64,000 bases of DNA from Nevskia sp. Lineage in GTDB: Bacteria > Pseudomonadota > Gammaproteobacteria > Nevskiales > Nevskiaceae. The DNA lies in the NCBI GenBank assembly GCA_019689635.1, contig JADGHB010000008.1, positions 1 through 64,000 on the forward strand, written 5' to 3'. This document shows, piece by piece, positions 1-64,000 of this stretch. Numbering within the stretch: the first letter of the stretch is position 1; each line of letters starts with the position of its first letter. The notes beneath the pieces were generated by a model. The model worked only from the letters and a program-made list of their open reading frames with translations, was not told the origin of the DNA and made no database searches. Both the position numbers and the translations under genes were made by a program.

Positions 1-9
1 GGCGCACCT

Positions 10-176
10 CGCGATTGAGAGGACGGCACCAGCATCGCCGTGAGCGGACGCGCGCCTCCCGCTGTAGGCTCGGCATCCTGCCTCGCCAACAGCCCGGCCT
101 CGGGCTCCTGCCCTCGGCGCGGACCTGCGGTCCGCCCCATTGCGCTACGCGCAAACACCGTGTCGGCGCGCTCACG
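10..176 (+). repeat. Copy A of a 167-bp hairpin-rich inverted repeat (partner is copy B at 9283-9449)
   Basis: Gap-free hand alignment to the reverse complement of 9283-9449: 159/167 identical, with positions 55-176 (122 bp) fully identical. Contains GCGGACC-TGC-GGTCCGC and TTGCGC-TAC-GCGCAA hairpins. Confidence 0.95.
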
Positions 177-1077
177 CGCAACGCCTCGCCGGCGGCAGAT
201 GGCGCGCGAGCAGGTCGTCCGCCAGGATCTGCGCGATGTCCTGCGCGGTCTGGCTTTGCAGACCGCGCCAGGCGGGAATGCCGTTGACCTCGAGCACGGT
301 GAGCCGGCCGTCGCGATCGCGGATGAGATCGACGCCGGCGTAGTCCAGACCCAGCGCCGCCGCCGCGCGCTCGGCGTACTCGTGCAGGAGGGGATCGTCC
401 GGCGCCGGTCGGCAGCGCGCGCCTTGCGCCACGTTGTGGATCCAGCCGCGCCCGCGCCGCGTCATGGCGGCGCGCGCCGCGCCGTTCACCACCAGCACCC
501 GATAGTCCTCGCCGCCGTCGGCGCCCGGTCCCACGTAGCGCTGCAGGTGATAGACGCCGCCCACGGCCTCGGGCGGCGGCAGTTCGTGCGGCGCGGCGAT
601 GCGACGCAGACCCGCGCCCTGGGCGCCGAACACCGGCTTGAGCACCAGCTCGTGCCCGCGCGCGCATTCGGCGATCGCACACCGGCGCGCCGCGGCCGGC
701 TCGGCCACCGTCCAGGCCGGCGGCGTGGGCACGCCGGCGCGCGCGAGCACAAAGGCCGTCATGCCCTTGTTGACCGCCAGCTCCAGCGCTCGCGGCGGGT
801 TGTAGACCGGCACGCCCAGGCTCTTGAGCGCGTGCAGCACTTCCAGGCGCAGCACGATTTCCTCCAGGCTGCCGGCCGAGATGCCGCGCACGAAGGCGGC
901 CCGCGGCAAGCGGCGCGCGAAGCCGGGGATGCGCAGGCCGTGCGGCGCCGCGGCGTCGAAGCCGCAGTCGCGCAGCGGCACGCGCCGCGCCGCCACGCCG
1001 CGCGCGGCGAACGCGCGCCGTAGGCGCCGGCTGTGCCAGCCCGGCGTGTCGGCGAAGATCACCACCGGCGCGTTCAT
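172..1077 (-). CDS. RimK-like ATP-grasp ligase of the H4MPT/methylofuran cluster
   Basis: MNAPVVIFADTPGWHSRRLRRAF...ELVLKPVFGAQGAGLRRI...GVDLIRDRDGRLTVLEVNGIPAWRGLQ. ATP-grasp signature; ATGA overlap with mch; stop codon lies inside repeat copy A. Confidence 0.85.
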   Translation of the reverse strand: MNAPVVIFADTPGWHSRRLRRAFAARGVAARRVPLRDCGFDAAAPHGLRIPGFARRLPRAAFVRGISAGSLEEIVLRLEVLHALKSLGVPVYNPPRALELAVNKGMTAFVLARAGVPTPPAWTVAEPAAARRCAIAECARGHELVLKPVFGAQGAGLRRIAAPHELPPPEAVGGVYHLQRYVGPGADGGEDYRVLVVNGAARAAMTRRGRGWIHNVAQGARCRPAPDDPLLHEYAERAAAALGLDYAGVDLIRDRDGRLTVLEVNGIPAWRGLQSQTAQDIAQILADDLLARHLPPARRCA

Positions 1078-2060
1078 GCGAAGGAGCGCTCCAAAAGTTC
1101 GGGGGCCAGACGTCCGGCGCGGAACGTGCGCCCGTCCTCCAGCGCGGTCACCGCCACCTGGGCCGGCGCGAACAGCAGCGGATCGATCTTGTAGAAATCG
1201 CCGCCGGCGGCGCGGAACACCTCGCCAAACGGCGCACCGTAGTCCTTGGAAGCCGAGCTGGGCAGTTTTTGCGCGAGCGCTTCGGCCTGCGCCGCCGCGC
1301 CGGTCACGTACAGATGGACGCGGCCGCCGAAGAGGATGGCGTCGTTGGTGCGACCCATGGCCGCCAGAGTGTCGGGCGCCGGCGGCGGCAGCGGCGCGCT
1401 GCCCAGCCCGTCCGTCACGCGCTTGAGATCGAAACCCAGATAATGCGCCTTGTGCAGCGCCACTTCGAGCACGCGCGCCGCGATCTGGGTGACGCCGGCG
1501 AGGCTGCGCGTGGGCGTGAGGATCACGGTGAGCCGCTCGAGCGGGACCTCGCACTGGGCGGCCACGCGCTCGAGCAGGGCATCGGGCGGAACGCGATCGG
1601 TTTCCAGCACCAGGCAGGCGGATGCGGCGCGGTCGCGGTAGCCGAGTTCGGCGAACAGCGCCTCGCGCGCCGCCAACGCCCGCGCCGGGCCCGAGCCCAT
1701 GGCGAAGTATTTGTCCTTGCCTTCGCCGTGGCTGAGACTCCAGCCCGCGTACTGGCTGCCTAGGCAGGCCAGCACCGGCTGGGCGCCGTGCACCAGCAAC
1801 TCGAAAGGCCAATCCGGATGGGCACCGCCGGTGACCAGCGCCACGCGCCCCAAGCCGCCCATGCAGATCTCGGCGATGCGCCGTCCCGCCTCGATCCCGC
1901 CGACCGCCTCGATGCCGGCATCGATCAGCCGGGCGCCGCCGGCGCTGCGCCGCACCGCGATGCGCAAGGCGTCCGCCTGGGCGGCCAGCGCTTCCACCAA
2001 GGGCGCGGCCAGGGCGTTGACGCTCACCGTCGGTAGCGGCGATTCCGCCCGGGCATTCAT
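1074..2060 (-). CDS. mch: Methenyltetrahydromethanopterin cyclohydrolase
   Basis: VSVNALAAPLVEALAAQADALRI...LVTGGAHPDWPFELLVHGAQPVLACLGSQYAGWSLS...FYKIDPLLFAPAQV; typical Mch sequence and gene context. Confidence 0.95.
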   Translation of the reverse strand: MNARAESPLPTVSVNALAAPLVEALAAQADALRIAVRRSAGGARLIDAGIEAVGGIEAGRRIAEICMGGLGRVALVTGGAHPDWPFELLVHGAQPVLACLGSQYAGWSLSHGEGKDKYFAMGSGPARALAAREALFAELGYRDRAASACLVLETDRVPPDALLERVAAQCEVPLERLTVILTPTRSLAGVTQIAARVLEVALHKAHYLGFDLKRVTDGLGSAPLPPPAPDTLAAMGRTNDAILFGGRVHLYVTGAAAQAEALAQKLPSSASKDYGAPFGEVFRAAGGDFYKIDPLLFAPAQVAVTALEDGRTFRAGRLAPELLERSFA

Positions 2061-3220
2061 GCCGACACCCTCGCCACCGCGCCCGCGCGCAGGCGCGGCC
2101 GCGGCTCGTGCCCAAGGCGCGCGAGCGCGGCGAGCAGTCGCAGCCGTGCGCGGCGCACCCGTGCCACGGCGCCTGGCGCCGTGCGCGCCGTCGCGTGCAC
2201 CGTGCACAAGGGCCGCCGCGCGCCCACCCGCGTGCCGGCGCTCGGCACGTCGCGCGCCTGTCGCGGCCAGGCAAAGTCGCGAGGCACGCGCAGCGCGCGC
2301 TCGGCATAGACCACGGCCAGCGCCCGCACGCCGGACGGCTCGGACCAGGCGGGCGGCAGGCGGCCCGCGCACGCCTGGAGATGGGCGCGCAAGAGCGGCG
2401 GCGCCGGCGGGCGATCCCACAGTTCCAGCGTGGCGGTGGGCCGCGGGTTGAGCTCCAGGAGCCGGAAACCCGCGGCGGCGGCGATGAAGTCCAAACCGTT
2501 GAGTCCGCGCAAGCCCAGACGCGCCGTGAGCGCCGCCGCCGCCGCCTGGGCCTGCGCGCGCGCGGCGGGCGGCGGCAGGGCCTGCACCGCGCCGGACCAG
2601 GCCCACGGGCCGGGCGCGGCACGCGGCGCGGGCAGCAGGCGGTTGAAGCCGATGGCGCGCACGCGCGCGCCGTCGGCCAGAAACAAAAACGAATACGCCG
2701 GGCCTTGGACGTGGCGCTGGAAATACCGCGCGGCGTCGGCGCGCGCCGCGCCGGCACACTGCACGTGCCAGCCGCCGGCGGCCCCCGCGCGTTTGGCGAG
2801 CCAGCCCGACGCGGCGGCGGGAGGATCGAAGGAGATTTCGGGATGATCGATGCCCAGCGCGTCCAACAGGGCGAAAAAACGTCGCGGATCGCAGGCCAGC
2901 TCCCAAACCGCGGGGTCGTTGCCGCACAAGCGATGCCGCGCCGCCGCGTGCGCGAGCAGCGCCGGCTGCGCTTCGAAACCGGAACCGGGAACGAGCCGCG
3001 CCGGCGGCAAGCGCTCCAGCGCGGCGGCGAGTGCCAGGGGGGCGAAGCCTCCGTCCGGCGCGAGCGGCACGCGCACGCAGTGCCGCGCGGCTCGGCGCGT
3101 GTCCGCGTCGGCGAAGGCGTCCACCGCCACGACCGCAAGCCGCGCGCGGCGCGCGGCGCGCACCAGCGCCCGCGCGCTGGTGGCCACGATCAGACAGGGT
3201 TCGGTCCCCATGCGGCTCAT
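2057..3220 (-). CDS. ATP-grasp domain protein of the H4MPT cluster (orf17-like)
   Basis: CLIVATSARALVRAARRARLAVVAVDAFADADTR...GFRLLELNPRPTATLELW; sits between mtdB and mch with 4-bp overlaps on both sides. Confidence 0.8.
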   Translation of the reverse strand: MSRMGTEPCLIVATSARALVRAARRARLAVVAVDAFADADTRRAARHCVRVPLAPDGGFAPLALAAALERLPPARLVPGSGFEAQPALLAHAAARHRLCGNDPAVWELACDPRRFFALLDALGIDHPEISFDPPAAASGWLAKRAGAAGGWHVQCAGAARADAARYFQRHVQGPAYSFLFLADGARVRAIGFNRLLPAPRAAPGPWAWSGAVQALPPPAARAQAQAAAAALTARLGLRGLNGLDFIAAAAGFRLLELNPRPTATLELWDRPPAPPLLRAHLQACAGRLPPAWSEPSGVRALAVVYAERALRVPRDFAWPRQARDVPSAGTRVGARRPLCTVHATARTAPGAVARVRRARLRLLAALARLGHEPRPRLRAGAVARVSA

Positions 3221-4125
3221 CCTCGCTGCCGCCGCGCTTCTTCGAGGCATTCCACGAAACCGAAATACCGGGGCTGCTCGGTTTCGCGCAGTTGCCGCAG
3301 CAGCGCCTGCTCGGTTTTGTACTTGACGTTGCCGATGGCCAGCGCGCCGATGCCCACCGCGGCGCTGCCGGGCAAACCCAGAGGCCTGGCGTCGTCCTTG
3401 ACCGCCACCGACTCGATCCCCTCCGGGGGCACGGCGTTGACGTCGGCGGCGACGAGCAGGTGCGCACCGGAGGTTTCCAGCTCGCGGCGCGAGAGCACCT
3501 GCACGCCGGCCTTGGCCACCGCCAGCACGACCTCGCTCTGCGCCAGCGCCCGGGCACGCTGCTGCGCATCGCCGCTGTGCAGCGGCGTGCAGCGCACGCC
3601 GAAGCGCCTGGCGAGGGCGTCGCTCGCGGCGCGCGCCGCGGCTTCCCCGCTGTGGCTGCCCAGGAACACCTGCGCCCCGGCCTGCGCGGCCAGCGTGCTG
3701 ACCAGCAGGCCCACCGGCCCGGTGCCGCCCAGCACCAAAACCCGACAGGCGGACAAGCCGCGCTGGAAGACGCGTTCCAGGGCTTGCTCCACTTTGGCGA
3801 TCATGGCGCCGGCGGTGGTGTAGGCGCCGCTGGGATCGGCGAAGACCGAGACTTCGAAGGGCGGCACCATGGCGGAGCGCGCGGCCTGGAGCATGTCGGC
3901 GGCGAGCAGCGCATCGCGGCCGCCGATGAACAGCGCCGTGCGCCGCACGCCGCGCGGACCGCGCGAGAAGATCGCATCCTGGGTGAACGCGGCGATGTCG
4001 TCCAGGCCGACGCCCGCGTAGGGAATGACGGCGTCCCAACCGGCGTCGTAGGCCATGTTCACGTCGAAAGGGCTCACCCGCGCCCCCGGCGTGGCGAAGT
4101 GCAGCAAGTAAGGCGGCTGTTCCAT
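3217..4125 (-). CDS. mtdB: NAD(P)-dependent methylene-tetrahydromethanopterin dehydrogenase
   Basis: MEQPPYLLHFATPGARVSPFDVNMAYDAGWDAVIPYAGV...VFADPSGAYTTAGAMIAKVE; characteristic MtdB sequence. Confidence 0.93.
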   Translation of the reverse strand: MEQPPYLLHFATPGARVSPFDVNMAYDAGWDAVIPYAGVGLDDIAAFTQDAIFSRGPRGVRRTALFIGGRDALLAADMLQAARSAMVPPFEVSVFADPSGAYTTAGAMIAKVEQALERVFQRGLSACRVLVLGGTGPVGLLVSTLAAQAGAQVFLGSHSGEAAARAASDALARRFGVRCTPLHSGDAQQRARALAQSEVVLAVAKAGVQVLSRRELETSGAHLLVAADVNAVPPEGIESVAVKDDARPLGLPGSAAVGIGALAIGNVKYKTEQALLRQLRETEQPRYFGFVECLEEARRQRG

Positions 4126-4182
4126 GGGTCGTTCGGGGGTCGTTTGGGGGTTGCTCGCGTTTCGTTGACCGGGCAGCGGGGA

Positions 4183-5223
4183 CTAGGCGCTCAGCGGCGC
4201 GCCTTGCGAGCGGCGCGCAGCCGCGGTGGCGTGGATCGCGGCGCCGGCATTGCGGGTGGCGCTCAAGACATAACGCAGCGCCGCGTCCGGGACGGCGGCC
4301 GCAACGGCGCGCACCAGCGTCTCGGCCTGCGCGTGGTCGGCGGCCAGGGCAAAACCGGTGGGCCCCCACGAGGACTGACCCACCGCCGCCGCGCCGTGCT
4401 CGCGCAGCCAGGCGAGCGCGCGCGCGACCGCCGGACTGCGGTAGCGCCGGCCGCCTTGAGCGGGCGCGAAGTAATCGCCGACGCGATCCTGCAAGCGCGT
4501 CAGGCCGGCGCCGAAGGCGCCGAGATCGCCTTCGGCGGCCGCGGGCAGGATTTCCATCAAGACCAGACGGCTGAGGGCCTCCGCCTCGGCCGCGGCAGAC
4601 GGCGCCAGTGCGGCGAAAGCGGCGCTTTCTTCCGCGCCGCTCAAACCCTGACGGCGGTCGTCGAAGATCAAAATCCAGGTCCAGGCCGCGGGCAGGGGCA
4701 GCCGCGCGACGATCGGCGGAGGGTTCGTCGCCTCCGCGCGGCGTCCGCCGTCCACGATCAGCCCGCCCTGCTCGAAAGCGCCCAGACCGATGGCCGAGCG
4801 GCGTCCGCGTTCGAGCCGGTGGGCCAGCTCGCGCGCGTCCAGCGCCAATCCGTAGAGCCGTGCCAGCGCGGTGCCGACCGCCAGCGCGAGCTGGGTGCCG
4901 GCGCCCAGACCGGCGTGTTCGGGCAAGGCTTGCTCGAGGTGCAAGACCACGCCGCCGTGCAAGCCGAGTTGGGCGCGCAGGCGCTCGGCGTAGGCCGCGG
5001 CGCGCGGCGCACCGGGCCCGTGCGCCACGACCTGCGGCGCGCGCTGCGCGCGCAAGCGCGTGCACGGCGTCTCGAGGGCCACGCCGATCGAACCGTAGCG
5101 TCGAGCGCCGGCGCTCAAATCGACGAAACCGAAATGCAGCCGCGCCGGCGCCTCGATACTCACCTCGGCGATCGGCGCGGAATGGCGGATTTCATGATCG
5201 GGGATGCGCATAACCGGCGACAT
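4183..5223 (-). CDS. mptG: Beta-ribofuranosylaminobenzene 5'-phosphate synthase (GHMP-kinase fold)
   Basis: VSIEAPARLHFGFVDLSAGARRYGSIGVALE...EHAGLGAGTQLALAVGTALARL; typical of MptG from C1 clusters. Confidence 0.85.
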   Translation of the reverse strand: MSPVMRIPDHEIRHSAPIAEVSIEAPARLHFGFVDLSAGARRYGSIGVALETPCTRLRAQRAPQVVAHGPGAPRAAAYAERLRAQLGLHGGVVLHLEQALPEHAGLGAGTQLALAVGTALARLYGLALDARELAHRLERGRRSAIGLGAFEQGGLIVDGGRRAEATNPPPIVARLPLPAAWTWILIFDDRRQGLSGAEESAAFAALAPSAAAEAEALSRLVLMEILPAAAEGDLGAFGAGLTRLQDRVGDYFAPAQGGRRYRSPAVARALAWLREHGAAAVGQSSWGPTGFALAADHAQAETLVRAVAAAVPDAALRYVLSATRNAGAAIHATAAARRSQGAPLSA

Positions 5224-5487
5224 TGGGGTCACAGGCTGGCCAGCAAGGGCTGTGCCGTCAATGTGCATTCGGAAAATCAATCAGCTACGACCAGCCGCGC
5301 GATGCGCTGTGGCATTTTTATCCCGCCGCTGGCGCGCATAGGCAACGCTCGCGCCTGGCACGTCAGGGCAAGCCGGCGAGAAAACCTCCGGCGACGCGGG
5401 TTTGCGCATGCGCTCCCCACTGGCACGGAACATGTGAACGAGCTCAACGCCCCGCGAATGCCTCACCGAAAACCATCGCCGATCGAC

Positions 5488-6714
5488 ATGAATCAGGCCC
5501 TGACCTGCCCTTTTTGCGGCCTTTTGTGCGACGACCTCGGCGTGGAATCGCGCGCTGGCCGGGCCGAGGTGACGGCGGCCGGCTGCGCGCAGGCGCGCGC
5601 GCTGTTCCCCGTCCCGCCCCAAGCCCAGGCGCGCATCGACGGACAGGCGGCGGACTGGCGCGCCGCCGCGAAGGCCGCCGCCGAGCGCCTGGCGGCGGCG
5701 CGGCGGCCCTCGATCGCCGGTCTGGGCTGCGATCTTGCCGGCGTGCGCGCCGCGCTCATGCTCGCCGAGCGCTGCGACGCACGGGTCGAACATCGGCACG
5801 GCGCGGCGCTGGCCCAGGAGCTGCGCGCCACGCGGCGCGGCGGTTCCCTGCGCACCACGCTTTCCGAGCTGCGCAACCGGGCCGACTGCGTGCTGTTCGC
5901 CGGCACGCGGGCGGCGGCCCATCCGCGTTTTTTCGAGCGCTGCATCGAGCCGCGCGAAGGCTTGTTCGGTGCGCGGCAGCGGCGGCTGATCCTGATCGGC
6001 GAGGCGGCGCAGACCGCGCCCGAGAGCGCGGCGCTCGAACACGCGCTGGCCTTTCCCAACGCGCATCTGGCCGAGGCGGTGCAACTGCTGCGCGCCCGGC
6101 TCGCCGGCCGGCGGCTCGACGCGCGGCACTGGCACGGCATCCCGATCGAACGCTTCGATGCGCTCGCCGCCGTGCTGCGCGCGGCGCATTACGGCGTGGC
6201 GGTGTGGGACGCCGCCGAACTTAAGCCCCCGCACGCCGAACTGGCGCTGCGCGCGCTCTACGATCTGGTCGCCGAACTCAACCGCGACACGCGCTGGGCG
6301 GCGCTACCGCTGGGCGGCAACGACGGTGCCGCCGGCGCGGCGGCGGTGTGCACCTGGCTCGCCGGCCGGCCGCCGCCGCTGCGCTACGTGCACGGCGCGC
6401 CGCAGGACGCGCTGAACGCCGACGCGACGGATCTGGTGATCTGGATCAGCGCCTTCGATCCGCAGGCGGCGCCGCCGCCGGACGTGCCGGCCGTGGTCCT
6501 GGCCCGCGCCGACTGGCGCGGTGGCGCCGCGCCCGCGATCTTCATCCCCGTGGCCGTGCCCGGCGTGCAGCGTCCGGGCGCCCTCGTGCGCCTGGACGAA
6601 GTGCCCTGCCTGCCGCTGGCCGCGCCCGCGCCCGCCGATCTGCCCGGTGTGGCCGACGTGCTCGACGCCGTGCGCGCCGGCCTGGCGGGAAGGAGCGCCC
6701 ATGCTGCGGCTTGA
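5488..6714 (+). CDS. fhcB: Formylmethanofuran dehydrogenase/formyltransferase-hydrolase complex subunit B
   Basis: MNQALTCPFCGLLCDDLGVE... start; located upstream of and overlapping fhcA. Confidence 0.9.
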   Translation: MNQALTCPFCGLLCDDLGVESRAGRAEVTAAGCAQARALFPVPPQAQARIDGQAADWRAAAKAAAERLAAARRPSIAGLGCDLAGVRAALMLAERCDARVEHRHGAALAQELRATRRGGSLRTTLSELRNRADCVLFAGTRAAAHPRFFERCIEPREGLFGARQRRLILIGEAAQTAPESAALEHALAFPNAHLAEAVQLLRARLAGRRLDARHWHGIPIERFDALAAVLRAAHYGVAVWDAAELKPPHAELALRALYDLVAELNRDTRWAALPLGGNDGAAGAAAVCTWLAGRPPPLRYVHGAPQDALNADATDLVIWISAFDPQAAPPPDVPAVVLARADWRGGAAPAIFIPVAVPGVQRPGALVRLDEVPCLPLAAPAPADLPGVADVLDAVRAGLAGRSAHAAA

Positions 6715-8374
6715 CCGCGCGCGCGTCTACGACCCCGTGCAGGGCTGGCGTGGGCAGTCGCGCTCGCTGTTCATCGAAAACGGACGCATGGTGGCCGATC
6801 CCGGCCCGCAAGCGACGGTCGAGCGAGTCATCGACCTCGAAGACGCCGTGGTCATGGCCGGCGGAATCGACATCCACAGCCACATCGGCAGCGGCAAGGT
6901 CAACCTCGCCCGCACCTTGATGCCGCACGATCACGCGCGCACCGAGCGCGCCGCCGCGCTGGAGAACGGCGCCTGGCGCCATGGCGGCAGCGGACAGGCC
7001 ACGCCCACCAGCTGGATCGCCGGCTACCGTTACGCGGAGATGGGCTACACCGCGGCCTTCGAGCCGGCCATGCTGCCGGTCAATGCGCGCGCCACTCATT
7101 ACACCCTCGCCGACACGCCGGTGATCGACAAGGGCGCCTATGTCCTGCTCGGCAACGACGATCTGTTCCTGCGTCTGCTGGCCCGCGGTGCCGAACCGCA
7201 GCGGCTGGCCGACTACGTGGCCTGGATGCTGGCGCGCACCCGGTCGCTGGCGGTCAAGGTGGTCAATCCCGGCGGGATCTCCGCCTTCAAGTTCAACCAG
7301 CGCGCGCTCGACCTCGACCAAGCGCACGCCTATTACGGCGTGACGCCGCGCCAGGTGCTGCGCGCCCTGGCGCGCGCGGTGCACGACCTCGGCGTGCCGC
7401 ATCCGCTGCACGTGCACACCAGCAACCTCGGCGTGCCCGGCAACGTCGCCACCACGCTCGCGACCATGGAAGCGGCCGAGGGCCTGCCCTTGCACCTGAC
7501 CCACGTGCAGTTCCACAGCTATGGCAAGGAGGGCCCGCGCGGCTTTTCCTCCGCCGCCGAGGCGATCGCCGAAGCGGTCAACCGGCAGCCCAACCTCTCC
7601 ATCGACGTGGGGCAGGTGATGTTCGGCCAGACCGCCACCGCCTCCGGCGACACCATGGCCCAGTACGCCAATCGCCGCCACGCCCATCCGCACGCCTGGA
7701 CCTGCATCGACATCGAATGCGAAGCCGGCTGCGGCGTGGTGCCGTTCCGTTATCGCGACCGCAACTTCGTGCACGCCCTGCAGTGGGCGATCGGCCTGGA
7801 ACTGTTTTTGCGCGTGCGCGACCCCTGGCGCATCTTCCTCACCACCGACCATCCCAACGGCGCGCCTTATACGGTTTATCCGCAGCTCATGCGCCTGTTG
7901 ATGGATCGCGGCTACCGCAATCGCATGCTCGATGCCGTGCATCCCGAAGTCGCCGCGCACAGCGCCTTGCGCGGCCTGGACCGGGAATACACGCTGGAGG
8001 AGATCGCCATCGTCACCCGCGCCGGGCCGGCGCGCTCGCTGGGCCTGCGCGACCGCGGCCATCTGGCCCCGGGCGCGGTGGCGGATCTGGTGGCCTACCG
8101 CGACGATCCCGATCGCGACGCCATGTTCGCGCGCCCCTCGCACGTGTTCAAGGACGGCGAGCTCATCGTCAGGGACGGCCGGCTGCTGGCCGCGCCGCAG
8201 GGCGCCACACTCGCGCTGGAGCCCGAATTCGACGCCGCCATCGAGGCGCAGATTTCCGAGCACTACGCGCGCCACCTGAGCTTGCGCGCCGAGCATCTGG
8301 CGGTCGGCGCGCAGGAACTGGCCGACTACGGCGGTCGCGCGCCGCTGATCCTGCCCTGCACGCGCCATGGCTGA
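6701..8374 (+). CDS. fhcA: Formyltransferase/hydrolase complex subunit A (amidohydrolase-like)
   Basis: VVMAGGIDIHSHIGSGKVNLARTLMPHDHARTE...HLTHVQFHSYGKEGPRGFSSAAEAIAEAVN; FhcA/FmdA signatures. Confidence 0.95.
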   Translation: MLRLDRARVYDPVQGWRGQSRSLFIENGRMVADPGPQATVERVIDLEDAVVMAGGIDIHSHIGSGKVNLARTLMPHDHARTERAAALENGAWRHGGSGQATPTSWIAGYRYAEMGYTAAFEPAMLPVNARATHYTLADTPVIDKGAYVLLGNDDLFLRLLARGAEPQRLADYVAWMLARTRSLAVKVVNPGGISAFKFNQRALDLDQAHAYYGVTPRQVLRALARAVHDLGVPHPLHVHTSNLGVPGNVATTLATMEAAEGLPLHLTHVQFHSYGKEGPRGFSSAAEAIAEAVNRQPNLSIDVGQVMFGQTATASGDTMAQYANRRHAHPHAWTCIDIECEAGCGVVPFRYRDRNFVHALQWAIGLELFLRVRDPWRIFLTTDHPNGAPYTVYPQLMRLLMDRGYRNRMLDAVHPEVAAHSALRGLDREYTLEEIAIVTRAGPARSLGLRDRGHLAPGAVADLVAYRDDPDRDAMFARPSHVFKDGELIVRDGRLLAAPQGATLALEPEFDAAIEAQISEHYARHLSLRAEHLAVGAQELADYGGRAPLILPCTRHG

Positions 8375-9287
8375 GTACGTCCGCAACGGCGTGCGCATCG
8401 ACGACACCTTCGCCGAGGCTTTCGGCATGCGCGCCACGCGCCTGCTGGTCACCGCCGACCATCCGCGCTGGGCGCACGCGGCCGCGGCGAGCGCCTGCGG
8501 TTTCGCCACCTCGGTGATCGGCTGCGGCTGCGAAGCGGGCGTGGAAGCGGAACTCGATCCCGCGGCCACCCCGGACGGGCGCCCGGGCGTGGCGCTGCTG
8601 TTGTTCGCCGTCTCGCGCGAAGCGCTGGCCGAACAGGTGGAACGCCGCGTCGGTCAGTGCCTGCTGACTTGCCCCACCACGGCGGTGTACGCCGGGATCG
8701 AGGGCGAGGATCGCATCCCGCTCGGCCGGCGACTGCGCTACTTCGGCGACGGCCATCAGAGGTCCAAAGTCGTGGACGGCCGGCGCCTGTGGCGCATCCC
8801 GGTGATGGAAGGCGAATTCCTGATCGAGGACGACACCGCGGCGGTGCGCGCCATCGGCGGCGGCAATCTGCTGATCCTGGCGCGCACGCGCGAGAGCGCG
8901 CTGCTCGCGGCCGAGTCCGCGGTGGCCGCGGCGCGCGCCGGGCGCGGCGCGATCCTGCCTTTTCCCGGCGGCGTGGTGCGCTCCGGATCCAAAGTCGGCG
9001 CGCGACGCTATCCCAAGCTGGGCGCCAGCACCAACGACGCCTTCTGCCCCAGTTTGCGCGGCTCGACCGACAGCGCGCTCGAGCCGCAGGTGGGCTGCGT
9101 CCTGGAGCTGGTGTTCGACGCGCTGACCGAAGCCGACATGCAAGGCGCCATGCGCGCGGCGCTGGCGGCGATCTGCGCGCGCGGCGGCGCCGGCGGCGTG
9201 CTGCGCGTGAGCGCCGGCAACTACGGCGGCAAGCTCGGCAAGTATCACTTCCACCTGCGCGACATCCTGCCGGAGCAAGACCCGTGA
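8367..9287 (+). CDS. fhcD: Formylmethanofuran-H4MPT formyltransferase (complex subunit D)
   Basis: VRNGVRIDDTFAEAFGMRATRLLVTADHPRWA...YPKLGASTNDAFCPSLRG...NYGGKLGKYHFHLRDIL; Ftr family. Confidence 0.96.
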   Translation: MAEYVRNGVRIDDTFAEAFGMRATRLLVTADHPRWAHAAAASACGFATSVIGCGCEAGVEAELDPAATPDGRPGVALLLFAVSREALAEQVERRVGQCLLTCPTTAVYAGIEGEDRIPLGRRLRYFGDGHQRSKVVDGRRLWRIPVMEGEFLIEDDTAAVRAIGGGNLLILARTRESALLAAESAVAAARAGRGAILPFPGGVVRSGSKVGARRYPKLGASTNDAFCPSLRGSTDSALEPQVGCVLELVFDALTEADMQGAMRAALAAICARGGAGGVLRVSAGNYGGKLGKYHFHLRDILPEQDP

Positions 9288-9449
9288 GCGCGCCGACACG
9301 GTGTTTGCGCGTAGCGCAATGGGGCGGACCGCAGGTCCGCGCCGAGGGCAGGAGCCCGAGGCCGGGCTGTTGGCGAGGCAGGATGCCGAGCCTACAGCGG
9401 GAGGTGCACGTCCGCTCACCGCAATGGCGCTACCGTCCTCTCAATCGCG
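9283..9449 (-). repeat. Copy B of the 167-bp inverted repeat, between fhcD and fhcC
   Basis: Reverse complement aligns without gaps to 10-176 (159/167). CCGTGAGCG occurs directly repeated at 9282-9290 and 9458-9466. Confidence 0.95.
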
Positions 9450-9459
9450 GGGTTCGTCC

Positions 9460-10263
9460 GTGAGCGGACTGATCCTCACCCTCAAACCGCAGGCGCCCGA
9501 AGCGCTGGACGGCGCCGGCCTGCTGCCGGCCTCGCTCGCCGGACTGAGCCCCGCCGAGGCCGCGCGGCGGCCGCTCGCCCCGGGGATCGAGCTCGGCGAG
9601 TGTTTCACGGTCCAAGCCGACCCCGCGGCGCCGGACCACCGGCTCACGCTGCGCACCGGCGCGCGCCGCCTCGCGCGCCTGGGCTGCGCCATGGACGGCG
9701 GCACGCTGCGCGTCGTGGGCGACGCCGGCGATCTGCTGGGACAAGACCTGCGCGGCGGCGAGATCGTGGTCGAAGGGGGATGCGGCGCTTACGCCGGCGC
9801 TGGCCAGCGCGCAGGCCTGATCCGCGTGCGCGGCGATGCCGGCGATTTTCTCGGCGGCGCCGCCGACGGCTACGAGGGAATGCGCGGCGGCGTCCTGCTG
9901 GTGCAAGGCCGCGCCGGCGCGCGCGCGGGCTGGCGCATGCGGCGCGGCTTGATCGCGGTGGCCGGCGGTTGTGGGGACTGGTGCGGCGCCGAGATGCTGG
10001 CGGGCACGCTGGTCGCGCCGCGCTGCGGCGCGCGGGCGGGGCTGGGATTGCGGCGCGGTTCGCTGGTGTTGTGGGAATGCCCGCCGGAACTGCCCGCGAC
10101 GTTCAACGACGCCGGCGTCGCAGAATTCGTCTGGCTCGCGCGCCTGGACCGCTGGCTGGCGGCGCTCGAGTTTCGGCTCCCGCCCTTGACCCAGCGCGCG
10201 CGGCGGCTGGTGGGCGATCAGGGCGCGGGCGGCAAAGGCGAAATCCTGATCGTCGGCGGTTGA
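9460..10263 (+). CDS. fhcC: Formyltransferase/hydrolase complex subunit C; alternative in-frame ATG at 9424
   Basis: GTG start gives MSGLILTLKPQAPEALDGAGLLPASL...GDAGDLLGQDLRGGEIVVEGGCGAYAG...; FwdC/GltS-like G-rich repeats. Confidence 0.9.
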   Translation: MSGLILTLKPQAPEALDGAGLLPASLAGLSPAEAARRPLAPGIELGECFTVQADPAAPDHRLTLRTGARRLARLGCAMDGGTLRVVGDAGDLLGQDLRGGEIVVEGGCGAYAGAGQRAGLIRVRGDAGDFLGGAADGYEGMRGGVLLVQGRAGARAGWRMRRGLIAVAGGCGDWCGAEMLAGTLVAPRCGARAGLGLRRGSLVLWECPPELPATFNDAGVAEFVWLARLDRWLAALEFRLPPLTQRARRLVGDQGAGGKGEILIVGG

Positions 10264-10280
10264 GCCGGCGTTCGTTTACG

Positions 10281-10781
10281 ATGCGCATGCGAGGACGTGA
10301 GGCCGTGACGACGAACAAGATTCATCCCCTGTCTTTCGAAGCCGAGCGCGCCCCGGCGGACGGGACCCCCGGCGACCGCGTGTTGATCCGCGGCCTTCGG
10401 GCGCAGACGCGCATCGGCTTGCACGACGAGGAACAAGAGCGTCTCCAGCCGGTGGTGATCGACCTGGTCGCCGAGCGGCGCCATCTCGCCGCCTGCGTGA
10501 GCGACGCGGTGGGCGACACCATCGACTACGCCACCGTGCGCGCGCGCGTGCTGGAGCATCTGCGCGGCCACGGCCGGCGGCTGCTGGAAGCGCTGGCCGA
10601 AGACCTGGCCGAGATCCTGCTGCGCGAGTTCGGCGCGGATTGGGTGCGAGTGCAGATCGTCAAGCCGCGCAAGTTCGAGGACGTGGACGCGGTCGGCGTG
10701 TGCATCGAACGCCGCCGCCCGCCGCTGGGCAGCGCGGAAATCCTGAATTTCCTCGGCCGCGGGCTCGCGCCTCAGGGCTGA
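10281..10781 (+). CDS. Dihydroneopterin aldolase-like protein (FolB family) of the C1 cluster
   Basis: VLIRGLRAQTRIGLHDEEQERLQPVVIDL...DTIDYATVRARVLEHL...VQIVKPRKFEDVDAVGVCIER. Confidence 0.88.
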   Translation: MRMRGREAVTTNKIHPLSFEAERAPADGTPGDRVLIRGLRAQTRIGLHDEEQERLQPVVIDLVAERRHLAACVSDAVGDTIDYATVRARVLEHLRGHGRRLLEALAEDLAEILLREFGADWVRVQIVKPRKFEDVDAVGVCIERRRPPLGSAEILNFLGRGLAPQG

Positions 10782-11497
10782 CAGCCGGCCAGCGGTGTGC
10801 CCGCGAGTTCGAACTCGATCGCCACCGGATCGGCCACCGCGAGCAGTCCGCCGAGCACCGCATACGGCGTAATCCCGAAATCGCTCTGGCGAATCACCAA
10901 AGCCCCGCGCGCGGAAAAGCCCTGCGCGGTGCGCATGGCGCGCAAGGCCAGGTCCTGCTCGCGCGTCACGCCGTGCAGGGTGAAAGCCACGCGCGCGACG
11001 GCCAGCGGCGGCTCGCCGAGCACCTCGCGCGACGCGATTTCCACGTAGGGAAAGCGCCCGGCGGCGAGACCCTTTTCGCCGAGCAGGTGCCGGCGCGTCG
11101 CTGCCACGTCCTGCGCGCTGAGCGCTTCGGCGAACGCGCCGCCGGTGGCGGCGCGCAACGGCGGCGGATCCACCACGAGGTCGGCCAGCGCCACTTCGAG
11201 ATCGAAGCGCGCGCCGGAAAACCCCGCCGCGGGGAGCTGCGCGTAACCGACGAACGCCGGTGCGGCGAGCACGTGATCGTGTCCCGCCGCGGCCGCGGCA
11301 CCGGCGCGGAAGGCGTATATGCGCACCGCGGAGTGTTCGGAATCCAGGCGGTACACCGTGCCGGGCTGGCGCTGGGCGCGCGCGCAGTAATCGGCGGCGA
11401 GCGCCGCGGCGCGGCTTTGCGCCGGCGCCGGCACCGGCGGCGCTCCGGCGCAGGCGGCGAGCCACAGCGCGCTAGCGCAGACTAGCCACCAGCGCAT
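10772..11497 (-). CDS. YceI-like secreted protein/lipoprotein
   Basis: Signal peptide with lipobox-like LAACAG; YRLDSEHSAVRIYAF...GVTREQDLALRA...RQSDFGITPYAVLGGLLAVADPVAIEFEL resembles the YceI family. Confidence 0.7.
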   Translation of the reverse strand: MRWWLVCASALWLAACAGAPPVPAPAQSRAAALAADYCARAQRQPGTVYRLDSEHSAVRIYAFRAGAAAAAGHDHVLAAPAFVGYAQLPAAGFSGARFDLEVALADLVVDPPPLRAATGGAFAEALSAQDVAATRRHLLGEKGLAAGRFPYVEIASREVLGEPPLAVARVAFTLHGVTREQDLALRAMRTAQGFSARGALVIRQSDFGITPYAVLGGLLAVADPVAIEFELAGTPLAGCQP

Positions 11498-12359
11498 CGG
11501 ACAACTCTGGGAACGAGAAAGCAAAACCTTCGGCGAGCAGGCGCGCGGGCAGGACGCGCTGGCCAGTGATCAAGAGCTGCGCCATCTCGCCGAGCAAGAG
11601 CTTCAAGGCGGTGGCCGGCATGCGCAGGAAAGCGGGGCGCTGCAGCGCGCGCCCGAGCGCGCGCGCGAATTCGGCATTGGTGACCGGGTGCGGCGCGGTG
11701 GCGTTGTAGGCGCCGCGCGCGCTCGGGCGGTCCACGCACCAGCGGATGAGCGCCACGACGTCGCTGCGGTGGATCCAGCTCAACCACTGCCGGCCGCTGG
11801 CGATGGGCCCGCCCAAGCCCCAGCGGAACGCGGGGAGCATGCGCGCCAGGGCGCCGCCGTCGCGATCCAGCACTACGCCCAGGCGCAGCCGACACACGCG
11901 CAGGCCAAAGGGTTCCGCGCGCAGCGCCTCGGCCTCCCAGTCGCGGCACAGCCGCGCGGCGTAGTCCTCGCCCGGCGCGGCGTTTTCGTCGAGCGGCTCG
12001 TCGCCGCGCGCTCCGTAGTAACCGATCGCGGAGGCCGATACCAGCACGCGCGGGCGCGGCGATTGTCTTTCGATCCACGCACACAGCGCGCGGGTGGTCG
12101 CGATGCGCGAATCGCGCAGCAGGCGCTTGCGGGCCTCGCTCCAGCGGCCTTGGGCGAGATTTTCGCCGGCGAGATTGATCGCGACGTCCGCACCGCCGGC
12201 GCGAGCCAGGTCGGTCACCAGCCGGGCGCCTTCCGGCAGACGCGGCCGGGCGCGCGCGGGATCGCGGGTGAGCACGGTCAGCTCGGCGCCGGTTTCGGCC
12301 AGCGCACGGCACAAGGCGGTTCCGATGAAACCGCTGCCGCCGGTGATGAGATAGCGCAT
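11472..12359 (-). CDS. TIGR01777-type NAD(P)-binding epimerase (YfcH-like)
   Basis: MRYLITGGSGFIGTALCRALAETGAELTVLTRDP...INLAGENLAQGRWSEARKRLLRDSRI...LVSASAIGYYGARGDE. Confidence 0.93.
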   Translation of the reverse strand: MRYLITGGSGFIGTALCRALAETGAELTVLTRDPARARPRLPEGARLVTDLARAGGADVAINLAGENLAQGRWSEARKRLLRDSRIATTRALCAWIERQSPRPRVLVSASAIGYYGARGDEPLDENAAPGEDYAARLCRDWEAEALRAEPFGLRVCRLRLGVVLDRDGGALARMLPAFRWGLGGPIASGRQWLSWIHRSDVVALIRWCVDRPSARGAYNATAPHPVTNAEFARALGRALQRPAFLRMPATALKLLLGEMAQLLITGQRVLPARLLAEGFAFSFPELSDALVASLR

Positions 12360-12473
12360 GGCGGTGTGTCCGTCTCCGACGCGGAGAGCTTAACCTGCGG
12401 CGCCCGAGGCTCAAGTCTTCTCGGCGCGGTCTTGCGCTATGCTACGCGGCCTTTGCGGTTCGCTCCCTGCCCC

Positions 12474-13394
12474 ATGAATGCCTCCGCCGTCCGCGGGTTC
12501 TGGTCCGTCGTCGCCGCCTTCCTGATCTGGGGCGGGCTGCCGCTGTATCTCAAGGCGCTGCAGGCGGTGCCGCCGCTCCAGATCATGGCCCATCGTCTGG
12601 TCTGGTGCTGCGTCTTCGTGATCGCCGTATTGGCGGGCCGGGGCGAACTGGCCCCGCTGAGTCTCGCGCTGCGCAATCCTGCGCATCGCCGGCGTCTGCT
12701 CGCCAGCGGCGCGCTGATCAGCCTCAACTGGCTGACCTACGTCTGGGCGGTGGCGAACGATCACGTGGTCGAGGCCAGCCTCGGGTATTTCATCAATCCG
12801 CTGGTGAACGTGCTGCTCGGCGTGCTGCTCTTGCACGAGCGTCTCACGCGCTGGCAATGGAGCGCGATCGGCCTGGCGACTGCGGGCGTGCTGTGGCTTT
12901 CCTGGCAGGCCGGCGCGCCGCCGTGGATCGCCCTGGTGCTGGCGTTCTCCTTCGGAACATACGGACTGATCCGCAAGACGGTGGCGGTCGAGGCACTGCC
13001 GGGGCTGGCCGCGGAGACGGCGCTGATCGCGCCCTTGGGCATCGCCTATCTGCTGGGCGTGCAGTGGCTCGGTCAGGGCGCTTTCGGTCACTTGGGATTC
13101 GCCACGGATGCCTTGCTGCTCGCCGGCGGGCCCTTGACCGCGGTGCCGCTGGCTTTGTTCGCCTGGGGCGCGCGCCGCATCCGCTATTCCACCGTGGGGC
13201 TGATCCAGTACCTGGGACCGACGCTGCAATTGCTGTTGGGCGTCTTGGTTTACGGCGAGCCCTTCACGCGCGGCGAGTCCTTGGGCTTTGGCCTGATCTG
13301 GTCGGCATTGGCGATCTACGCCTTCGACAATCTGCGCGCCGTGGCGCGCACCGCTCGCCCGCTGGCCGATCCGGGCGCGGCGCGCGCGCCCTGA
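12474..13394 (+). CDS. rarD: RarD-type EamA family transporter
   Basis: GFWSVVAAFLIWGGLPLYLKALQAVPPLQIMAHRLVW...NHVVEASLGYFINPLVNVLLGVLLLHERLTRWQW; RarD pattern. Confidence 0.93.
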   Translation: MNASAVRGFWSVVAAFLIWGGLPLYLKALQAVPPLQIMAHRLVWCCVFVIAVLAGRGELAPLSLALRNPAHRRRLLASGALISLNWLTYVWAVANDHVVEASLGYFINPLVNVLLGVLLLHERLTRWQWSAIGLATAGVLWLSWQAGAPPWIALVLAFSFGTYGLIRKTVAVEALPGLAAETALIAPLGIAYLLGVQWLGQGAFGHLGFATDALLLAGGPLTAVPLALFAWGARRIRYSTVGLIQYLGPTLQLLLGVLVYGEPFTRGESLGFGLIWSALAIYAFDNLRAVARTARPLADPGAARAP

Positions 13395-13427
13395 GGGCAG
13401 CGAGATTCCGCGCCAGGTGCGCTCCCG

Positions 13428-14555
13428 CTACGGGCGCGCCGCCTCCAGGCTGCCGAAGGCGCGCGGCCAGGTCACGATTCCCCAGGGCAACTCGAACCCC
13501 GACAGTTTTTCGATCACGGCGTAGCGCTGCGCATCGATCACTTCCACGTCGCCGGAACGGCCGCAGGCCAGCAGCAGCTTGCTCCCGTCCGGCGTGAAAC
13601 TGAAATGCCAGCAGCGCTGGCCCACCGGGATGTCGGCCAGGCGCTGGTAGGTCTTGGCGTCGAACACCTGCAACCGTTTGCCCATCGCCGCGGCGATGAA
13701 GATGCGCTGCCCCGCGGGATCGAAGGCAACGCCGTAGGGCCCCTTGGCCGTCGGCACGGATTTCAGAACCTTGAAGTCGTCGTCCAGCACCAGGAAGTTT
13801 CCGGACAACTCCATGGTCACGATGTAGCGCTGGCCGTCCGGGGACAGCTTGACGCCGCGCGGCCGCAGTCCGTACTGGGTCAAATCGACTTTTTTGACCA
13901 GCTTGCGGTCGCCGAAATCGTACACGCTCAAGGTATCGTCGCCTTCGTTGGCGATCACCAGGTTTTTCAGGTCGGGCGTGAATTCCAGACCCTCGGTTTC
14001 CGGCGCGCCGACGATGTCGTCCACGATTTTCCAGTCGTGGAGATCGATGACCGCGATGTGTCCCGGCAATTCCTTGCCCTCGTGCTCCGCCTCGCCCGGT
14101 GTCGGCTTGCCGCCGCTGACGGCGGACTCCGGCTCATACGTGGCGAAGGCCTTGCTACCGTCCGGCAGCACGCGCAGAAACTCGGGACTGGTCCCGATCG
14201 GGATGCTGCGCAGGACTTCGAGGGTGTGAGTGTCGATCACCGACATCGCACCGGTCTTTTGATCCACGGTGAGCAGGTATTTGCCGTCCGGCGTCACGGC
14301 CAGGCCGCGCGGTCCTGCGCCCTCAAGGTCCACGTGCCGTACTTCTTTCATGGTCTTAAGGTCCAGTACCGACAAGCCATCGCCCTGGTTGCTGACGTAG
14401 GCGAGCGGTGCGGCAGAGGCGGCGGCCACGTGGAGCCAAAGAACGCTCGGCAGCAGGATCGCGCCGCCGACACCGCGCCAAGGGCGCACACGCGCCAGCG
14501 GGCTCCGGGCCGCCGTTCGCGGCCCTGGGCTGCGATGCGCGGTCAAGGAGCGCAC
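13428..14555 (-). CDS. YVTN-type beta-propeller protein associated with the xox cluster
   Basis: AAPLAYVSNQGDGLSVLDLKTMKEVRHVDLEGAGPRGLAVTPDGKYLLTVDQ...repeated VIDTHTLEV/VIDLHDWKI propeller blades; N-terminal signal-like segment; GTG start proposed. Confidence 0.85.
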   Translation of the reverse strand: MRSLTAHRSPGPRTAARSPLARVRPWRGVGGAILLPSVLWLHVAAASAAPLAYVSNQGDGLSVLDLKTMKEVRHVDLEGAGPRGLAVTPDGKYLLTVDQKTGAMSVIDTHTLEVLRSIPIGTSPEFLRVLPDGSKAFATYEPESAVSGGKPTPGEAEHEGKELPGHIAVIDLHDWKIVDDIVGAPETEGLEFTPDLKNLVIANEGDDTLSVYDFGDRKLVKKVDLTQYGLRPRGVKLSPDGQRYIVTMELSGNFLVLDDDFKVLKSVPTAKGPYGVAFDPAGQRIFIAAAMGKRLQVFDAKTYQRLADIPVGQRCWHFSFTPDGSKLLLACGRSGDVEVIDAQRYAVIEKLSGFELPWGIVTWPRAFGSLEAARP

Positions 14556-14562
14556 GGGCTTC

Positions 14563-15117
14563 TTACTCGCCGGACGGCGGCGGAGGCGCGGGCGGCGCGC
14601 CAAACTTGTACTGGGGATCGCCGGCGTACTTGGAGCGCACGAACGCCAGAATCCTCCACAGATCGTCGGCGCTCTTGATGATTCCTCCGAACGGGGGCAT
14701 GGGGCCCACGACGTTTTCCTGCCCGATGCGCGTGTAGCCCTGTTTCTGCAAGTCATCGCTGCCCAGCGTAACCAGACGGAACAAGGTGTCGTCGTCCCCG
14801 CCATAGACCCAGGTGTCGTTGATCAGCGGCGGGCACATGCCACCGCCGCCGCCGCCGCCGTGACAGCCGTTGCAGCCGTAACTGAGGAACAAATGCTGGC
14901 CGTCGGCGACGATGTCGGCCTGCGTGTCCTGGTACGGATTCTTGAGCTGTCCCTTGGGCGTTTGTTTGACCAGATCGGGCGGGGTGATGGTCTTGTAATC
15001 CACCGCTTTGGCCTCGGTTTTCTCCCCGGTGGCGGCGGTGGCTTTGCCGTGCGAACAGCCGGCGGCGGAAGCGATCAGCAGGGTCAGGGCGCAACGCCCC
15101 AGGACGGATTTCAGCAC
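14563..15117 (-). CDS. c-type cytochrome of the methanol dehydrogenase cluster
   Basis: Lipobox-like SAAGC, one CNGCH haem motif followed by GGGGGGGM, and GPMPPFGGIIKSADDLWRILAFVRSKY. Confidence 0.88.
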   Translation of the reverse strand: MLKSVLGRCALTLLIASAAGCSHGKATAATGEKTEAKAVDYKTITPPDLVKQTPKGQLKNPYQDTQADIVADGQHLFLSYGCNGCHGGGGGGGMCPPLINDTWVYGGDDDTLFRLVTLGSDDLQKQGYTRIGQENVVGPMPPFGGIIKSADDLWRILAFVRSKYAGDPQYKFGAPPAPPPPSGE

Positions 15118-15209
15118 AGCAGTTCTCCTCTTAGATGTATCAAGTACAAGCACCCCATCGGGTGTGTGAAAGCGCCCGCCCGGATGCTGGCCTCGACCGG
15201 GCGCGAAGG

Positions 15210-16865
15210 TCAAAGCGATTTGTCCGTTTTACGAACGGAGTTCTCCAACAGCTTGACGACCTCGGTGCTGTTGTTGGTCTGCGCGATGCTCAAAGCCGTA
15301 CGCCCGTCCTGACTCTGCACGCGCGGGTCGGCGCCATGATCGAGCAACAGGCGCACCAGATCGTCATGATTGTCGGCCGCGGCAATCATCAGTGCGGTGA
15401 CGCCACCGGCATTGCGGGCATTGACGTCGGCGCCATGCTCCAGGAGCAGCCGCACGTCCTCCGCAGAGCCCGAAGCCGTGGCCAGCATCAACGGCGTGTA
15501 GCCGCCCTTGCCGTACTTGCCGTTGACCTTGGCGCCGGCGGCGATCAGCGCGGCCAGCGCTTTGGACTTGGCGTTCTGCGCGGCGATCGCCAGCGGCGTC
15601 AGGCCGTCGGGACTCGTGGTCTCCAGTCGGGCGCCTTTGGCCGCCAGCGTGCGCACCAGCTCGGCATCGTCGTTCCAGGCGGCGTACATCAGCGGCGTCC
15701 AGCCGCTGCGATCCGCGCGATTGACGTCGGCGCGGTGCTCGATCAAATCGGCGGCCACTTTCCCGAAGCCGAACCGCGCGGCGTTGGTCAGGGCGGTGTA
15801 GCCCTCGTTGTCGCTCGCATTCGGATCGGCGCCGTGCGCGAGCAAATAATCGATGCGCGTGAGATCCTGGGCGAGGATGGCGTTCTGCAGTTCGTCGTTC
15901 GGCTTGGCACCCTGCGCCAGCCACTGCTTGAGTTGATCGAGACTGACGCCCTCGGTTTTTTGCGCCGGTGCGGCGGCGATGGTCGGCGGCGTCAGCGGCG
16001 CATAGGGACCGTGCGAGGGCAAGTCGCCGGAGACGATGCACTCCGGGCATTTCACCAGCGGTACGCCGTAGTCCACCAGCACCTGGCGGATCTTGTCCTT
16101 CTGTTTGCGCATCGCATCTTCGAGTCGCGCCTTGAGCTCGACGTTGCCCTTGGCCACGGCCAGCGCCAGGTCCTCTTCCAGCGGGATGCGGTCGTCCATC
16201 AGATTGAGCGGCTGGAGCTCGAGCGGGGCGTGCTTGATGGACTTGTAGTAGCCGGCCAGCGGGCCCCATATCGCGGCGGCGTCGAGCGTGCCGTCGATGA
16301 CCTGCTGAACCTGGTAGGAGGGTTGCTCCTTGGGATCGGCCACCGTGTTGTAGGTCACGTAGTGGATGGCGATGTTGTTGCCGGCATGGCCGTGCTCGGC
16401 CAGTGCGGCGCGAATGGAGGAGGTCTCATAAACCCCAAGATGCAGTTTCTGCAGCAAGGGATCGTCGAGGTTGGCGATCTTGATGTGCCGATCGCTGCGC
16501 GTGACCAGCACGAATGTCGAGCGGTACAAAGGCACGGTGGTCAGCGCGCCTTCGGTACCCGGCGGCATGTCGAGCCACACGTCGCACAGCGCCTCGCCGA
16601 GCGTCTTGCGCATCATGCCGTGGCCGATGGTCGGCCACCACTGGAACTGGACGGTGTCGCCCATGCCCTCGGCGATCACCGGAGCGAGCTTGTTCTCCAG
16701 ACCTTCGCCGTCGCGACTGGACAAGGGCATGTTCCCGGGATCGGCGCAAACTTTGAGTGTTGCCGGCCCGTTCGCGACCCCATCTGCACTGTAGGCTGCG
16801 GCGCTGACCGCAAGCCCGCCAAACGCAAGGCCGGCAGCCAGGATTTTTCCAAGGTTCGCGTTCAT
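15210..16865 (-). CDS. XoxJ-like periplasmic substrate-binding protein fused to C-terminal ankyrin repeats
   Basis: N-terminal signal, LKVCADPGNMPLSSRDGEGLENKLAPVIAEGMGDTVQFQWWPTI (quinoprotein-dehydrogenase-associated SBP), then at least five ANK units such as GGYTPLMLATASGSAEDVRLLLEHGADVNARN. Confidence 0.9.
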   Translation of the reverse strand: MNANLGKILAAGLAFGGLAVSAAAYSADGVANGPATLKVCADPGNMPLSSRDGEGLENKLAPVIAEGMGDTVQFQWWPTIGHGMMRKTLGEALCDVWLDMPPGTEGALTTVPLYRSTFVLVTRSDRHIKIANLDDPLLQKLHLGVYETSSIRAALAEHGHAGNNIAIHYVTYNTVADPKEQPSYQVQQVIDGTLDAAAIWGPLAGYYKSIKHAPLELQPLNLMDDRIPLEEDLALAVAKGNVELKARLEDAMRKQKDKIRQVLVDYGVPLVKCPECIVSGDLPSHGPYAPLTPPTIAAAPAQKTEGVSLDQLKQWLAQGAKPNDELQNAILAQDLTRIDYLLAHGADPNASDNEGYTALTNAARFGFGKVAADLIEHRADVNRADRSGWTPLMYAAWNDDAELVRTLAAKGARLETTSPDGLTPLAIAAQNAKSKALAALIAAGAKVNGKYGKGGYTPLMLATASGSAEDVRLLLEHGADVNARNAGGVTALMIAAADNHDDLVRLLLDHGADPRVQSQDGRTALSIAQTNNSTEVVKLLENSVRKTDKSL

Positions 16866-16984
16866 CGAACGATCTCCTCCATGCCGCCCGCGCCGTGAGG
16901 AATGAGTTCCTACGGATGGCGCTGCTTGGGCGTATCTCAATCAGACTGGGCCGAACGCAACTTGGTTCTACGCTTTTCGCGGCC

Positions 16985-17024
16985 TACATAAAGAAACGCC
17001 CGATGCCTTGCGGCACCGGGCGTT
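16985..17024 (-). terminator. Intrinsic terminator downstream of xoxF
   Basis: AACGCCCG/TGCC...GGCA/CGGGCGTT inverted repeat, followed on the minus strand by TTCTTTATG. Confidence 0.7.
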
Positions 17025-17051
17025 CCCAAGCCTACGGGCTGCCCGGCTCGC

Positions 17052-18953
17052 TCAGCCGCCGATGCGGAAGGTATACATCGTTCCGCCCTGCGGAATGTGG
17101 TTCAAGCCCGCCGCCTTGGTCATGGCCGTGGCACCGATCGCGCCGAACTTGTCGTTCAGATCGAGGCCGGCGGTGACCGGCAGGCCGATCCAGCCGCCGA
17201 TGCCGGAGTACACGGAGATGTATTCCTTGCCCTTGACCTTCCAAGCGATCGGGTTGCCGATGATGCCGGACCCCAGCTTGCGTTGCCACAGGATCTTGCC
17301 GGTCTTGCGATCCAGCGCGCGGAAGTCGCCGCCGAGGCTGCCGTAGAACACCAGCCCGCCGGCGGTGTTGAGCGTGCCGCCCCAGTTCGGATACTGATCC
17401 GGGACTTCCCACTCGGTCTTGCCGGTGACGACGTTGAACTTCTTGATCTTGCCCGTCACGCCCGGCTTTTCCGGGTACATGTAGACGTTGGCGAAGACGT
17501 ACACCGTACCTTGCTGGGTGTGGGAGCGCTGCTGCGGATTGAGCTCCATGCACCAGTTGTTGGTCGGCGCGTAGAAGTTGGCCGGGTCCGCCGGATCCAC
17601 CGACACCGGCTGCTGGTCTTTACCGCCCATCGCCGAGGGACACGCCTGAGTATTCTGGCCGACGAGCAAGGGCGAATGCTCGGCGACCTTGACCGGACGG
17701 CCGGTCTTGAGATCGACCTTCTCCGCCCAGTTCACGGTGACGTACTTGTTGGCGCGCAACAGCGTGCCATCCACCCGGTCGAGCACGTAGGCGAAGCCGT
17801 TGCGGTCGAAGTGCACCAGCGCCTTGTGCTTCTTGCCGTCCACGTCGAGGTTGTCGACCAGCACGTCCTCGTTGATGCCGTCATAGTCCCACTGATCGAA
17901 CGGCGTCATCTGGTAGGCCCACACCGCCTCGCCGGTATCCACCTTGCGCGCGAAGATGGTCATCGACCACTTGTTGTCCCAATCCCCGTTGTTGCAGGCT
18001 TCTTGGGTTTGCGGATTGGCACCGCAGCGGAAAGACGGACTCCACAGGCCGGGGTTGCCGGTGCTGTAGTACACCAGCTTGAGTTCGGGATCGTAGGAAT
18101 ACCAACCCCAGGCCGCACCGCCGCCGCGCTTCCACTCGTCACCCGGATAGGTGTGGATGCCGAGATCCTTGCCCGCGGTACCGTATTCCGGATGCGCCTT
18201 GTTGGTATCCGGCGTGAGGCACACGTCTTTGTCGGAACCGGTGCTGTAGCACTCCCACACTTTCGAGCCGTCGGCCAGATTGTAGGCATCGACCCGGCCG
18301 CGCGCGGCGAATTCGTCGCCGCCGAACCCGATGATGACCTTGTCGTCGGCGATGATCGGCGCCGGAGTGATGGTCTCGCCGTGCTCCGGCCAGGCATGCT
18401 TGACGACCCAGTCTTCCTTGCCGGTCTTGGCGTCGAGCGCAATCACGTAGCCGTCCAGCGTGCCGAACACGAATTTGCCGTCGGCATAGGAACCGCCGCG
18501 GTTGACTGTGTCGCAGCAGGCGCGTGGCACGGCGGAGGCGTCACGACCGCCCTGCTTGACGTAGCTCCACAACTGCACCGGGTTGTCCGGATCGGAGAGG
18601 TCCAGCGCCTGCACGATGTTGCACTTGGACATCTCGGGGCAGCCGCTGACCATGAACATCGTCGGCCGACCATCGACGTCAACGACCAGCGGTTGGCCTT
18701 CCTGACCGCGCAAGGCGCCCAGCGATTGCGCCCACACCATTTGCAGATTCTTGACGTTGCCGGTGTTGATGTCTTTCAGCGCGCTATGACGTTGCACCGA
18801 GAAATTGCCGCCTGGAGCGGCCCATAGATCGGGGTTTTTGAAAGCCGCCATCTGCTCCGCATCCGACCCGGCGACGGCGGCACCGCACAAACCGATCAGC
18901 GCCGCTCCGGCGCAGAACATCCCGACTCCGCGTTTTGCTGTAAGCCAACTCAT
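17052..18953 (-). CDS. xoxF: Lanthanide-dependent PQQ methanol dehydrogenase
   Basis: PQQ ADH fold. RACCDTVNRGGSYADGKFVFGTLDGYVIALDAKTG contains vicinal Cys; FDQWDYDGINEDVLV carries the extra Asp (WDYDG) diagnostic of XoxF relative to MxaF. Confidence 0.95.
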   Translation of the reverse strand: MSWLTAKRGVGMFCAGAALIGLCGAAVAGSDAEQMAAFKNPDLWAAPGGNFSVQRHSALKDINTGNVKNLQMVWAQSLGALRGQEGQPLVVDVDGRPTMFMVSGCPEMSKCNIVQALDLSDPDNPVQLWSYVKQGGRDASAVPRACCDTVNRGGSYADGKFVFGTLDGYVIALDAKTGKEDWVVKHAWPEHGETITPAPIIADDKVIIGFGGDEFAARGRVDAYNLADGSKVWECYSTGSDKDVCLTPDTNKAHPEYGTAGKDLGIHTYPGDEWKRGGGAAWGWYSYDPELKLVYYSTGNPGLWSPSFRCGANPQTQEACNNGDWDNKWSMTIFARKVDTGEAVWAYQMTPFDQWDYDGINEDVLVDNLDVDGKKHKALVHFDRNGFAYVLDRVDGTLLRANKYVTVNWAEKVDLKTGRPVKVAEHSPLLVGQNTQACPSAMGGKDQQPVSVDPADPANFYAPTNNWCMELNPQQRSHTQQGTVYVFANVYMYPEKPGVTGKIKKFNVVTGKTEWEVPDQYPNWGGTLNTAGGLVFYGSLGGDFRALDRKTGKILWQRKLGSGIIGNPIAWKVKGKEYISVYSGIGGWIGLPVTAGLDLNDKFGAIGATAMTKAAGLNHIPQGGTMYTFRIGG

Positions 18954-19067
18954 GCGTTCTCCTCCTTATTGGGTTCCCTTTGTCTCCCGCCGCCACCGCG
19001 GGAAGCAACCGACGAGCGATCGTCTGGCGGGTGCCCTGCGCGTGCGTGGCCATGCGGCTTGATTTTT

Positions 19068-19098
19068 CGTAGCAGCGGCTGTGCCAGCCGGCGGGTTT
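19068..19098. repeat. Possible REP-like palindromic unit
   Basis: CGTAGCAGCGGCTGTGCCAGCCGGCGGG has the GTAG + GGCT/AGCC hairpin layout of gammaproteobacterial REP elements; only one copy recognised here. Confidence 0.3.
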
Positions 19099-19236
19099 GT
19101 GGAAACGGCTTTCCAATCATCGGCTTGCGATGACCGTCCGGCGGGCGGCCGGCGGCCGGCGCCATTCCTCGGGTCAACGTGGTTACAGCAATGGGCCGGA
19201 TATGACCCAGCGGCCAAGCGCTGTGGGCTGGATGGG

Positions 19237-19932
19237 TTAGGCCGACGTTTCGACGAGCCGTTCCACGCGCTCCGGCAGCTCGACGAAGCGTTCCGCGAAC
19301 AGCACCGGCGCCGGCCAGGCGCGCAGGCGGTTCGCACCGTAGCCGTAGGCAACGCCAATGAAGGCGGTGCCGGCGGACTGTGCCGCGGCGGCATCCGGGA
19401 AATCGTCGCCGACCATCACCGCCTTGCGTGATCGGCAATTCAACCGCTCCAGCGTCGTCAGCAGCGGCAACGGGTCGGGCTTGCGCGCCGGCGTGCTGTC
19501 GCCGCCGATGACGGCGCCGAACCAGGATGTCAGTTCGCAGGCTTCGAGTATGGCCAGCGACAGCTCGATCGGCTTGTTGGTGCACACGCCCAGCCGCCAG
19601 CCCGCCGTGCTCAGCGCGGCTAGCGTTTCGGGCACGCCGGGATAGGGCCGCGTGAGCCGCGTGCACTGCGCGCGATAGTCTTCCATGAAGCGGGGCAACA
19701 AGCGCTCGATGCGCGCGGGCCGAGGGTCCGCGCCGCGTGCGGCCAGCGCGCGCGCCAGCAAGGCCTGCACGCCATCGCCGATCAGGGTCGTGACCGTCTC
19801 CAGATCCAGCGGCGGCAGGCCTTCGGCGGCCAGCACGCGGTTGAGGCTGGCGCACAAATCCGCGGCGCTGTCCACCAAGGTGCCGTCGAGATCGAAAACC
19901 AACGCACCACGAGTCGCGCCGGGGACGCTCAT
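19237..19932 (-). CDS. gph: Phosphoglycolate phosphatase
   Basis: [33 protein letters not shown]...GVCTNKP...KPDPLPLL...[20 protein letters not shown] motifs, cbb context (cbbZ role). Confidence 0.92.
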
Positions 19933-20876
19933 GCGGGGGTCTGCGGCTTCCCGGGACCGGCGAGCACGCGGCTGGCGCGGATGTCTTCCGCTTCGATCGT
20001 CATCAGTGCATCGGCACTGACCTGCCGCCGGGAGAACAGGCGGTTGGCCTGGCGCAGCCGCGCGCGGTCCAGGGCGTTGCGCACGCTGCGCGCGTTGGCG
20101 AAATGCGGCTGCTGCATGCGCTTGACCAGGTATTCGCGGAACGCGGCTTCCGCTTCGGCGCTGAAGCGATATTGCTGCTGGGCGAGCATCAGGCGCGCGA
20201 TGGCCAGCAGCTCGTCCACCGTATAGTCGGGAAAGTCGAGGTGGTGGGCGATGCGCGAGCGGAATCCCGGATTGGCCTTGAAGAAGCTGTCCATGCGATC
20301 GGCATAGCCGGCGAGGATCACCACCAGATCCTCGCGCTGGTTTTCCATCACCTGCAGGAGGATCTCGATCGCCTCCTGGCCGTAGTCACGCTCGTTTTCC
20401 TGCTTGTAGAGGTAGTAGGCCTCGTCGATGAACAGCACGCCGCCCATCGCGCGCTTGAGCACTTCCTTGGTCTTGGGCGCGGTGTGGCCGATGTACTGGC
20501 CGACGAGGTCGTCGCGCGTCACGGCCACCAGGTGGCCCTGGCGAACGTAACCCAGCCGGTGCAGGATCTGCGCCATGCGCAAGGCCACCGTGGTCTTGCC
20601 GGTGCCGGGATTGCCGGTGAAGCTCATGTGCAGCGTCGGCGCCGACGCCGACAGGCCCAGCTGCTTGCGCACGCGCTCGACCAGCAGGAGCGCGGCGATC
20701 TCGCGGATGCGCGTCTTGACCGGCTTCAGACCCACCAGCTCGCGGTCGAGCTGGTCCAGCACTTCCTGGATCTGGGTGCTGCGGTAGGCTTCTTCGAGAT
20801 CGATGGAGGCTTCCGATGCGGGCGCTGCCGGCGTCGTTGTCGCGGGAGGATCCGGACGTTCGGCTCGAACGGGCAT
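19929..20876 (-). CDS. cbbX: Red-type RuBisCO activase CbbX (AAA+ ATPase)
   Basis: [98 protein letters not shown]. Confidence 0.97.
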
Positions 20877-20900
20877 AGGGAATTCACCTCCTCGGATCGC

Positions 20901-21482
20901 TCAATGCATCAGCACCAGCCCACGCTCGACCTCGGCCCGGCGCAGCCGGCCGGTGAGCTTTTCCACCAAAGCCAGGGCAAAGGCGATGGCGGTGCCGGGG
21001 CCGCGCGAGGTGATCAAGGCGCCATCGTCCACCACGGCCTCCTCGCGGTAGTGCACGTCCGGCCGCGCGACTTCGTCCTTGAACTTGGGATTGCTCGTCA
21101 CACGCCGCCCGGCGAGCAGCCCCTGCGCGGCCAGCACCGAAGGCGCGCCGCAAATCGCGGCGGTATACCGCGCCTCCTCGTGAAAGCGCTGCACCAGCGC
21201 CCCGATGCGCGGGTCTTCGCGCAGGTGACGCACGCCGGGCATGCCGCCGGGCAGCACCAGCATGTCGAATGCCTCGCCGAACACCGCATCGAGCGGCGCA
21301 TCGGGCAGCAGGACCGTGCCGCGCGAACCGCGCACCGGCCCGTCGCGCAGGCCGGCGACGACCACCTCGACGTCCGCACGGCGCAGGACGTCGATGATCG
21401 TCACCGCTTCCAGCTCCTCGAAACCCTCAGCCAGGGGCAAGAGCACGCGCGGCGTGTGGTGACAGCTTTCGGGGACGCTCAC
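20901..21482 (-). CDS. DJ-1/PfpI family protein
   Basis: PRVLLPLAEGFEELEAVTIIDVLRRADVEVVVAGL...ARYTAAICGAPSVLAAQGLLAGRRVTSNPKFKDEV; DJ-1/YajL-like with AAICGAP nucleophile elbow. Confidence 0.92.
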   Translation of the reverse strand: MSVPESCHHTPRVLLPLAEGFEELEAVTIIDVLRRADVEVVVAGLRDGPVRGSRGTVLLPDAPLDAVFGEAFDMLVLPGGMPGVRHLREDPRIGALVQRFHEEARYTAAICGAPSVLAAQGLLAGRRVTSNPKFKDEVARPDVHYREEAVVDDGALITSRGPGTAIAFALALVEKLTGRLRRAEVERGLVLMH

Positions 21483-21496
21483 GACGCACTCCGCAT

Positions 21497-21935
21497 TCAG
21501 CGATAGCGCTCGCCTTCGGCAGCGTCGGTGGCGTAGGGATGCACGGTATAGCGGATGTGTCGCCCCTCGCATTCCTGGCGCCACAGGCCGAAGCCCGGCT
21601 CTTCTTTCGGTCGGTTGACGAGGTAGGACATGCGCGGCGTCTCCCAGCCGCGCGTGCTGTCGAAGGCGGTGACGCGCACGTAATGGTTGGGATACGCCTT
21701 GCGGCACTGGTTGATCTCGTAGAGGATCGCCGCCGGGTCCTTCAAATCGAACATCGGCAAGCCCCACATCTCCCAGTAGGTGTTGCGCGGATGCGGATCG
21801 TCGGTGAACTCCACGTTGATCGCCCAGCCCTGGCTCAGCGCGTACTTGAGCTGCGCGATGATCTGCTCGTCGGTGAGATCGGGCAGGAACGAGAACTGGC
21901 CCTGCGTGATGCGGCTGCCGTGATTGGTCATCATG
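21497..21935 (-). CDS. cbbS: RuBisCO small subunit
   Basis: [63 protein letters not shown]; red-type small subunit. Confidence 0.97.
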
Positions 21936-21960
21936 TCGCGTGCTCCTGCTAAAAGTTCAT

Positions 21961-24550
<2,590 letters not shown>

Positions 24551-24584
24551 CTTCGGTTCCTCGCTAGGCTCGTTCGACGGGATC

Positions 24585-25460
24585 TCACAGCATGCGCCGG
24601 CGGGTCTCGACCAGCCGCATGATCATCGGCGTCAGGATCAGCTGCATCGCCAGATCCTGCTTGCCGCCGGGGATCACGATGGAGTTGGCGCGCGACATGA
24701 AGCTGTCGTGGATCATCGACAGCAGGTAGGAAAAGTCGATGCCGCGCGGATTGCGGAAGCGGATCACCACCATCGACTCGTCCGGGGTCGGGATCCAGCG
24801 CGCGATGAACGGGTTGGAGGTGTCCACCGTCGGCACGCGCTGAAAATTGATGTCGGTGTGCGAGAACTGCGGACAGATGTAGCGGACGTAATCCGGCATG
24901 CGCCGCAGGATAGTGTCGGTGATCGCCTCGGTGCTGTAGCCGCGCGCGCTGCGGTCGCGGTGCAGCTTCTGGATCCACTCCAGGTTGATCACCGGCACCA
25001 CGCCGATCTTGAGGTCCGCGTACTGCGCGACGTTGACTTGTTCGGTCACCACCGCGCCGTGCAGTCCTTCGTAAAACAGCACGTCGCTGTCCGGTTCGAA
25101 GTTTTCCCACTCGGTGAACGTGCCGGGCGGCACCCCGTAGCGGGCCGCTTCCTCGTCGTCGTGGACGTAATGACGGGTGCGGCCGGTGCCGCTGGCGGCG
25201 TACTGGCGGAATACCGCTTCCAGCTCGGGCAAGAGGTTCGCTTCCGGCCCGAAATGGCTGAAATGATGGTCGCCCCTGGCCGCCGCCTCGGCCATCGCCC
25301 GCTTCATGCCCGCGCGGTCGTAGCGGTGGAAAGCGTCGCCCTCGATATAGACCGCCTTGACGTGTTCGCGGCGGAAGATCTGCTCGAAGGTCTTTTTGAC
25401 GGAGGTCGTCCCGGCGCCGGAAGAGCCGGTGACGGAGATGATCGGATGGCGTGCCGACAT
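24585..25460 (-). CDS. cbbP: Phosphoribulokinase
   Basis: [56 protein letters not shown]...[11 protein letters not shown]; proteobacterial PRK. Confidence 0.97.
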
Positions 25461-25469
25461 GGGATTTCC

Positions 25470-26531
25470 TTATGCGCGCAGCAAACCGCGCGGTCGGAAC
25501 AGCGGCGAGCGCTCGGCATCGTGGCCCAAGCCCTGCACGTAGCGCGCCACCCGCGCCACTTCCGAGGCCGAGCCGAACACCAGCGGCGTGCGCTGGTGCG
25601 CGCTGCCGGGCACGAGATCGAGAATGCGCTCTACGCCGTCGGTGGCAGCGCCGCCGGCTTGCTCCATCAGCAGGGCGATGGGATTGGCCTCGTACACCAG
25701 ACGCAGCCGTCCCTGGCGATAGCCGGCGCGCGCGTCGCCGGGATAGAGGTAAATCCCTCCGCGCACGAGAATGCGCCAGGTCTCGGCGACCAGCGAAGCG
25801 ATCCAGCGCATGTTGCAGTCCTCGCGGCGCGGCCCTTCCTCGCCGCGGATGCAGTCGTCCACGTAGGCGCGGATGGCGGGATCCCAGTGGCGCTGGTTGG
25901 AGGCGTTGATCGCGAACTCTTGGGTGCGCGTGGGCACGCGCACGTTGCGCGCGACGAGACGAAACAGTTTTTGAGTCGGACCCGCGCGGCGCTCGAGCAC
26001 GTACAGGCTGGTACCGGCACCCAGCGTCAGCGCCAGCGAGGTCTGCGGGCCGTAGATGAAAAATCCCGCGGCGAGCTGCGCCCGGCCGGGTTGCAGAAAG
26101 CTGACCTCGGGACCGCCTTCGACCTGCGGCAGGATCGAAAAGATGGTGCCGATGGAGACGTTGGTGTCGATGTTGGACGAACCGTCGAGCGGATCCAGCG
26201 CCACCATCAGCGGCGCGCGCGGATCGAGCGTCAACGGAGTTTCGTCCTCCTCGGACAAGACCGCGGCCACTGGCGCCGCGCGCAGGGCGTCGATGAAGTG
26301 CTGGTGCGCGAGCACGTCCAGCTCGGTGGCCTTGTCGCCGCCGCCGCGTTCGGCGTGCACCCGGCCGTGCTCTCCGGCCAGCGGCCCGAGCGCGATACGC
26401 TCGGCGATCGGCACGGCGGCCTGCGCCAGCGCGTGCAGGGTCGCGGACAGTGCGCGCGCCAGCTCGGCTTCGCCCGCCTGGGCGCGCAGGTCGGCGTCGA
26501 GCGTATCGGGCAGCGTCTTGGCAGTGGGCAT
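25470..26531 (-). CDS. cbbF: Class I fructose-1,6-bisphosphatase
   Basis: VLSEEDETPLTLDPRAPLMVALDPLDGSSNIDTNVSIGTIFSILP...GGIYLYPGDARAGYRQGRLRLVYEANPIALLMEQAGG. Confidence 0.97.
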   Translation of the reverse strand: MPTAKTLPDTLDADLRAQAGEAELARALSATLHALAQAAVPIAERIALGPLAGEHGRVHAERGGGDKATELDVLAHQHFIDALRAAPVAAVLSEEDETPLTLDPRAPLMVALDPLDGSSNIDTNVSIGTIFSILPQVEGGPEVSFLQPGRAQLAAGFFIYGPQTSLALTLGAGTSLYVLERRAGPTQKLFRLVARNVRVPTRTQEFAINASNQRHWDPAIRAYVDDCIRGEEGPRREDCNMRWIASLVAETWRILVRGGIYLYPGDARAGYRQGRLRLVYEANPIALLMEQAGGAATDGVERILDLVPGSAHQRTPLVFGSASEVARVARYVQGLGHDAERSPLFRPRGLLRA

Positions 26532-26600
26532 GGCGATCTCCTCGAGGCGCATGCGCGGGCGGGAAGGGTCGGCGAAACTACCTTACGCCCGCGGGTGTTT

Positions 26601-26625
26601 CAAAACAAACTAAATATGTTTGACG
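26601..26625. promoter_or_regulatory. Candidate CbbR operator in the cbbF/cbbR divergent region
   Basis: AT-rich inverted repeat CAAAC-TAAATAT-GTTTG between divergent cbbF and cbbR, in an otherwise GC-rich sequence. Confidence 0.5.
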
Positions 26626-26665
26626 GGAACTTTAAGTTTTTTGAGCCGCCGATTATGCTCGCCGC

Positions 26666-27589
26666 ATGCGCAACCTCACGCTCAAGCAACTGCGCGCGGT
26701 GGCGGCGATCGCGCGCCGCGGCACCATCACCCGCGCGGCCGAGGAGCTGCACCTGACGCCGGCCGCGTTGACCGCGCGCCTCAAACAACTGGAGCAGGAT
26801 CTGGGCCTGATGCTGTTCGACCGCACCGCCTCCGGTCTGCGACCGACCGAGGCTGGCCGGCTCCTGCTGCATGCGGTCGAACGCGTCGGCGCGGTGCTGG
26901 CCGAGTGCGGCGAGAGTCTCGACGCCCTGCGCGGCTTGAGCCGCGGCCGGCTCAACATCGGCGTGGTGTCCACCGCCAAGTACTTCGCTCCACGCCTCAT
27001 CGCCGCCTTCGCGCGCAGCCATCCCGGCATCGAGATGGGGCTGCAGGTTTACAACCGCGAAGGCACCCTCCGCGTGTTGCGCGACTACGAGGTCGATCTG
27101 GCGATCATGGGCCGGCCGAGCGATGCCTTCGAGGTGGAGAAAGAGGCTTTCGCTGAGCATCCGCTGGTGATCATCGCGGCACCGGACCATCCGCTGGCCC
27201 GGCGCAAGCGGCTGCGTTTCGATCAGCTGGGCGGCGAAACCTTTCTGGTGCGCGAACCGGGCTCCGGCACGCGCATGGTGTTCGAGAATCTGTGCGACGA
27301 AGCCCTGCGCGGCGAGCGACCGCGCGTGGGCATGGAGATTCCCAGCAACGAGACCATCAAGCAGGCGGTGATGGCCGGCCTGGGCATCGCCCTGATCTCG
27401 GGACACACGGTGGAAGCGGAACTGCGCGATGGCCGTCTGGCGATGTTGCCGGTCGCCGGCTTGCCGATCCGCCGCCAGTGGTTCCTTGTGCGCCGGGCGG
27501 ATCGCCATCCCAGTCCGGCGGTCCAGGGCTTCTGGGATTTCCTGCGGCGCGAAGGCGCGGCCATGCTGCCCAAGCTGCCGTTGCGTTAA
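26666..27589 (+). CDS. cbbR: LysR-family transcriptional regulator of the CBB operon
   Basis: MRNLTLKQLRAVAAIARRGTITRAAEELHLTPAALTARLKQLEQDLGLMLFDRTASGLRPTEAG; divergent from cbbF. Confidence 0.93.
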   Translation: MRNLTLKQLRAVAAIARRGTITRAAEELHLTPAALTARLKQLEQDLGLMLFDRTASGLRPTEAGRLLLHAVERVGAVLAECGESLDALRGLSRGRLNIGVVSTAKYFAPRLIAAFARSHPGIEMGLQVYNREGTLRVLRDYEVDLAIMGRPSDAFEVEKEAFAEHPLVIIAAPDHPLARRKRLRFDQLGGETFLVREPGSGTRMVFENLCDEALRGERPRVGMEIPSNETIKQAVMAGLGIALISGHTVEAELRDGRLAMLPVAGLPIRRQWFLVRRADRHPSPAVQGFWDFLRREGAAMLPKLPLR

Positions 27590-27918
27590 CCGGCCGCGCG
27601 CCGCTTGCGGGAGGCGCGTTGCGCGATGCGCCGGACATGTGCCTCGGCCGCCGACTCGAAAGAAACCAGTTCGGCGAGCAAGGCGCGCAGGCGCCCGTTC
27701 GCGTCCGCTACGCCGCGCGCGTCGAGCGCGCGTAGCAGGTCGTATTCCGCATAGGCCGGAGCGCCGCCGCACCAGCGCGGCGGCACCTTGAAACCAAGAC
27801 GGCCCAGCCGCTGGGTTGCGGTCTGTAGCAGGATCGCTTCCGGCGCGTCGTAATTCCCGCGCGCCAAGGCCTCAAGGCCCGCGCGGATCAAATCGCGGCC
27901 GGGCAGGGCGGCCGCCAT
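27586..27918 (-). CDS. Small basic protein downstream of a nucleotidyltransferase
   Basis: MAAALPGRDLIRAGLEALARGNYDAPEAILLQTATQRLG...RASRKRRAAG; overlaps the 3' end of the upstream gene. Confidence 0.55.
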   Translation of the reverse strand: MAAALPGRDLIRAGLEALARGNYDAPEAILLQTATQRLGRLGFKVPPRWCGGAPAYAEYDLLRALDARGVADANGRLRALLAELVSFESAAEAHVRRIAQRASRKRRAAG

Positions 27919-28443
27919 CAGCCGGCACGCCGTGGCATCGCATAAATTCCGCCACCTTGACGTCGAAGGTGCGGGCATCGATTCGGGGATAGCGTTCGAG
28001 TCTGGGCTTGATCGCATCGTACAACTCCACGAGCCGGTGCGGGACGACCAAGCCCAGCCGCACCATGGCATCGACGTCAGCAAGATCGCGCTCGTGGCCG
28101 CGCTCGATCTTGGACAGGGCCTGGGCATAGAAATCCGTGATGGAGAACTCGACCGGGCCGCGCATCCCCAGCGTTTCGCGGCGCTCGTCCTGCTCCGGCA
28201 GCTTAGGTATGAAGTCTTCCGGAGCGGCGAGTTCGACGCTGAGATCGAGCTCGTCCTTGAGCCTTGCGATCGCCGCAAATGCACCGGGAGGTTCCGGATC
28301 GAGCTTGAGGTCGATGTCGATGGTCATCTCCCGCCAGCCTTTGAGCACGGCCGCTGCCCCGCCAGACAAATAAACACGGCCGGGACCGTGTGCCGCTCGC
28401 CCCAACTCGCTCATGAAGCGCTCCAGCGCGGTGCGGGTGACCA
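27872..28443 (-). CDS. DUF6036/AbiEii-like nucleotidyltransferase family protein
   Basis: VYLSGGAAAVLKGWREMTIDIDLKLDPEPPGAFAAIARLKDELDLSVELAAPEDFIPKLPEQDER...KIERGHERDLADVDAMV; GG...D-x-D arrangement of MNT-type folds. Alternative start at 28455. Confidence 0.75.
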
Positions 28444-28759
28444 TTGATCGCATCGAGGAATTATCGCAATTCCGCTTCGCGCTGGCGGAACCCGGTTTCC
28501 GCCCGGTGTTGCGCATCGGCGACAAGTTGACACAACGACTGTTACCGAGCCGACCCTGCGCCGCGCGCCCGCGCCGCCGGCACGGAATCAAGTCACTGTT
28601 TAGATGGACAATTTCACGACCGCCGCAGCCTGGAATGACTGGCACCAAGCTTGCCAGATGTTTAACGGCACCAGGTCCGGTGCCCTACACCAGCGATCCC
28701 CGCAGTCCTTGAATCAGGGACACAAACAGCGCGGGACGGAGGAGACGAGGAGGATAATT

Positions 28760-30046
28760 ATGAAAATGCGGTCCGCAGGTCCCGCGCTCGTCGCGGGGAG
28801 TTTGTTGTTCTGTGCAACGGCACCGGCCTGGGCGATCGACTTCCAGAGCGACGACTGGAAGTTCTCCCTCGACGGCAACGTCAACGTCGATTACATCTAC
28901 TCGAGCTGCGAGGGAGCGAGCTCGGCCCATACCGTCGCGGGCGGGCTGGCTTGCGTCGGTTCGGCCAGCGGCAGCAGCGTGTCGAACATCAGCAACGGCC
29001 TGCTGCCGGCGGCCTTCACGTTCGGCGTGGCCACCACGCAGGACGATATCGACCTGTCCGCGCACCTGGGCCTGTATCCCGGCATCGCCACCAACGACGG
29101 CGGCAGCCCCAACCTGCAAAGCGGCGGCAGCAACACGGCACTGGGCACTACCGGCCTGGACGTGCGCCAGGTGTACATGACCTTCGGCAACAAGAACTGG
29201 GGCACCTTCCTGCTCGGGCGCAACTTCGGCCTGTTCGGCTTCGACGTCATCATCAATGACATGACCCTGCCCGGCGTGGGTGGTCCCGGAGGTTCGGCTT
29301 CTGCGGCGCCGGCCAATACCACGCTCGGTTCGATCGGCCTGGGTTATATCTACACCGACACGCTGGGTCAGATCGACTACACCACGCCCGACTTTGCCGG
29401 CTTCACGGCGACCATCGGCATCTACGATCCTCTAAATGCAATCAATGGAGCGGGTGCTGTCATAGGCGGCAAATTTGTACCGGATTCACCACAACCAAAG
29501 TCCGCACCTGGGTTTCACGGCAAGTTGGCGTACAAACTCGATTTCGGCGGCGGCACCAAGCTGTATCTGTCCAGTGCCTTTATCACTCAAAAGCAGAAAT
29601 TTATTGCCGCAGCGACCGGCAATCCATACAGCTACAACGCCTTAGGTATCGATGCCTTCGCCATGCTGGACATCAGCGACTTCGAGCTGTTCGGCTACTA
29701 CTACCACGGCAGCGGCCTGGGCACGACCGGGTTGTTTGTCTTAGGTGACGATGGATTAAGCGATGGCAAAAAGCGCTCCTCGAACGGCTACCTGATCCAG
29801 GGCACCTACAAGATCGGCAAGTGGAAGCTGGGCGTGAACTATGGCGATAGCAGCCTGGATCTCGCCAGTGGCGAAACCAATCCCACCCTGGTCAAGGACA
29901 ACCGCAAGGTGACCGGCGGCGTGTACTACTCGCTGACCAAGAACCTCACGCTGCTCGGCGAAGTCACCAACGTGGACGCCAAGAACCACGCGGGCGACAG
30001 CAACAACGCCACCACGGTCAACGTCGGTGCCTTCCTAAGCTTCTAA
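28760..30046 (+). CDS. Outer-membrane porin
   Basis: MKMRSAGPALVAGSLLFCATAPAWA signal peptide; FSLDGNVNVDYIYSS...VRQVYMTFGNKNWGTFLLGRNFGLFGFD...; alternating beta-barrel strands, C-terminal Phe. Confidence 0.88.
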   Translation: MKMRSAGPALVAGSLLFCATAPAWAIDFQSDDWKFSLDGNVNVDYIYSSCEGASSAHTVAGGLACVGSASGSSVSNISNGLLPAAFTFGVATTQDDIDLSAHLGLYPGIATNDGGSPNLQSGGSNTALGTTGLDVRQVYMTFGNKNWGTFLLGRNFGLFGFDVIINDMTLPGVGGPGGSASAAPANTTLGSIGLGYIYTDTLGQIDYTTPDFAGFTATIGIYDPLNAINGAGAVIGGKFVPDSPQPKSAPGFHGKLAYKLDFGGGTKLYLSSAFITQKQKFIAAATGNPYSYNALGIDAFAMLDISDFELFGYYYHGSGLGTTGLFVLGDDGLSDGKKRSSNGYLIQGTYKIGKWKLGVNYGDSSLDLASGETNPTLVKDNRKVTGGVYYSLTKNLTLLGEVTNVDAKNHAGDSNNATTVNVGAFLSF

Positions 30047-30085
30047 GCGAGCTCTCCGGCGCTCCAGTGCGGGGCGAGCGCTTTC

Positions 30086-30115
30086 GGGCCGGTACGGATT
30101 CCTCCATACCGGCCC
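30086..30115 (+). terminator. Stem-loop downstream of the porin gene
   Basis: Perfect 9-bp arms GGGCCGGTA...TACCGGCCC followed by GCATTCTATT. Confidence 0.65.
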
Positions 30116-30243
30116 GCATTCTATTGTGCAGAACGGTAGGGTGCGCTGCGCGCACGCGCCATCATGCTGCGAACGCACGTGCCACCGACGGGCATATTCG
30201 GTGGGGAGTAGGCTGGATTCGCGCGCCGCGCCCGAGAACGCGC

Positions 30244-30669
30244 TTATTCCCCGGGGACCTGGATACGCGGGTCTTCGGCACGGACAAAGGCGAGGAAGTT
30301 CCTCGCGTTCAAGGTGTAAATGACTTGCGCACCCGCTTTGCGGGCCGCCGCAAGATGAAGAAAATCGTAAACGGCGCCGCCACGAACACCTGCCGCCGCC
30401 GTTTGCCGCAGGACCTTCGCGATTTCGGTGGCGCGCAGTTCCACTAACCGCAGGTGCGGTAATAGCGAAGACTCGACCAGTTCGGTAGCGACGTCCGGCG
30501 CGACGCGCAGGCCCAGACCGCCGCCCGTCAGCGTCGAAAAGGTTTCTGCCAGCGCGTGCGTCCAGGCCGCCGGCTTTCGCCGGCTCAGGAGAGCAAGGCA
30601 GGCTTCGTGATGGGGTTCGTCCTCGACCAGGGCCGCGACCAGCACGGACGTGTCGAGGAAAGCCGTCAC
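30244..30669 (-). CDS. vapC: PIN-domain toxin (VapC family)
   Basis: MTAFLDTSVLVAALVEDEPHHEACLALL...WTHALAETFSTLTGG...VYDFLHLAAARKAGAQVIYTLNARNFL; PIN acidic residues. Confidence 0.9.
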   Translation of the reverse strand: MTAFLDTSVLVAALVEDEPHHEACLALLSRRKPAAWTHALAETFSTLTGGGLGLRVAPDVATELVESSLLPHLRLVELRATEIAKVLRQTAAAGVRGGAVYDFLHLAAARKAGAQVIYTLNARNFLAFVRAEDPRIQVPGE

Positions 30670-30935
30670 CGCGCCAGGCCCCGCGCTTCCTGTTCTTCGC
30701 GCTCGGCGGCCACTGCGGCCGCCGCGTCCGCGCGCGCGCCGGTCTTTGCCAGGACGGTGATCCCCGACTTCTTCTTGAATGCGGGGCGCGCCTCCGAGGC
30801 GACCGGTACCAGCTCGACCCGGCCGGCGACCACCTCCGCGCGCAGCCGTGAACCGCCGCGCAGGTTCAGGCGCTCGCGCACCGGCTTCGGCAGTACCAGC
30901 CGCCCGCTGGCGTCCATTTGAATGGTATCTTTCAT
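30666..30935 (-). CDS. vapB: AbrB/SpoVT-type antitoxin
   Basis: MKDTIQMDASGRLVLPKPVRERLNLRGGSRLRAEVVAGRVELVP; overlaps vapC start by 4 bp. Confidence 0.9.
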   Translation of the reverse strand: MKDTIQMDASGRLVLPKPVRERLNLRGGSRLRAEVVAGRVELVPVASEARPAFKKKSGITVLAKTGARADAAAAVAAEREEQEARGLAR

Positions 30936-31008
30936 GGCAATTATTCTACCATTGTCCCACCCGTATGCATGCATTTCCCCCCGATCCCGACCACGGCGCG
31001 GCCGCCGC

Positions 31009-31902
31009 ATGAACCCGCACCAGGAACGCGCGGCTTTCGCGTTGTTCGTCGGTGCGGTGTGCATCGGGCTGGCGCCGATCTTGGTGCGCCTGGCGGATGT
31101 CGGCCTGACCGCGGCGGCGTTCTGGCGTGCGGCGCTGGCGCTGCCCGCGCTCGCGGCGCTGCGCCTGCGCGTGCCGGCCGCGGCACCGCACACCGCCGCG
31201 GCCGACCGCCGCGCGCTGTGGCTGGCCGGCGCGTTCTTCGGCGCCGATCTCGCCGTCTGGCACCAGTCGCTCGGCCACACCAGCGTGGCCAACGCCACGC
31301 TGCTCGCCAACCTCGCGCCGGTGTTCGTGGCGCTGGCGCTCTGGCAGCTTTTCGGCGAACGCTATGGGGTGCGCTTCTGGCTGGGGCTGGCCGCGGCGCT
31401 GGCCGGCGCGGGCCTGCTCGTCGCGGACAGCCTGTCCATCGGCCTGCGCGATGCCTTCGGCGACGGTCTGGCCGCGATCTCGGCGGTGTTCTACGCGGGC
31501 TACCAGATCGTGGTCGCCCGCGTGCGCAACCGCTGCGACACCATCACGGTGATGTTGCGCACGAGTTTCGCGACCGCGCTGCTCCTCTTGCCGGTGGCAC
31601 TGGCGCTGCATGAAGCGCTGTGGCCGCAGACCCTGCGCGGCTGGAGCGTGGTGTTCGGCCTGGCGCTGGTCAGCCACGTCGCCGGTCAGGGCCTGATCGC
31701 CTACGCGCTGGCCGAGCTGCCCACGGCCTTCGCCTCCGTGGGCCTGCTGGTCCAGCCGCTGGCCGCCGCCGCGTTCGCCTGGGCGCTGCTGGGCGAGCGC
31801 TTCGGGATCGAGCAGGCGCTGGGCGGCGCGGTGGTGCTCACCGGCATCGTGCTGTGCCGCCTGGCGACTTCGCCGCGCGCGGCGACGATAGAGCTCAACT
31901 AG
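31009..31902 (+). CDS. EamA/DMT-family transporter
   Basis: FALFVGAVCIGLAPILVRLADVGLTAAAFWRAALALP...SVANATLLANLAPVFVALALWQLFGER; ten-helix DMT pattern. Confidence 0.92.
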   Translation: MNPHQERAAFALFVGAVCIGLAPILVRLADVGLTAAAFWRAALALPALAALRLRVPAAAPHTAAADRRALWLAGAFFGADLAVWHQSLGHTSVANATLLANLAPVFVALALWQLFGERYGVRFWLGLAAALAGAGLLVADSLSIGLRDAFGDGLAAISAVFYAGYQIVVARVRNRCDTITVMLRTSFATALLLLPVALALHEALWPQTLRGWSVVFGLALVSHVAGQGLIAYALAELPTAFASVGLLVQPLAAAAFAWALLGERFGIEQALGGAVVLTGIVLCRLATSPRAATIELN

Positions 31903-32347
31903 GTTCGACGCGTACGCCTTGCGGCGTGTTGTGGTCGAAGCACTTCTCCTCGACGCGGCGCTCGATGCGCCAACCCGCCGGCGTGCGCACCCACTCGTCC
32001 GCGTACCACAGGCCCAGGAACATCACCTGCGTCCCGCCTCCGGGCAGCGGCAGCGCCATCGGGTTGAAACAGGCGCAACGCGAGCGCGCGCGAGCGCCGG
32101 CGAGCTCGATGTGGAAATTGCCCACCAGATGGTAATAGGCCGGAAACTTGGGCAGCACTTCCGCCAGCCAGCGCTTGATCTGCGGGTAGCGACCGTCGAT
32201 GCCGCCCATGGCGCGGTAGTCGATATAGGCATCCGGCGTGAACACGGCATCGAGCGCGTCCCAGTCGCGACGGTCGATGGCATTGGCGTAATCCATCAGC
32301 GTTTGCTGGATCTCCAGCCGGTCGCCGAGCTCTTGCAGGTTGTGCAT
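31895..32347 (-). CDS. SnoaL-like/NTF2-fold protein
   Basis: LEIQQTLMDYANAIDRRDWDALDAVFTPDAYIDYRAMGGIDGRYPQIKRWLAEVLPKFPAYYHLVGN. Confidence 0.88.
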   Translation of the reverse strand: MHNLQELGDRLEIQQTLMDYANAIDRRDWDALDAVFTPDAYIDYRAMGGIDGRYPQIKRWLAEVLPKFPAYYHLVGNFHIELAGARARSRCACFNPMALPLPGGGTQVMFLGLWYADEWVRTPAGWRIERRVEEKCFDHNTPQGVRVEPS

Positions 32348-32433
32348 CGCGGCTCCTTCGCAGGGGGTGGCGCTGAGGATCTCGCGCCTTCGAGGGCTGC
32401 GCCTCCCGCGAACGGAGGGTACGGAGCGGGGCG

Positions 32434-33228
32434 TCAATCGCACGCGTTCGCGCCGTAGCACACCTCGAAGGCGTCGCCGCCGTGCGCAGCGGAAGGATTG
32501 GCGAGTACCGTGCCGTCGCTGGCGCGGATCAATTGCACGCGCTGTTCAGGCGTCAGACCGGGATTCGCGCCGTTGACGGTCAGGCCGGAAAACGAGATCG
32601 TGCCAAACTTGCTCAAGCTGGCCTGCCCCGTCTGGCCCGGCCCCACCGCGGTCGGCGCCTCCAGGATCCACTCCGCGCTGTCGCCGGCAGTGACGAAGGG
32701 CACATCGTGGGTGAAAGTCCAGCCGCGCGTGGCGTTGACGATGGTGATCTTCCACGTCACCAGACCGCTGCCGTCCACCGTGACCGTGATCCGATCGCCG
32801 GGCCGCACGGGAAAATCGCCGCCGCCCAGCAGCCCGCTGCCCGCCGTGATCGCGGGCGCGGGAAACGCCTCCCACCAGGCGTAGTCATCGGTTGCGCCGC
32901 CGTTGCAGTCCTGCTCGGTCCCCGCCTGGATCAATAGCGTGTCCGTGGCGGAGCTTCCGCCGATGCCGGTCCAGGCGGAGCTCGCCGTAGTGGCGCCGTC
33001 CGAACAGTCCACTGCCGGCACCGTCCAGGTTCCGCTCACCGTGCGGAAACTCCCTGCCGGAGCGGTTTGCAGGTAGCCGCTCCAGTTGGTGGACTGCTGC
33101 GCGGCGGTGGCACCGTTGGTCTGACCCTGGGTCGCGCCGGGCGCCGGGCCGGGGCCGCCGCCGCAGGATGCGCAGAGGCTCAAAACGCCATAGCACCACA
33201 TCCGCCGCAAAAACGAAGCGCATGTCAT
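32434..33228 (-). CDS. Secreted G1-family (eqolisin) peptidase
   Basis: Signal peptide then STNWSGYLQ...GTWTVPAVDC...SSAWTGIGGSSATDTLLIQAGTEQDC...DDYAWWEAFP...SAEWILEAPT; conserved Gln and Glu regions of Peptidase G1. Confidence 0.88.
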   Translation of the reverse strand: MTCASFLRRMWCYGVLSLCASCGGGPGPAPGATQGQTNGATAAQQSTNWSGYLQTAPAGSFRTVSGTWTVPAVDCSDGATTASSAWTGIGGSSATDTLLIQAGTEQDCNGGATDDYAWWEAFPAPAITAGSGLLGGGDFPVRPGDRITVTVDGSGLVTWKITIVNATRGWTFTHDVPFVTAGDSAEWILEAPTAVGPGQTGQASLSKFGTISFSGLTVNGANPGLTPEQRVQLIRASDGTVLANPSAAHGGDAFEVCYGANACD

Positions 33229-33356
33229 CGCCGACCTCCCCGTTCGACCGTCCTCGGTCGCCCGCTCAGTCTAACAAGCCGCCGTACCCGCCGGGGCTCG
33301 CGCAGGGGCTGGGCTGCATATTTCATTAGAAATTTTTCGAGGGTATTATTTCCCGC

Positions 33357-33749
33357 ATGAAAATCCGGGAACCGCCGGCGAAATCTGCGGCAGCCGCGCC
33401 GCAGGCCGAGGCCGTGCTGTCCAAGGCCGCGGTGCGCGCCGCCGAGCAGCTCGAGCTGACCCAGGCGCGGCTCGCCCGGGTGCTGGGCTTGAGCCCCGCC
33501 ACCGCCTCGCGGCTGGCGTCCGGACTCTGGCGCATTCCCAAAGACAGCAAGACCTGGGAGCTGGCGACGGCGTTCCTGCGCGTCTATCGCAGCCTGTCGG
33601 CGATCACCGGCGGCGATGCGCAAGCCATGCGTGCCTGGCTGCATTCGCCCAATGCCGCGCTCGGCGGCGAACCCGGCCAGCTCATCGCCGATGCCGAAGG
33701 TTTGATCCGCGTGCTGCACTATCTCGACGCCGTGCGCGGGCGCGTCTAA
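33357..33749 (+). CDS. Xre/MbcA/ParS-type antitoxin
   Basis: AAEQLELTQARLARVLGLSPATASRLASGLWRIPKDSKTWELATAFLRVYRSLSAITGGDAQAMRAWLHSPNAALGGEPGQLI. Confidence 0.93.
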   Translation: MKIREPPAKSAAAAPQAEAVLSKAAVRAAEQLELTQARLARVLGLSPATASRLASGLWRIPKDSKTWELATAFLRVYRSLSAITGGDAQAMRAWLHSPNAALGGEPGQLIADAEGLIRVLHYLDAVRGRV

Positions 33750-33766
33750 GAACGCCGCGCGCTGCC

Positions 33767-34534
33767 ATGTCGGATCGGCACGGCGCTGCGAAGTCCGAGG
33801 CAGCCGCCTGGAGCGCCCGCACGATCGCAAAAGAGAGTCAGCGCTGCGAACTCCACTTGTGGCGCGCGGTGGAAGCCCAGCACGTGGTGGCCACGCGCGC
33901 GCTGGTGGACAGCCAGGCGGAGCAGGAACTGCTGGAGGAGTTGCTCGACGCCGCCAAGCCGGCCGTGCCGGCGGACTGTGCGCGGCTCGATTATCTGCTG
34001 TACACGCCCTTCCGCTATCCGTCGGTCGGCTGCGGCTCGCGTTTTCGCGCGCTGAGCGATCCCGGCGTGTGGTACGGCGCCGAGGAAGTGCGCACCGCCT
34101 GCGCGGAAGCGGGCTACTGGCGCTGGCGCTTCGTGACCGACAGCCGGGGCCTGAAGCGCCTGGACGGCGTGCCGCACACCGTGTTCCAGGCGGCGGCGCG
34201 CGGCGCCACGGTGGACCTGCGCCGCAAGCCTTTCGTACGCGAGGCGGCGCGCTGGAGCGATCCCGACGACTACGCCGCCTGCCAGGCGTTCGCGCGCGCC
34301 GCGCGCCAGGCGGCGGTGAAGCTGATCCGCTACCGCTCGGTGCGCGACCCCGCGCAGGCCGGCTGCGCCGCGGTGCTCGACTGCCGCGCCTTCTGCGGGA
34401 CCGGTGGCGTGCGCCGGCGGCAGACCTGGTTTCTCACCGTGGACTCATGGCGCGTGTCCTGGCGCCGGGCCGGCGGCGCGCCGCGCAAGAGCGAAGGCTA
34501 CGAGTTCGTGTTCGGGCCGGCGCATCGCGCCTGA
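33767..34534 (+). CDS. RES-domain toxin (predicted NAD+-targeting)
   Basis: LHLWRAVEAQHVVATRALVDS...RFRALSDPGVWYGAEEVRTACAEAGYWRWRFV; RES Arg/Glu residues; follows an Xre antitoxin. Confidence 0.93.
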   Translation: MSDRHGAAKSEAAAWSARTIAKESQRCELHLWRAVEAQHVVATRALVDSQAEQELLEELLDAAKPAVPADCARLDYLLYTPFRYPSVGCGSRFRALSDPGVWYGAEEVRTACAEAGYWRWRFVTDSRGLKRLDGVPHTVFQAAARGATVDLRRKPFVREAARWSDPDDYAACQAFARAARQAAVKLIRYRSVRDPAQAGCAAVLDCRAFCGTGGVRRRQTWFLTVDSWRVSWRRAGGAPRKSEGYEFVFGPAHRA

Positions 34535-34546
34535 GCGCGTGTCCGC

Positions 34547-36061
34547 TCAAGCCACCGCCACCGGGATCTTGCCGATCTTGGCCTGCCACTCGCGCGGGCC
34601 GGTGGCGTGGACGGAAGCGCCGCGCGCGTCCACCGCCACCGTCACCGGCATGTCTTTCACCTCGAATTCGTAGATCGCCTCCATGCCGAGATCCTCGAAG
34701 GCGACCACGCGCGCGGCGCGGATCGCCTTGGAGACGAGATAGGCCGCGCCGCCGACGGCGATCAGATAGACCGCCCGGTGATCGCGGATCGCCTCGATCG
34801 CCGCCGGACCGCGCTCGGCCTTGCCGACCATGCCGAGCAAACCGGTCGCCTCCAGCATTCGGCGCGTGAACTTGTCCATGCGCGTGGCGGTGGTGGGACC
34901 GGCGGGGCCGACCACTTCGTCGCGCACCGGATCGACCGGGCCGACGTAGTAGATGAAGCGGTTGCGGAAATCCACCGGCAGTTTCTCGCCGCGTTCGATC
35001 ATCCCGACCAGGCGCTGGTGCGCGGCGTCGCGGCCGGTGAGAAGCTTGCCGTTGAGCAGCAGCACCTCGCCGGGCTTGAAGGTGGCGACTTCCTCTTTGG
35101 TGATCGTGTCGAGATTCACGCGCCGCGCGCCCGCCGGGCTGTAGGTAATGCGCGGCCAGTCCTCGAGCGAGGGCGGCTCGAGCGCCGCCGGACCCGAACC
35201 GTCCAGCACGAAGTGCGCATGGCGCGTGGCGGCGCAGTTGGGGATCATCGCCACCGGCAGATTGGCCGCGTGCGTCGGATAGTCCTTGATCTTCACGTCG
35301 AGCACCGTGGTCAGCCCGCCCAAGCCCTGCGCGCCGATGCCCAGCGCGTTGACCTTGTCGTACAGCTCCAGGCGCAGCTCCTCGATGCGCGTCTTGGGCC
35401 CGCGCGCGGCGAGGTCCTGGATGTCGATCGGCTCCATCAGCGCCTCCTTGGCCAGGAGCATCGCCTTCTCGGCGGTGCCGCCGATGCCGAGGCCGAGGAT
35501 GCCCGGCGGACACCAGCCCGCGCCCATGGTTGGCACCGTCTTGAGCACCCAATCGACGATGGAATCGGAAGGATTGAGCATGACGAACTTGCTCTTGGCC
35601 TCCGAACCGCCGCCCTTGGCCGCGACGATCACCTCCACGGTCGCGCCGGGCACCACGCGCACGTTGACGACCGCCGGCGTGTTGTCGCGCGTGTTGACGC
35701 GTTTGCCGGCCGGATCGGTCAGGATGGAAGCGCGCAGCCGGTTGTCGGGATCGTTGTAAGCGCGGCGCACGCCCTCGTTGACCATGTCCTCGACGCCCAG
35801 GCTCGCCTCCCAGCGCACCTCCATGCCGATGTTCAGGAACACCGTGACGATGCCGGTGTCCTGACAGATCGGCCGGTGGCCTTCGGCGCACATCCGCGAG
35901 TTGACCAGGATCTGCGCCATCGCGTCCTTGGCGGCGGGCGAGGCCTCGCGCTCGTAGGCGCGCGCCAGCGCGCGGATGTAGTCGGGCGGATGGTAGTAGC
36001 TGATGTATTGCAGGGCGTCGGCGATGGACTGGATGAAATCGTCCTGTTTGATGGGGCGCAT
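34547..36061 (-). CDS. Class I fumarate hydratase
   Basis: CQDTGIVTVFLNIGMEVRWE...MGAGWCPPGILGLGIGGTAEKAMLLAKEAL...GPAGPTTATRMDKFTRRML; Fe-S fumarase. Confidence 0.95.
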   Translation of the reverse strand: MRPIKQDDFIQSIADALQYISYYHPPDYIRALARAYEREASPAAKDAMAQILVNSRMCAEGHRPICQDTGIVTVFLNIGMEVRWEASLGVEDMVNEGVRRAYNDPDNRLRASILTDPAGKRVNTRDNTPAVVNVRVVPGATVEVIVAAKGGGSEAKSKFVMLNPSDSIVDWVLKTVPTMGAGWCPPGILGLGIGGTAEKAMLLAKEALMEPIDIQDLAARGPKTRIEELRLELYDKVNALGIGAQGLGGLTTVLDVKIKDYPTHAANLPVAMIPNCAATRHAHFVLDGSGPAALEPPSLEDWPRITYSPAGARRVNLDTITKEEVATFKPGEVLLLNGKLLTGRDAAHQRLVGMIERGEKLPVDFRNRFIYYVGPVDPVRDEVVGPAGPTTATRMDKFTRRMLEATGLLGMVGKAERGPAAIEAIRDHRAVYLIAVGGAAYLVSKAIRAARVVAFEDLGMEAIYEFEVKDMPVTVAVDARGASVHATGPREWQAKIGKIPVAVA

Positions 36062-36194
36062 GCGCAGAGTGCAAAACGGAGGGCCGAGGCGCGAATTTTG
36101 CCGCCAGACCTGCGAATTGACAAAACTTTGACGGCTCACCGCTTAAGCTTTCCCACACAGCGCATCGCCAACAAGAATGCGCAGGGAGTCCCAC

Positions 36195-38390
36195 ATGCCC
36201 GCCTTGCTGTTTCTCGTTTTGTTGCTGAGCGCGCCGCTGGCCGCCCTGGCGCAAAGCGCCTCGGCCCCGGACACCGAGCCGTCCGGCCCCTCTTCCCCGC
36301 CGCCGGTCCAGCTCGGCCCGGTGGTGGTGGAGGACAAACCCTGGGAGTACAACCGTCCCACCCGTTTTGCCCATTCCTTGCCCGAAGTGGACGGCACCGC
36401 GATCACCGTGACCAAGAAAACTTCGGTGGAAAAACTCGACGCGCAACCCACCGTCATCGACAACAACCAGCGCGCGCTCTTCGATCGCCTGCCCGGCATC
36501 GTCATCGCCGAACAGCAGAATCCCCTCCAGCTCAATCTTTCCTATCGCGGCCTGGGCAATCCGCAAGAAAGCGAATACGTGCTCTCTTTACAGGACGGCA
36601 TTCCGATCTCTTCGGACTGGATCGGCTTTCCCACGCTGTACTACTTGCCGGTCCCGCAGACGCTCGATTCCATCCAGATGATCCGCGGTGGCTCGGGACT
36701 GCTCTACGGCCCCGAACCGCAGCCGGTGATCAATTACGTCTCACGGCTGCCGAGCGCCGTGCCGCTGGCGGGCACCACGGAACAAGTCGGCGGCAGCGAT
36801 GCGCTGTTTTCCAGCTTCAACCGCCTGGACGGCACGCGCGGCCCCTGGGGCTATCTCGCCGACTACAGCCATCGGCGCAGCAACGGCCAACGGCCGAACG
36901 GCGCGTTCGTGCTCGACGCCGGCGATGTGCGCTTGTCGTACGCGCTTGATGCCCGGCAGACCCTGGGCCTGGACGTGCACGCCTACTCGGTGAGCAGCGG
37001 ACTGCCGGGGTTCCTGACCATCCAGCAATTCCAAACCGACCCGCACGCCGCCACGACCCCCAGCGATCACGAATGGGTGGATCGCTATACGGCCGTGCTG
37101 CGCTATGAGAATGCATTCACCGACGCCTGGCGACTGCAGGCCAAGTTGTGGACCGGCACGCAGGATCTGACCACGCGCAGCGACGCTTACACGGGCCAGC
37201 AGGCCCAGAGCGCCCAGATCAGCGACCAGCGCTTCTACTACAGCGGCCTCGACACGCGGCTCTTGCTGCGCTGGGCCGCAGCCAACGCCTTGAGCTTCGG
37301 CACCACGCTCTACACCTCGCGCAGCCCCTGGAACATCTTCAACGACGCCGACCCCCAAGCCGCGCGCGACGACCGCAGCGGAACGCCGTTTTATCTCGAC
37401 GACCGGACCACCCGGTACGGCGCGCTGTTCGCCGAAAACGTGTTCCGCTTCGGACGCTTCCACCTCGTTGCCTCCGCGCGCTTCGAACACGAGGAGATCG
37501 GCGTGGACGAACACGCCCTGCCGCCGTTCCTCCACCGCGCGCCGATTCAACGCACGTATTACAAGAACGTGCCGTTGTTCGGCCTGGGGCTGGGCAACGA
37601 CTTCGGCCGCGGCAACGAAACCTATCTCAACCTCGCCCAGGGCTTCCGCCCCCTGCGCTACCTCGACGTGGCGAGCCCCTTCGGCAACTTCGATCCCGGC
37701 AACAACCCCGACCCGACCAAATACCTGACCTACGAAGCCGGCGTACACGGCTGGCCGCGCGAGGGCTTGTATTACGACGCAAGCCTGTTCTGGGTGCGCA
37801 CCCAAAACCGCATCGAGAGCCAGACGCTGGGCAACGGCGCTTCGGTCAACGTCAACTCCGGCAACGCGCGCAGCCGCGGCTTCGAAGGCGAGCTCGACTA
37901 CGATTGGCTGCGCCTGACCGCGGCGCCTGCCGAGCTGCATCTCGACAGCTTCGTCAACCTGAGCCTGCTCGAGGCGCGGATCACTCAGAGCCAGACGCGC
38001 GTGAATCCCGCGGACCCCGACAGCCCCAGCCTGGCCGGGAACACGCCGTCCTACGCCCCGCATTATGTCCTCAAGTACGGGCTGACCTGGCGACGCACCG
38101 GCGTCTATCAACTGAGCCTGGTCGGTCAGACGCTAGGCAGCCAGTACTGGGCCGACAACAACCAACCCCGGCGCAATGGCTCGGGCGTCATCGTCACGCC
38201 GGCGCTCATCCCGCAGTACACGGTGCTCGACCTGTCCGGCGACTACCGCTTGGGCCGCCACCTGCGCCTGCTGGGAGGCGTCAGCAACCTCACCGACCGG
38301 ACTTATTACTCGCGCGTGTTCTTCGTCAACGGGGGCATCGAACCGGCCCCGGGGCGCACGTTTTACGCCGGTGCGGCTTGGGATTTCTGA
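36195..38390 (+). CDS. TonB-dependent outer-membrane receptor (FecA-like)
   Basis: Signal peptide; plug sequence FDRLPGIVIAEQQNPLQLNLSYRGLGNPQESEYVLSLQDGIPI...IQMIRGGSGLLYGPEPQPVINYVSR; C-terminal FYAGAAWDF. Confidence 0.92.
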   Translation: MPALLFLVLLLSAPLAALAQSASAPDTEPSGPSSPPPVQLGPVVVEDKPWEYNRPTRFAHSLPEVDGTAITVTKKTSVEKLDAQPTVIDNNQRALFDRLPGIVIAEQQNPLQLNLSYRGLGNPQESEYVLSLQDGIPISSDWIGFPTLYYLPVPQTLDSIQMIRGGSGLLYGPEPQPVINYVSRLPSAVPLAGTTEQVGGSDALFSSFNRLDGTRGPWGYLADYSHRRSNGQRPNGAFVLDAGDVRLSYALDARQTLGLDVHAYSVSSGLPGFLTIQQFQTDPHAATTPSDHEWVDRYTAVLRYENAFTDAWRLQAKLWTGTQDLTTRSDAYTGQQAQSAQISDQRFYYSGLDTRLLLRWAAANALSFGTTLYTSRSPWNIFNDADPQAARDDRSGTPFYLDDRTTRYGALFAENVFRFGRFHLVASARFEHEEIGVDEHALPPFLHRAPIQRTYYKNVPLFGLGLGNDFGRGNETYLNLAQGFRPLRYLDVASPFGNFDPGNNPDPTKYLTYEAGVHGWPREGLYYDASLFWVRTQNRIESQTLGNGASVNVNSGNARSRGFEGELDYDWLRLTAAPAELHLDSFVNLSLLEARITQSQTRVNPADPDSPSLAGNTPSYAPHYVLKYGLTWRRTGVYQLSLVGQTLGSQYWADNNQPRRNGSGVIVTPALIPQYTVLDLSGDYRLGRHLRLLGGVSNLTDRTYYSRVFFVNGGIEPAPGRTFYAGAAWDF

Positions 38391-38399
38391 GCCGCGTGC

Positions 38400-39164
38400 T
38401 CAGCGCGGGCGGTAGGTCACCACTTCGCCTTCGTCGCGGAAGGAGAACGGCGTGAAGTGCGTGGTGCGGTCGAAGGTGTCGATGCCCTCGGCGCGCTTGA
38501 GCCGGCCGACCACGTAGTAGATGAAAGGCGTGGACACGACTTCCACCGACACCTTGAACGTCCAGTTGAAGGCGATGACGTGGAACAGCGAAGCACTGGT
38601 CCACAGGCCGCCGAAAGCGATGGGATAAAACAGCAGCGAGTCCACCGCCTGGCCGGCCATGGTCGAGCCCACGGTGCGTGTCCACAGCCAGCGGCCATGG
38701 GTCAGCACTTTGAGCTTGGCCAGCACGAAGGAATTGGTGAAGTCGCCGCACCAGTAGGCGATCATGCTCGCCGCGACGATGCGCCAGGTGCCGCCGAACA
38801 CCACCTCCAGCGCCGGCTGCAGCGTGGCGTTGTACGGCTCCAGCCGGCTGGGCGGCACGCGCAGGATGAACTGCGTCATCACCGTGGCGAACATCAGCGC
38901 GCCCAAGCCGGCCCAGGCCACGCGCCGCGCGCGGGCGTAACCGTACACCTCGGTGATGAGATCGTCGAAGATGTAGCTGATGGGAAAGAACAGATTGCCC
39001 GCGCCGAACACGAACGTACCCAGCACCGGCAGCGTCACCGAGCACACCTTGGCGGGGCCGATCAGATTGGCGCACAAGAGCACCGTGACCATGCCCGCCA
39101 TGCAAAATTCGTAGTAGCGGAAGGCGGGCCGCTCTCCTGGTGCGGTCGGTGGGTTCACGATCAC
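38400..39164 (-). CDS. Queuosine precursor transporter (YhhQ/VUT family)
   Basis: VTLPVLGTFVFGAGNLFFPISYIFDDLITEVYGYARARRVAW...SMIAYWCGDFTNSFVLAKLK; VUT family. Confidence 0.92.
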   Translation of the reverse strand: MIVNPPTAPGERPAFRYYEFCMAGMVTVLLCANLIGPAKVCSVTLPVLGTFVFGAGNLFFPISYIFDDLITEVYGYARARRVAWAGLGALMFATVMTQFILRVPPSRLEPYNATLQPALEVVFGGTWRIVAASMIAYWCGDFTNSFVLAKLKVLTHGRWLWTRTVGSTMAGQAVDSLLFYPIAFGGLWTSASLFHVIAFNWTFKVSVEVVSTPFIYYVVGRLKRAEGIDTFDRTTHFTPFSFRDEGEVVTYRPR

Positions 39165-40876
39165 AGTCCCTGCTGCTTCAACGCCTCGTCGAGTCGGGCG
39201 CGGATCAGCTCCAGCACGCGCGGGCGCAGGAACCACTGCCAGGCCGCCGCCAGCCCGGCGCGGTACAGCGGCCTCATCAGCAGGTTTTCGCCGGCGGTGA
39301 GCTGCCGACGATACAGCGCGCAAACCCCGTCGAGCCGCCGCTCGATATCCGACATCAAGACATCGCAGGCAAGCTTTCCCGCGGGCCAGTCCATCGGCGG
39401 CTCTTCCGCGCGCACCGATCCCACCAGGGGCACGATGGGTAGTTGGCCATCGCTGCTGCGGAACGCGTCGAGCTCGCTCGACGAGAGTTGCGCATAGCCC
39501 CAGCGCACGATGGGATTGTCCGGCGGCAGGGTGAAGTGCTCGGCGAGGAAGCGCTGGGCGTTGCGGCGGCCGAGCTGGTAATCGTGGCGGCGGAACGCCT
39601 CGTGGAAGAAGCCGAGGAATCCGCCGAGGGCGCCGCCGGCGATCGCATAGGGCGCCTGGGGCGGCGCCTTCGAGCCGGCGGGCGCGACCACGAAGCGGCT
39701 GTACTCGGTTTCGTCCCAGGCCAGCGCCAGGTCCGCGGGCTTGAAGCGCGCCTGCATGATCCAGGCATCGACCAGCGGCGCGAGCTGCGCCTGCGGCGGC
39801 AAGGCCAGGTCCTGGCCGTCGCCGGGCACGGTGGGCGGCGGCGGGCCGTCCGTCGGCGGCGACAGGAAGGGCGCCACCATCAGCACCGCGGCATCGGCGG
39901 CTTCGGGCGCACTCGCCAATTCGCGGCCGGGGCCGCCGGCGATCAGCTCGCGCGCCAGCTCGAAAGGCTCGTTGTTGAAAACCCCGCCGTCCACCGCGGC
40001 GAAGCGGTAGGGATCGGGTGGATGCTGTGGGTCGCGCCAGGCCGGCGGGATCGGCTGCAACTCGCCCTCGGGCGTCGTCACCGCATGGCGGAAGCCGTAT
40101 TCCGCGGCTGCGCGCTCGATCAGCCGCGGCTTGAGGAACAGCGGGAACGCACCGGAAGCCGCCGCGGCCTGGCCGAGCATCTGCCAGCGCGGCAGGTCGG
40201 CGACGGAGGCCTCGGGCAAAACCAGGTGACCGCGCAAATGCGGCGGCAGCGCGTGCGGGTCCGGCTCGCCGCCGATCAAAAACCCGCGCCAGTCGGCGTG
40301 CTCGCGCATCGCCTCGGCGCTTGCCGGGCGGTTGCCGAGGAAGTCGATGCGGTACAGCACGCCGCGCAGGTTGCCGAGCGTGAAGCGCGCCACGAAGGGG
40401 CGTTTCACGTAAGGCCGCGGCTGCGGCGTGGCGCTGTAGGCGAGGCTGGCGGCGACGATGGCGTCGATCGCCGTGCAGTCGAGCAGGGCCTCCAGCCGGC
40501 CGGCGGCGAGGTCGGCGTCGCCCAGCAGGGCGCGCAGATCGATCGCTTCGACCCAGGCGCGGTACAGCGGGTTGGCGGCGGCAGGCCGATCTTGATCGGT
40601 CGTGGCGCCCCCGTCGGGGGCGATGCGCACGTGCGGGAAACGGTAGGGCAGCACGATGGCGAGCAGCGCCGCGCACATCGCGCCCGCCGAAGCGCCGACC
40701 GCCGCCTCCAGCGACACCGCGTGGCGCGGCACCGGCGCGCCACGCGCCTTGGCCGCGGACCAGGCGTCCAGCGCCTCGATCAGGAAATCCAGCACGCCGG
40801 CGGTGTAGGCGCCCGCCGACACCGCGCCCGCCATCGCCAGGCCGATTCTGAACGTGGGTGTGGCCGGATCGCTCAT
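39161..40876 (-). CDS. Patatin-like phospholipase-related protein
   Basis: FRIGLAMAGAVSAGAYTAGVLDFLIEAL...EAAVGASAGAMCAALLAI (GxSxG)...FAAVDGGVFNNEPFELARELI (DGG). Confidence 0.9.
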   Translation of the reverse strand: MSDPATPTFRIGLAMAGAVSAGAYTAGVLDFLIEALDAWSAAKARGAPVPRHAVSLEAAVGASAGAMCAALLAIVLPYRFPHVRIAPDGGATTDQDRPAAANPLYRAWVEAIDLRALLGDADLAAGRLEALLDCTAIDAIVAASLAYSATPQPRPYVKRPFVARFTLGNLRGVLYRIDFLGNRPASAEAMREHADWRGFLIGGEPDPHALPPHLRGHLVLPEASVADLPRWQMLGQAAAASGAFPLFLKPRLIERAAAEYGFRHAVTTPEGELQPIPPAWRDPQHPPDPYRFAAVDGGVFNNEPFELARELIAGGPGRELASAPEAADAAVLMVAPFLSPPTDGPPPPTVPGDGQDLALPPQAQLAPLVDAWIMQARFKPADLALAWDETEYSRFVVAPAGSKAPPQAPYAIAGGALGGFLGFFHEAFRRHDYQLGRRNAQRFLAEHFTLPPDNPIVRWGYAQLSSSELDAFRSSDGQLPIVPLVGSVRAEEPPMDWPAGKLACDVLMSDIERRLDGVCALYRRQLTAGENLLMRPLYRAGLAAAWQWFLRPRVLELIRARLDEALKQQGL

Positions 40877-40932
40877 GAATTTCCGTCTCGCTCCGCTTGT
40901 GTCAGCATCTTGCCACGACCGACCTGGATCCG

Positions 40933-41988
40933 ATGACCCCTTCCGCCGATTCCGCCCGCGCGGCGCACGCCAGCGCACCGCTGGCGCGCATTCTGCGCAA
41001 TCTGCAACGGCACCGTTACCTGCTCGCCGTGCTGAGCTTCGCCGCCGGAGCGGCGAGCTTTTTCCTCATGGCGCGCAACGAACGCCTGGCGCCATGGATC
41101 GCGGCAGGACTCGCGCTCAACTGGGCGGCGATCCTGTTCGAGGGCGCGCTCGGCCGCTGGCTCGCGCGCTTCCGCTACGGGCACCTGTCGCCTTACCTGC
41201 TGCGCTACGGCATGCAGTCCGTGCACCAGTTGAGTTTCTTCTTCTGCCTGCCCTTCGTGCTCAGCACCACGACCTGGGACAGCGGCCAGGCGCTGTTCGC
41301 CGCGGCGGCGTGCGCGGCGGCGCTGGCGTCGATGTGGGATCCGCTTTACTACGGTGTGATCGCCGCGCGGCCCTGGCTGCACCTGGCCTTCCACGGCTTC
41401 GCCATGTATCTCGCGCTGCTGGTGGTGCCGCCGCTGATCTGGCGGCTCGACACCACGCACAGCCTGGCGCTGGCCTCCGCGGCGCTGGGGCTGCTCTCGC
41501 TGCCCAGCTTTCTGCACCGGGTGCGGCGGCGCACCCCGCTGCGACTCGCGCTGCTGCTCGCCGCCGCGGTAGCGCTCGGCGGTTTGTCTTGGATTGCGCG
41601 CTACTGGGTACCGCCAGCGACGCTGTGGATCTCCGACGCGCGGGTCACCGCCACGCTCGATCCCGAGCGCCGCGCACCCGGTACGCCGCTGCCAGACGTT
41701 CCGGCCGGCGCGCTCGCCGGCGGCCTGTACGCTTACGCCGCGATCCACGCGCCACGCGGCTTGCGCGAGCAGGTGTTCCACGTCTGGCGCCACGACGGGC
41801 GCATCGTGGACCGCATTCCCATGACCGTCGCCGGCGGGCGCGAGCAGGGCTACCGTGCCTGGAGTTACAAGCGCAGCTTTCCCGAAAACAGCGCGGGAAC
41901 CTGGGAAGTGGACTTCGTCACCGACGGCGACCAGTTGATCGGCAAGCTGCGCTTCCGCGTGGTCGAGCCGGCCGCGGCGCCGCGCTGA
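40933..41988 (+). CDS. DUF5924/DUF2914-type membrane protein
   Basis: Multiple hydrophobic segments then a C-terminal domain EQVFHVWRHDGRIVDRIPMTVAGGREQGYRAWSYKRSFPENSAGTWEVDFVTDGDQLIGKLRFRV. Confidence 0.78.
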   Translation: MTPSADSARAAHASAPLARILRNLQRHRYLLAVLSFAAGAASFFLMARNERLAPWIAAGLALNWAAILFEGALGRWLARFRYGHLSPYLLRYGMQSVHQLSFFFCLPFVLSTTTWDSGQALFAAAACAAALASMWDPLYYGVIAARPWLHLAFHGFAMYLALLVVPPLIWRLDTTHSLALASAALGLLSLPSFLHRVRRRTPLRLALLLAAAVALGGLSWIARYWVPPATLWISDARVTATLDPERRAPGTPLPDVPAGALAGGLYAYAAIHAPRGLREQVFHVWRHDGRIVDRIPMTVAGGREQGYRAWSYKRSFPENSAGTWEVDFVTDGDQLIGKLRFRVVEPAAAPR

Positions 41989-42035
41989 CGGGATGCGGGC
42001 GGCCCGTCACGCCGCGCAACGGCAAGCGCCGCGAC

Positions 42036-43430
42036 TCAGGCGCCCAGCTCCTTGACCGCCTGGATCATTTGCACCATGACTTTCTGTGCGTCGCCGTAGA
42101 CCATGTTGCAGTTGTCGCGGTAGAACAATTCGTTTTCCACGCCGGAGTAGCCCTTGCCCTGGCCGCGCTTGATGACGTAGACCTGCTTGGCCTGATCGAC
42201 GTTGAGGATGGGCATGCCGTAGATGGGGCTCGCCTTGTTGGTGCGCGCGGCGGGGTTGACGGTGTCGTTGGCGCCGATCACCAATGCGACGTCGGCTTCC
42301 TTGAACTCGTTGTTGATGTCTTCCATGTCGAAGATGATGTCGTAGGGCACCCCGGCCTCGGCGAGCAGCACGTTCATGTGGCCGGGCATGCGGCCGGCCA
42401 CCGGGTGGATGGCGAACTTGACCTCCACGCCGCGCTCCTGCAGCAGCTTCACGAACTCGTAGAGCTTGTGCTGCGCCTGCGCCACCGCGAGGCCATAGCC
42501 GGGCGCGATGATGACCTTGCTGGCGTAGCGCATCTGGATGGCGGCGTCGCCGGCTTCGGCGGACTTCAGGGTGCCGGCGATCTCGCCGCCGCCGACGTCC
42601 ACCTCGCCGAAGTTGGAGAACAGGATGTTGGCGAGCGAGCGGTTCATGGCGCGCGCCATCAGGATGGTGAGCAGCGTGCCGGCCGAGCCGACCAGCACGC
42701 CGGCGATGATCATCGCCGGGTTCTGCAGCACGAAGCCTTCCAGGCCCACCGCCATGCCGGTGAACGCGTTGTACAGCGAGATCACCACCGGCATGTCCGC
42801 GCCGCCGATGGGAATGGTCATCAGCACGCCGAAGGCCAGCGCGCCGGCGAAGAACAGGCTGACCTTGAGCTCGGTGAGCCCGCCGAGGATCCACACCCCG
42901 ACCGCGAGCGTGGCGAGCAGCACCAGGGCGTTGAGGATCTTCTGGCCCGAGAAGCGGATGGACTTCTGCATCTTGCCTTCGAGCTTGGCCCAGGCGACCA
43001 GCGAACCGGAGAAGGACACGCCGCCGATCAGCGCGCCGAGCAGGGCTAGGCCCTGCGGGCCGTAGCCCTGCGCGTGCGCGCCGTACAGCTCCACCGCGGC
43101 GATGGCCGCCGCCGCGCCGCCGCCCATGCCGTTGTACAGCGCCACCATCTGCGGCATGGAGGTCATCGGCACGCGCCGGCCCTGCCACCAGGCCCAGGCG
43201 TTGCCGACCGCCAGCGCGATCAGGATCAGCGCGAGATTGGTCTTGAACTGCGGATTCTCGGGGCTGGCGAAGGCGAGGCTCACCAGCACCGCCACCACCA
43301 TGCCCGCGCCGGCCCACACGATGCCGCCGCGCGCGGTCACCGGGCTGGACATGCGCTTCAAGCCGAAGATAAAGAGGAAGGCCGCGGCGAAGTAGCTCGC
43401 CTGGATCAGCAGACCGATCGGGAAGTTCAT
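42036..43430 (-). CDS. pntB: NAD(P) transhydrogenase subunit beta
   Basis: SSPVTARGGIVWAGAGMVVAVLVS...VIIAPGYGLAVAQAQHKLYEFVKLLQERGVEVKFAIHPVAGRMPGHMNVLLAEAGVPYDIIFDMEDINNEF. Confidence 0.96.
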   Translation of the reverse strand: MNFPIGLLIQASYFAAAFLFIFGLKRMSSPVTARGGIVWAGAGMVVAVLVSLAFASPENPQFKTNLALILIALAVGNAWAWWQGRRVPMTSMPQMVALYNGMGGGAAAAIAAVELYGAHAQGYGPQGLALLGALIGGVSFSGSLVAWAKLEGKMQKSIRFSGQKILNALVLLATLAVGVWILGGLTELKVSLFFAGALAFGVLMTIPIGGADMPVVISLYNAFTGMAVGLEGFVLQNPAMIIAGVLVGSAGTLLTILMARAMNRSLANILFSNFGEVDVGGGEIAGTLKSAEAGDAAIQMRYASKVIIAPGYGLAVAQAQHKLYEFVKLLQERGVEVKFAIHPVAGRMPGHMNVLLAEAGVPYDIIFDMEDINNEFKEADVALVIGANDTVNPAARTNKASPIYGMPILNVDQAKQVYVIKRGQGKGYSGVENELFYRDNCNMVYGDAQKVMVQMIQAVKELGA

Positions 43431-43440
43431 GTCCGCGCCC

Positions 43441-43749
43441 TCACTTCTGCTCGGGTTTGGAGGACTTGAACATGCCGAGCATGCGCTCGGTGACGACGTA
43501 GCCGCCGGCGGCGTTGCCGGCGCCCAGCACCACGCCGGCGAAACCGATGGCTTGCTCCAGCCACGTGTGCGCGTTGGCCAGGGCGTACATGGCGCCGACC
43601 ACCACCACGCCGTGGATGAAGTTGGAACCGGACATCAGCGGCGTGTGCAGGATGGCGGGCACGCGGCCGATGATCTCGTAGCCGGTGAAGGCGGCGAGCA
43701 TGAAGATGTAGAGGGCGACGAAGCCGGTGAGCGTGAGGGTCGCGTCCAT
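43441..43749 (-). CDS. pntAB: NAD(P) transhydrogenase subunit alpha part 2
   Basis: LYIFMLAAFTGYEIIGRVPAILHTPLMSGSNFIHGVVVVGAMYALA. Confidence 0.94.
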   Translation of the reverse strand: MDATLTLTGFVALYIFMLAAFTGYEIIGRVPAILHTPLMSGSNFIHGVVVVGAMYALANAHTWLEQAIGFAGVVLGAGNAAGGYVVTERMLGMFKSSKPEQK

Positions 43750-43772
43750 GGATGTTTCCCCGGGTTGGTTGC

Positions 43773-44900
43773 TTAAGCGCCTTCGATGAGCTTCTTGGCC
43801 GCCTCGTTCCTGATCTCGCCGGCGTGCGTCAGGCAGGACTTGGCCAGCACCTCGTCGCTCCAGTCGATGTGGATCGCGCCGTTCTTGAGGAACAGCTCGA
43901 GCAGGTTGTACTGGTTCTTGGCGTAGAGCTCGCTGGCGTGTTCGCCGAGCGCCGAAGGCACGTTGAGCGGCGCGACGACGGTGACCTGGCCGACCTGGAT
44001 CGTTTGGCCCGGCTGGCTGTACTCGCAGTTGCCGCCGCCTTCGGCGGCCAGATCCACGATCACCGCGCCGGCCTTCATGCCGTCCACCTGCGCCTTGGAG
44101 ATCAGCTTGGGCGAAGGACGGCCGGGAATCGCGGCGGTGGTGATGACCACGTCGGCCTGCTGGAGGTGCTTGGTGACGACCGCGGCGACTTTTTCCTTTT
44201 CCTCGGCCGTCAGCTCGCGCGCGTAGCCGCCCGCGCCGCGCGCGTCCACGCCGGTGTCCACGAACTTGGCCCCCAGCGACTCGGCCTGCTCCTTGGTCTC
44301 CGGGCGCACGTCGTAGCCTTCCACGATCGCGCCCAGCCGGCGCGCGGTGGCCACCGCCTGCAAACCGGCCACGCCCAGGCCCATCACCAGCACCTTGGCC
44401 GGTCGGATGGACCCGACCGCGGTGGTCATCATCGGGAAGATGCGCGCGAGATGCGTGGCGCCGAGCAGCGCGGCGTAGTAACCCGACAGCGCGGCCTGGC
44501 TGGAGAGCGCGTCCATCGCCTGGGCGCGGGTGATGCGCGGCACCAGCTCCATGGCGAAGCAGGTCAGCTTGCGGTCACGCAGGAGCTTGACCAACTCCGG
44601 CTCTTTGTGAGCGTACACGAAGGAGATCAGGATGGCGCCTTCCTTCATCGCGCCGACCACCTCCGCCGGCGGCGGGTTGACCGCCAGCAGCACGTCGGCG
44701 TCGGAGGCGAGTCCCTGCGGATTGGCGGCGAAGGACACGTTCTGGTACGCGGCGTCCGGCAGTTTGACGCCTTCGCCCGCGCCGGACTGCATGTGCAGCT
44801 CGGCGCCGAGTTTGACGAGCTTGGCGGCGACGCTGGGGACCAGCGCCACGCGCTTTTCGCCCGCGCGCGTTTCCTTGAGCACTGCGATCTTGACCGCCAT
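43773..44900 (-). CDS. pntAA: NAD(P) transhydrogenase subunit alpha part 1
   Basis: MAVKIAVLKETRAGEKRVALVPSVAAKLVKLGAELHMQSGAGEGV...VLVMGLGVAGLQAVATARRLGAIVEGYDVRPETKEQAESLGAKFVD. Confidence 0.96.
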   Translation of the reverse strand: MAVKIAVLKETRAGEKRVALVPSVAAKLVKLGAELHMQSGAGEGVKLPDAAYQNVSFAANPQGLASDADVLLAVNPPPAEVVGAMKEGAILISFVYAHKEPELVKLLRDRKLTCFAMELVPRITRAQAMDALSSQAALSGYYAALLGATHLARIFPMMTTAVGSIRPAKVLVMGLGVAGLQAVATARRLGAIVEGYDVRPETKEQAESLGAKFVDTGVDARGAGGYARELTAEEKEKVAAVVTKHLQQADVVITTAAIPGRPSPKLISKAQVDGMKAGAVIVDLAAEGGGNCEYSQPGQTIQVGQVTVVAPLNVPSALGEHASELYAKNQYNLLELFLKNGAIHIDWSDEVLAKSCLTHAGEIRNEAAKKLIEGA

Positions 44901-44990
44901 CGTGTGATCCCCTCATGAGCCGAGCGCGCCGCAGCCCACGTCGCGCCGGCGGAAAAATGCGCGCCAGTTTAACGAAACGGGCCGGCAAAC

Positions 44991-47900
44991 TCATCTGGGA
45001 ATCGGCGCGCCATCCGTTCCGGGTCGCAGCCAGCGCGCGGCCAGCGGCGGGATCAGGAATAGGCTGACGGCGGTGGAGGACACCAGGCCGCCGAGGATCA
45101 CCACGGCCATGGGCCCCTCGATTTCGTGGCCGGGCTGATGGAGCTGCACGGCCACCGGCAGTAGCGCCAGCGCCGTCATCAAGGCCGTCAGCAACACCGG
45201 CGTCAGCCGCTCCGCGGAGCCGCGCAGCGCGGTGGCGAGCGTCCAGGCTTGGCCTTCCACGCGCACCAGGTGATCGTAATGCGACACCAAAAGAATGGTG
45301 TTGCGCGCGGCGATCCCGAACAGGGTGACGAAGCCGACCATGGCGCCGAGCGTGAGCGTGCCGCCGGTCAGGGCGGTGGCGGCCACGCCGCCGATGAGCG
45401 TGGACGGCAGGGCGAGCAGCACCAGCGCCACGTGGCGCGCGTGACCGAAGGCCAGCGCCAGCAGGAGCACGATCAGCACCAGCGCGGCGGCGGCGTGCAG
45501 GTAGAGCTGGCGCGCGGCCGCGATCTGTTGTTCGGCGGCGCCGCCGTAACGCAGATAGACGCCGGGCGGGAGCTTGACCCGTGCCTCGATGGCGCGTTGC
45601 GCCTGGCGCGCGTAACCGGCCTGGTCGGAGACGCGGGGCGTGACCAGCACCACCTGGCGGCGCAAGCCGTCGTCGTGCTCGATCTGGCCGCGCGCCTCGA
45701 CGGTGGAAATGTCAGCGACTTTCGCCAGCGGCACCAAGGCGCCCTCCGGGCTGCGCAGCAACAACGCGCCGATCGCCTGCGGACTGGCGCCGGCGCCTTG
45801 CAGGCGCACCGCCACCGGCACGCTGCGATCGGCCTCGGCGATCTGCGACACGATGCGGCCTTGATTCGCGGCCGCGACGGCCTCGAGCACGTCGGCCGGC
45901 TGCAGGCCGTAGAGCGCCAGCCGTTCCGGCCGCGGCTCGATCTTGAGCTCGGTCTGGCGCGGCGGCACCTTGAGCCGCACCTGGCCGGTGCCGGGCAGCG
46001 TGCGCAGGACCTCGGCGATGTCCTGGGCGACCGCGTCGTCGGTATCGAGGTCGGTGCCGAACACGTCGACGAAAAACGGCGTGGACTCGCCGGACAGGGT
46101 CTCGCCGATGCGTTCGGCCAGCACCGAGTAGATCTCGGTGAGCTGGTTGGGAAAATCGTCGAAGACTTTGCGGATCTGCGCTTCGATCTGATCCGGGGTG
46201 AATCCCCGGGAAGGATCGATCTGGATCTCGAACTCGCTCTTGTTGGGCTGATCCGGATCCTGGCCGTTTTCGGCGCGGCCGATCTGCTCGGCGACCGTCG
46301 CCACGCCGGGAATCGCGGCGAGCCGTTCGGCGATACGTTGGCCCACGCGGCTGGTTTCGGAGAGCGACACGCCGGGCCGCAGCGCGGCGTGGGCGATCAG
46401 GTAGTTCTCGCGGAAATCCGGCAGCAGGCGCTGGCCGAACAGCGGCAGCAGCACCACGCCGGCCACGCCGCTGACTGCGAGCACGGCGATCACGATGCGC
46501 GGGTGGCGGTAGAGCGTTTCGATCGCGCGGCGTTGCGCCGCCTTGGCGCGGATCAAGAAGCGCGCCTCCGGCGGCGGCACGTGGCGGCGCATCAGCAGCA
46601 CGCACAACGCCGGCGTGGCGGTCATCGCCACCAGCAGCGAGATCGCCACCGCCAGCAAAAAGGCGATCGACAGGGGCTGGAAGAACGCGCCCTGCACGCC
46701 GCTGAGCATGAAGATCGGCAGGAACGCCATCGCCACCGCCGCGGTGGCGTAAAACACCGGCAGCCGCACTTCCAGCGAGGCATCGACGAACAACTGCCGC
46801 GCGTCGAGCGCCGCGCCGCCGGCGGCACGGCGCCGCCGGGTGATGTTCTCCACGTCGATCACCGCGTCGTCGACCACCACGCCCAGCGCCACCACCAGGC
46901 CGCCGATGCTCATGGTGTTGAGCGTCAGGCCGAATTCGTCGAGCAGCCACACCGTGGCCAGCAGCGACAGCGGAATCGAGGAGAACGAGATCAGCGCCCC
47001 CCGCCAGTCCCGCAGCGTGACCAGGAGCAGAATCACCACCAGCGCCGCGCCGATCAGCAGCGACAACCGCAGCTTGGCCAGCGCGCTTTCGATGAAGCTC
47101 GCCGGACGCAACAGCGCCGGGTGGTATTCCACGCCCTGTTTTTTCAGCGCCGGCGCGAGCTGGTCGAGGCGCCGCTCCAGCGCGCGGGTGACGTCGAGCG
47201 TGTTGGCGCCGTACTGGGTCGAGGTCTCGACCAGGATGCCGGGACGGCTGCCGATGATGGCATCGCCCACGCGCGGCTGCGGGCCGTCGCGGATTTCGGC
47301 GACGTCGGCCAGGCGCAAGGGCAGTTCCCCGCGCTCGGCGACCACCGTTTGCGCCAACGCCTCCGACGTGCGGCCCGCGGCCTGGGCCTGGACCACGATG
47401 CGCTGCGAGGGCGTTTCGAGGAATCCGCCGCCGATCAGGGCGGTGCCTCGTTCCACCGCGCTGAACACGTCCGCCAGCGACAGCCCGGCGGCGGCGAGCT
47501 TGAGCGGATCCACCCACACCTGGCGCTCGCGCACCGCGCCGCCGAAGATCTGCGCCTGCGCCACGCCCGGCACCGCCAGAATCTGCGGCTTGACCAGCCA
47601 GTGCACCAGATCGCGCAGCGCGATCGGCGTGAGCGTTCGGCTCGTGAAGCCGAAGTGCACCAGGTATTCCATGGAGGAAGACAGCGGCGACAACAGCGGC
47701 GGTCCGATGCCGCGCGGCAGCAGGCTCGCGGCCTCCGCCAGCCGCTCGGTCACCACCTGGCGTTGGCGATAGGGATTGCCGCCGCGCGCGAACACCACCT
47801 GGATCGCCGACAGGCCTTGCGCCGAAGTCGAACGCACCGCCTGCACGTTTTCGGTGCCGAGCAGCAGGCCTTCCAGCGGCCGCGTGACCAGCGCCTCGAC

Positions 47901-48080
47901 CTGCTGGGCGTCGAAGCCCGGCGCCTCGGTCTGCACCAGCACGTGCGGCGGGGCGAAATCCGGGAACACGTCGAAACGCGCGGTAAACAGCGCGGCCAGT
48001 CCCAGCGCCGCCACCAGCACCGAGGCCGCGGTGACGATGCGCGGGTGCGCCAGCGAGCTGCGGACGATGGCGGTGAGCAT
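44991..48080 (-). CDS. RND efflux permease (CzcA/CusA-like)
   Basis: FPDFAPPHVLVQTEAPGFDAQQVEALVTRPLE...ALGVVVDDAVIDVENITRRRR...; HAE/HME RND architecture, about 1029 aa. Confidence 0.93.
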   Translation of the reverse strand: MLTAIVRSSLAHPRIVTAASVLVAALGLAALFTARFDVFPDFAPPHVLVQTEAPGFDAQQVEALVTRPLEGLLLGTENVQAVRSTSAQGLSAIQVVFARGGNPYRQRQVVTERLAEAASLLPRGIGPPLLSPLSSSMEYLVHFGFTSRTLTPIALRDLVHWLVKPQILAVPGVAQAQIFGGAVRERQVWVDPLKLAAAGLSLADVFSAVERGTALIGGGFLETPSQRIVVQAQAAGRTSEALAQTVVAERGELPLRLADVAEIRDGPQPRVGDAIIGSRPGILVETSTQYGANTLDVTRALERRLDQLAPALKKQGVEYHPALLRPASFIESALAKLRLSLLIGAALVVILLLVTLRDWRGALISFSSIPLSLLATVWLLDEFGLTLNTMSIGGLVVALGVVVDDAVIDVENITRRRRAAGGAALDARQLFVDASLEVRLPVFYATAAVAMAFLPIFMLSGVQGAFFQPLSIAFLLAVAISLLVAMTATPALCVLLMRRHVPPPEARFLIRAKAAQRRAIETLYRHPRIVIAVLAVSGVAGVVLLPLFGQRLLPDFRENYLIAHAALRPGVSLSETSRVGQRIAERLAAIPGVATVAEQIGRAENGQDPDQPNKSEFEIQIDPSRGFTPDQIEAQIRKVFDDFPNQLTEIYSVLAERIGETLSGESTPFFVDVFGTDLDTDDAVAQDIAEVLRTLPGTGQVRLKVPPRQTELKIEPRPERLALYGLQPADVLEAVAAANQGRIVSQIAEADRSVPVAVRLQGAGASPQAIGALLLRSPEGALVPLAKVADISTVEARGQIEHDDGLRRQVVLVTPRVSDQAGYARQAQRAIEARVKLPPGVYLRYGGAAEQQIAAARQLYLHAAAALVLIVLLLALAFGHARHVALVLLALPSTLIGGVAATALTGGTLTLGAMVGFVTLFGIAARNTILLVSHYDHLVRVEGQAWTLATALRGSAERLTPVLLTALMTALALLPVAVQLHQPGHEIEGPMAVVILGGLVSSTAVSLFLIPPLAARWLRPGTDGAPIPR

Positions 48081-48089
48081 GGCGGGGGG

Positions 48090-49064
48090 TCAATCCGGCT
48101 CGCCTTCCTCGGCCGTAACGCCGCTCAGACCCTGCAGCGACCACAACACGCCCGCGCCGTGCACCACGATGCGGTCCTCCGCCTCGAGTCCCCGCACCAG
48201 CCAGCCTTCGCCCAGCGGCTGCAACAGCTCGACCGGCACCGGCGCGTAGCGCGTCACGCCGTTGTCGGCCTTCATTTCCTTGTAGACGTAGGCGCCTCGT
48301 TCTGCGTAGAGCAGGGCGCCAGTCGGCACCAGGAAACCGCTTTGCGCCGGGCCTTCGAGCACCACCGGCAGGCGCGCGCCGGGACCCAGGCCGGGCGGCG
48401 GGTGGTCCAGCCGCAGCAGCCAGGCGGCGCTCTGGCTTTCGTCCGTCGCCTGCGGCAGCGCGCCCAGTACCTCCGCCGGCACTTCCAGGCCGTCCACCAC
48501 GACGAGCGCGGCGCGCGGCGCTGCCCCCAGGCTGTGGCGGCCGGGGAGACTGGCGCGCAGAAGCAGGCTTGCGCCGGCACGCAGCGCCGCCATGAGGGGG
48601 TCGCGCGCGTCGGCGCGCATCCGCGCCAATGGCGCCCAGCGTTGTTCGAAATCGGCCTGCGCGGCGTCCGCCTGCGCGCGCGCCACGGCGGCGGCGGCCT
48701 GCGCGGCCTGCAGTTCCTTGAGCGAAGCGGAGGCTCCGGCTTCATACAGCGCCTGCAGGCGTCGCGCTTCGGCCGCGCTAGCGCGCACCGTGGCGGCGGT
48801 GCTGCGCGCGCGGCCGGCATCCGCAAGAAACGCCGACGTTTCCAGCACCTGGCCGAAAGCCATCTCGCGCTGCGGGGGCGTGGCGGGCTGCGGGGTCGCG
48901 ACCACGAGGCCCACCGCCTGCTGCTGCGCTGCGTTCAGCGCGGGCGGTCCGGCAGCCGTCGGCGCCGTGGCTTGCGCCTGGTCCTCGTCCTGCGCTTGCG
49001 CGCACAGGGCCAAGGCGCTGGCCGGTGCCCATGCGGCGAGCCGTGCCCAAGAGACTCGTTTCAT
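48090..49064 (-). CDS. RND periplasmic adaptor
   Basis: ALYEAGASASLKELQAAQAAAAVARAQADAAQADFEQRWAP coiled-coil hairpin; VPTGALLYAERGAYVYKE; between RND pump and TolC-like genes. Confidence 0.85.
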   Translation of the reverse strand: MKRVSWARLAAWAPASALALCAQAQDEDQAQATAPTAAGPPALNAAQQQAVGLVVATPQPATPPQREMAFGQVLETSAFLADAGRARSTAATVRASAAEARRLQALYEAGASASLKELQAAQAAAAVARAQADAAQADFEQRWAPLARMRADARDPLMAALRAGASLLLRASLPGRHSLGAAPRAALVVVDGLEVPAEVLGALPQATDESQSAAWLLRLDHPPPGLGPGARLPVVLEGPAQSGFLVPTGALLYAERGAYVYKEMKADNGVTRYAPVPVELLQPLGEGWLVRGLEAEDRIVVHGAGVLWSLQGLSGVTAEEGEPD

Positions 49065-50494
49065 GAGGCTTCTCCGTTGGTCGCGGACGGCGGCGGGGGC
49101 CGGCGCAGGTCCAGCTCGGGACCGGACAGCGGCGTGTGCAAAGCGTCTTCCAGCGCGTTGCGCGCGCCCTGCAACGCGGCGCGTGCTTCGAGCGCCTCGA
49201 GCTGCGCCCGATACCGGGCGACATCCGCCGTCAACGGCACCTGCGCGTCTGCCGCGCCCAGCTTCAAGGCCAGCGCCGCGTCTTGCGCCTGCCGTTGCGC
49301 CTGTTGCAGACGCTGATCGGCGGCGGCGGCGGCCTGGCGCGCGAGATCTTCCTGCGCTCGGGCGGCGGCGATCTCGCCATAAATCCGCGCCTGCAGGGCC
49401 AGCAGGTTCTCGCCGGCGAGTTCGCGAGCGGCGCGCGCTTGGGCGATTTCGCCCTGATGCCGATTGAAGAGCGGCAACTCGAAGGCGACGTCCAGCGGAA
49501 ATTTGCTGATGCCGTGATCCCAGTAGTAACCGGGGCTCAGGACCAGCTCGGGATACTGGCGCGCGACGGCGAGCTGGAGCCGCTTTTCCGCGGCGTCGTA
49601 ATCGGCGATGGCGGCGGCGAGGTCGGCGCGCGTGAGCAGGGCCTGCTCGCGCGCCGCGTCCAGCCGCGCCTCGTCGAGCGCCGGCGGCGCGCCCCAATCC
49701 GGCCAGTCCAGGGCGAGCCCGTCGAGCGCGGGCGGCGGCAGCCCCAGCGCCGCGGCGGCGGCCGCCTGCGCGGAGGACGCCTCGGCGAAGGACCGCGCCC
49801 GCTCCTGCGCGCTGTGCTGCGCGTCCGCCTCGAGCGCGAGCAAGGTCGCGGGCGCGTCCTCGCCAGCCGCCACGCGGCGCCGTTCCACGTCCAGCAGCCG
49901 CGCCTGCGCTGCCGACAGCTGCTCCAGCGTGCGTTCGCGTTCGCGCGCGGCGCGCCAGTCGGACAGCGCTCGGATCAGGCTACGGCGGACGTCCCAGGTC
50001 CGGTCGACCAGCGCCCAGCGCGCCTGCAGGCGGTCGAGCCGCGCGGCGTCGATCGCCAGCCGGCGCCGGCCCGGCGTGCGCAGCGGCAATTCGAAGCTGA
50101 TGCCGTAGAGCCAGGGCCGGGTGTCGCGCAAGGCGTATTCGGATTGCAGGCTCGTCACCGGGTTGGGCCGCTCGGCGGCGGCGACTTCCCGCGCTGCCGC
50201 CGCGCCGACTTCCGCCCGCGCGACCGCAAGCTGCGGATTGTCCACCAGCGCCACGGCCAGCAGCATGCCGCGATCCCAGCGCGACGGGGGCCAGCTCGCC
50301 GGCGGCGCCGGCAACAGCGGCGCGATGGCGTCGCGCAGTTGCGGCGCGTCGAGCCGTCGCGCGGCGAAGCGCTGCGCGTTGTCGGCGAGGTTCAGCGGTT
50401 GTGCTTGATAGGCGGCGCAGCCGGCCAGCAGCAGGCCGAGCAGCGCCATGATGCGGCGTCTGCCGATCGAAATCTCGCCACGGGTGAGTGCCAT
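49061..50494 (-). CDS. TolC-like outer-membrane efflux protein
   Basis: Lipobox-like LLAGCAAY; AVARAEVGAAAAREVAAAERPNPVTSLQSEYALRD...; 4-bp overlap with adaptor gene. Confidence 0.88.
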   Translation of the reverse strand: MALTRGEISIGRRRIMALLGLLLAGCAAYQAQPLNLADNAQRFAARRLDAPQLRDAIAPLLPAPPASWPPSRWDRGMLLAVALVDNPQLAVARAEVGAAAAREVAAAERPNPVTSLQSEYALRDTRPWLYGISFELPLRTPGRRRLAIDAARLDRLQARWALVDRTWDVRRSLIRALSDWRAARERERTLEQLSAAQARLLDVERRRVAAGEDAPATLLALEADAQHSAQERARSFAEASSAQAAAAAALGLPPPALDGLALDWPDWGAPPALDEARLDAAREQALLTRADLAAAIADYDAAEKRLQLAVARQYPELVLSPGYYWDHGISKFPLDVAFELPLFNRHQGEIAQARAARELAGENLLALQARIYGEIAAARAQEDLARQAAAAADQRLQQAQRQAQDAALALKLGAADAQVPLTADVARYRAQLEALEARAALQGARNALEDALHTPLSGPELDLRRPPPPSATNGEAS

Positions 50495-50606
50495 CGCCCC
50501 GGTTGCCGCCTTCTGGTGCGGTCTCCTCGGGACGATGATAAGCGCTGGCGCAGCGCCGGTGAGCCGTGGACAGATTTGACACAGCCCCGGCGCGCGCCAC
50601 CGGGCA

Positions 50607-50798
50607 TCAGTCGATTTCCACCATCACGAAGTCGGACTTGGCGGCACCGCAGTCCGGACAGGTCCAGGACTCCGGGATGTCCTCCCAGCGCGTGCCGGGC
50701 GCGATGCCTTCTTCCGGCAAGCCGCGGGCTTCGTCGTACACGAAGTCGCACACCAGGCAGCGCCATTTCTTGAGCGTTACGGCAGTCGAAGCTTCCAT
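50607..50798 (-). CDS. Rubredoxin
   Basis: [53 protein letters not shown]; two CxxC pairs. Confidence 0.97.
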
Positions 50799-50811
50799 CG
50801 GTCGGTTCGTC

Positions 50812-50853
50812 GGCGAAAAAACGCAGGCGGCGCATCCGGGCGGATGCGCCGCC
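50812..50853 (-). terminator. Intrinsic terminator between alkB and the rubredoxin gene
   Basis: Perfect 12-bp arms GGCGGCGCATCC-GGGC-GGATGCGCCGCC (50826-50853), followed on the minus strand by TGCGTTTTTTCGCC. Confidence 0.85.
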
Positions 50854-50875
50854 ACAAGGCGGATGTCGGCGAGGA

Positions 50876-52042
50876 TTATGCCGCAGCCCGGCGTTCGCCG
50901 GCCAGCAGCTTGCGGCGCAGCGCGGGTTTGAGATTGGCGCGGGACAGGTCGCCGCCGTACTGGTCGCGCACTTTACGGTTCATGATGGCGAACCACAAAG
51001 GCGTGCAGTACGCGATCGGGATCATGGCGGCGTAGCCCGAAGGCAGCCGCGGCAGGCCCTCGAAATTGCGCAGCGTCTGGTAGCTGCGCGTGGGATAGGC
51101 GTGGTGATCGGAGTGACGCTGCAGGTGGTAAAGGAAGATGTTGGTGGCGATGTGGTTGGAGTTCCAGGAGTGCTCCGGCTGGCAGCGTTCGTAGGTGCCG
51201 TCGGGGCGCCTGGCCCGCAGCAGGCCGTAGTGTTCCAGATAGTTCACCACCTCGAGCAGGCTGCCGCCGTAGGCGGCCTGCAGGATCATGAACGGCAGCG
51301 CCGCCCAGCCGAGCCAGGCCGTCATGGCCGCATACAGCGCAAGGGTCAGCAACCAGGCCTGGATCAGATCGTTCTCCAGCGACCAAGGCCCCTTGCCCTT
51401 GCGCGCCAGACGCTGTTTTTCGATTTCCCACGCCGAGCGGAACGAGCCGATCACGCAGCGCGGCAGGAATTCCCAGAAACTTTCGCCGTATCGCGCGCTG
51501 GCTGGATCTTCGAAAGTCGCCACGCGCACGTGATGACCGCGGTTGTGCTCCACGTAGAAATGGCCGTAAGCCACCGGCGCCAGCGCGATCTTGGCCAGCC
51601 AGCGTTCCAGCTTCGAGGTCTGATGGCCCATCTCGTGGGCGATGTTGATGCCCAGCCCCGAGGTGAAACCGACCGACAGCAGCAAACCCAGCCACTGGTG
51701 CCACAACAGCCCCCCGCGCACCGCCATCCAGGTGCCCCAGATGAAGGTGAGGTACTGGAACGGCAGCGCGAGGTAAACCGCCCAGCGGTAATAGCGATCC
51801 GCCGCCAGTGCGGCCATCGCGGAGTCGGGCGGATTGTTGTCGTCCTCGCCCAGCAGGGCATCGGCGATCGGCAGGATCAGGTAGATGAAGATCGGGGAGA
51901 ACCACCAGAACACCGACCAGCCGGTCCAGCAATAAAGCAAATAACCCTGCACCGGCAGGGTCATCGCCAGGATGCCCAGTAGCCAGAGATAGCGCTTGCG
52001 GTCGACCCACGGCCGATCGTCTTGCACGGCGACGCTCGACAT
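50876..52042 (-). CDS. alkB: AlkB-type integral-membrane alkane 1-monooxygenase
   Basis: Histidine boxes [38 protein letters not shown]; downstream rubredoxin. Confidence 0.96.
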
Positions 52043-52063
52043 TGGCTCTCCTCCTCTCTGATG

Positions 52064-52073
52064 AACGATCGTT
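52064..52073. promoter_or_regulatory. Putative TetR-type operator upstream of alkB
   Basis: Perfect palindrome AACGATCGTT in an AT-richer patch just upstream of the alkB start. Confidence 0.4.
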
Positions 52074-52167
52074 TAATTAGAGTAGCGGAAAACCGCCGGC
52101 TGTCAAGCGCGAGGAGTTCCCTTCGGTTTTGGGATGTGCCCCGAAACTGGAAGCGAGCGTCCGACCC

Positions 52168-54207
52168 TCAAAATCGCCCTTCGGCCTTGGCGCGGCGCAA
52201 CTCGTCCAGCGCTTCGCGCGCGCGCGCATCCGGGTTCACCGGCTCGGAATGACCGAGTGCCAGATCTTCGGCGAAGCGGCGCGCGCGCAAGTTGAGCTTG
52301 TGGCTCTCGTCGAATCCGGTGAAGGTGATCGCGTCCTTTTGCGGGTAGTAGGAGTTGAGCTTGAGCCAGCGCGTCTGGTCGCGCTCGGCGTCGTACACGC
52401 GGAACCAGCCCTCCGGCGCGAGGATGCGGCCGAGCAGCTCCAGCCAGTCGGGTCGGGCCCGTGAGCTTTCGGCCTTCCGCGGCGTCTCCGGACCTTCCTC
52501 GCCGGTCGCGGCGCTCGGCGGGTTGGCCGGGTGGAATTCGGACATCAGCAGGCGTTCTTCGCGCGCGCTGAGCCGTTCGCCGCCAACCGCTCCCTCGGGC
52601 ATCTTGGCCTTGGTTTCCGCGCTGTCGAGGATGGCGTAGACCTCCTGCAAACCGTTGAGCAGGGATTCGATCTTGTCCTCGGCCATGCCGACGTCGGCCA
52701 GCGCGGTGACGATGGCGGACATGAGCGCTTCGCGCGATTTCAGTTCGTCCAGGCTCGGCGGCGGAATGAACTCCAGGCTGCGCAAGGTGCGTTCGAGCAG
52801 GTCCTGCGCCTCGCGATACTGGGCGCTACCGCGGCCGTACTTGAGCAGCCGCGCCGCCATCAGCGGCCCGACGCCCCCGCGCAGCAGCGTCATCACCGGC
52901 GCGGGCACGTTGCGACCCAGCGTCTGCACTTCCAGCTCCTGGGCCACCTGGCGGCGCACGCGCATGAGCAGCGCCTCGCGCCGCGCGCGGGTCTGCTCGT
53001 GCATCTGCTGCAGGAAATTCTCGACCTCGCCTTCCGGCAGAGGCGCCCCGCCGGCGAGCGCGGCGGTGCCGGCCGCCATACCGGTCGCACTCAGCGCCTG
53101 GCGCAACTGGGCCTGCACCACGTCCGCGTTCGGCGCCGACACCGCCAGCTCCACCACGTCGGCGAGCAGCTTGCGCAAAGGATGGGTGGGATTGGTGAAG
53201 AAGCTGGTGTCGGTCAGCGCGCTCTGGTAAATCGGATAGCGCAAGGTCTCGAGCGCCGGCCGCAGCGGTTGCGGCAGCAAGGGCTCTGCCAGCACCTCGT
53301 CGAACAAGCGGCTGGCCAGCGCCAGGCGCTGCGAAGAGGCCTGCAGCGCGGCAAGACCTGAAGGCTGCGCCAACAGCGACTGCAAAACGGCGGCGAGCTC
53401 CGCGGCCGCGGGTTGTGACGCCCGCGCCAGCGCGCTTGGCTCGATGCCGTACCGTTGCAGCAGTTCCTGGAGCTGAGCGTGGCTTTGCACCGCAGTGCCG
53501 TCCGGCGATGCGGCCTTGGTTTTCTCCTGCGGCGCCTGGTGCGCGAGCCGGATGCCGTGGCGGTCGAGCAGCTCCAGCGCTGCGGCATAGACCGGCCCCA
53601 GCTCGCGGATCACCACGCGTTCGAACAGCTTGTACACCACCAGCTTGATCTGGAAATCGGTTTCCAGCGCCGCGGCGCCCTGGCCGAAGGCTTCGCAGAT
53701 GCGTGTCGGCGACAGGGCGCGCGGCGACACCGGCACGCCGTGCTGGCGGGCGGCGTTCTCCAGCCGCCGCTCCAGCTCCCAGATCAGGTTCTTGAACAGA
53801 CCCTCGGCCTTGGCCGCCATGTTGGTGACGGCGATTTTTTCCTCCAGCTCCTCGGTCGGCTGGATCGAGAGGCTTTCCAGATCGAACTCCTGCGCAGCAC
53901 GCGGGCGCTCCGGCTCTGGCGCAAAGCCGCGTTTCAGGCTGTCGGAAAATGCCTCGGAAATCTTGCCGCGGTCCCAGCGCAGCACGCGCATGGTGTCGAA
54001 GTAACGACGGCGTTCGGCGTCGCCGCCGCTCTTCTCGCCCATCTCGAACAGCAGGTCGTCGGCGTGGTCGAACATGCGCGCCAGCAGTTCCTCCAGCGCG
54101 CCGAGCGCGTTTCTCTGGAGTTCTTCGACCAAAGGATGGGTCGGCGCGCCGGCCGACGCGGATTTTGGCGGCGCGATCGGGAACAGCGGATGTACGGTGG
54201 CCGTCAT
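52168..54207 (-). CDS. DUF1631-family protein
   Basis: EELLARMFDHADDLLFEMGEKSGGDAERRRYFDTMRVLRWDRGKISEAFSDSLKRGF; typical DUF1631 N-terminus and C-terminal domain. Confidence 0.85.
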   Translation of the reverse strand: MTATVHPLFPIAPPKSASAGAPTHPLVEELQRNALGALEELLARMFDHADDLLFEMGEKSGGDAERRRYFDTMRVLRWDRGKISEAFSDSLKRGFAPEPERPRAAQEFDLESLSIQPTEELEEKIAVTNMAAKAEGLFKNLIWELERRLENAARQHGVPVSPRALSPTRICEAFGQGAAALETDFQIKLVVYKLFERVVIRELGPVYAAALELLDRHGIRLAHQAPQEKTKAASPDGTAVQSHAQLQELLQRYGIEPSALARASQPAAAELAAVLQSLLAQPSGLAALQASSQRLALASRLFDEVLAEPLLPQPLRPALETLRYPIYQSALTDTSFFTNPTHPLRKLLADVVELAVSAPNADVVQAQLRQALSATGMAAGTAALAGGAPLPEGEVENFLQQMHEQTRARREALLMRVRRQVAQELEVQTLGRNVPAPVMTLLRGGVGPLMAARLLKYGRGSAQYREAQDLLERTLRSLEFIPPPSLDELKSREALMSAIVTALADVGMAEDKIESLLNGLQEVYAILDSAETKAKMPEGAVGGERLSAREERLLMSEFHPANPPSAATGEEGPETPRKAESSRARPDWLELLGRILAPEGWFRVYDAERDQTRWLKLNSYYPQKDAITFTGFDESHKLNLRARRFAEDLALGHSEPVNPDARAREALDELRRAKAEGRF

Positions 54208-54488
54208 GTCATCGGTTCCAGGCGCCGCCCGCGCCGTCTTTCGAGCGCCGATGGCGTCTGTAGCTCCCCCAGCAGCGAAAGTTATAGAAATTTTGCGACA
54301 TCCTAACCTCAATTCGAGGTCAGTGGTATGACTCAGCGCGGGCCGCTTTGTCGCCCCCCGGGCGACGTTGGGCAGGACGGAAGCGATGAACGGGGTCGAG
54401 ACCAGGCCCAGGCTGCCGGGCAGACGCTTGGGAGCAGCGTCGGCGGCGCGTCTATCCGCCCATCCGCATGAAAGGATACAATGGGCGC

Positions 54489-58298
<3,810 letters not shown>

Positions 58299-58374
58299 GC
58301 GTGGGATTGAGCGTCGGTCGGAGTTACATCCTGCCCCGCGCCACTGCGCCGGCACCGACTGGGGCGCACGGGTT

Positions 58375-58857
58375 TCAGGAGTGATGCCCGCCTTCGCCGT
58401 GAACGTGGCCGTGCAACACTTCCTCCACGGTGGCCTCGCGCACCGCGGTGACTTCGATGGCGAAGTGCAGCGTGACGCCGGCCAGCGGATGGTTGCCGTC
58501 CACCGTGACTTCGTCGCCGCGGATCGCGGTGATCACCACCGGCATCGGCCCGTGCGAACTCTCCGCGCTGAAGCGCATGCCCGGTTTGAGTTCGGTCACG
58601 CCGCGAAAGGCGCTCTTGGGCACGACCTGCACCAGCCGCGGATCGTGCGCGCCGTAACCGTCCTCGGGCGCGACCGTCACCTGGAACTTGTCGCCGGCGC
58701 GGTGGCCGGCCAGCGCGCGCTCCAGCCCGGCGATGAGGTTGCCGGCGCCGTGCAGATAGGCCAGAGGCTGGCCGCCGGCCGACGAATCGAGGACCTCGCC
58801 TCGGTCATCGGTGAGGGTGTAGTGGAAGCTGGCGACGCAGCGGTCGGCGATTTGCAT
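58375..58857 (-). CDS. FKBP-type peptidyl-prolyl isomerase (SlyD-like)
   Basis: MQIADRCVASFHYTLTDDRGEVLDSSAGGQPLAYLHGAGNLIAGLERALAGHRAGDKFQVTVAPEDGYG...HGHVHGEGGHHS. Alternative start at 58869. Confidence 0.93.
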   Translation of the reverse strand: MQIADRCVASFHYTLTDDRGEVLDSSAGGQPLAYLHGAGNLIAGLERALAGHRAGDKFQVTVAPEDGYGAHDPRLVQVVPKSAFRGVTELKPGMRFSAESSHGPMPVVITAIRGDEVTVDGNHPLAGVTLHFAIEVTAVREATVEEVLHGHVHGEGGHHS

Positions 58858-58896
58858 GGCGGATTGCATGGCGGAACTCGGCAGGAACGACCTTCC

Positions 58897-58989
58897 ATGC
58901 TAGACCAAAAACGAGCGCGGCGCTGGCTTGATCCGCCGGCGGTCGGCATCCTCTTGCTCGGCGCGGTCATCGGCGGATTGCTGGCCTGA
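58897..58989 (+). CDS. Possible 30-aa single-pass membrane microprotein
   Basis: ATG...TGA encoding [30 protein letters not shown]; basic N-terminus then one hydrophobic segment; 5 bp upstream of the DUF167 gene. Confidence 0.35.
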
Positions 58990-58994
58990 AGCCG

Positions 58995-59273
58995 ATGGCC
59001 CGCCTGCGCCTGCGCGTCAGCCCCGGCAGCTCGCGCAACGCGATTTCGGGTTGGTACGGCGATGCGCTCAAGCTCAGCGTGCGCGCCGCGCCGGAACGCG
59101 GGCGCGCCAACGAAGCCGTCGCAACCCTGCTGGCACAGGCGCTGGCGCTGCCGCGCGGGGCGGTGACAGTGGTCGCCGGCCAGGCCGCGCGCGACAAGAC
59201 CGTCGAGATCGCCGGTCTGGACGCCGCGGCCGTGCGCGCGCGCATCGACGCCTGGCTGGCCGGTACGGGATGA
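58995..59273 (+). CDS. DUF167 (YggU) family protein
   Basis: [73 protein letters not shown]. Confidence 0.93.
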
Positions 59274-59344
59274 ATCCGGCGCCGCGGGATGCTATCCTTG
59301 CGCCTCCTCGCCTGACCCCTCCTGACTCTTTTCGTCCGCCGCCG

Positions 59345-59953
59345 ATGAGCGTGCGCAATTCCCCCGATCGCCAAGCGAGCGTCCGCCGCGACACGCGCGA
59401 GACGCAGATCGGCGTCGAATTGAACCTCGACGGCAGCGGTGTGGCACGTTTCGCCACCGGGCTGCCGTTCCTCGAGCACATGCTGGAACAAGTGGCCCGC
59501 CACGGCCTGATCGACCTCGCGGTCGAGGCCAAAGGCGACACGCACATCGACCCCCACCACACCGTCGAGGACATCGGCATCACGCTGGGCCAGGCGTTCG
59601 ACCGGGCGCTCGGCGACAAGCGCGGCATCGCGCGCTACGGCCACGCCTACGTGCCGCTGGACGAGGCGCTGTCGCGCGTGGTGCTCGATTGCTCCGGCCG
59701 CCCCGCTCTGGAATGGTTCGTGGAATTCCCCCGCGCGCGGGTCGCGGAGTTCGACGTGGATCTGTTCCGCGAGTTCTTCCAGGGTTTCGTCAACCACGCC
59801 CGGGTCACGCTGCACGTGGACGGCCTGCGCGGACGCAACACGCACCACATCGCCGAGACCGTGTTCAAAGCCTTCGGCCGCGCGCTGCGCATGGCGGTCG
59901 CGCCCGATCCGCGCGCCGCCGGCACGCTGCCTTCGACCAAGGGCGTGCTGTAA
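59345..59953 (+). CDS. hisB: Imidazoleglycerol-phosphate dehydratase
   Basis: [47 protein letters not shown]. Confidence 0.97.
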
Positions 59954-59999
59954 GGCGATTCCGGCCGTAGCGCTTTTTCCGAGGTCCCAGTTCCGCGGC

Positions 60000-60656
60000 A
60001 TGGAAACCATCGGCATCATCGACTACGGCATGGGCAATCTGCACTCGCTGCAGAAATCCCTAGAGCGCGCCGCCGGCGGCAGCCGCGTGCTGGTGAGCTA
60101 CGATCCCGAAACGCTGCTGGCCTGCGACCGTCTGGTGCTGCCCGGCGTCGGCGGCGCGCGCGCGTGCATGGACGAACTCAAGCGCCTGGAGCTCGACCGC
60201 GTGGTGCGGGAAGCGGCGCGGCGCAAGCCGCTTTTGGGCGTGTGCCTGGGCATGCAGGTGTTGCTGGAGCACAGCGACGAAAACGGCGGCGTGGCCACGC
60301 TCGGCCTGATCCCCGGCCAGGTGGTGCGCTTCCCCGATCCGCCACCGCCCGAGCCGGGAGCGCCGGCGGACGCGCGCCTGAAAGTGCCGCACATGGGCTG
60401 GAATCGCGTGCACCAGAACCGGCCGCATCCGCTGTGGGCGGGCGTGCCCGACGACGCCTGGTTCTATTTCGTGCACAGTTACTACGCCGCGCCGCGCGAT
60501 CCGGCGCACGTGCTGGGGACCGCCGACTACCTCCGGCCGTTCGCCGCGGCGATCGCGCGCGACAACGTCGCCGGTTTCCAGTTTCATCCGGAGAAGAGCC
60601 AGGACGCAGGCCTGCGCCTGCTGGCCAACTTCGCGGCCTGGAACGGCGAGGGCTGA
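60000..60656 (+). CDS. hisH: Imidazole glycerol phosphate synthase glutaminase subunit
   Basis: IGIIDYGMGNLHSLQKSLERA...KPLLGVCLGMQVLLEHSDENGG. Confidence 0.97.
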   Translation: METIGIIDYGMGNLHSLQKSLERAAGGSRVLVSYDPETLLACDRLVLPGVGGARACMDELKRLELDRVVREAARRKPLLGVCLGMQVLLEHSDENGGVATLGLIPGQVVRFPDPPPPEPGAPADARLKVPHMGWNRVHQNRPHPLWAGVPDDAWFYFVHSYYAAPRDPAHVLGTADYLRPFAAAIARDNVAGFQFHPEKSQDAGLRLLANFAAWNGEG

Positions 60657-60818
60657 ACGGTCGGTCGAACCACAGGGCCGGTGGGCGTCTGGCGTCTCTT
60701 GCCATGGCCTGCGCTTTGCGGCACAGTCTTGAGCAGGGATTGTCGCAGCCTCTTCCACCGTCAGGCCTGCTCTCAGGATTCGAACACCGCTTCCACCGCC
60801 GCCTGCGGGCTCCCGCTC

Positions 60819-61544
60819 ATGCTGCTGATCCCAGCCATCGACCTCAAGAACGGCCAATGCGTGCGTCTGCGTCAGGGACGCATGGACGAGGTCACCGTGT
60901 TTTCCAAGGACCCCGCCGCGGTGGCCAGGCGCTGGATCGACGAAGGCGCGCAGCGCCTGCACGTGGTCGATCTCGACGGCGCGCTCAAGGGCACGCCGGT
61001 CAACCTCAAGGTCGTGGAAAAGATCGCCGTGGCCGCCGGCCGCGTGCCGCTCCAGGTGGGCGGCGGCGTGCGCGACGAGGAAACCGTGCAGCGCTACCTC
61101 GACGCCGGCGCCAGTTTCGTCATCATCGGCACCAAGGCGGTCAACACCCCGCATTTCCTGCGCGACCTGTGCCTGGAGTATCCGCGGCGGATCTTCGTCG
61201 GGCTCGACGCGCGCGACGGCCGCGTCGCGGTGGACGGCTGGAGCAAGCTGTCGCACCACGACGTGATCGAGATGGCCCAGCACTGCGAACGCGACGGCGT
61301 GGAGGCGATCATCTACACCGACATCGGCCGTGACGGCATGCTGGGCGGCTTCAACGCCCAGGCCACGCGTCAACTGGCGCGCTCGGTCAACACGCCGGTG
61401 ATCGCCTCCGGCGGCGTCGCCACCCTGGACGACCTCGCCGCGCTGTGCGCGCTGCGCGAGGACGGCGTGATCGGCGCGGTGATCGGCCGCGCGCTGTACG
61501 AAGGCGGGCTGAAGTTCAGCGAATGCCTCAAGGCCGTGCAGTGA
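60819..61544 (+). CDS. hisA: Phosphoribosylformimino-AICAR-phosphate isomerase
   Basis: [39 protein letters not shown]. Confidence 0.97.
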
Positions 61545-61557
61545 ACGGCGTTTCCCC

Positions 61558-62340
61558 GTGCTAGCCAAGCGCATCATCCCCTGCCTCGACATCGACGCCG
61601 GGCGCGTGGTCAAAGGCGTGAAATTCGAGGACCTGCGCGATGCTGGCGATCCGGTGGAAGTGGCGCGCCGCTACGACCAGCAGGGTGCCGACGAGCTGGT
61701 GTTCCTCGACATCACCGCTTCGGCCCAGGACCGCGCCATCCTGTTCAAGACGGTGGAAGCGGTGGCGCGCGAGATCTACATCCCGCTCACCGTCGGCGGC
61801 GGCGTGCGCTCCTGCGCCGACGTGCGCGCGCTGCTGTCCGCCGGTGCCGACAAGGTTTCGATCAACACCGCGGCGGTGCTCGACCCCGATTTCGTCACCG
61901 AGGCTGGCGAGCGCTACGGCGTGCAGTGCATCGTGGCGGCGATCGACGCCAAGCGCGTCAAGCCGCGCAAGAAGGACGCCGGGGCGCCGCCGCGCTGGCA
62001 GATCTACACCCACGGCGGGCGCAAGAGCACCGGGCTGGACGCGATCGAATGGGCCCGCACCCTGGTCGAGAAAGGCGCCGGCGAGCTCCTGGTGACCAGC
62101 ATGGACCGCGATGGGACTCAGGAAGGCTACGACCTCGAGCTGCTGCGCGCGATCGCCGACGCCGTGCCGGTGCCGGTGGTGGCCAGCGGCGGCGTCGGCG
62201 AACTGGAGCACCTTTACCAGGGCTTCGTCGAGGGCCACGCCGACGCGGTGCTGGCCGCCAGCATTTTCCATTCCGGCGCCCACACGGTCGGCGAGGCCAA
62301 GCGCTATCTCGCCGCGCGCGGCATTCCGGTGCGGCTGTGA
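61558..62340 (+). CDS. hisF: Imidazole glycerol phosphate synthase cyclase subunit
   Basis: GTG start; [54 protein letters not shown]. Confidence 0.97.
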
Positions 62341-62678
62341 CGCCGGGCGCCTCCGAACTGGCGGAAGTGCTCGCGGCGCTCGAGACGGTGTTGCGCGCGC
62401 GGCGCGGCGCCGACCCCAAGCGTTCCTATACCGCCGGCCTGTACGCCGCCGGCCCCGACGCCATCTTGAAGAAGATCGGCGAGGAAGCCGCCGAAGTGCT
62501 GCTCGCCGCCAAGAACCCGGACCGCGCTCAGCTGGTGCACGAACTGGCCGACCTGTGGTTTCACACCCTGGTGTTGATGGCGGCGTATGATGTGCCTTTG
62601 AGCGCGCTCGGCGCGGAGCTGGCGCGACGCATGGGCCGTTCGGGTCTGGACGAAAAGGCCGCGCGCGGTCAAGCTTGA
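62337..62678 (+). CDS. hisE: Phosphoribosyl-ATP diphosphatase
   Basis: GTG start overlapping the hisF stop; [53 protein letters not shown]. Confidence 0.94.
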
Positions 62679-62754
62679 CGGAAGCGGCGCCGAACGAGTC
62701 CAGGCACGGATTTTCGGCCAACGATCAAGCCGTCGTCACGGCAGCGAGGTAGCG

Positions 62755-63000
62755 ATGTTTTCCGGAACCTTCAGCATCTGGCACTGGCTGATCCTGTTGC
62801 TCATCGTCATCGCGGTGTTCGGGACCAAAAAGCTGCGCAACGCCGGTTCCGACCTCGGCGCGGCGGTGAAGAACTTCAGATCCGCGATGCGCGAGGGCGA
62901 GAACGAGGCCTCGGCCGCCAAGCCCGCCGAGGCGATCGAAGGCGAGGCCAAACCGGTCTCTAAACCGTCCGCAACCCAGACCAGCGAACAGAAGAACTGA
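62755..63000 (+). CDS. tatA: Sec-independent protein translocase TatA
   Basis: [44 protein letters not shown]. Confidence 0.96.
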
Positions 63001-63018
63001 TCGTTCGGTACTGCAGCC

Positions 63019-63324
63019 ATGCTCGATTTCAGCTTCTCCGAGCTGGTGCTGTGCTTCGTCGTGGCCCTGGTGGTGCTCGGCCCCGAGCGCCTGCCCGGCG
63101 TGGCGCGCACGCTGGGCCGCTGGACCGGGCGCGCGCGCGTGTACCTGCGCAACCTGTCTTCCGAACTGGAGCGCGAGACCCAGGTCGCCGAACTCAAGCG
63201 GCAGCTCGAGGACGCGCAGCGCATCCTGCGCGAGCAGTCGCAGGCGGTGCACGACCAAGCACGCCAGCTCGCCGCCGAAGCGAAACCGCAGCCCCCCGAC
63301 CGCTCTTCGCAAGCGCATGGCTGA
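63019..63324 (+). CDS. tatB: Sec-independent protein translocase TatB
   Basis: MLDFSFSELVLCFVVALVVLGPERLPGVARTLGRW. Confidence 0.95.
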   Translation: MLDFSFSELVLCFVVALVVLGPERLPGVARTLGRWTGRARVYLRNLSSELERETQVAELKRQLEDAQRILREQSQAVHDQARQLAAEAKPQPPDRSSQAHG

Positions 63325-64000
63325 ACCGGCCGACGGCGCGCCGCCCGGCGGCGAGGAACAATCGCTGCTTTCGCATCTGATCGAGCTGCGCAGCCGTCTG
63401 ATCCGCGCCCTGCTCGGCGTGCTGATCGCCTTCCTGCCGCTGGCCTATTTCGCGCGCAGCCTCTATCACCTTCTCGCCGAGCCCCTGCTCCAACGCTTGC
63501 CCGCCGGCGGCTCGATGATCGCCACCGAGGTCGCCGCACCGTTTCTGGTGCCTTTCAAGCTCGCCGCGGTGCTGGCCTTCGCCCTTGCCCTGCCCTGGGT
63601 CCTGTACCAGCTGTGGGCCTTCGTCGCGCCGGGACTGTACCGCCACGAACGCCGCCTGGTGGCACCCTTGCTGGTGTCCAGTACGCTGCTGTTCTATCTC
63701 GGCGTGGCGTTCGCCTATTTCCTGGTGCTGCCGGCGGTGTTCCGCTTCTTCGTCTCGGTGGCGCCGGAAGGCGTGGCGGTGATGACCGACGTCGGCAAGT
63801 ACCTGGACTTCGTCACCAAGCTGTTCCTCGCCTTCGGCTTGACCTTCGAGACGCCAGTGGCGATCGTGCTGCTGTGCTGGAGCGGCGTGGTCACTCCGGC
63901 CCAGCTCGCCGCGCGCCGCGATTACGTGCTGGTGGGCGTGTTCTTCGTCGCCGCCATCCTCACGCCGCCGGACGTGCTGTCGCAGACGCTGCTCGCGGTA
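63317..64000 (+). CDS. tatC: Sec-independent protein translocase TatC (truncated by window end)
   Basis: EEQSLLSHLIELRSRLIRALLGVLIAFLPLAYFA...LYQLWAFVAPGLYRHERR...; no stop before the window end. Confidence 0.96.
   Translation, partial: MAEPADGAPPGGEEQSLLSHLIELRSRLIRALLGVLIAFLPLAYFARSLYHLLAEPLLQRLPAGGSMIATEVAAPFLVPFKLAAVLAFALALPWVLYQLWAFVAPGLYRHERRLVAPLLVSSTLLFYLGVAFAYFLVLPAVFRFFVSVAPEGVAVMTDVGKYLDFVTKLFLAFGLTFETPVAIVLLCWSGVVTPAQLAARRDYVLVGVFFVAAILTPPDVLSQTLLAV

Follow-up and report, generated by a model that had tools for sequence, protein, structure and literature searches.

A XoxJ-ankyrin fusion gene adjoining XoxF1-type lanthanide methanol dehydrogenase genes in Pseudomonadota

The fused gene and its neighbours in the window

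We consider first the genes surrounding the fusion in the window, by which we mean the whole stretch of 64,000 nucleotides that was analysed. The fusion gene lies exactly where an earlier sequence-only reading had placed it, on the minus strand (which that reading left unstated), with its ATG at 16865 and its stop at 15210. Following this strand, xoxF is located upstream of the fusion, while a cytochrome gene and then a YVTN propeller gene are located downstream. The features are as follows.

15210..16865, minus strand: xoxJ-ank fusion gene, 551 aa (open frame; TIGR03871 and Ank matches)
16782..16865, minus strand: putative signal peptide for Sec export, residues 1 to roughly 28 (by eye)
16053..16757, minus strand: XoxJ/MoxJ periplasmic-binding-protein domain, residues 37-271 (TIGR03871; 6onp and 9ism by sequence and fold)
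16038..16049, minus strand: CxxC motif, C273-x-x-C276, immediately following the XoxJ domain (a mark of the fused clade alone)
15942..16037, minus strand: linker, residues 277-308 (290-305 predicted disordered)
15231..15941, minus strand: ankyrin domain, residues 309-545, with seven repeats behind a cap helix (Pfam, model, Foldseek, purifying selection)
17052..18953, minus strand: xoxF, XoxF1-type lanthanide methanol dehydrogenase, 633 aa (7o6z match; GGDEF, WDYDG; XoxF1 clade by sequence)
17994..18026, minus strand: C310/C320, the extra cysteine pair in the partner XoxF1 (dehydrogenase comparison)
14563..15117, minus strand: xoxG-like c-type cytochrome (Cytochrome_CBB3 match and weak MoxG match)
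13428..14480, minus strand: YVTN beta-propeller protein (related to TIGR03866, whose cut-off it does not reach)

The fusion protein is encoded in a single open frame of 551 residues, so the passage from XoxJ into ankyrins noticed earlier is real, and its domains follow the order signal-peptide-like N-terminus, XoxJ/MoxJ domain, flexible linker and seven ankyrin repeats (about 320-545). Export of the protein, as first proposed, is likely, judging by the resemblance by eye of its N-terminus, MNANLGKILAAGLAFGGLAVSAAAYSA, to a Sec signal peptide; this putative signal peptide is disordered in the AlphaFold2 model and variable in sequence across the fused clade. The family assignment of the XoxJ domain is borne out by the NCBIfam model TIGR03871 (quinoprotein dehydrogenase-associated substrate-binding protein, MoxJ_2), which matches residues 37-271 with 224.2 bits against a cut-off of 212.15; the MoxJ equivalog TIGR03870 reaches 117.7 bits, below its curated cut-off of 258.1. 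The gene context of the TIGR03871 family is present as well, the fusion gene adjoining those of a PQQ methanol/ethanol dehydrogenase and a c-type cytochrome. The domain matches the XoxJ structure (PDB accession code: 6onp) and the MxaJ chain of 9ism by sequence, and Foldseek relates the N-terminal part to MxaJ (9ism, in complex with MxaF; 5sv6) and to XoxJ (6onp, TM 0.89 to target). Unlike a stand-alone XoxJ, which ends shortly after this domain, the protein continues for ~280 residues that contain the ankyrins.

At least five ankyrin units had been claimed for this extension. The Pfam ankyrin models confirm the domain (about 328-545; Ank_2 scoring 146 bits, cut-off 27), and the number becomes seven in the AlphaFold2 model, where seven helix pairs follow one capping helix; Foldseek relates this C-terminal part to ankyrins and DARPins. 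The model, built from an alignment of 22 fused proteins (mean pLDDT 84, pTM 0.51), contains two well-predicted domains joined by a linker whose pLDDT is below 50 at residues 290-305 and whose length and sequence vary within the clade. As the pTM indicates, the model does not fix how the XoxJ and ankyrin domains are placed relative to each other, and no docking face can be read from it. The clade conserves the two parts alike (22% of positions at >=90%), with E325, D334 and R337 of the first repeat and M460 of the fifth being invariant. Purifying selection acts on the ankyrin part, whose dN/dS, computable for seven close pairs, is 0.17-0.52. A type IV effector was considered on account of weak matches to Dot/Icm Ank models and was rejected, as all of them are far below cut-off and run through the repeats only.

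The window XoxF scores 551 bits against TIGR03075 and carries the lanthanide Asp (WDYDG), and with a c-type cytochrome gene downstream on the same strand the description of the locus as a lanthanide methanol dehydrogenase operon stands. This is the only XoxJ of the window genome, which also has pqqC and four genes above the TIGR03075 cut-off. The window encodes methylene-H4MPT dehydrogenase, methenyl-H4MPT cyclohydrolase and formyltransferase, and from its genes the host is probably a methylotroph fixing carbon by the Calvin cycle. An H4MPT-dependent C1 cluster (mch, mtdB-like, formyltransferase, amidohydrolase, GXGXG protein and ATP-grasp genes) spans positions 172-10781, a Calvin-cycle cluster (RuBisCO large chain, CbbX, class II aldolase, phosphoribulokinase) spans 19929-26552, and a porin and a TonB-dependent receptor are found at 28802-30046 and 36195-38390. 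While the window has H4MPT genes, seven other XoxF1 clusters (L129, L130, L131, L194, L199, L200, L202) contain the glutathione formaldehyde pathway, with S-(hydroxymethyl)glutathione synthase, class III ADH and S-formylglutathione hydrolase.

Recurrence of the fusion and its link with XoxF1

The same architecture was sought beside other xoxF genes, as the sequence-only reading had advised, and is found in 22 further genomes. The XoxJ-domain searches covered samples of the window's family, order, class and phylum, three other families and a GTDB contig scan. They gave 140 distinct XoxJ-family genes, 23 of them (the window's included) with in-frame ankyrins and 117 without. The fused genes come from five families in two classes of Pseudomonadota, a single family belonging to the class other than the window's, including the named records of Rudaea cellulosilytica DSM 22992 and one proteobacterial MAG, and they are exactly the genes that score highest on the XoxJ domain (~190 bits or more, versus <=162 for the others). 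With 22 further independent copies at hand, both a sequencing or assembly error joining two genes and a fusion unique to the window genome are ruled out. One fused gene (L132, in G021) is cut at a contig start and was found as two pieces, which may be an assembly truncation. The plasmid collection yielded no fused copy covering the query and no XoxF1-like dehydrogenase at >=60% identity.

In a maximum-likelihood tree of the XoxJ domain alone (140 genes), all 23 fused genes fall on one side of a branch with an SH-aLRT support of 100; the row L033 in this tree represents the window's gene on a truncated locus, and its label as unfused reflects only the early end of that locus. The simplest reading of the tree would be that the fusion arose once, several independent fusions being ruled out by the single supported clade, and the interleaving of families within the clade suggests horizontal transfer. 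What had looked like a possible oddity is instead a conserved clade tied to XoxF1-type dehydrogenases. Although the fusion recurs in genomes, the prior description that the first reading had allowed for was not found: the searched open-access literature (subscription papers and preprints lie outside this scope) contains no link of ankyrins with XoxJ, MxaJ or XoxF. XoxJ-ank is apparently an undescribed variant of the known helper XoxJ.

We turn to the dehydrogenase that accompanies it. The best solved structure for the window XoxF is 7o6z (869 bits; next 551), the XoxF1-type dehydrogenase of Methylacidimicrobium thermophilum AP8, in which an extra Asp (Asp172-equivalent, within GGDEF) is diagnostic of XoxF1 (PMC8546591). 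The window XoxF has this Asp in addition to that of WDYDG. GGDEF is present in most of the fusion partners and is replaced by GGNEF in four (G006, G990, G866, G921). All 19 near-complete partner dehydrogenases group with 7o6z at 100% in the dehydrogenase tree, and by these sequence comparisons the partner belongs to the XoxF1 clade. Two partners have peculiarities of their own: the XoxF beside the fusion in L203 (G875) lacks the XoxF1 Asp and has WDYDA in place of WDYDG, such that its active site may differ, and the window XoxF has, alone among 19 partners, an insertion of five residues that brings in two further cysteines (GCPEMSKCN, residues 105-111).

The association is also seen in the gene neighbourhoods and in whole genomes. 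All 21 loci with sequence upstream of the fusion have xoxF directly there, and 22 of 23 loci have xoxG downstream. Dehydrogenase fragments beside unfused XoxJs have <=52% identity to the window XoxF, versus >=61% beside fused ones; an unfused XoxJ is never next to an XoxF1-like dehydrogenase, the sole apparent exception (L136) holding both clusters. Among 369 genomes of the class, the four with an XoxF1-like dehydrogenase (E <=1e-180) are the same four that have the fusion, and in a set of 135 genomes from another order an XoxF1-like dehydrogenase occurs in G703 alone, which holds the fusion. Only 15 of 23 loci have a propeller gene in the vicinity of the fusion. The earlier suggestion of a scaffold tethering XoxF, the cytochrome or the propeller is thus compatible with these data for the first two, which are constant neighbours; for the propeller it is disfavoured, as is any role centred on it, because the complete loci L129, L130 and L131 are without that gene.

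Proposed role and competing explanations

We think it fairly probable that XoxJ-ank is a dedicated maturation chaperone of XoxF1, to which the ankyrins would add a protein-binding arm. XoxJ and MxaJ are essential for their methanol dehydrogenases and may bind the partly folded apo-enzyme, letting PQQ and metal in; their role is debated, with regulation and modulation of the cytochrome proposed as well (PMC12997753). A complex of MxaF and MxaJ has been determined by cryo-EM (9ism). By analogy, the fused protein may do for XoxF1 what XoxJ and MxaJ do for their dehydrogenases. It would be exported first; its XoxJ domain, as proposed for XoxJ/MxaJ, would then bind partly folded apo-XoxF1 and keep the cofactor site open for PQQ and lanthanide, and the ankyrin arm, on its flexible linker, may hold the helper on XoxF1 or recruit the electron acceptor XoxG. 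That ankyrin repeats can serve cofactor enzymes is illustrated by AnkB and Cj1386, ankyrin proteins which help catalase acquire or hold heme and which offer an analogy here. Against the chaperone proposal, operon linkage can persist without contact between the gene products, the model offers no docking face, and the unfused XoxJ and MxaJ work without ankyrins, which leaves the gain from adding these to be explained.

Alternatively, the ankyrin domain would be an electron-transfer scaffold, holding XoxG beside mature XoxF1 during turnover and acting outside maturation. The gene xoxG is the other constant neighbour of the fusion, and verrucomicrobial methanotrophs fuse XoxG and XoxJ themselves (cytochrome cGJ). 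A soluble c-type cytochrome, however, normally has to leave to hand on its electron, and as far as we are aware, electron transfer in the well-studied systems does not require XoxJ. We regard such a scaffold as unlikely.

The cysteines of the two partners bring in another explanation. The CxxC directly after the XoxJ domain is found in 23 of 23 fused XoxJs and in 0 of 117 unfused ones. The extra pair C310/C320 is found in 19 of 19 fusion partners and in 0 of 21 other dehydrogenases, a count that partly rests on fragments, and is Thr/Ala in 7o6z; it sits shortly after the GNP motif of XoxF1, the Asn of which serves as a metal ligand in methanol dehydrogenases. In a thiol-disulfide maturation factor, the CxxC would form or reshuffle this pair near the metal site while the ankyrins hold the client. 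Both distributions speak for this; against it, there is no thioredoxin fold around the CxxC, which may be a mere structural disulfide at the domain junction. Moreover, since each of the two marks has become fixed in a single clade, their association amounts to one evolutionary event rather than several. We consider this explanation distinctly improbable. A shade more doubtful is a composite chaperone in the XoxF1 systems of Pseudomonadota, where XoxJ would open apo-XoxF1, the ankyrins would clamp the client or XoxG, and the CxxC would set the extra XoxF1 disulfide closing a loop by the lanthanide site, such that metal loading would be coupled to disulfide formation.

Least credible to us is an ankyrin domain with an unrelated job (e.g., attachment to the cell envelope or to an unlinked protein) that is merely carried by the fusion: ankyrin domains do bind very diverse partners and the model leaves the arrangement of the two domains unfixed, but among the 140 XoxJ-family genes every member of the clade keeps its ankyrins, the members are always with xoxF1 wherever the neighbourhood is visible, and the ankyrin part diverges about as fast as the XoxJ part.

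A fusion tied to one type of dehydrogenase provides a defined handle on how XoxJ-type proteins help methanol dehydrogenases gain PQQ and lanthanide. In two genomes (G802 and G909), an XoxF1 cluster containing the fused helper lies a few kb from a second dehydrogenase (MxaF-like in G909) that has a stand-alone helper, which allows a comparison in the same cell. XoxF1 systems of Pseudomonadota can also be recognised in genomes simply by the fusion together with its CxxC.

Comparison with known systems

Among the closest known systems are XoxJ of Methylobacterium extorquens (6onp) and MxaJ (5sv6, 9ism), which have the same domain by sequence and fold and a gene near those of a dehydrogenase and a cytochrome. 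These known proteins stop at the XoxJ domain, without the CxxC tail or the ankyrins, whereas the fusion has both; their dehydrogenase partners are XoxF5 or MxaF, and that of the fusion is XoxF1. The XoxF1 of 7o6z is from the same clade as the window XoxF and shares its extra Asp (GGDEF), but is without the extra cysteine pair. Cytochrome cGJ of Methylacidiphilum is a XoxG-XoxJ fusion and, like XoxJ-ank, has XoxJ joined to another domain in a lanthanide dehydrogenase system. In cGJ that domain is the cytochrome, while in XoxJ-ank it is an ankyrin array and XoxG is encoded by a separate gene. AnkB of Pseudomonas aeruginosa (periplasmic) and Cj1386 of Campylobacter are likewise ankyrin helpers of a cofactor enzyme; unlike XoxJ-ank, they stand alone, serve catalase and have no XoxJ domain.
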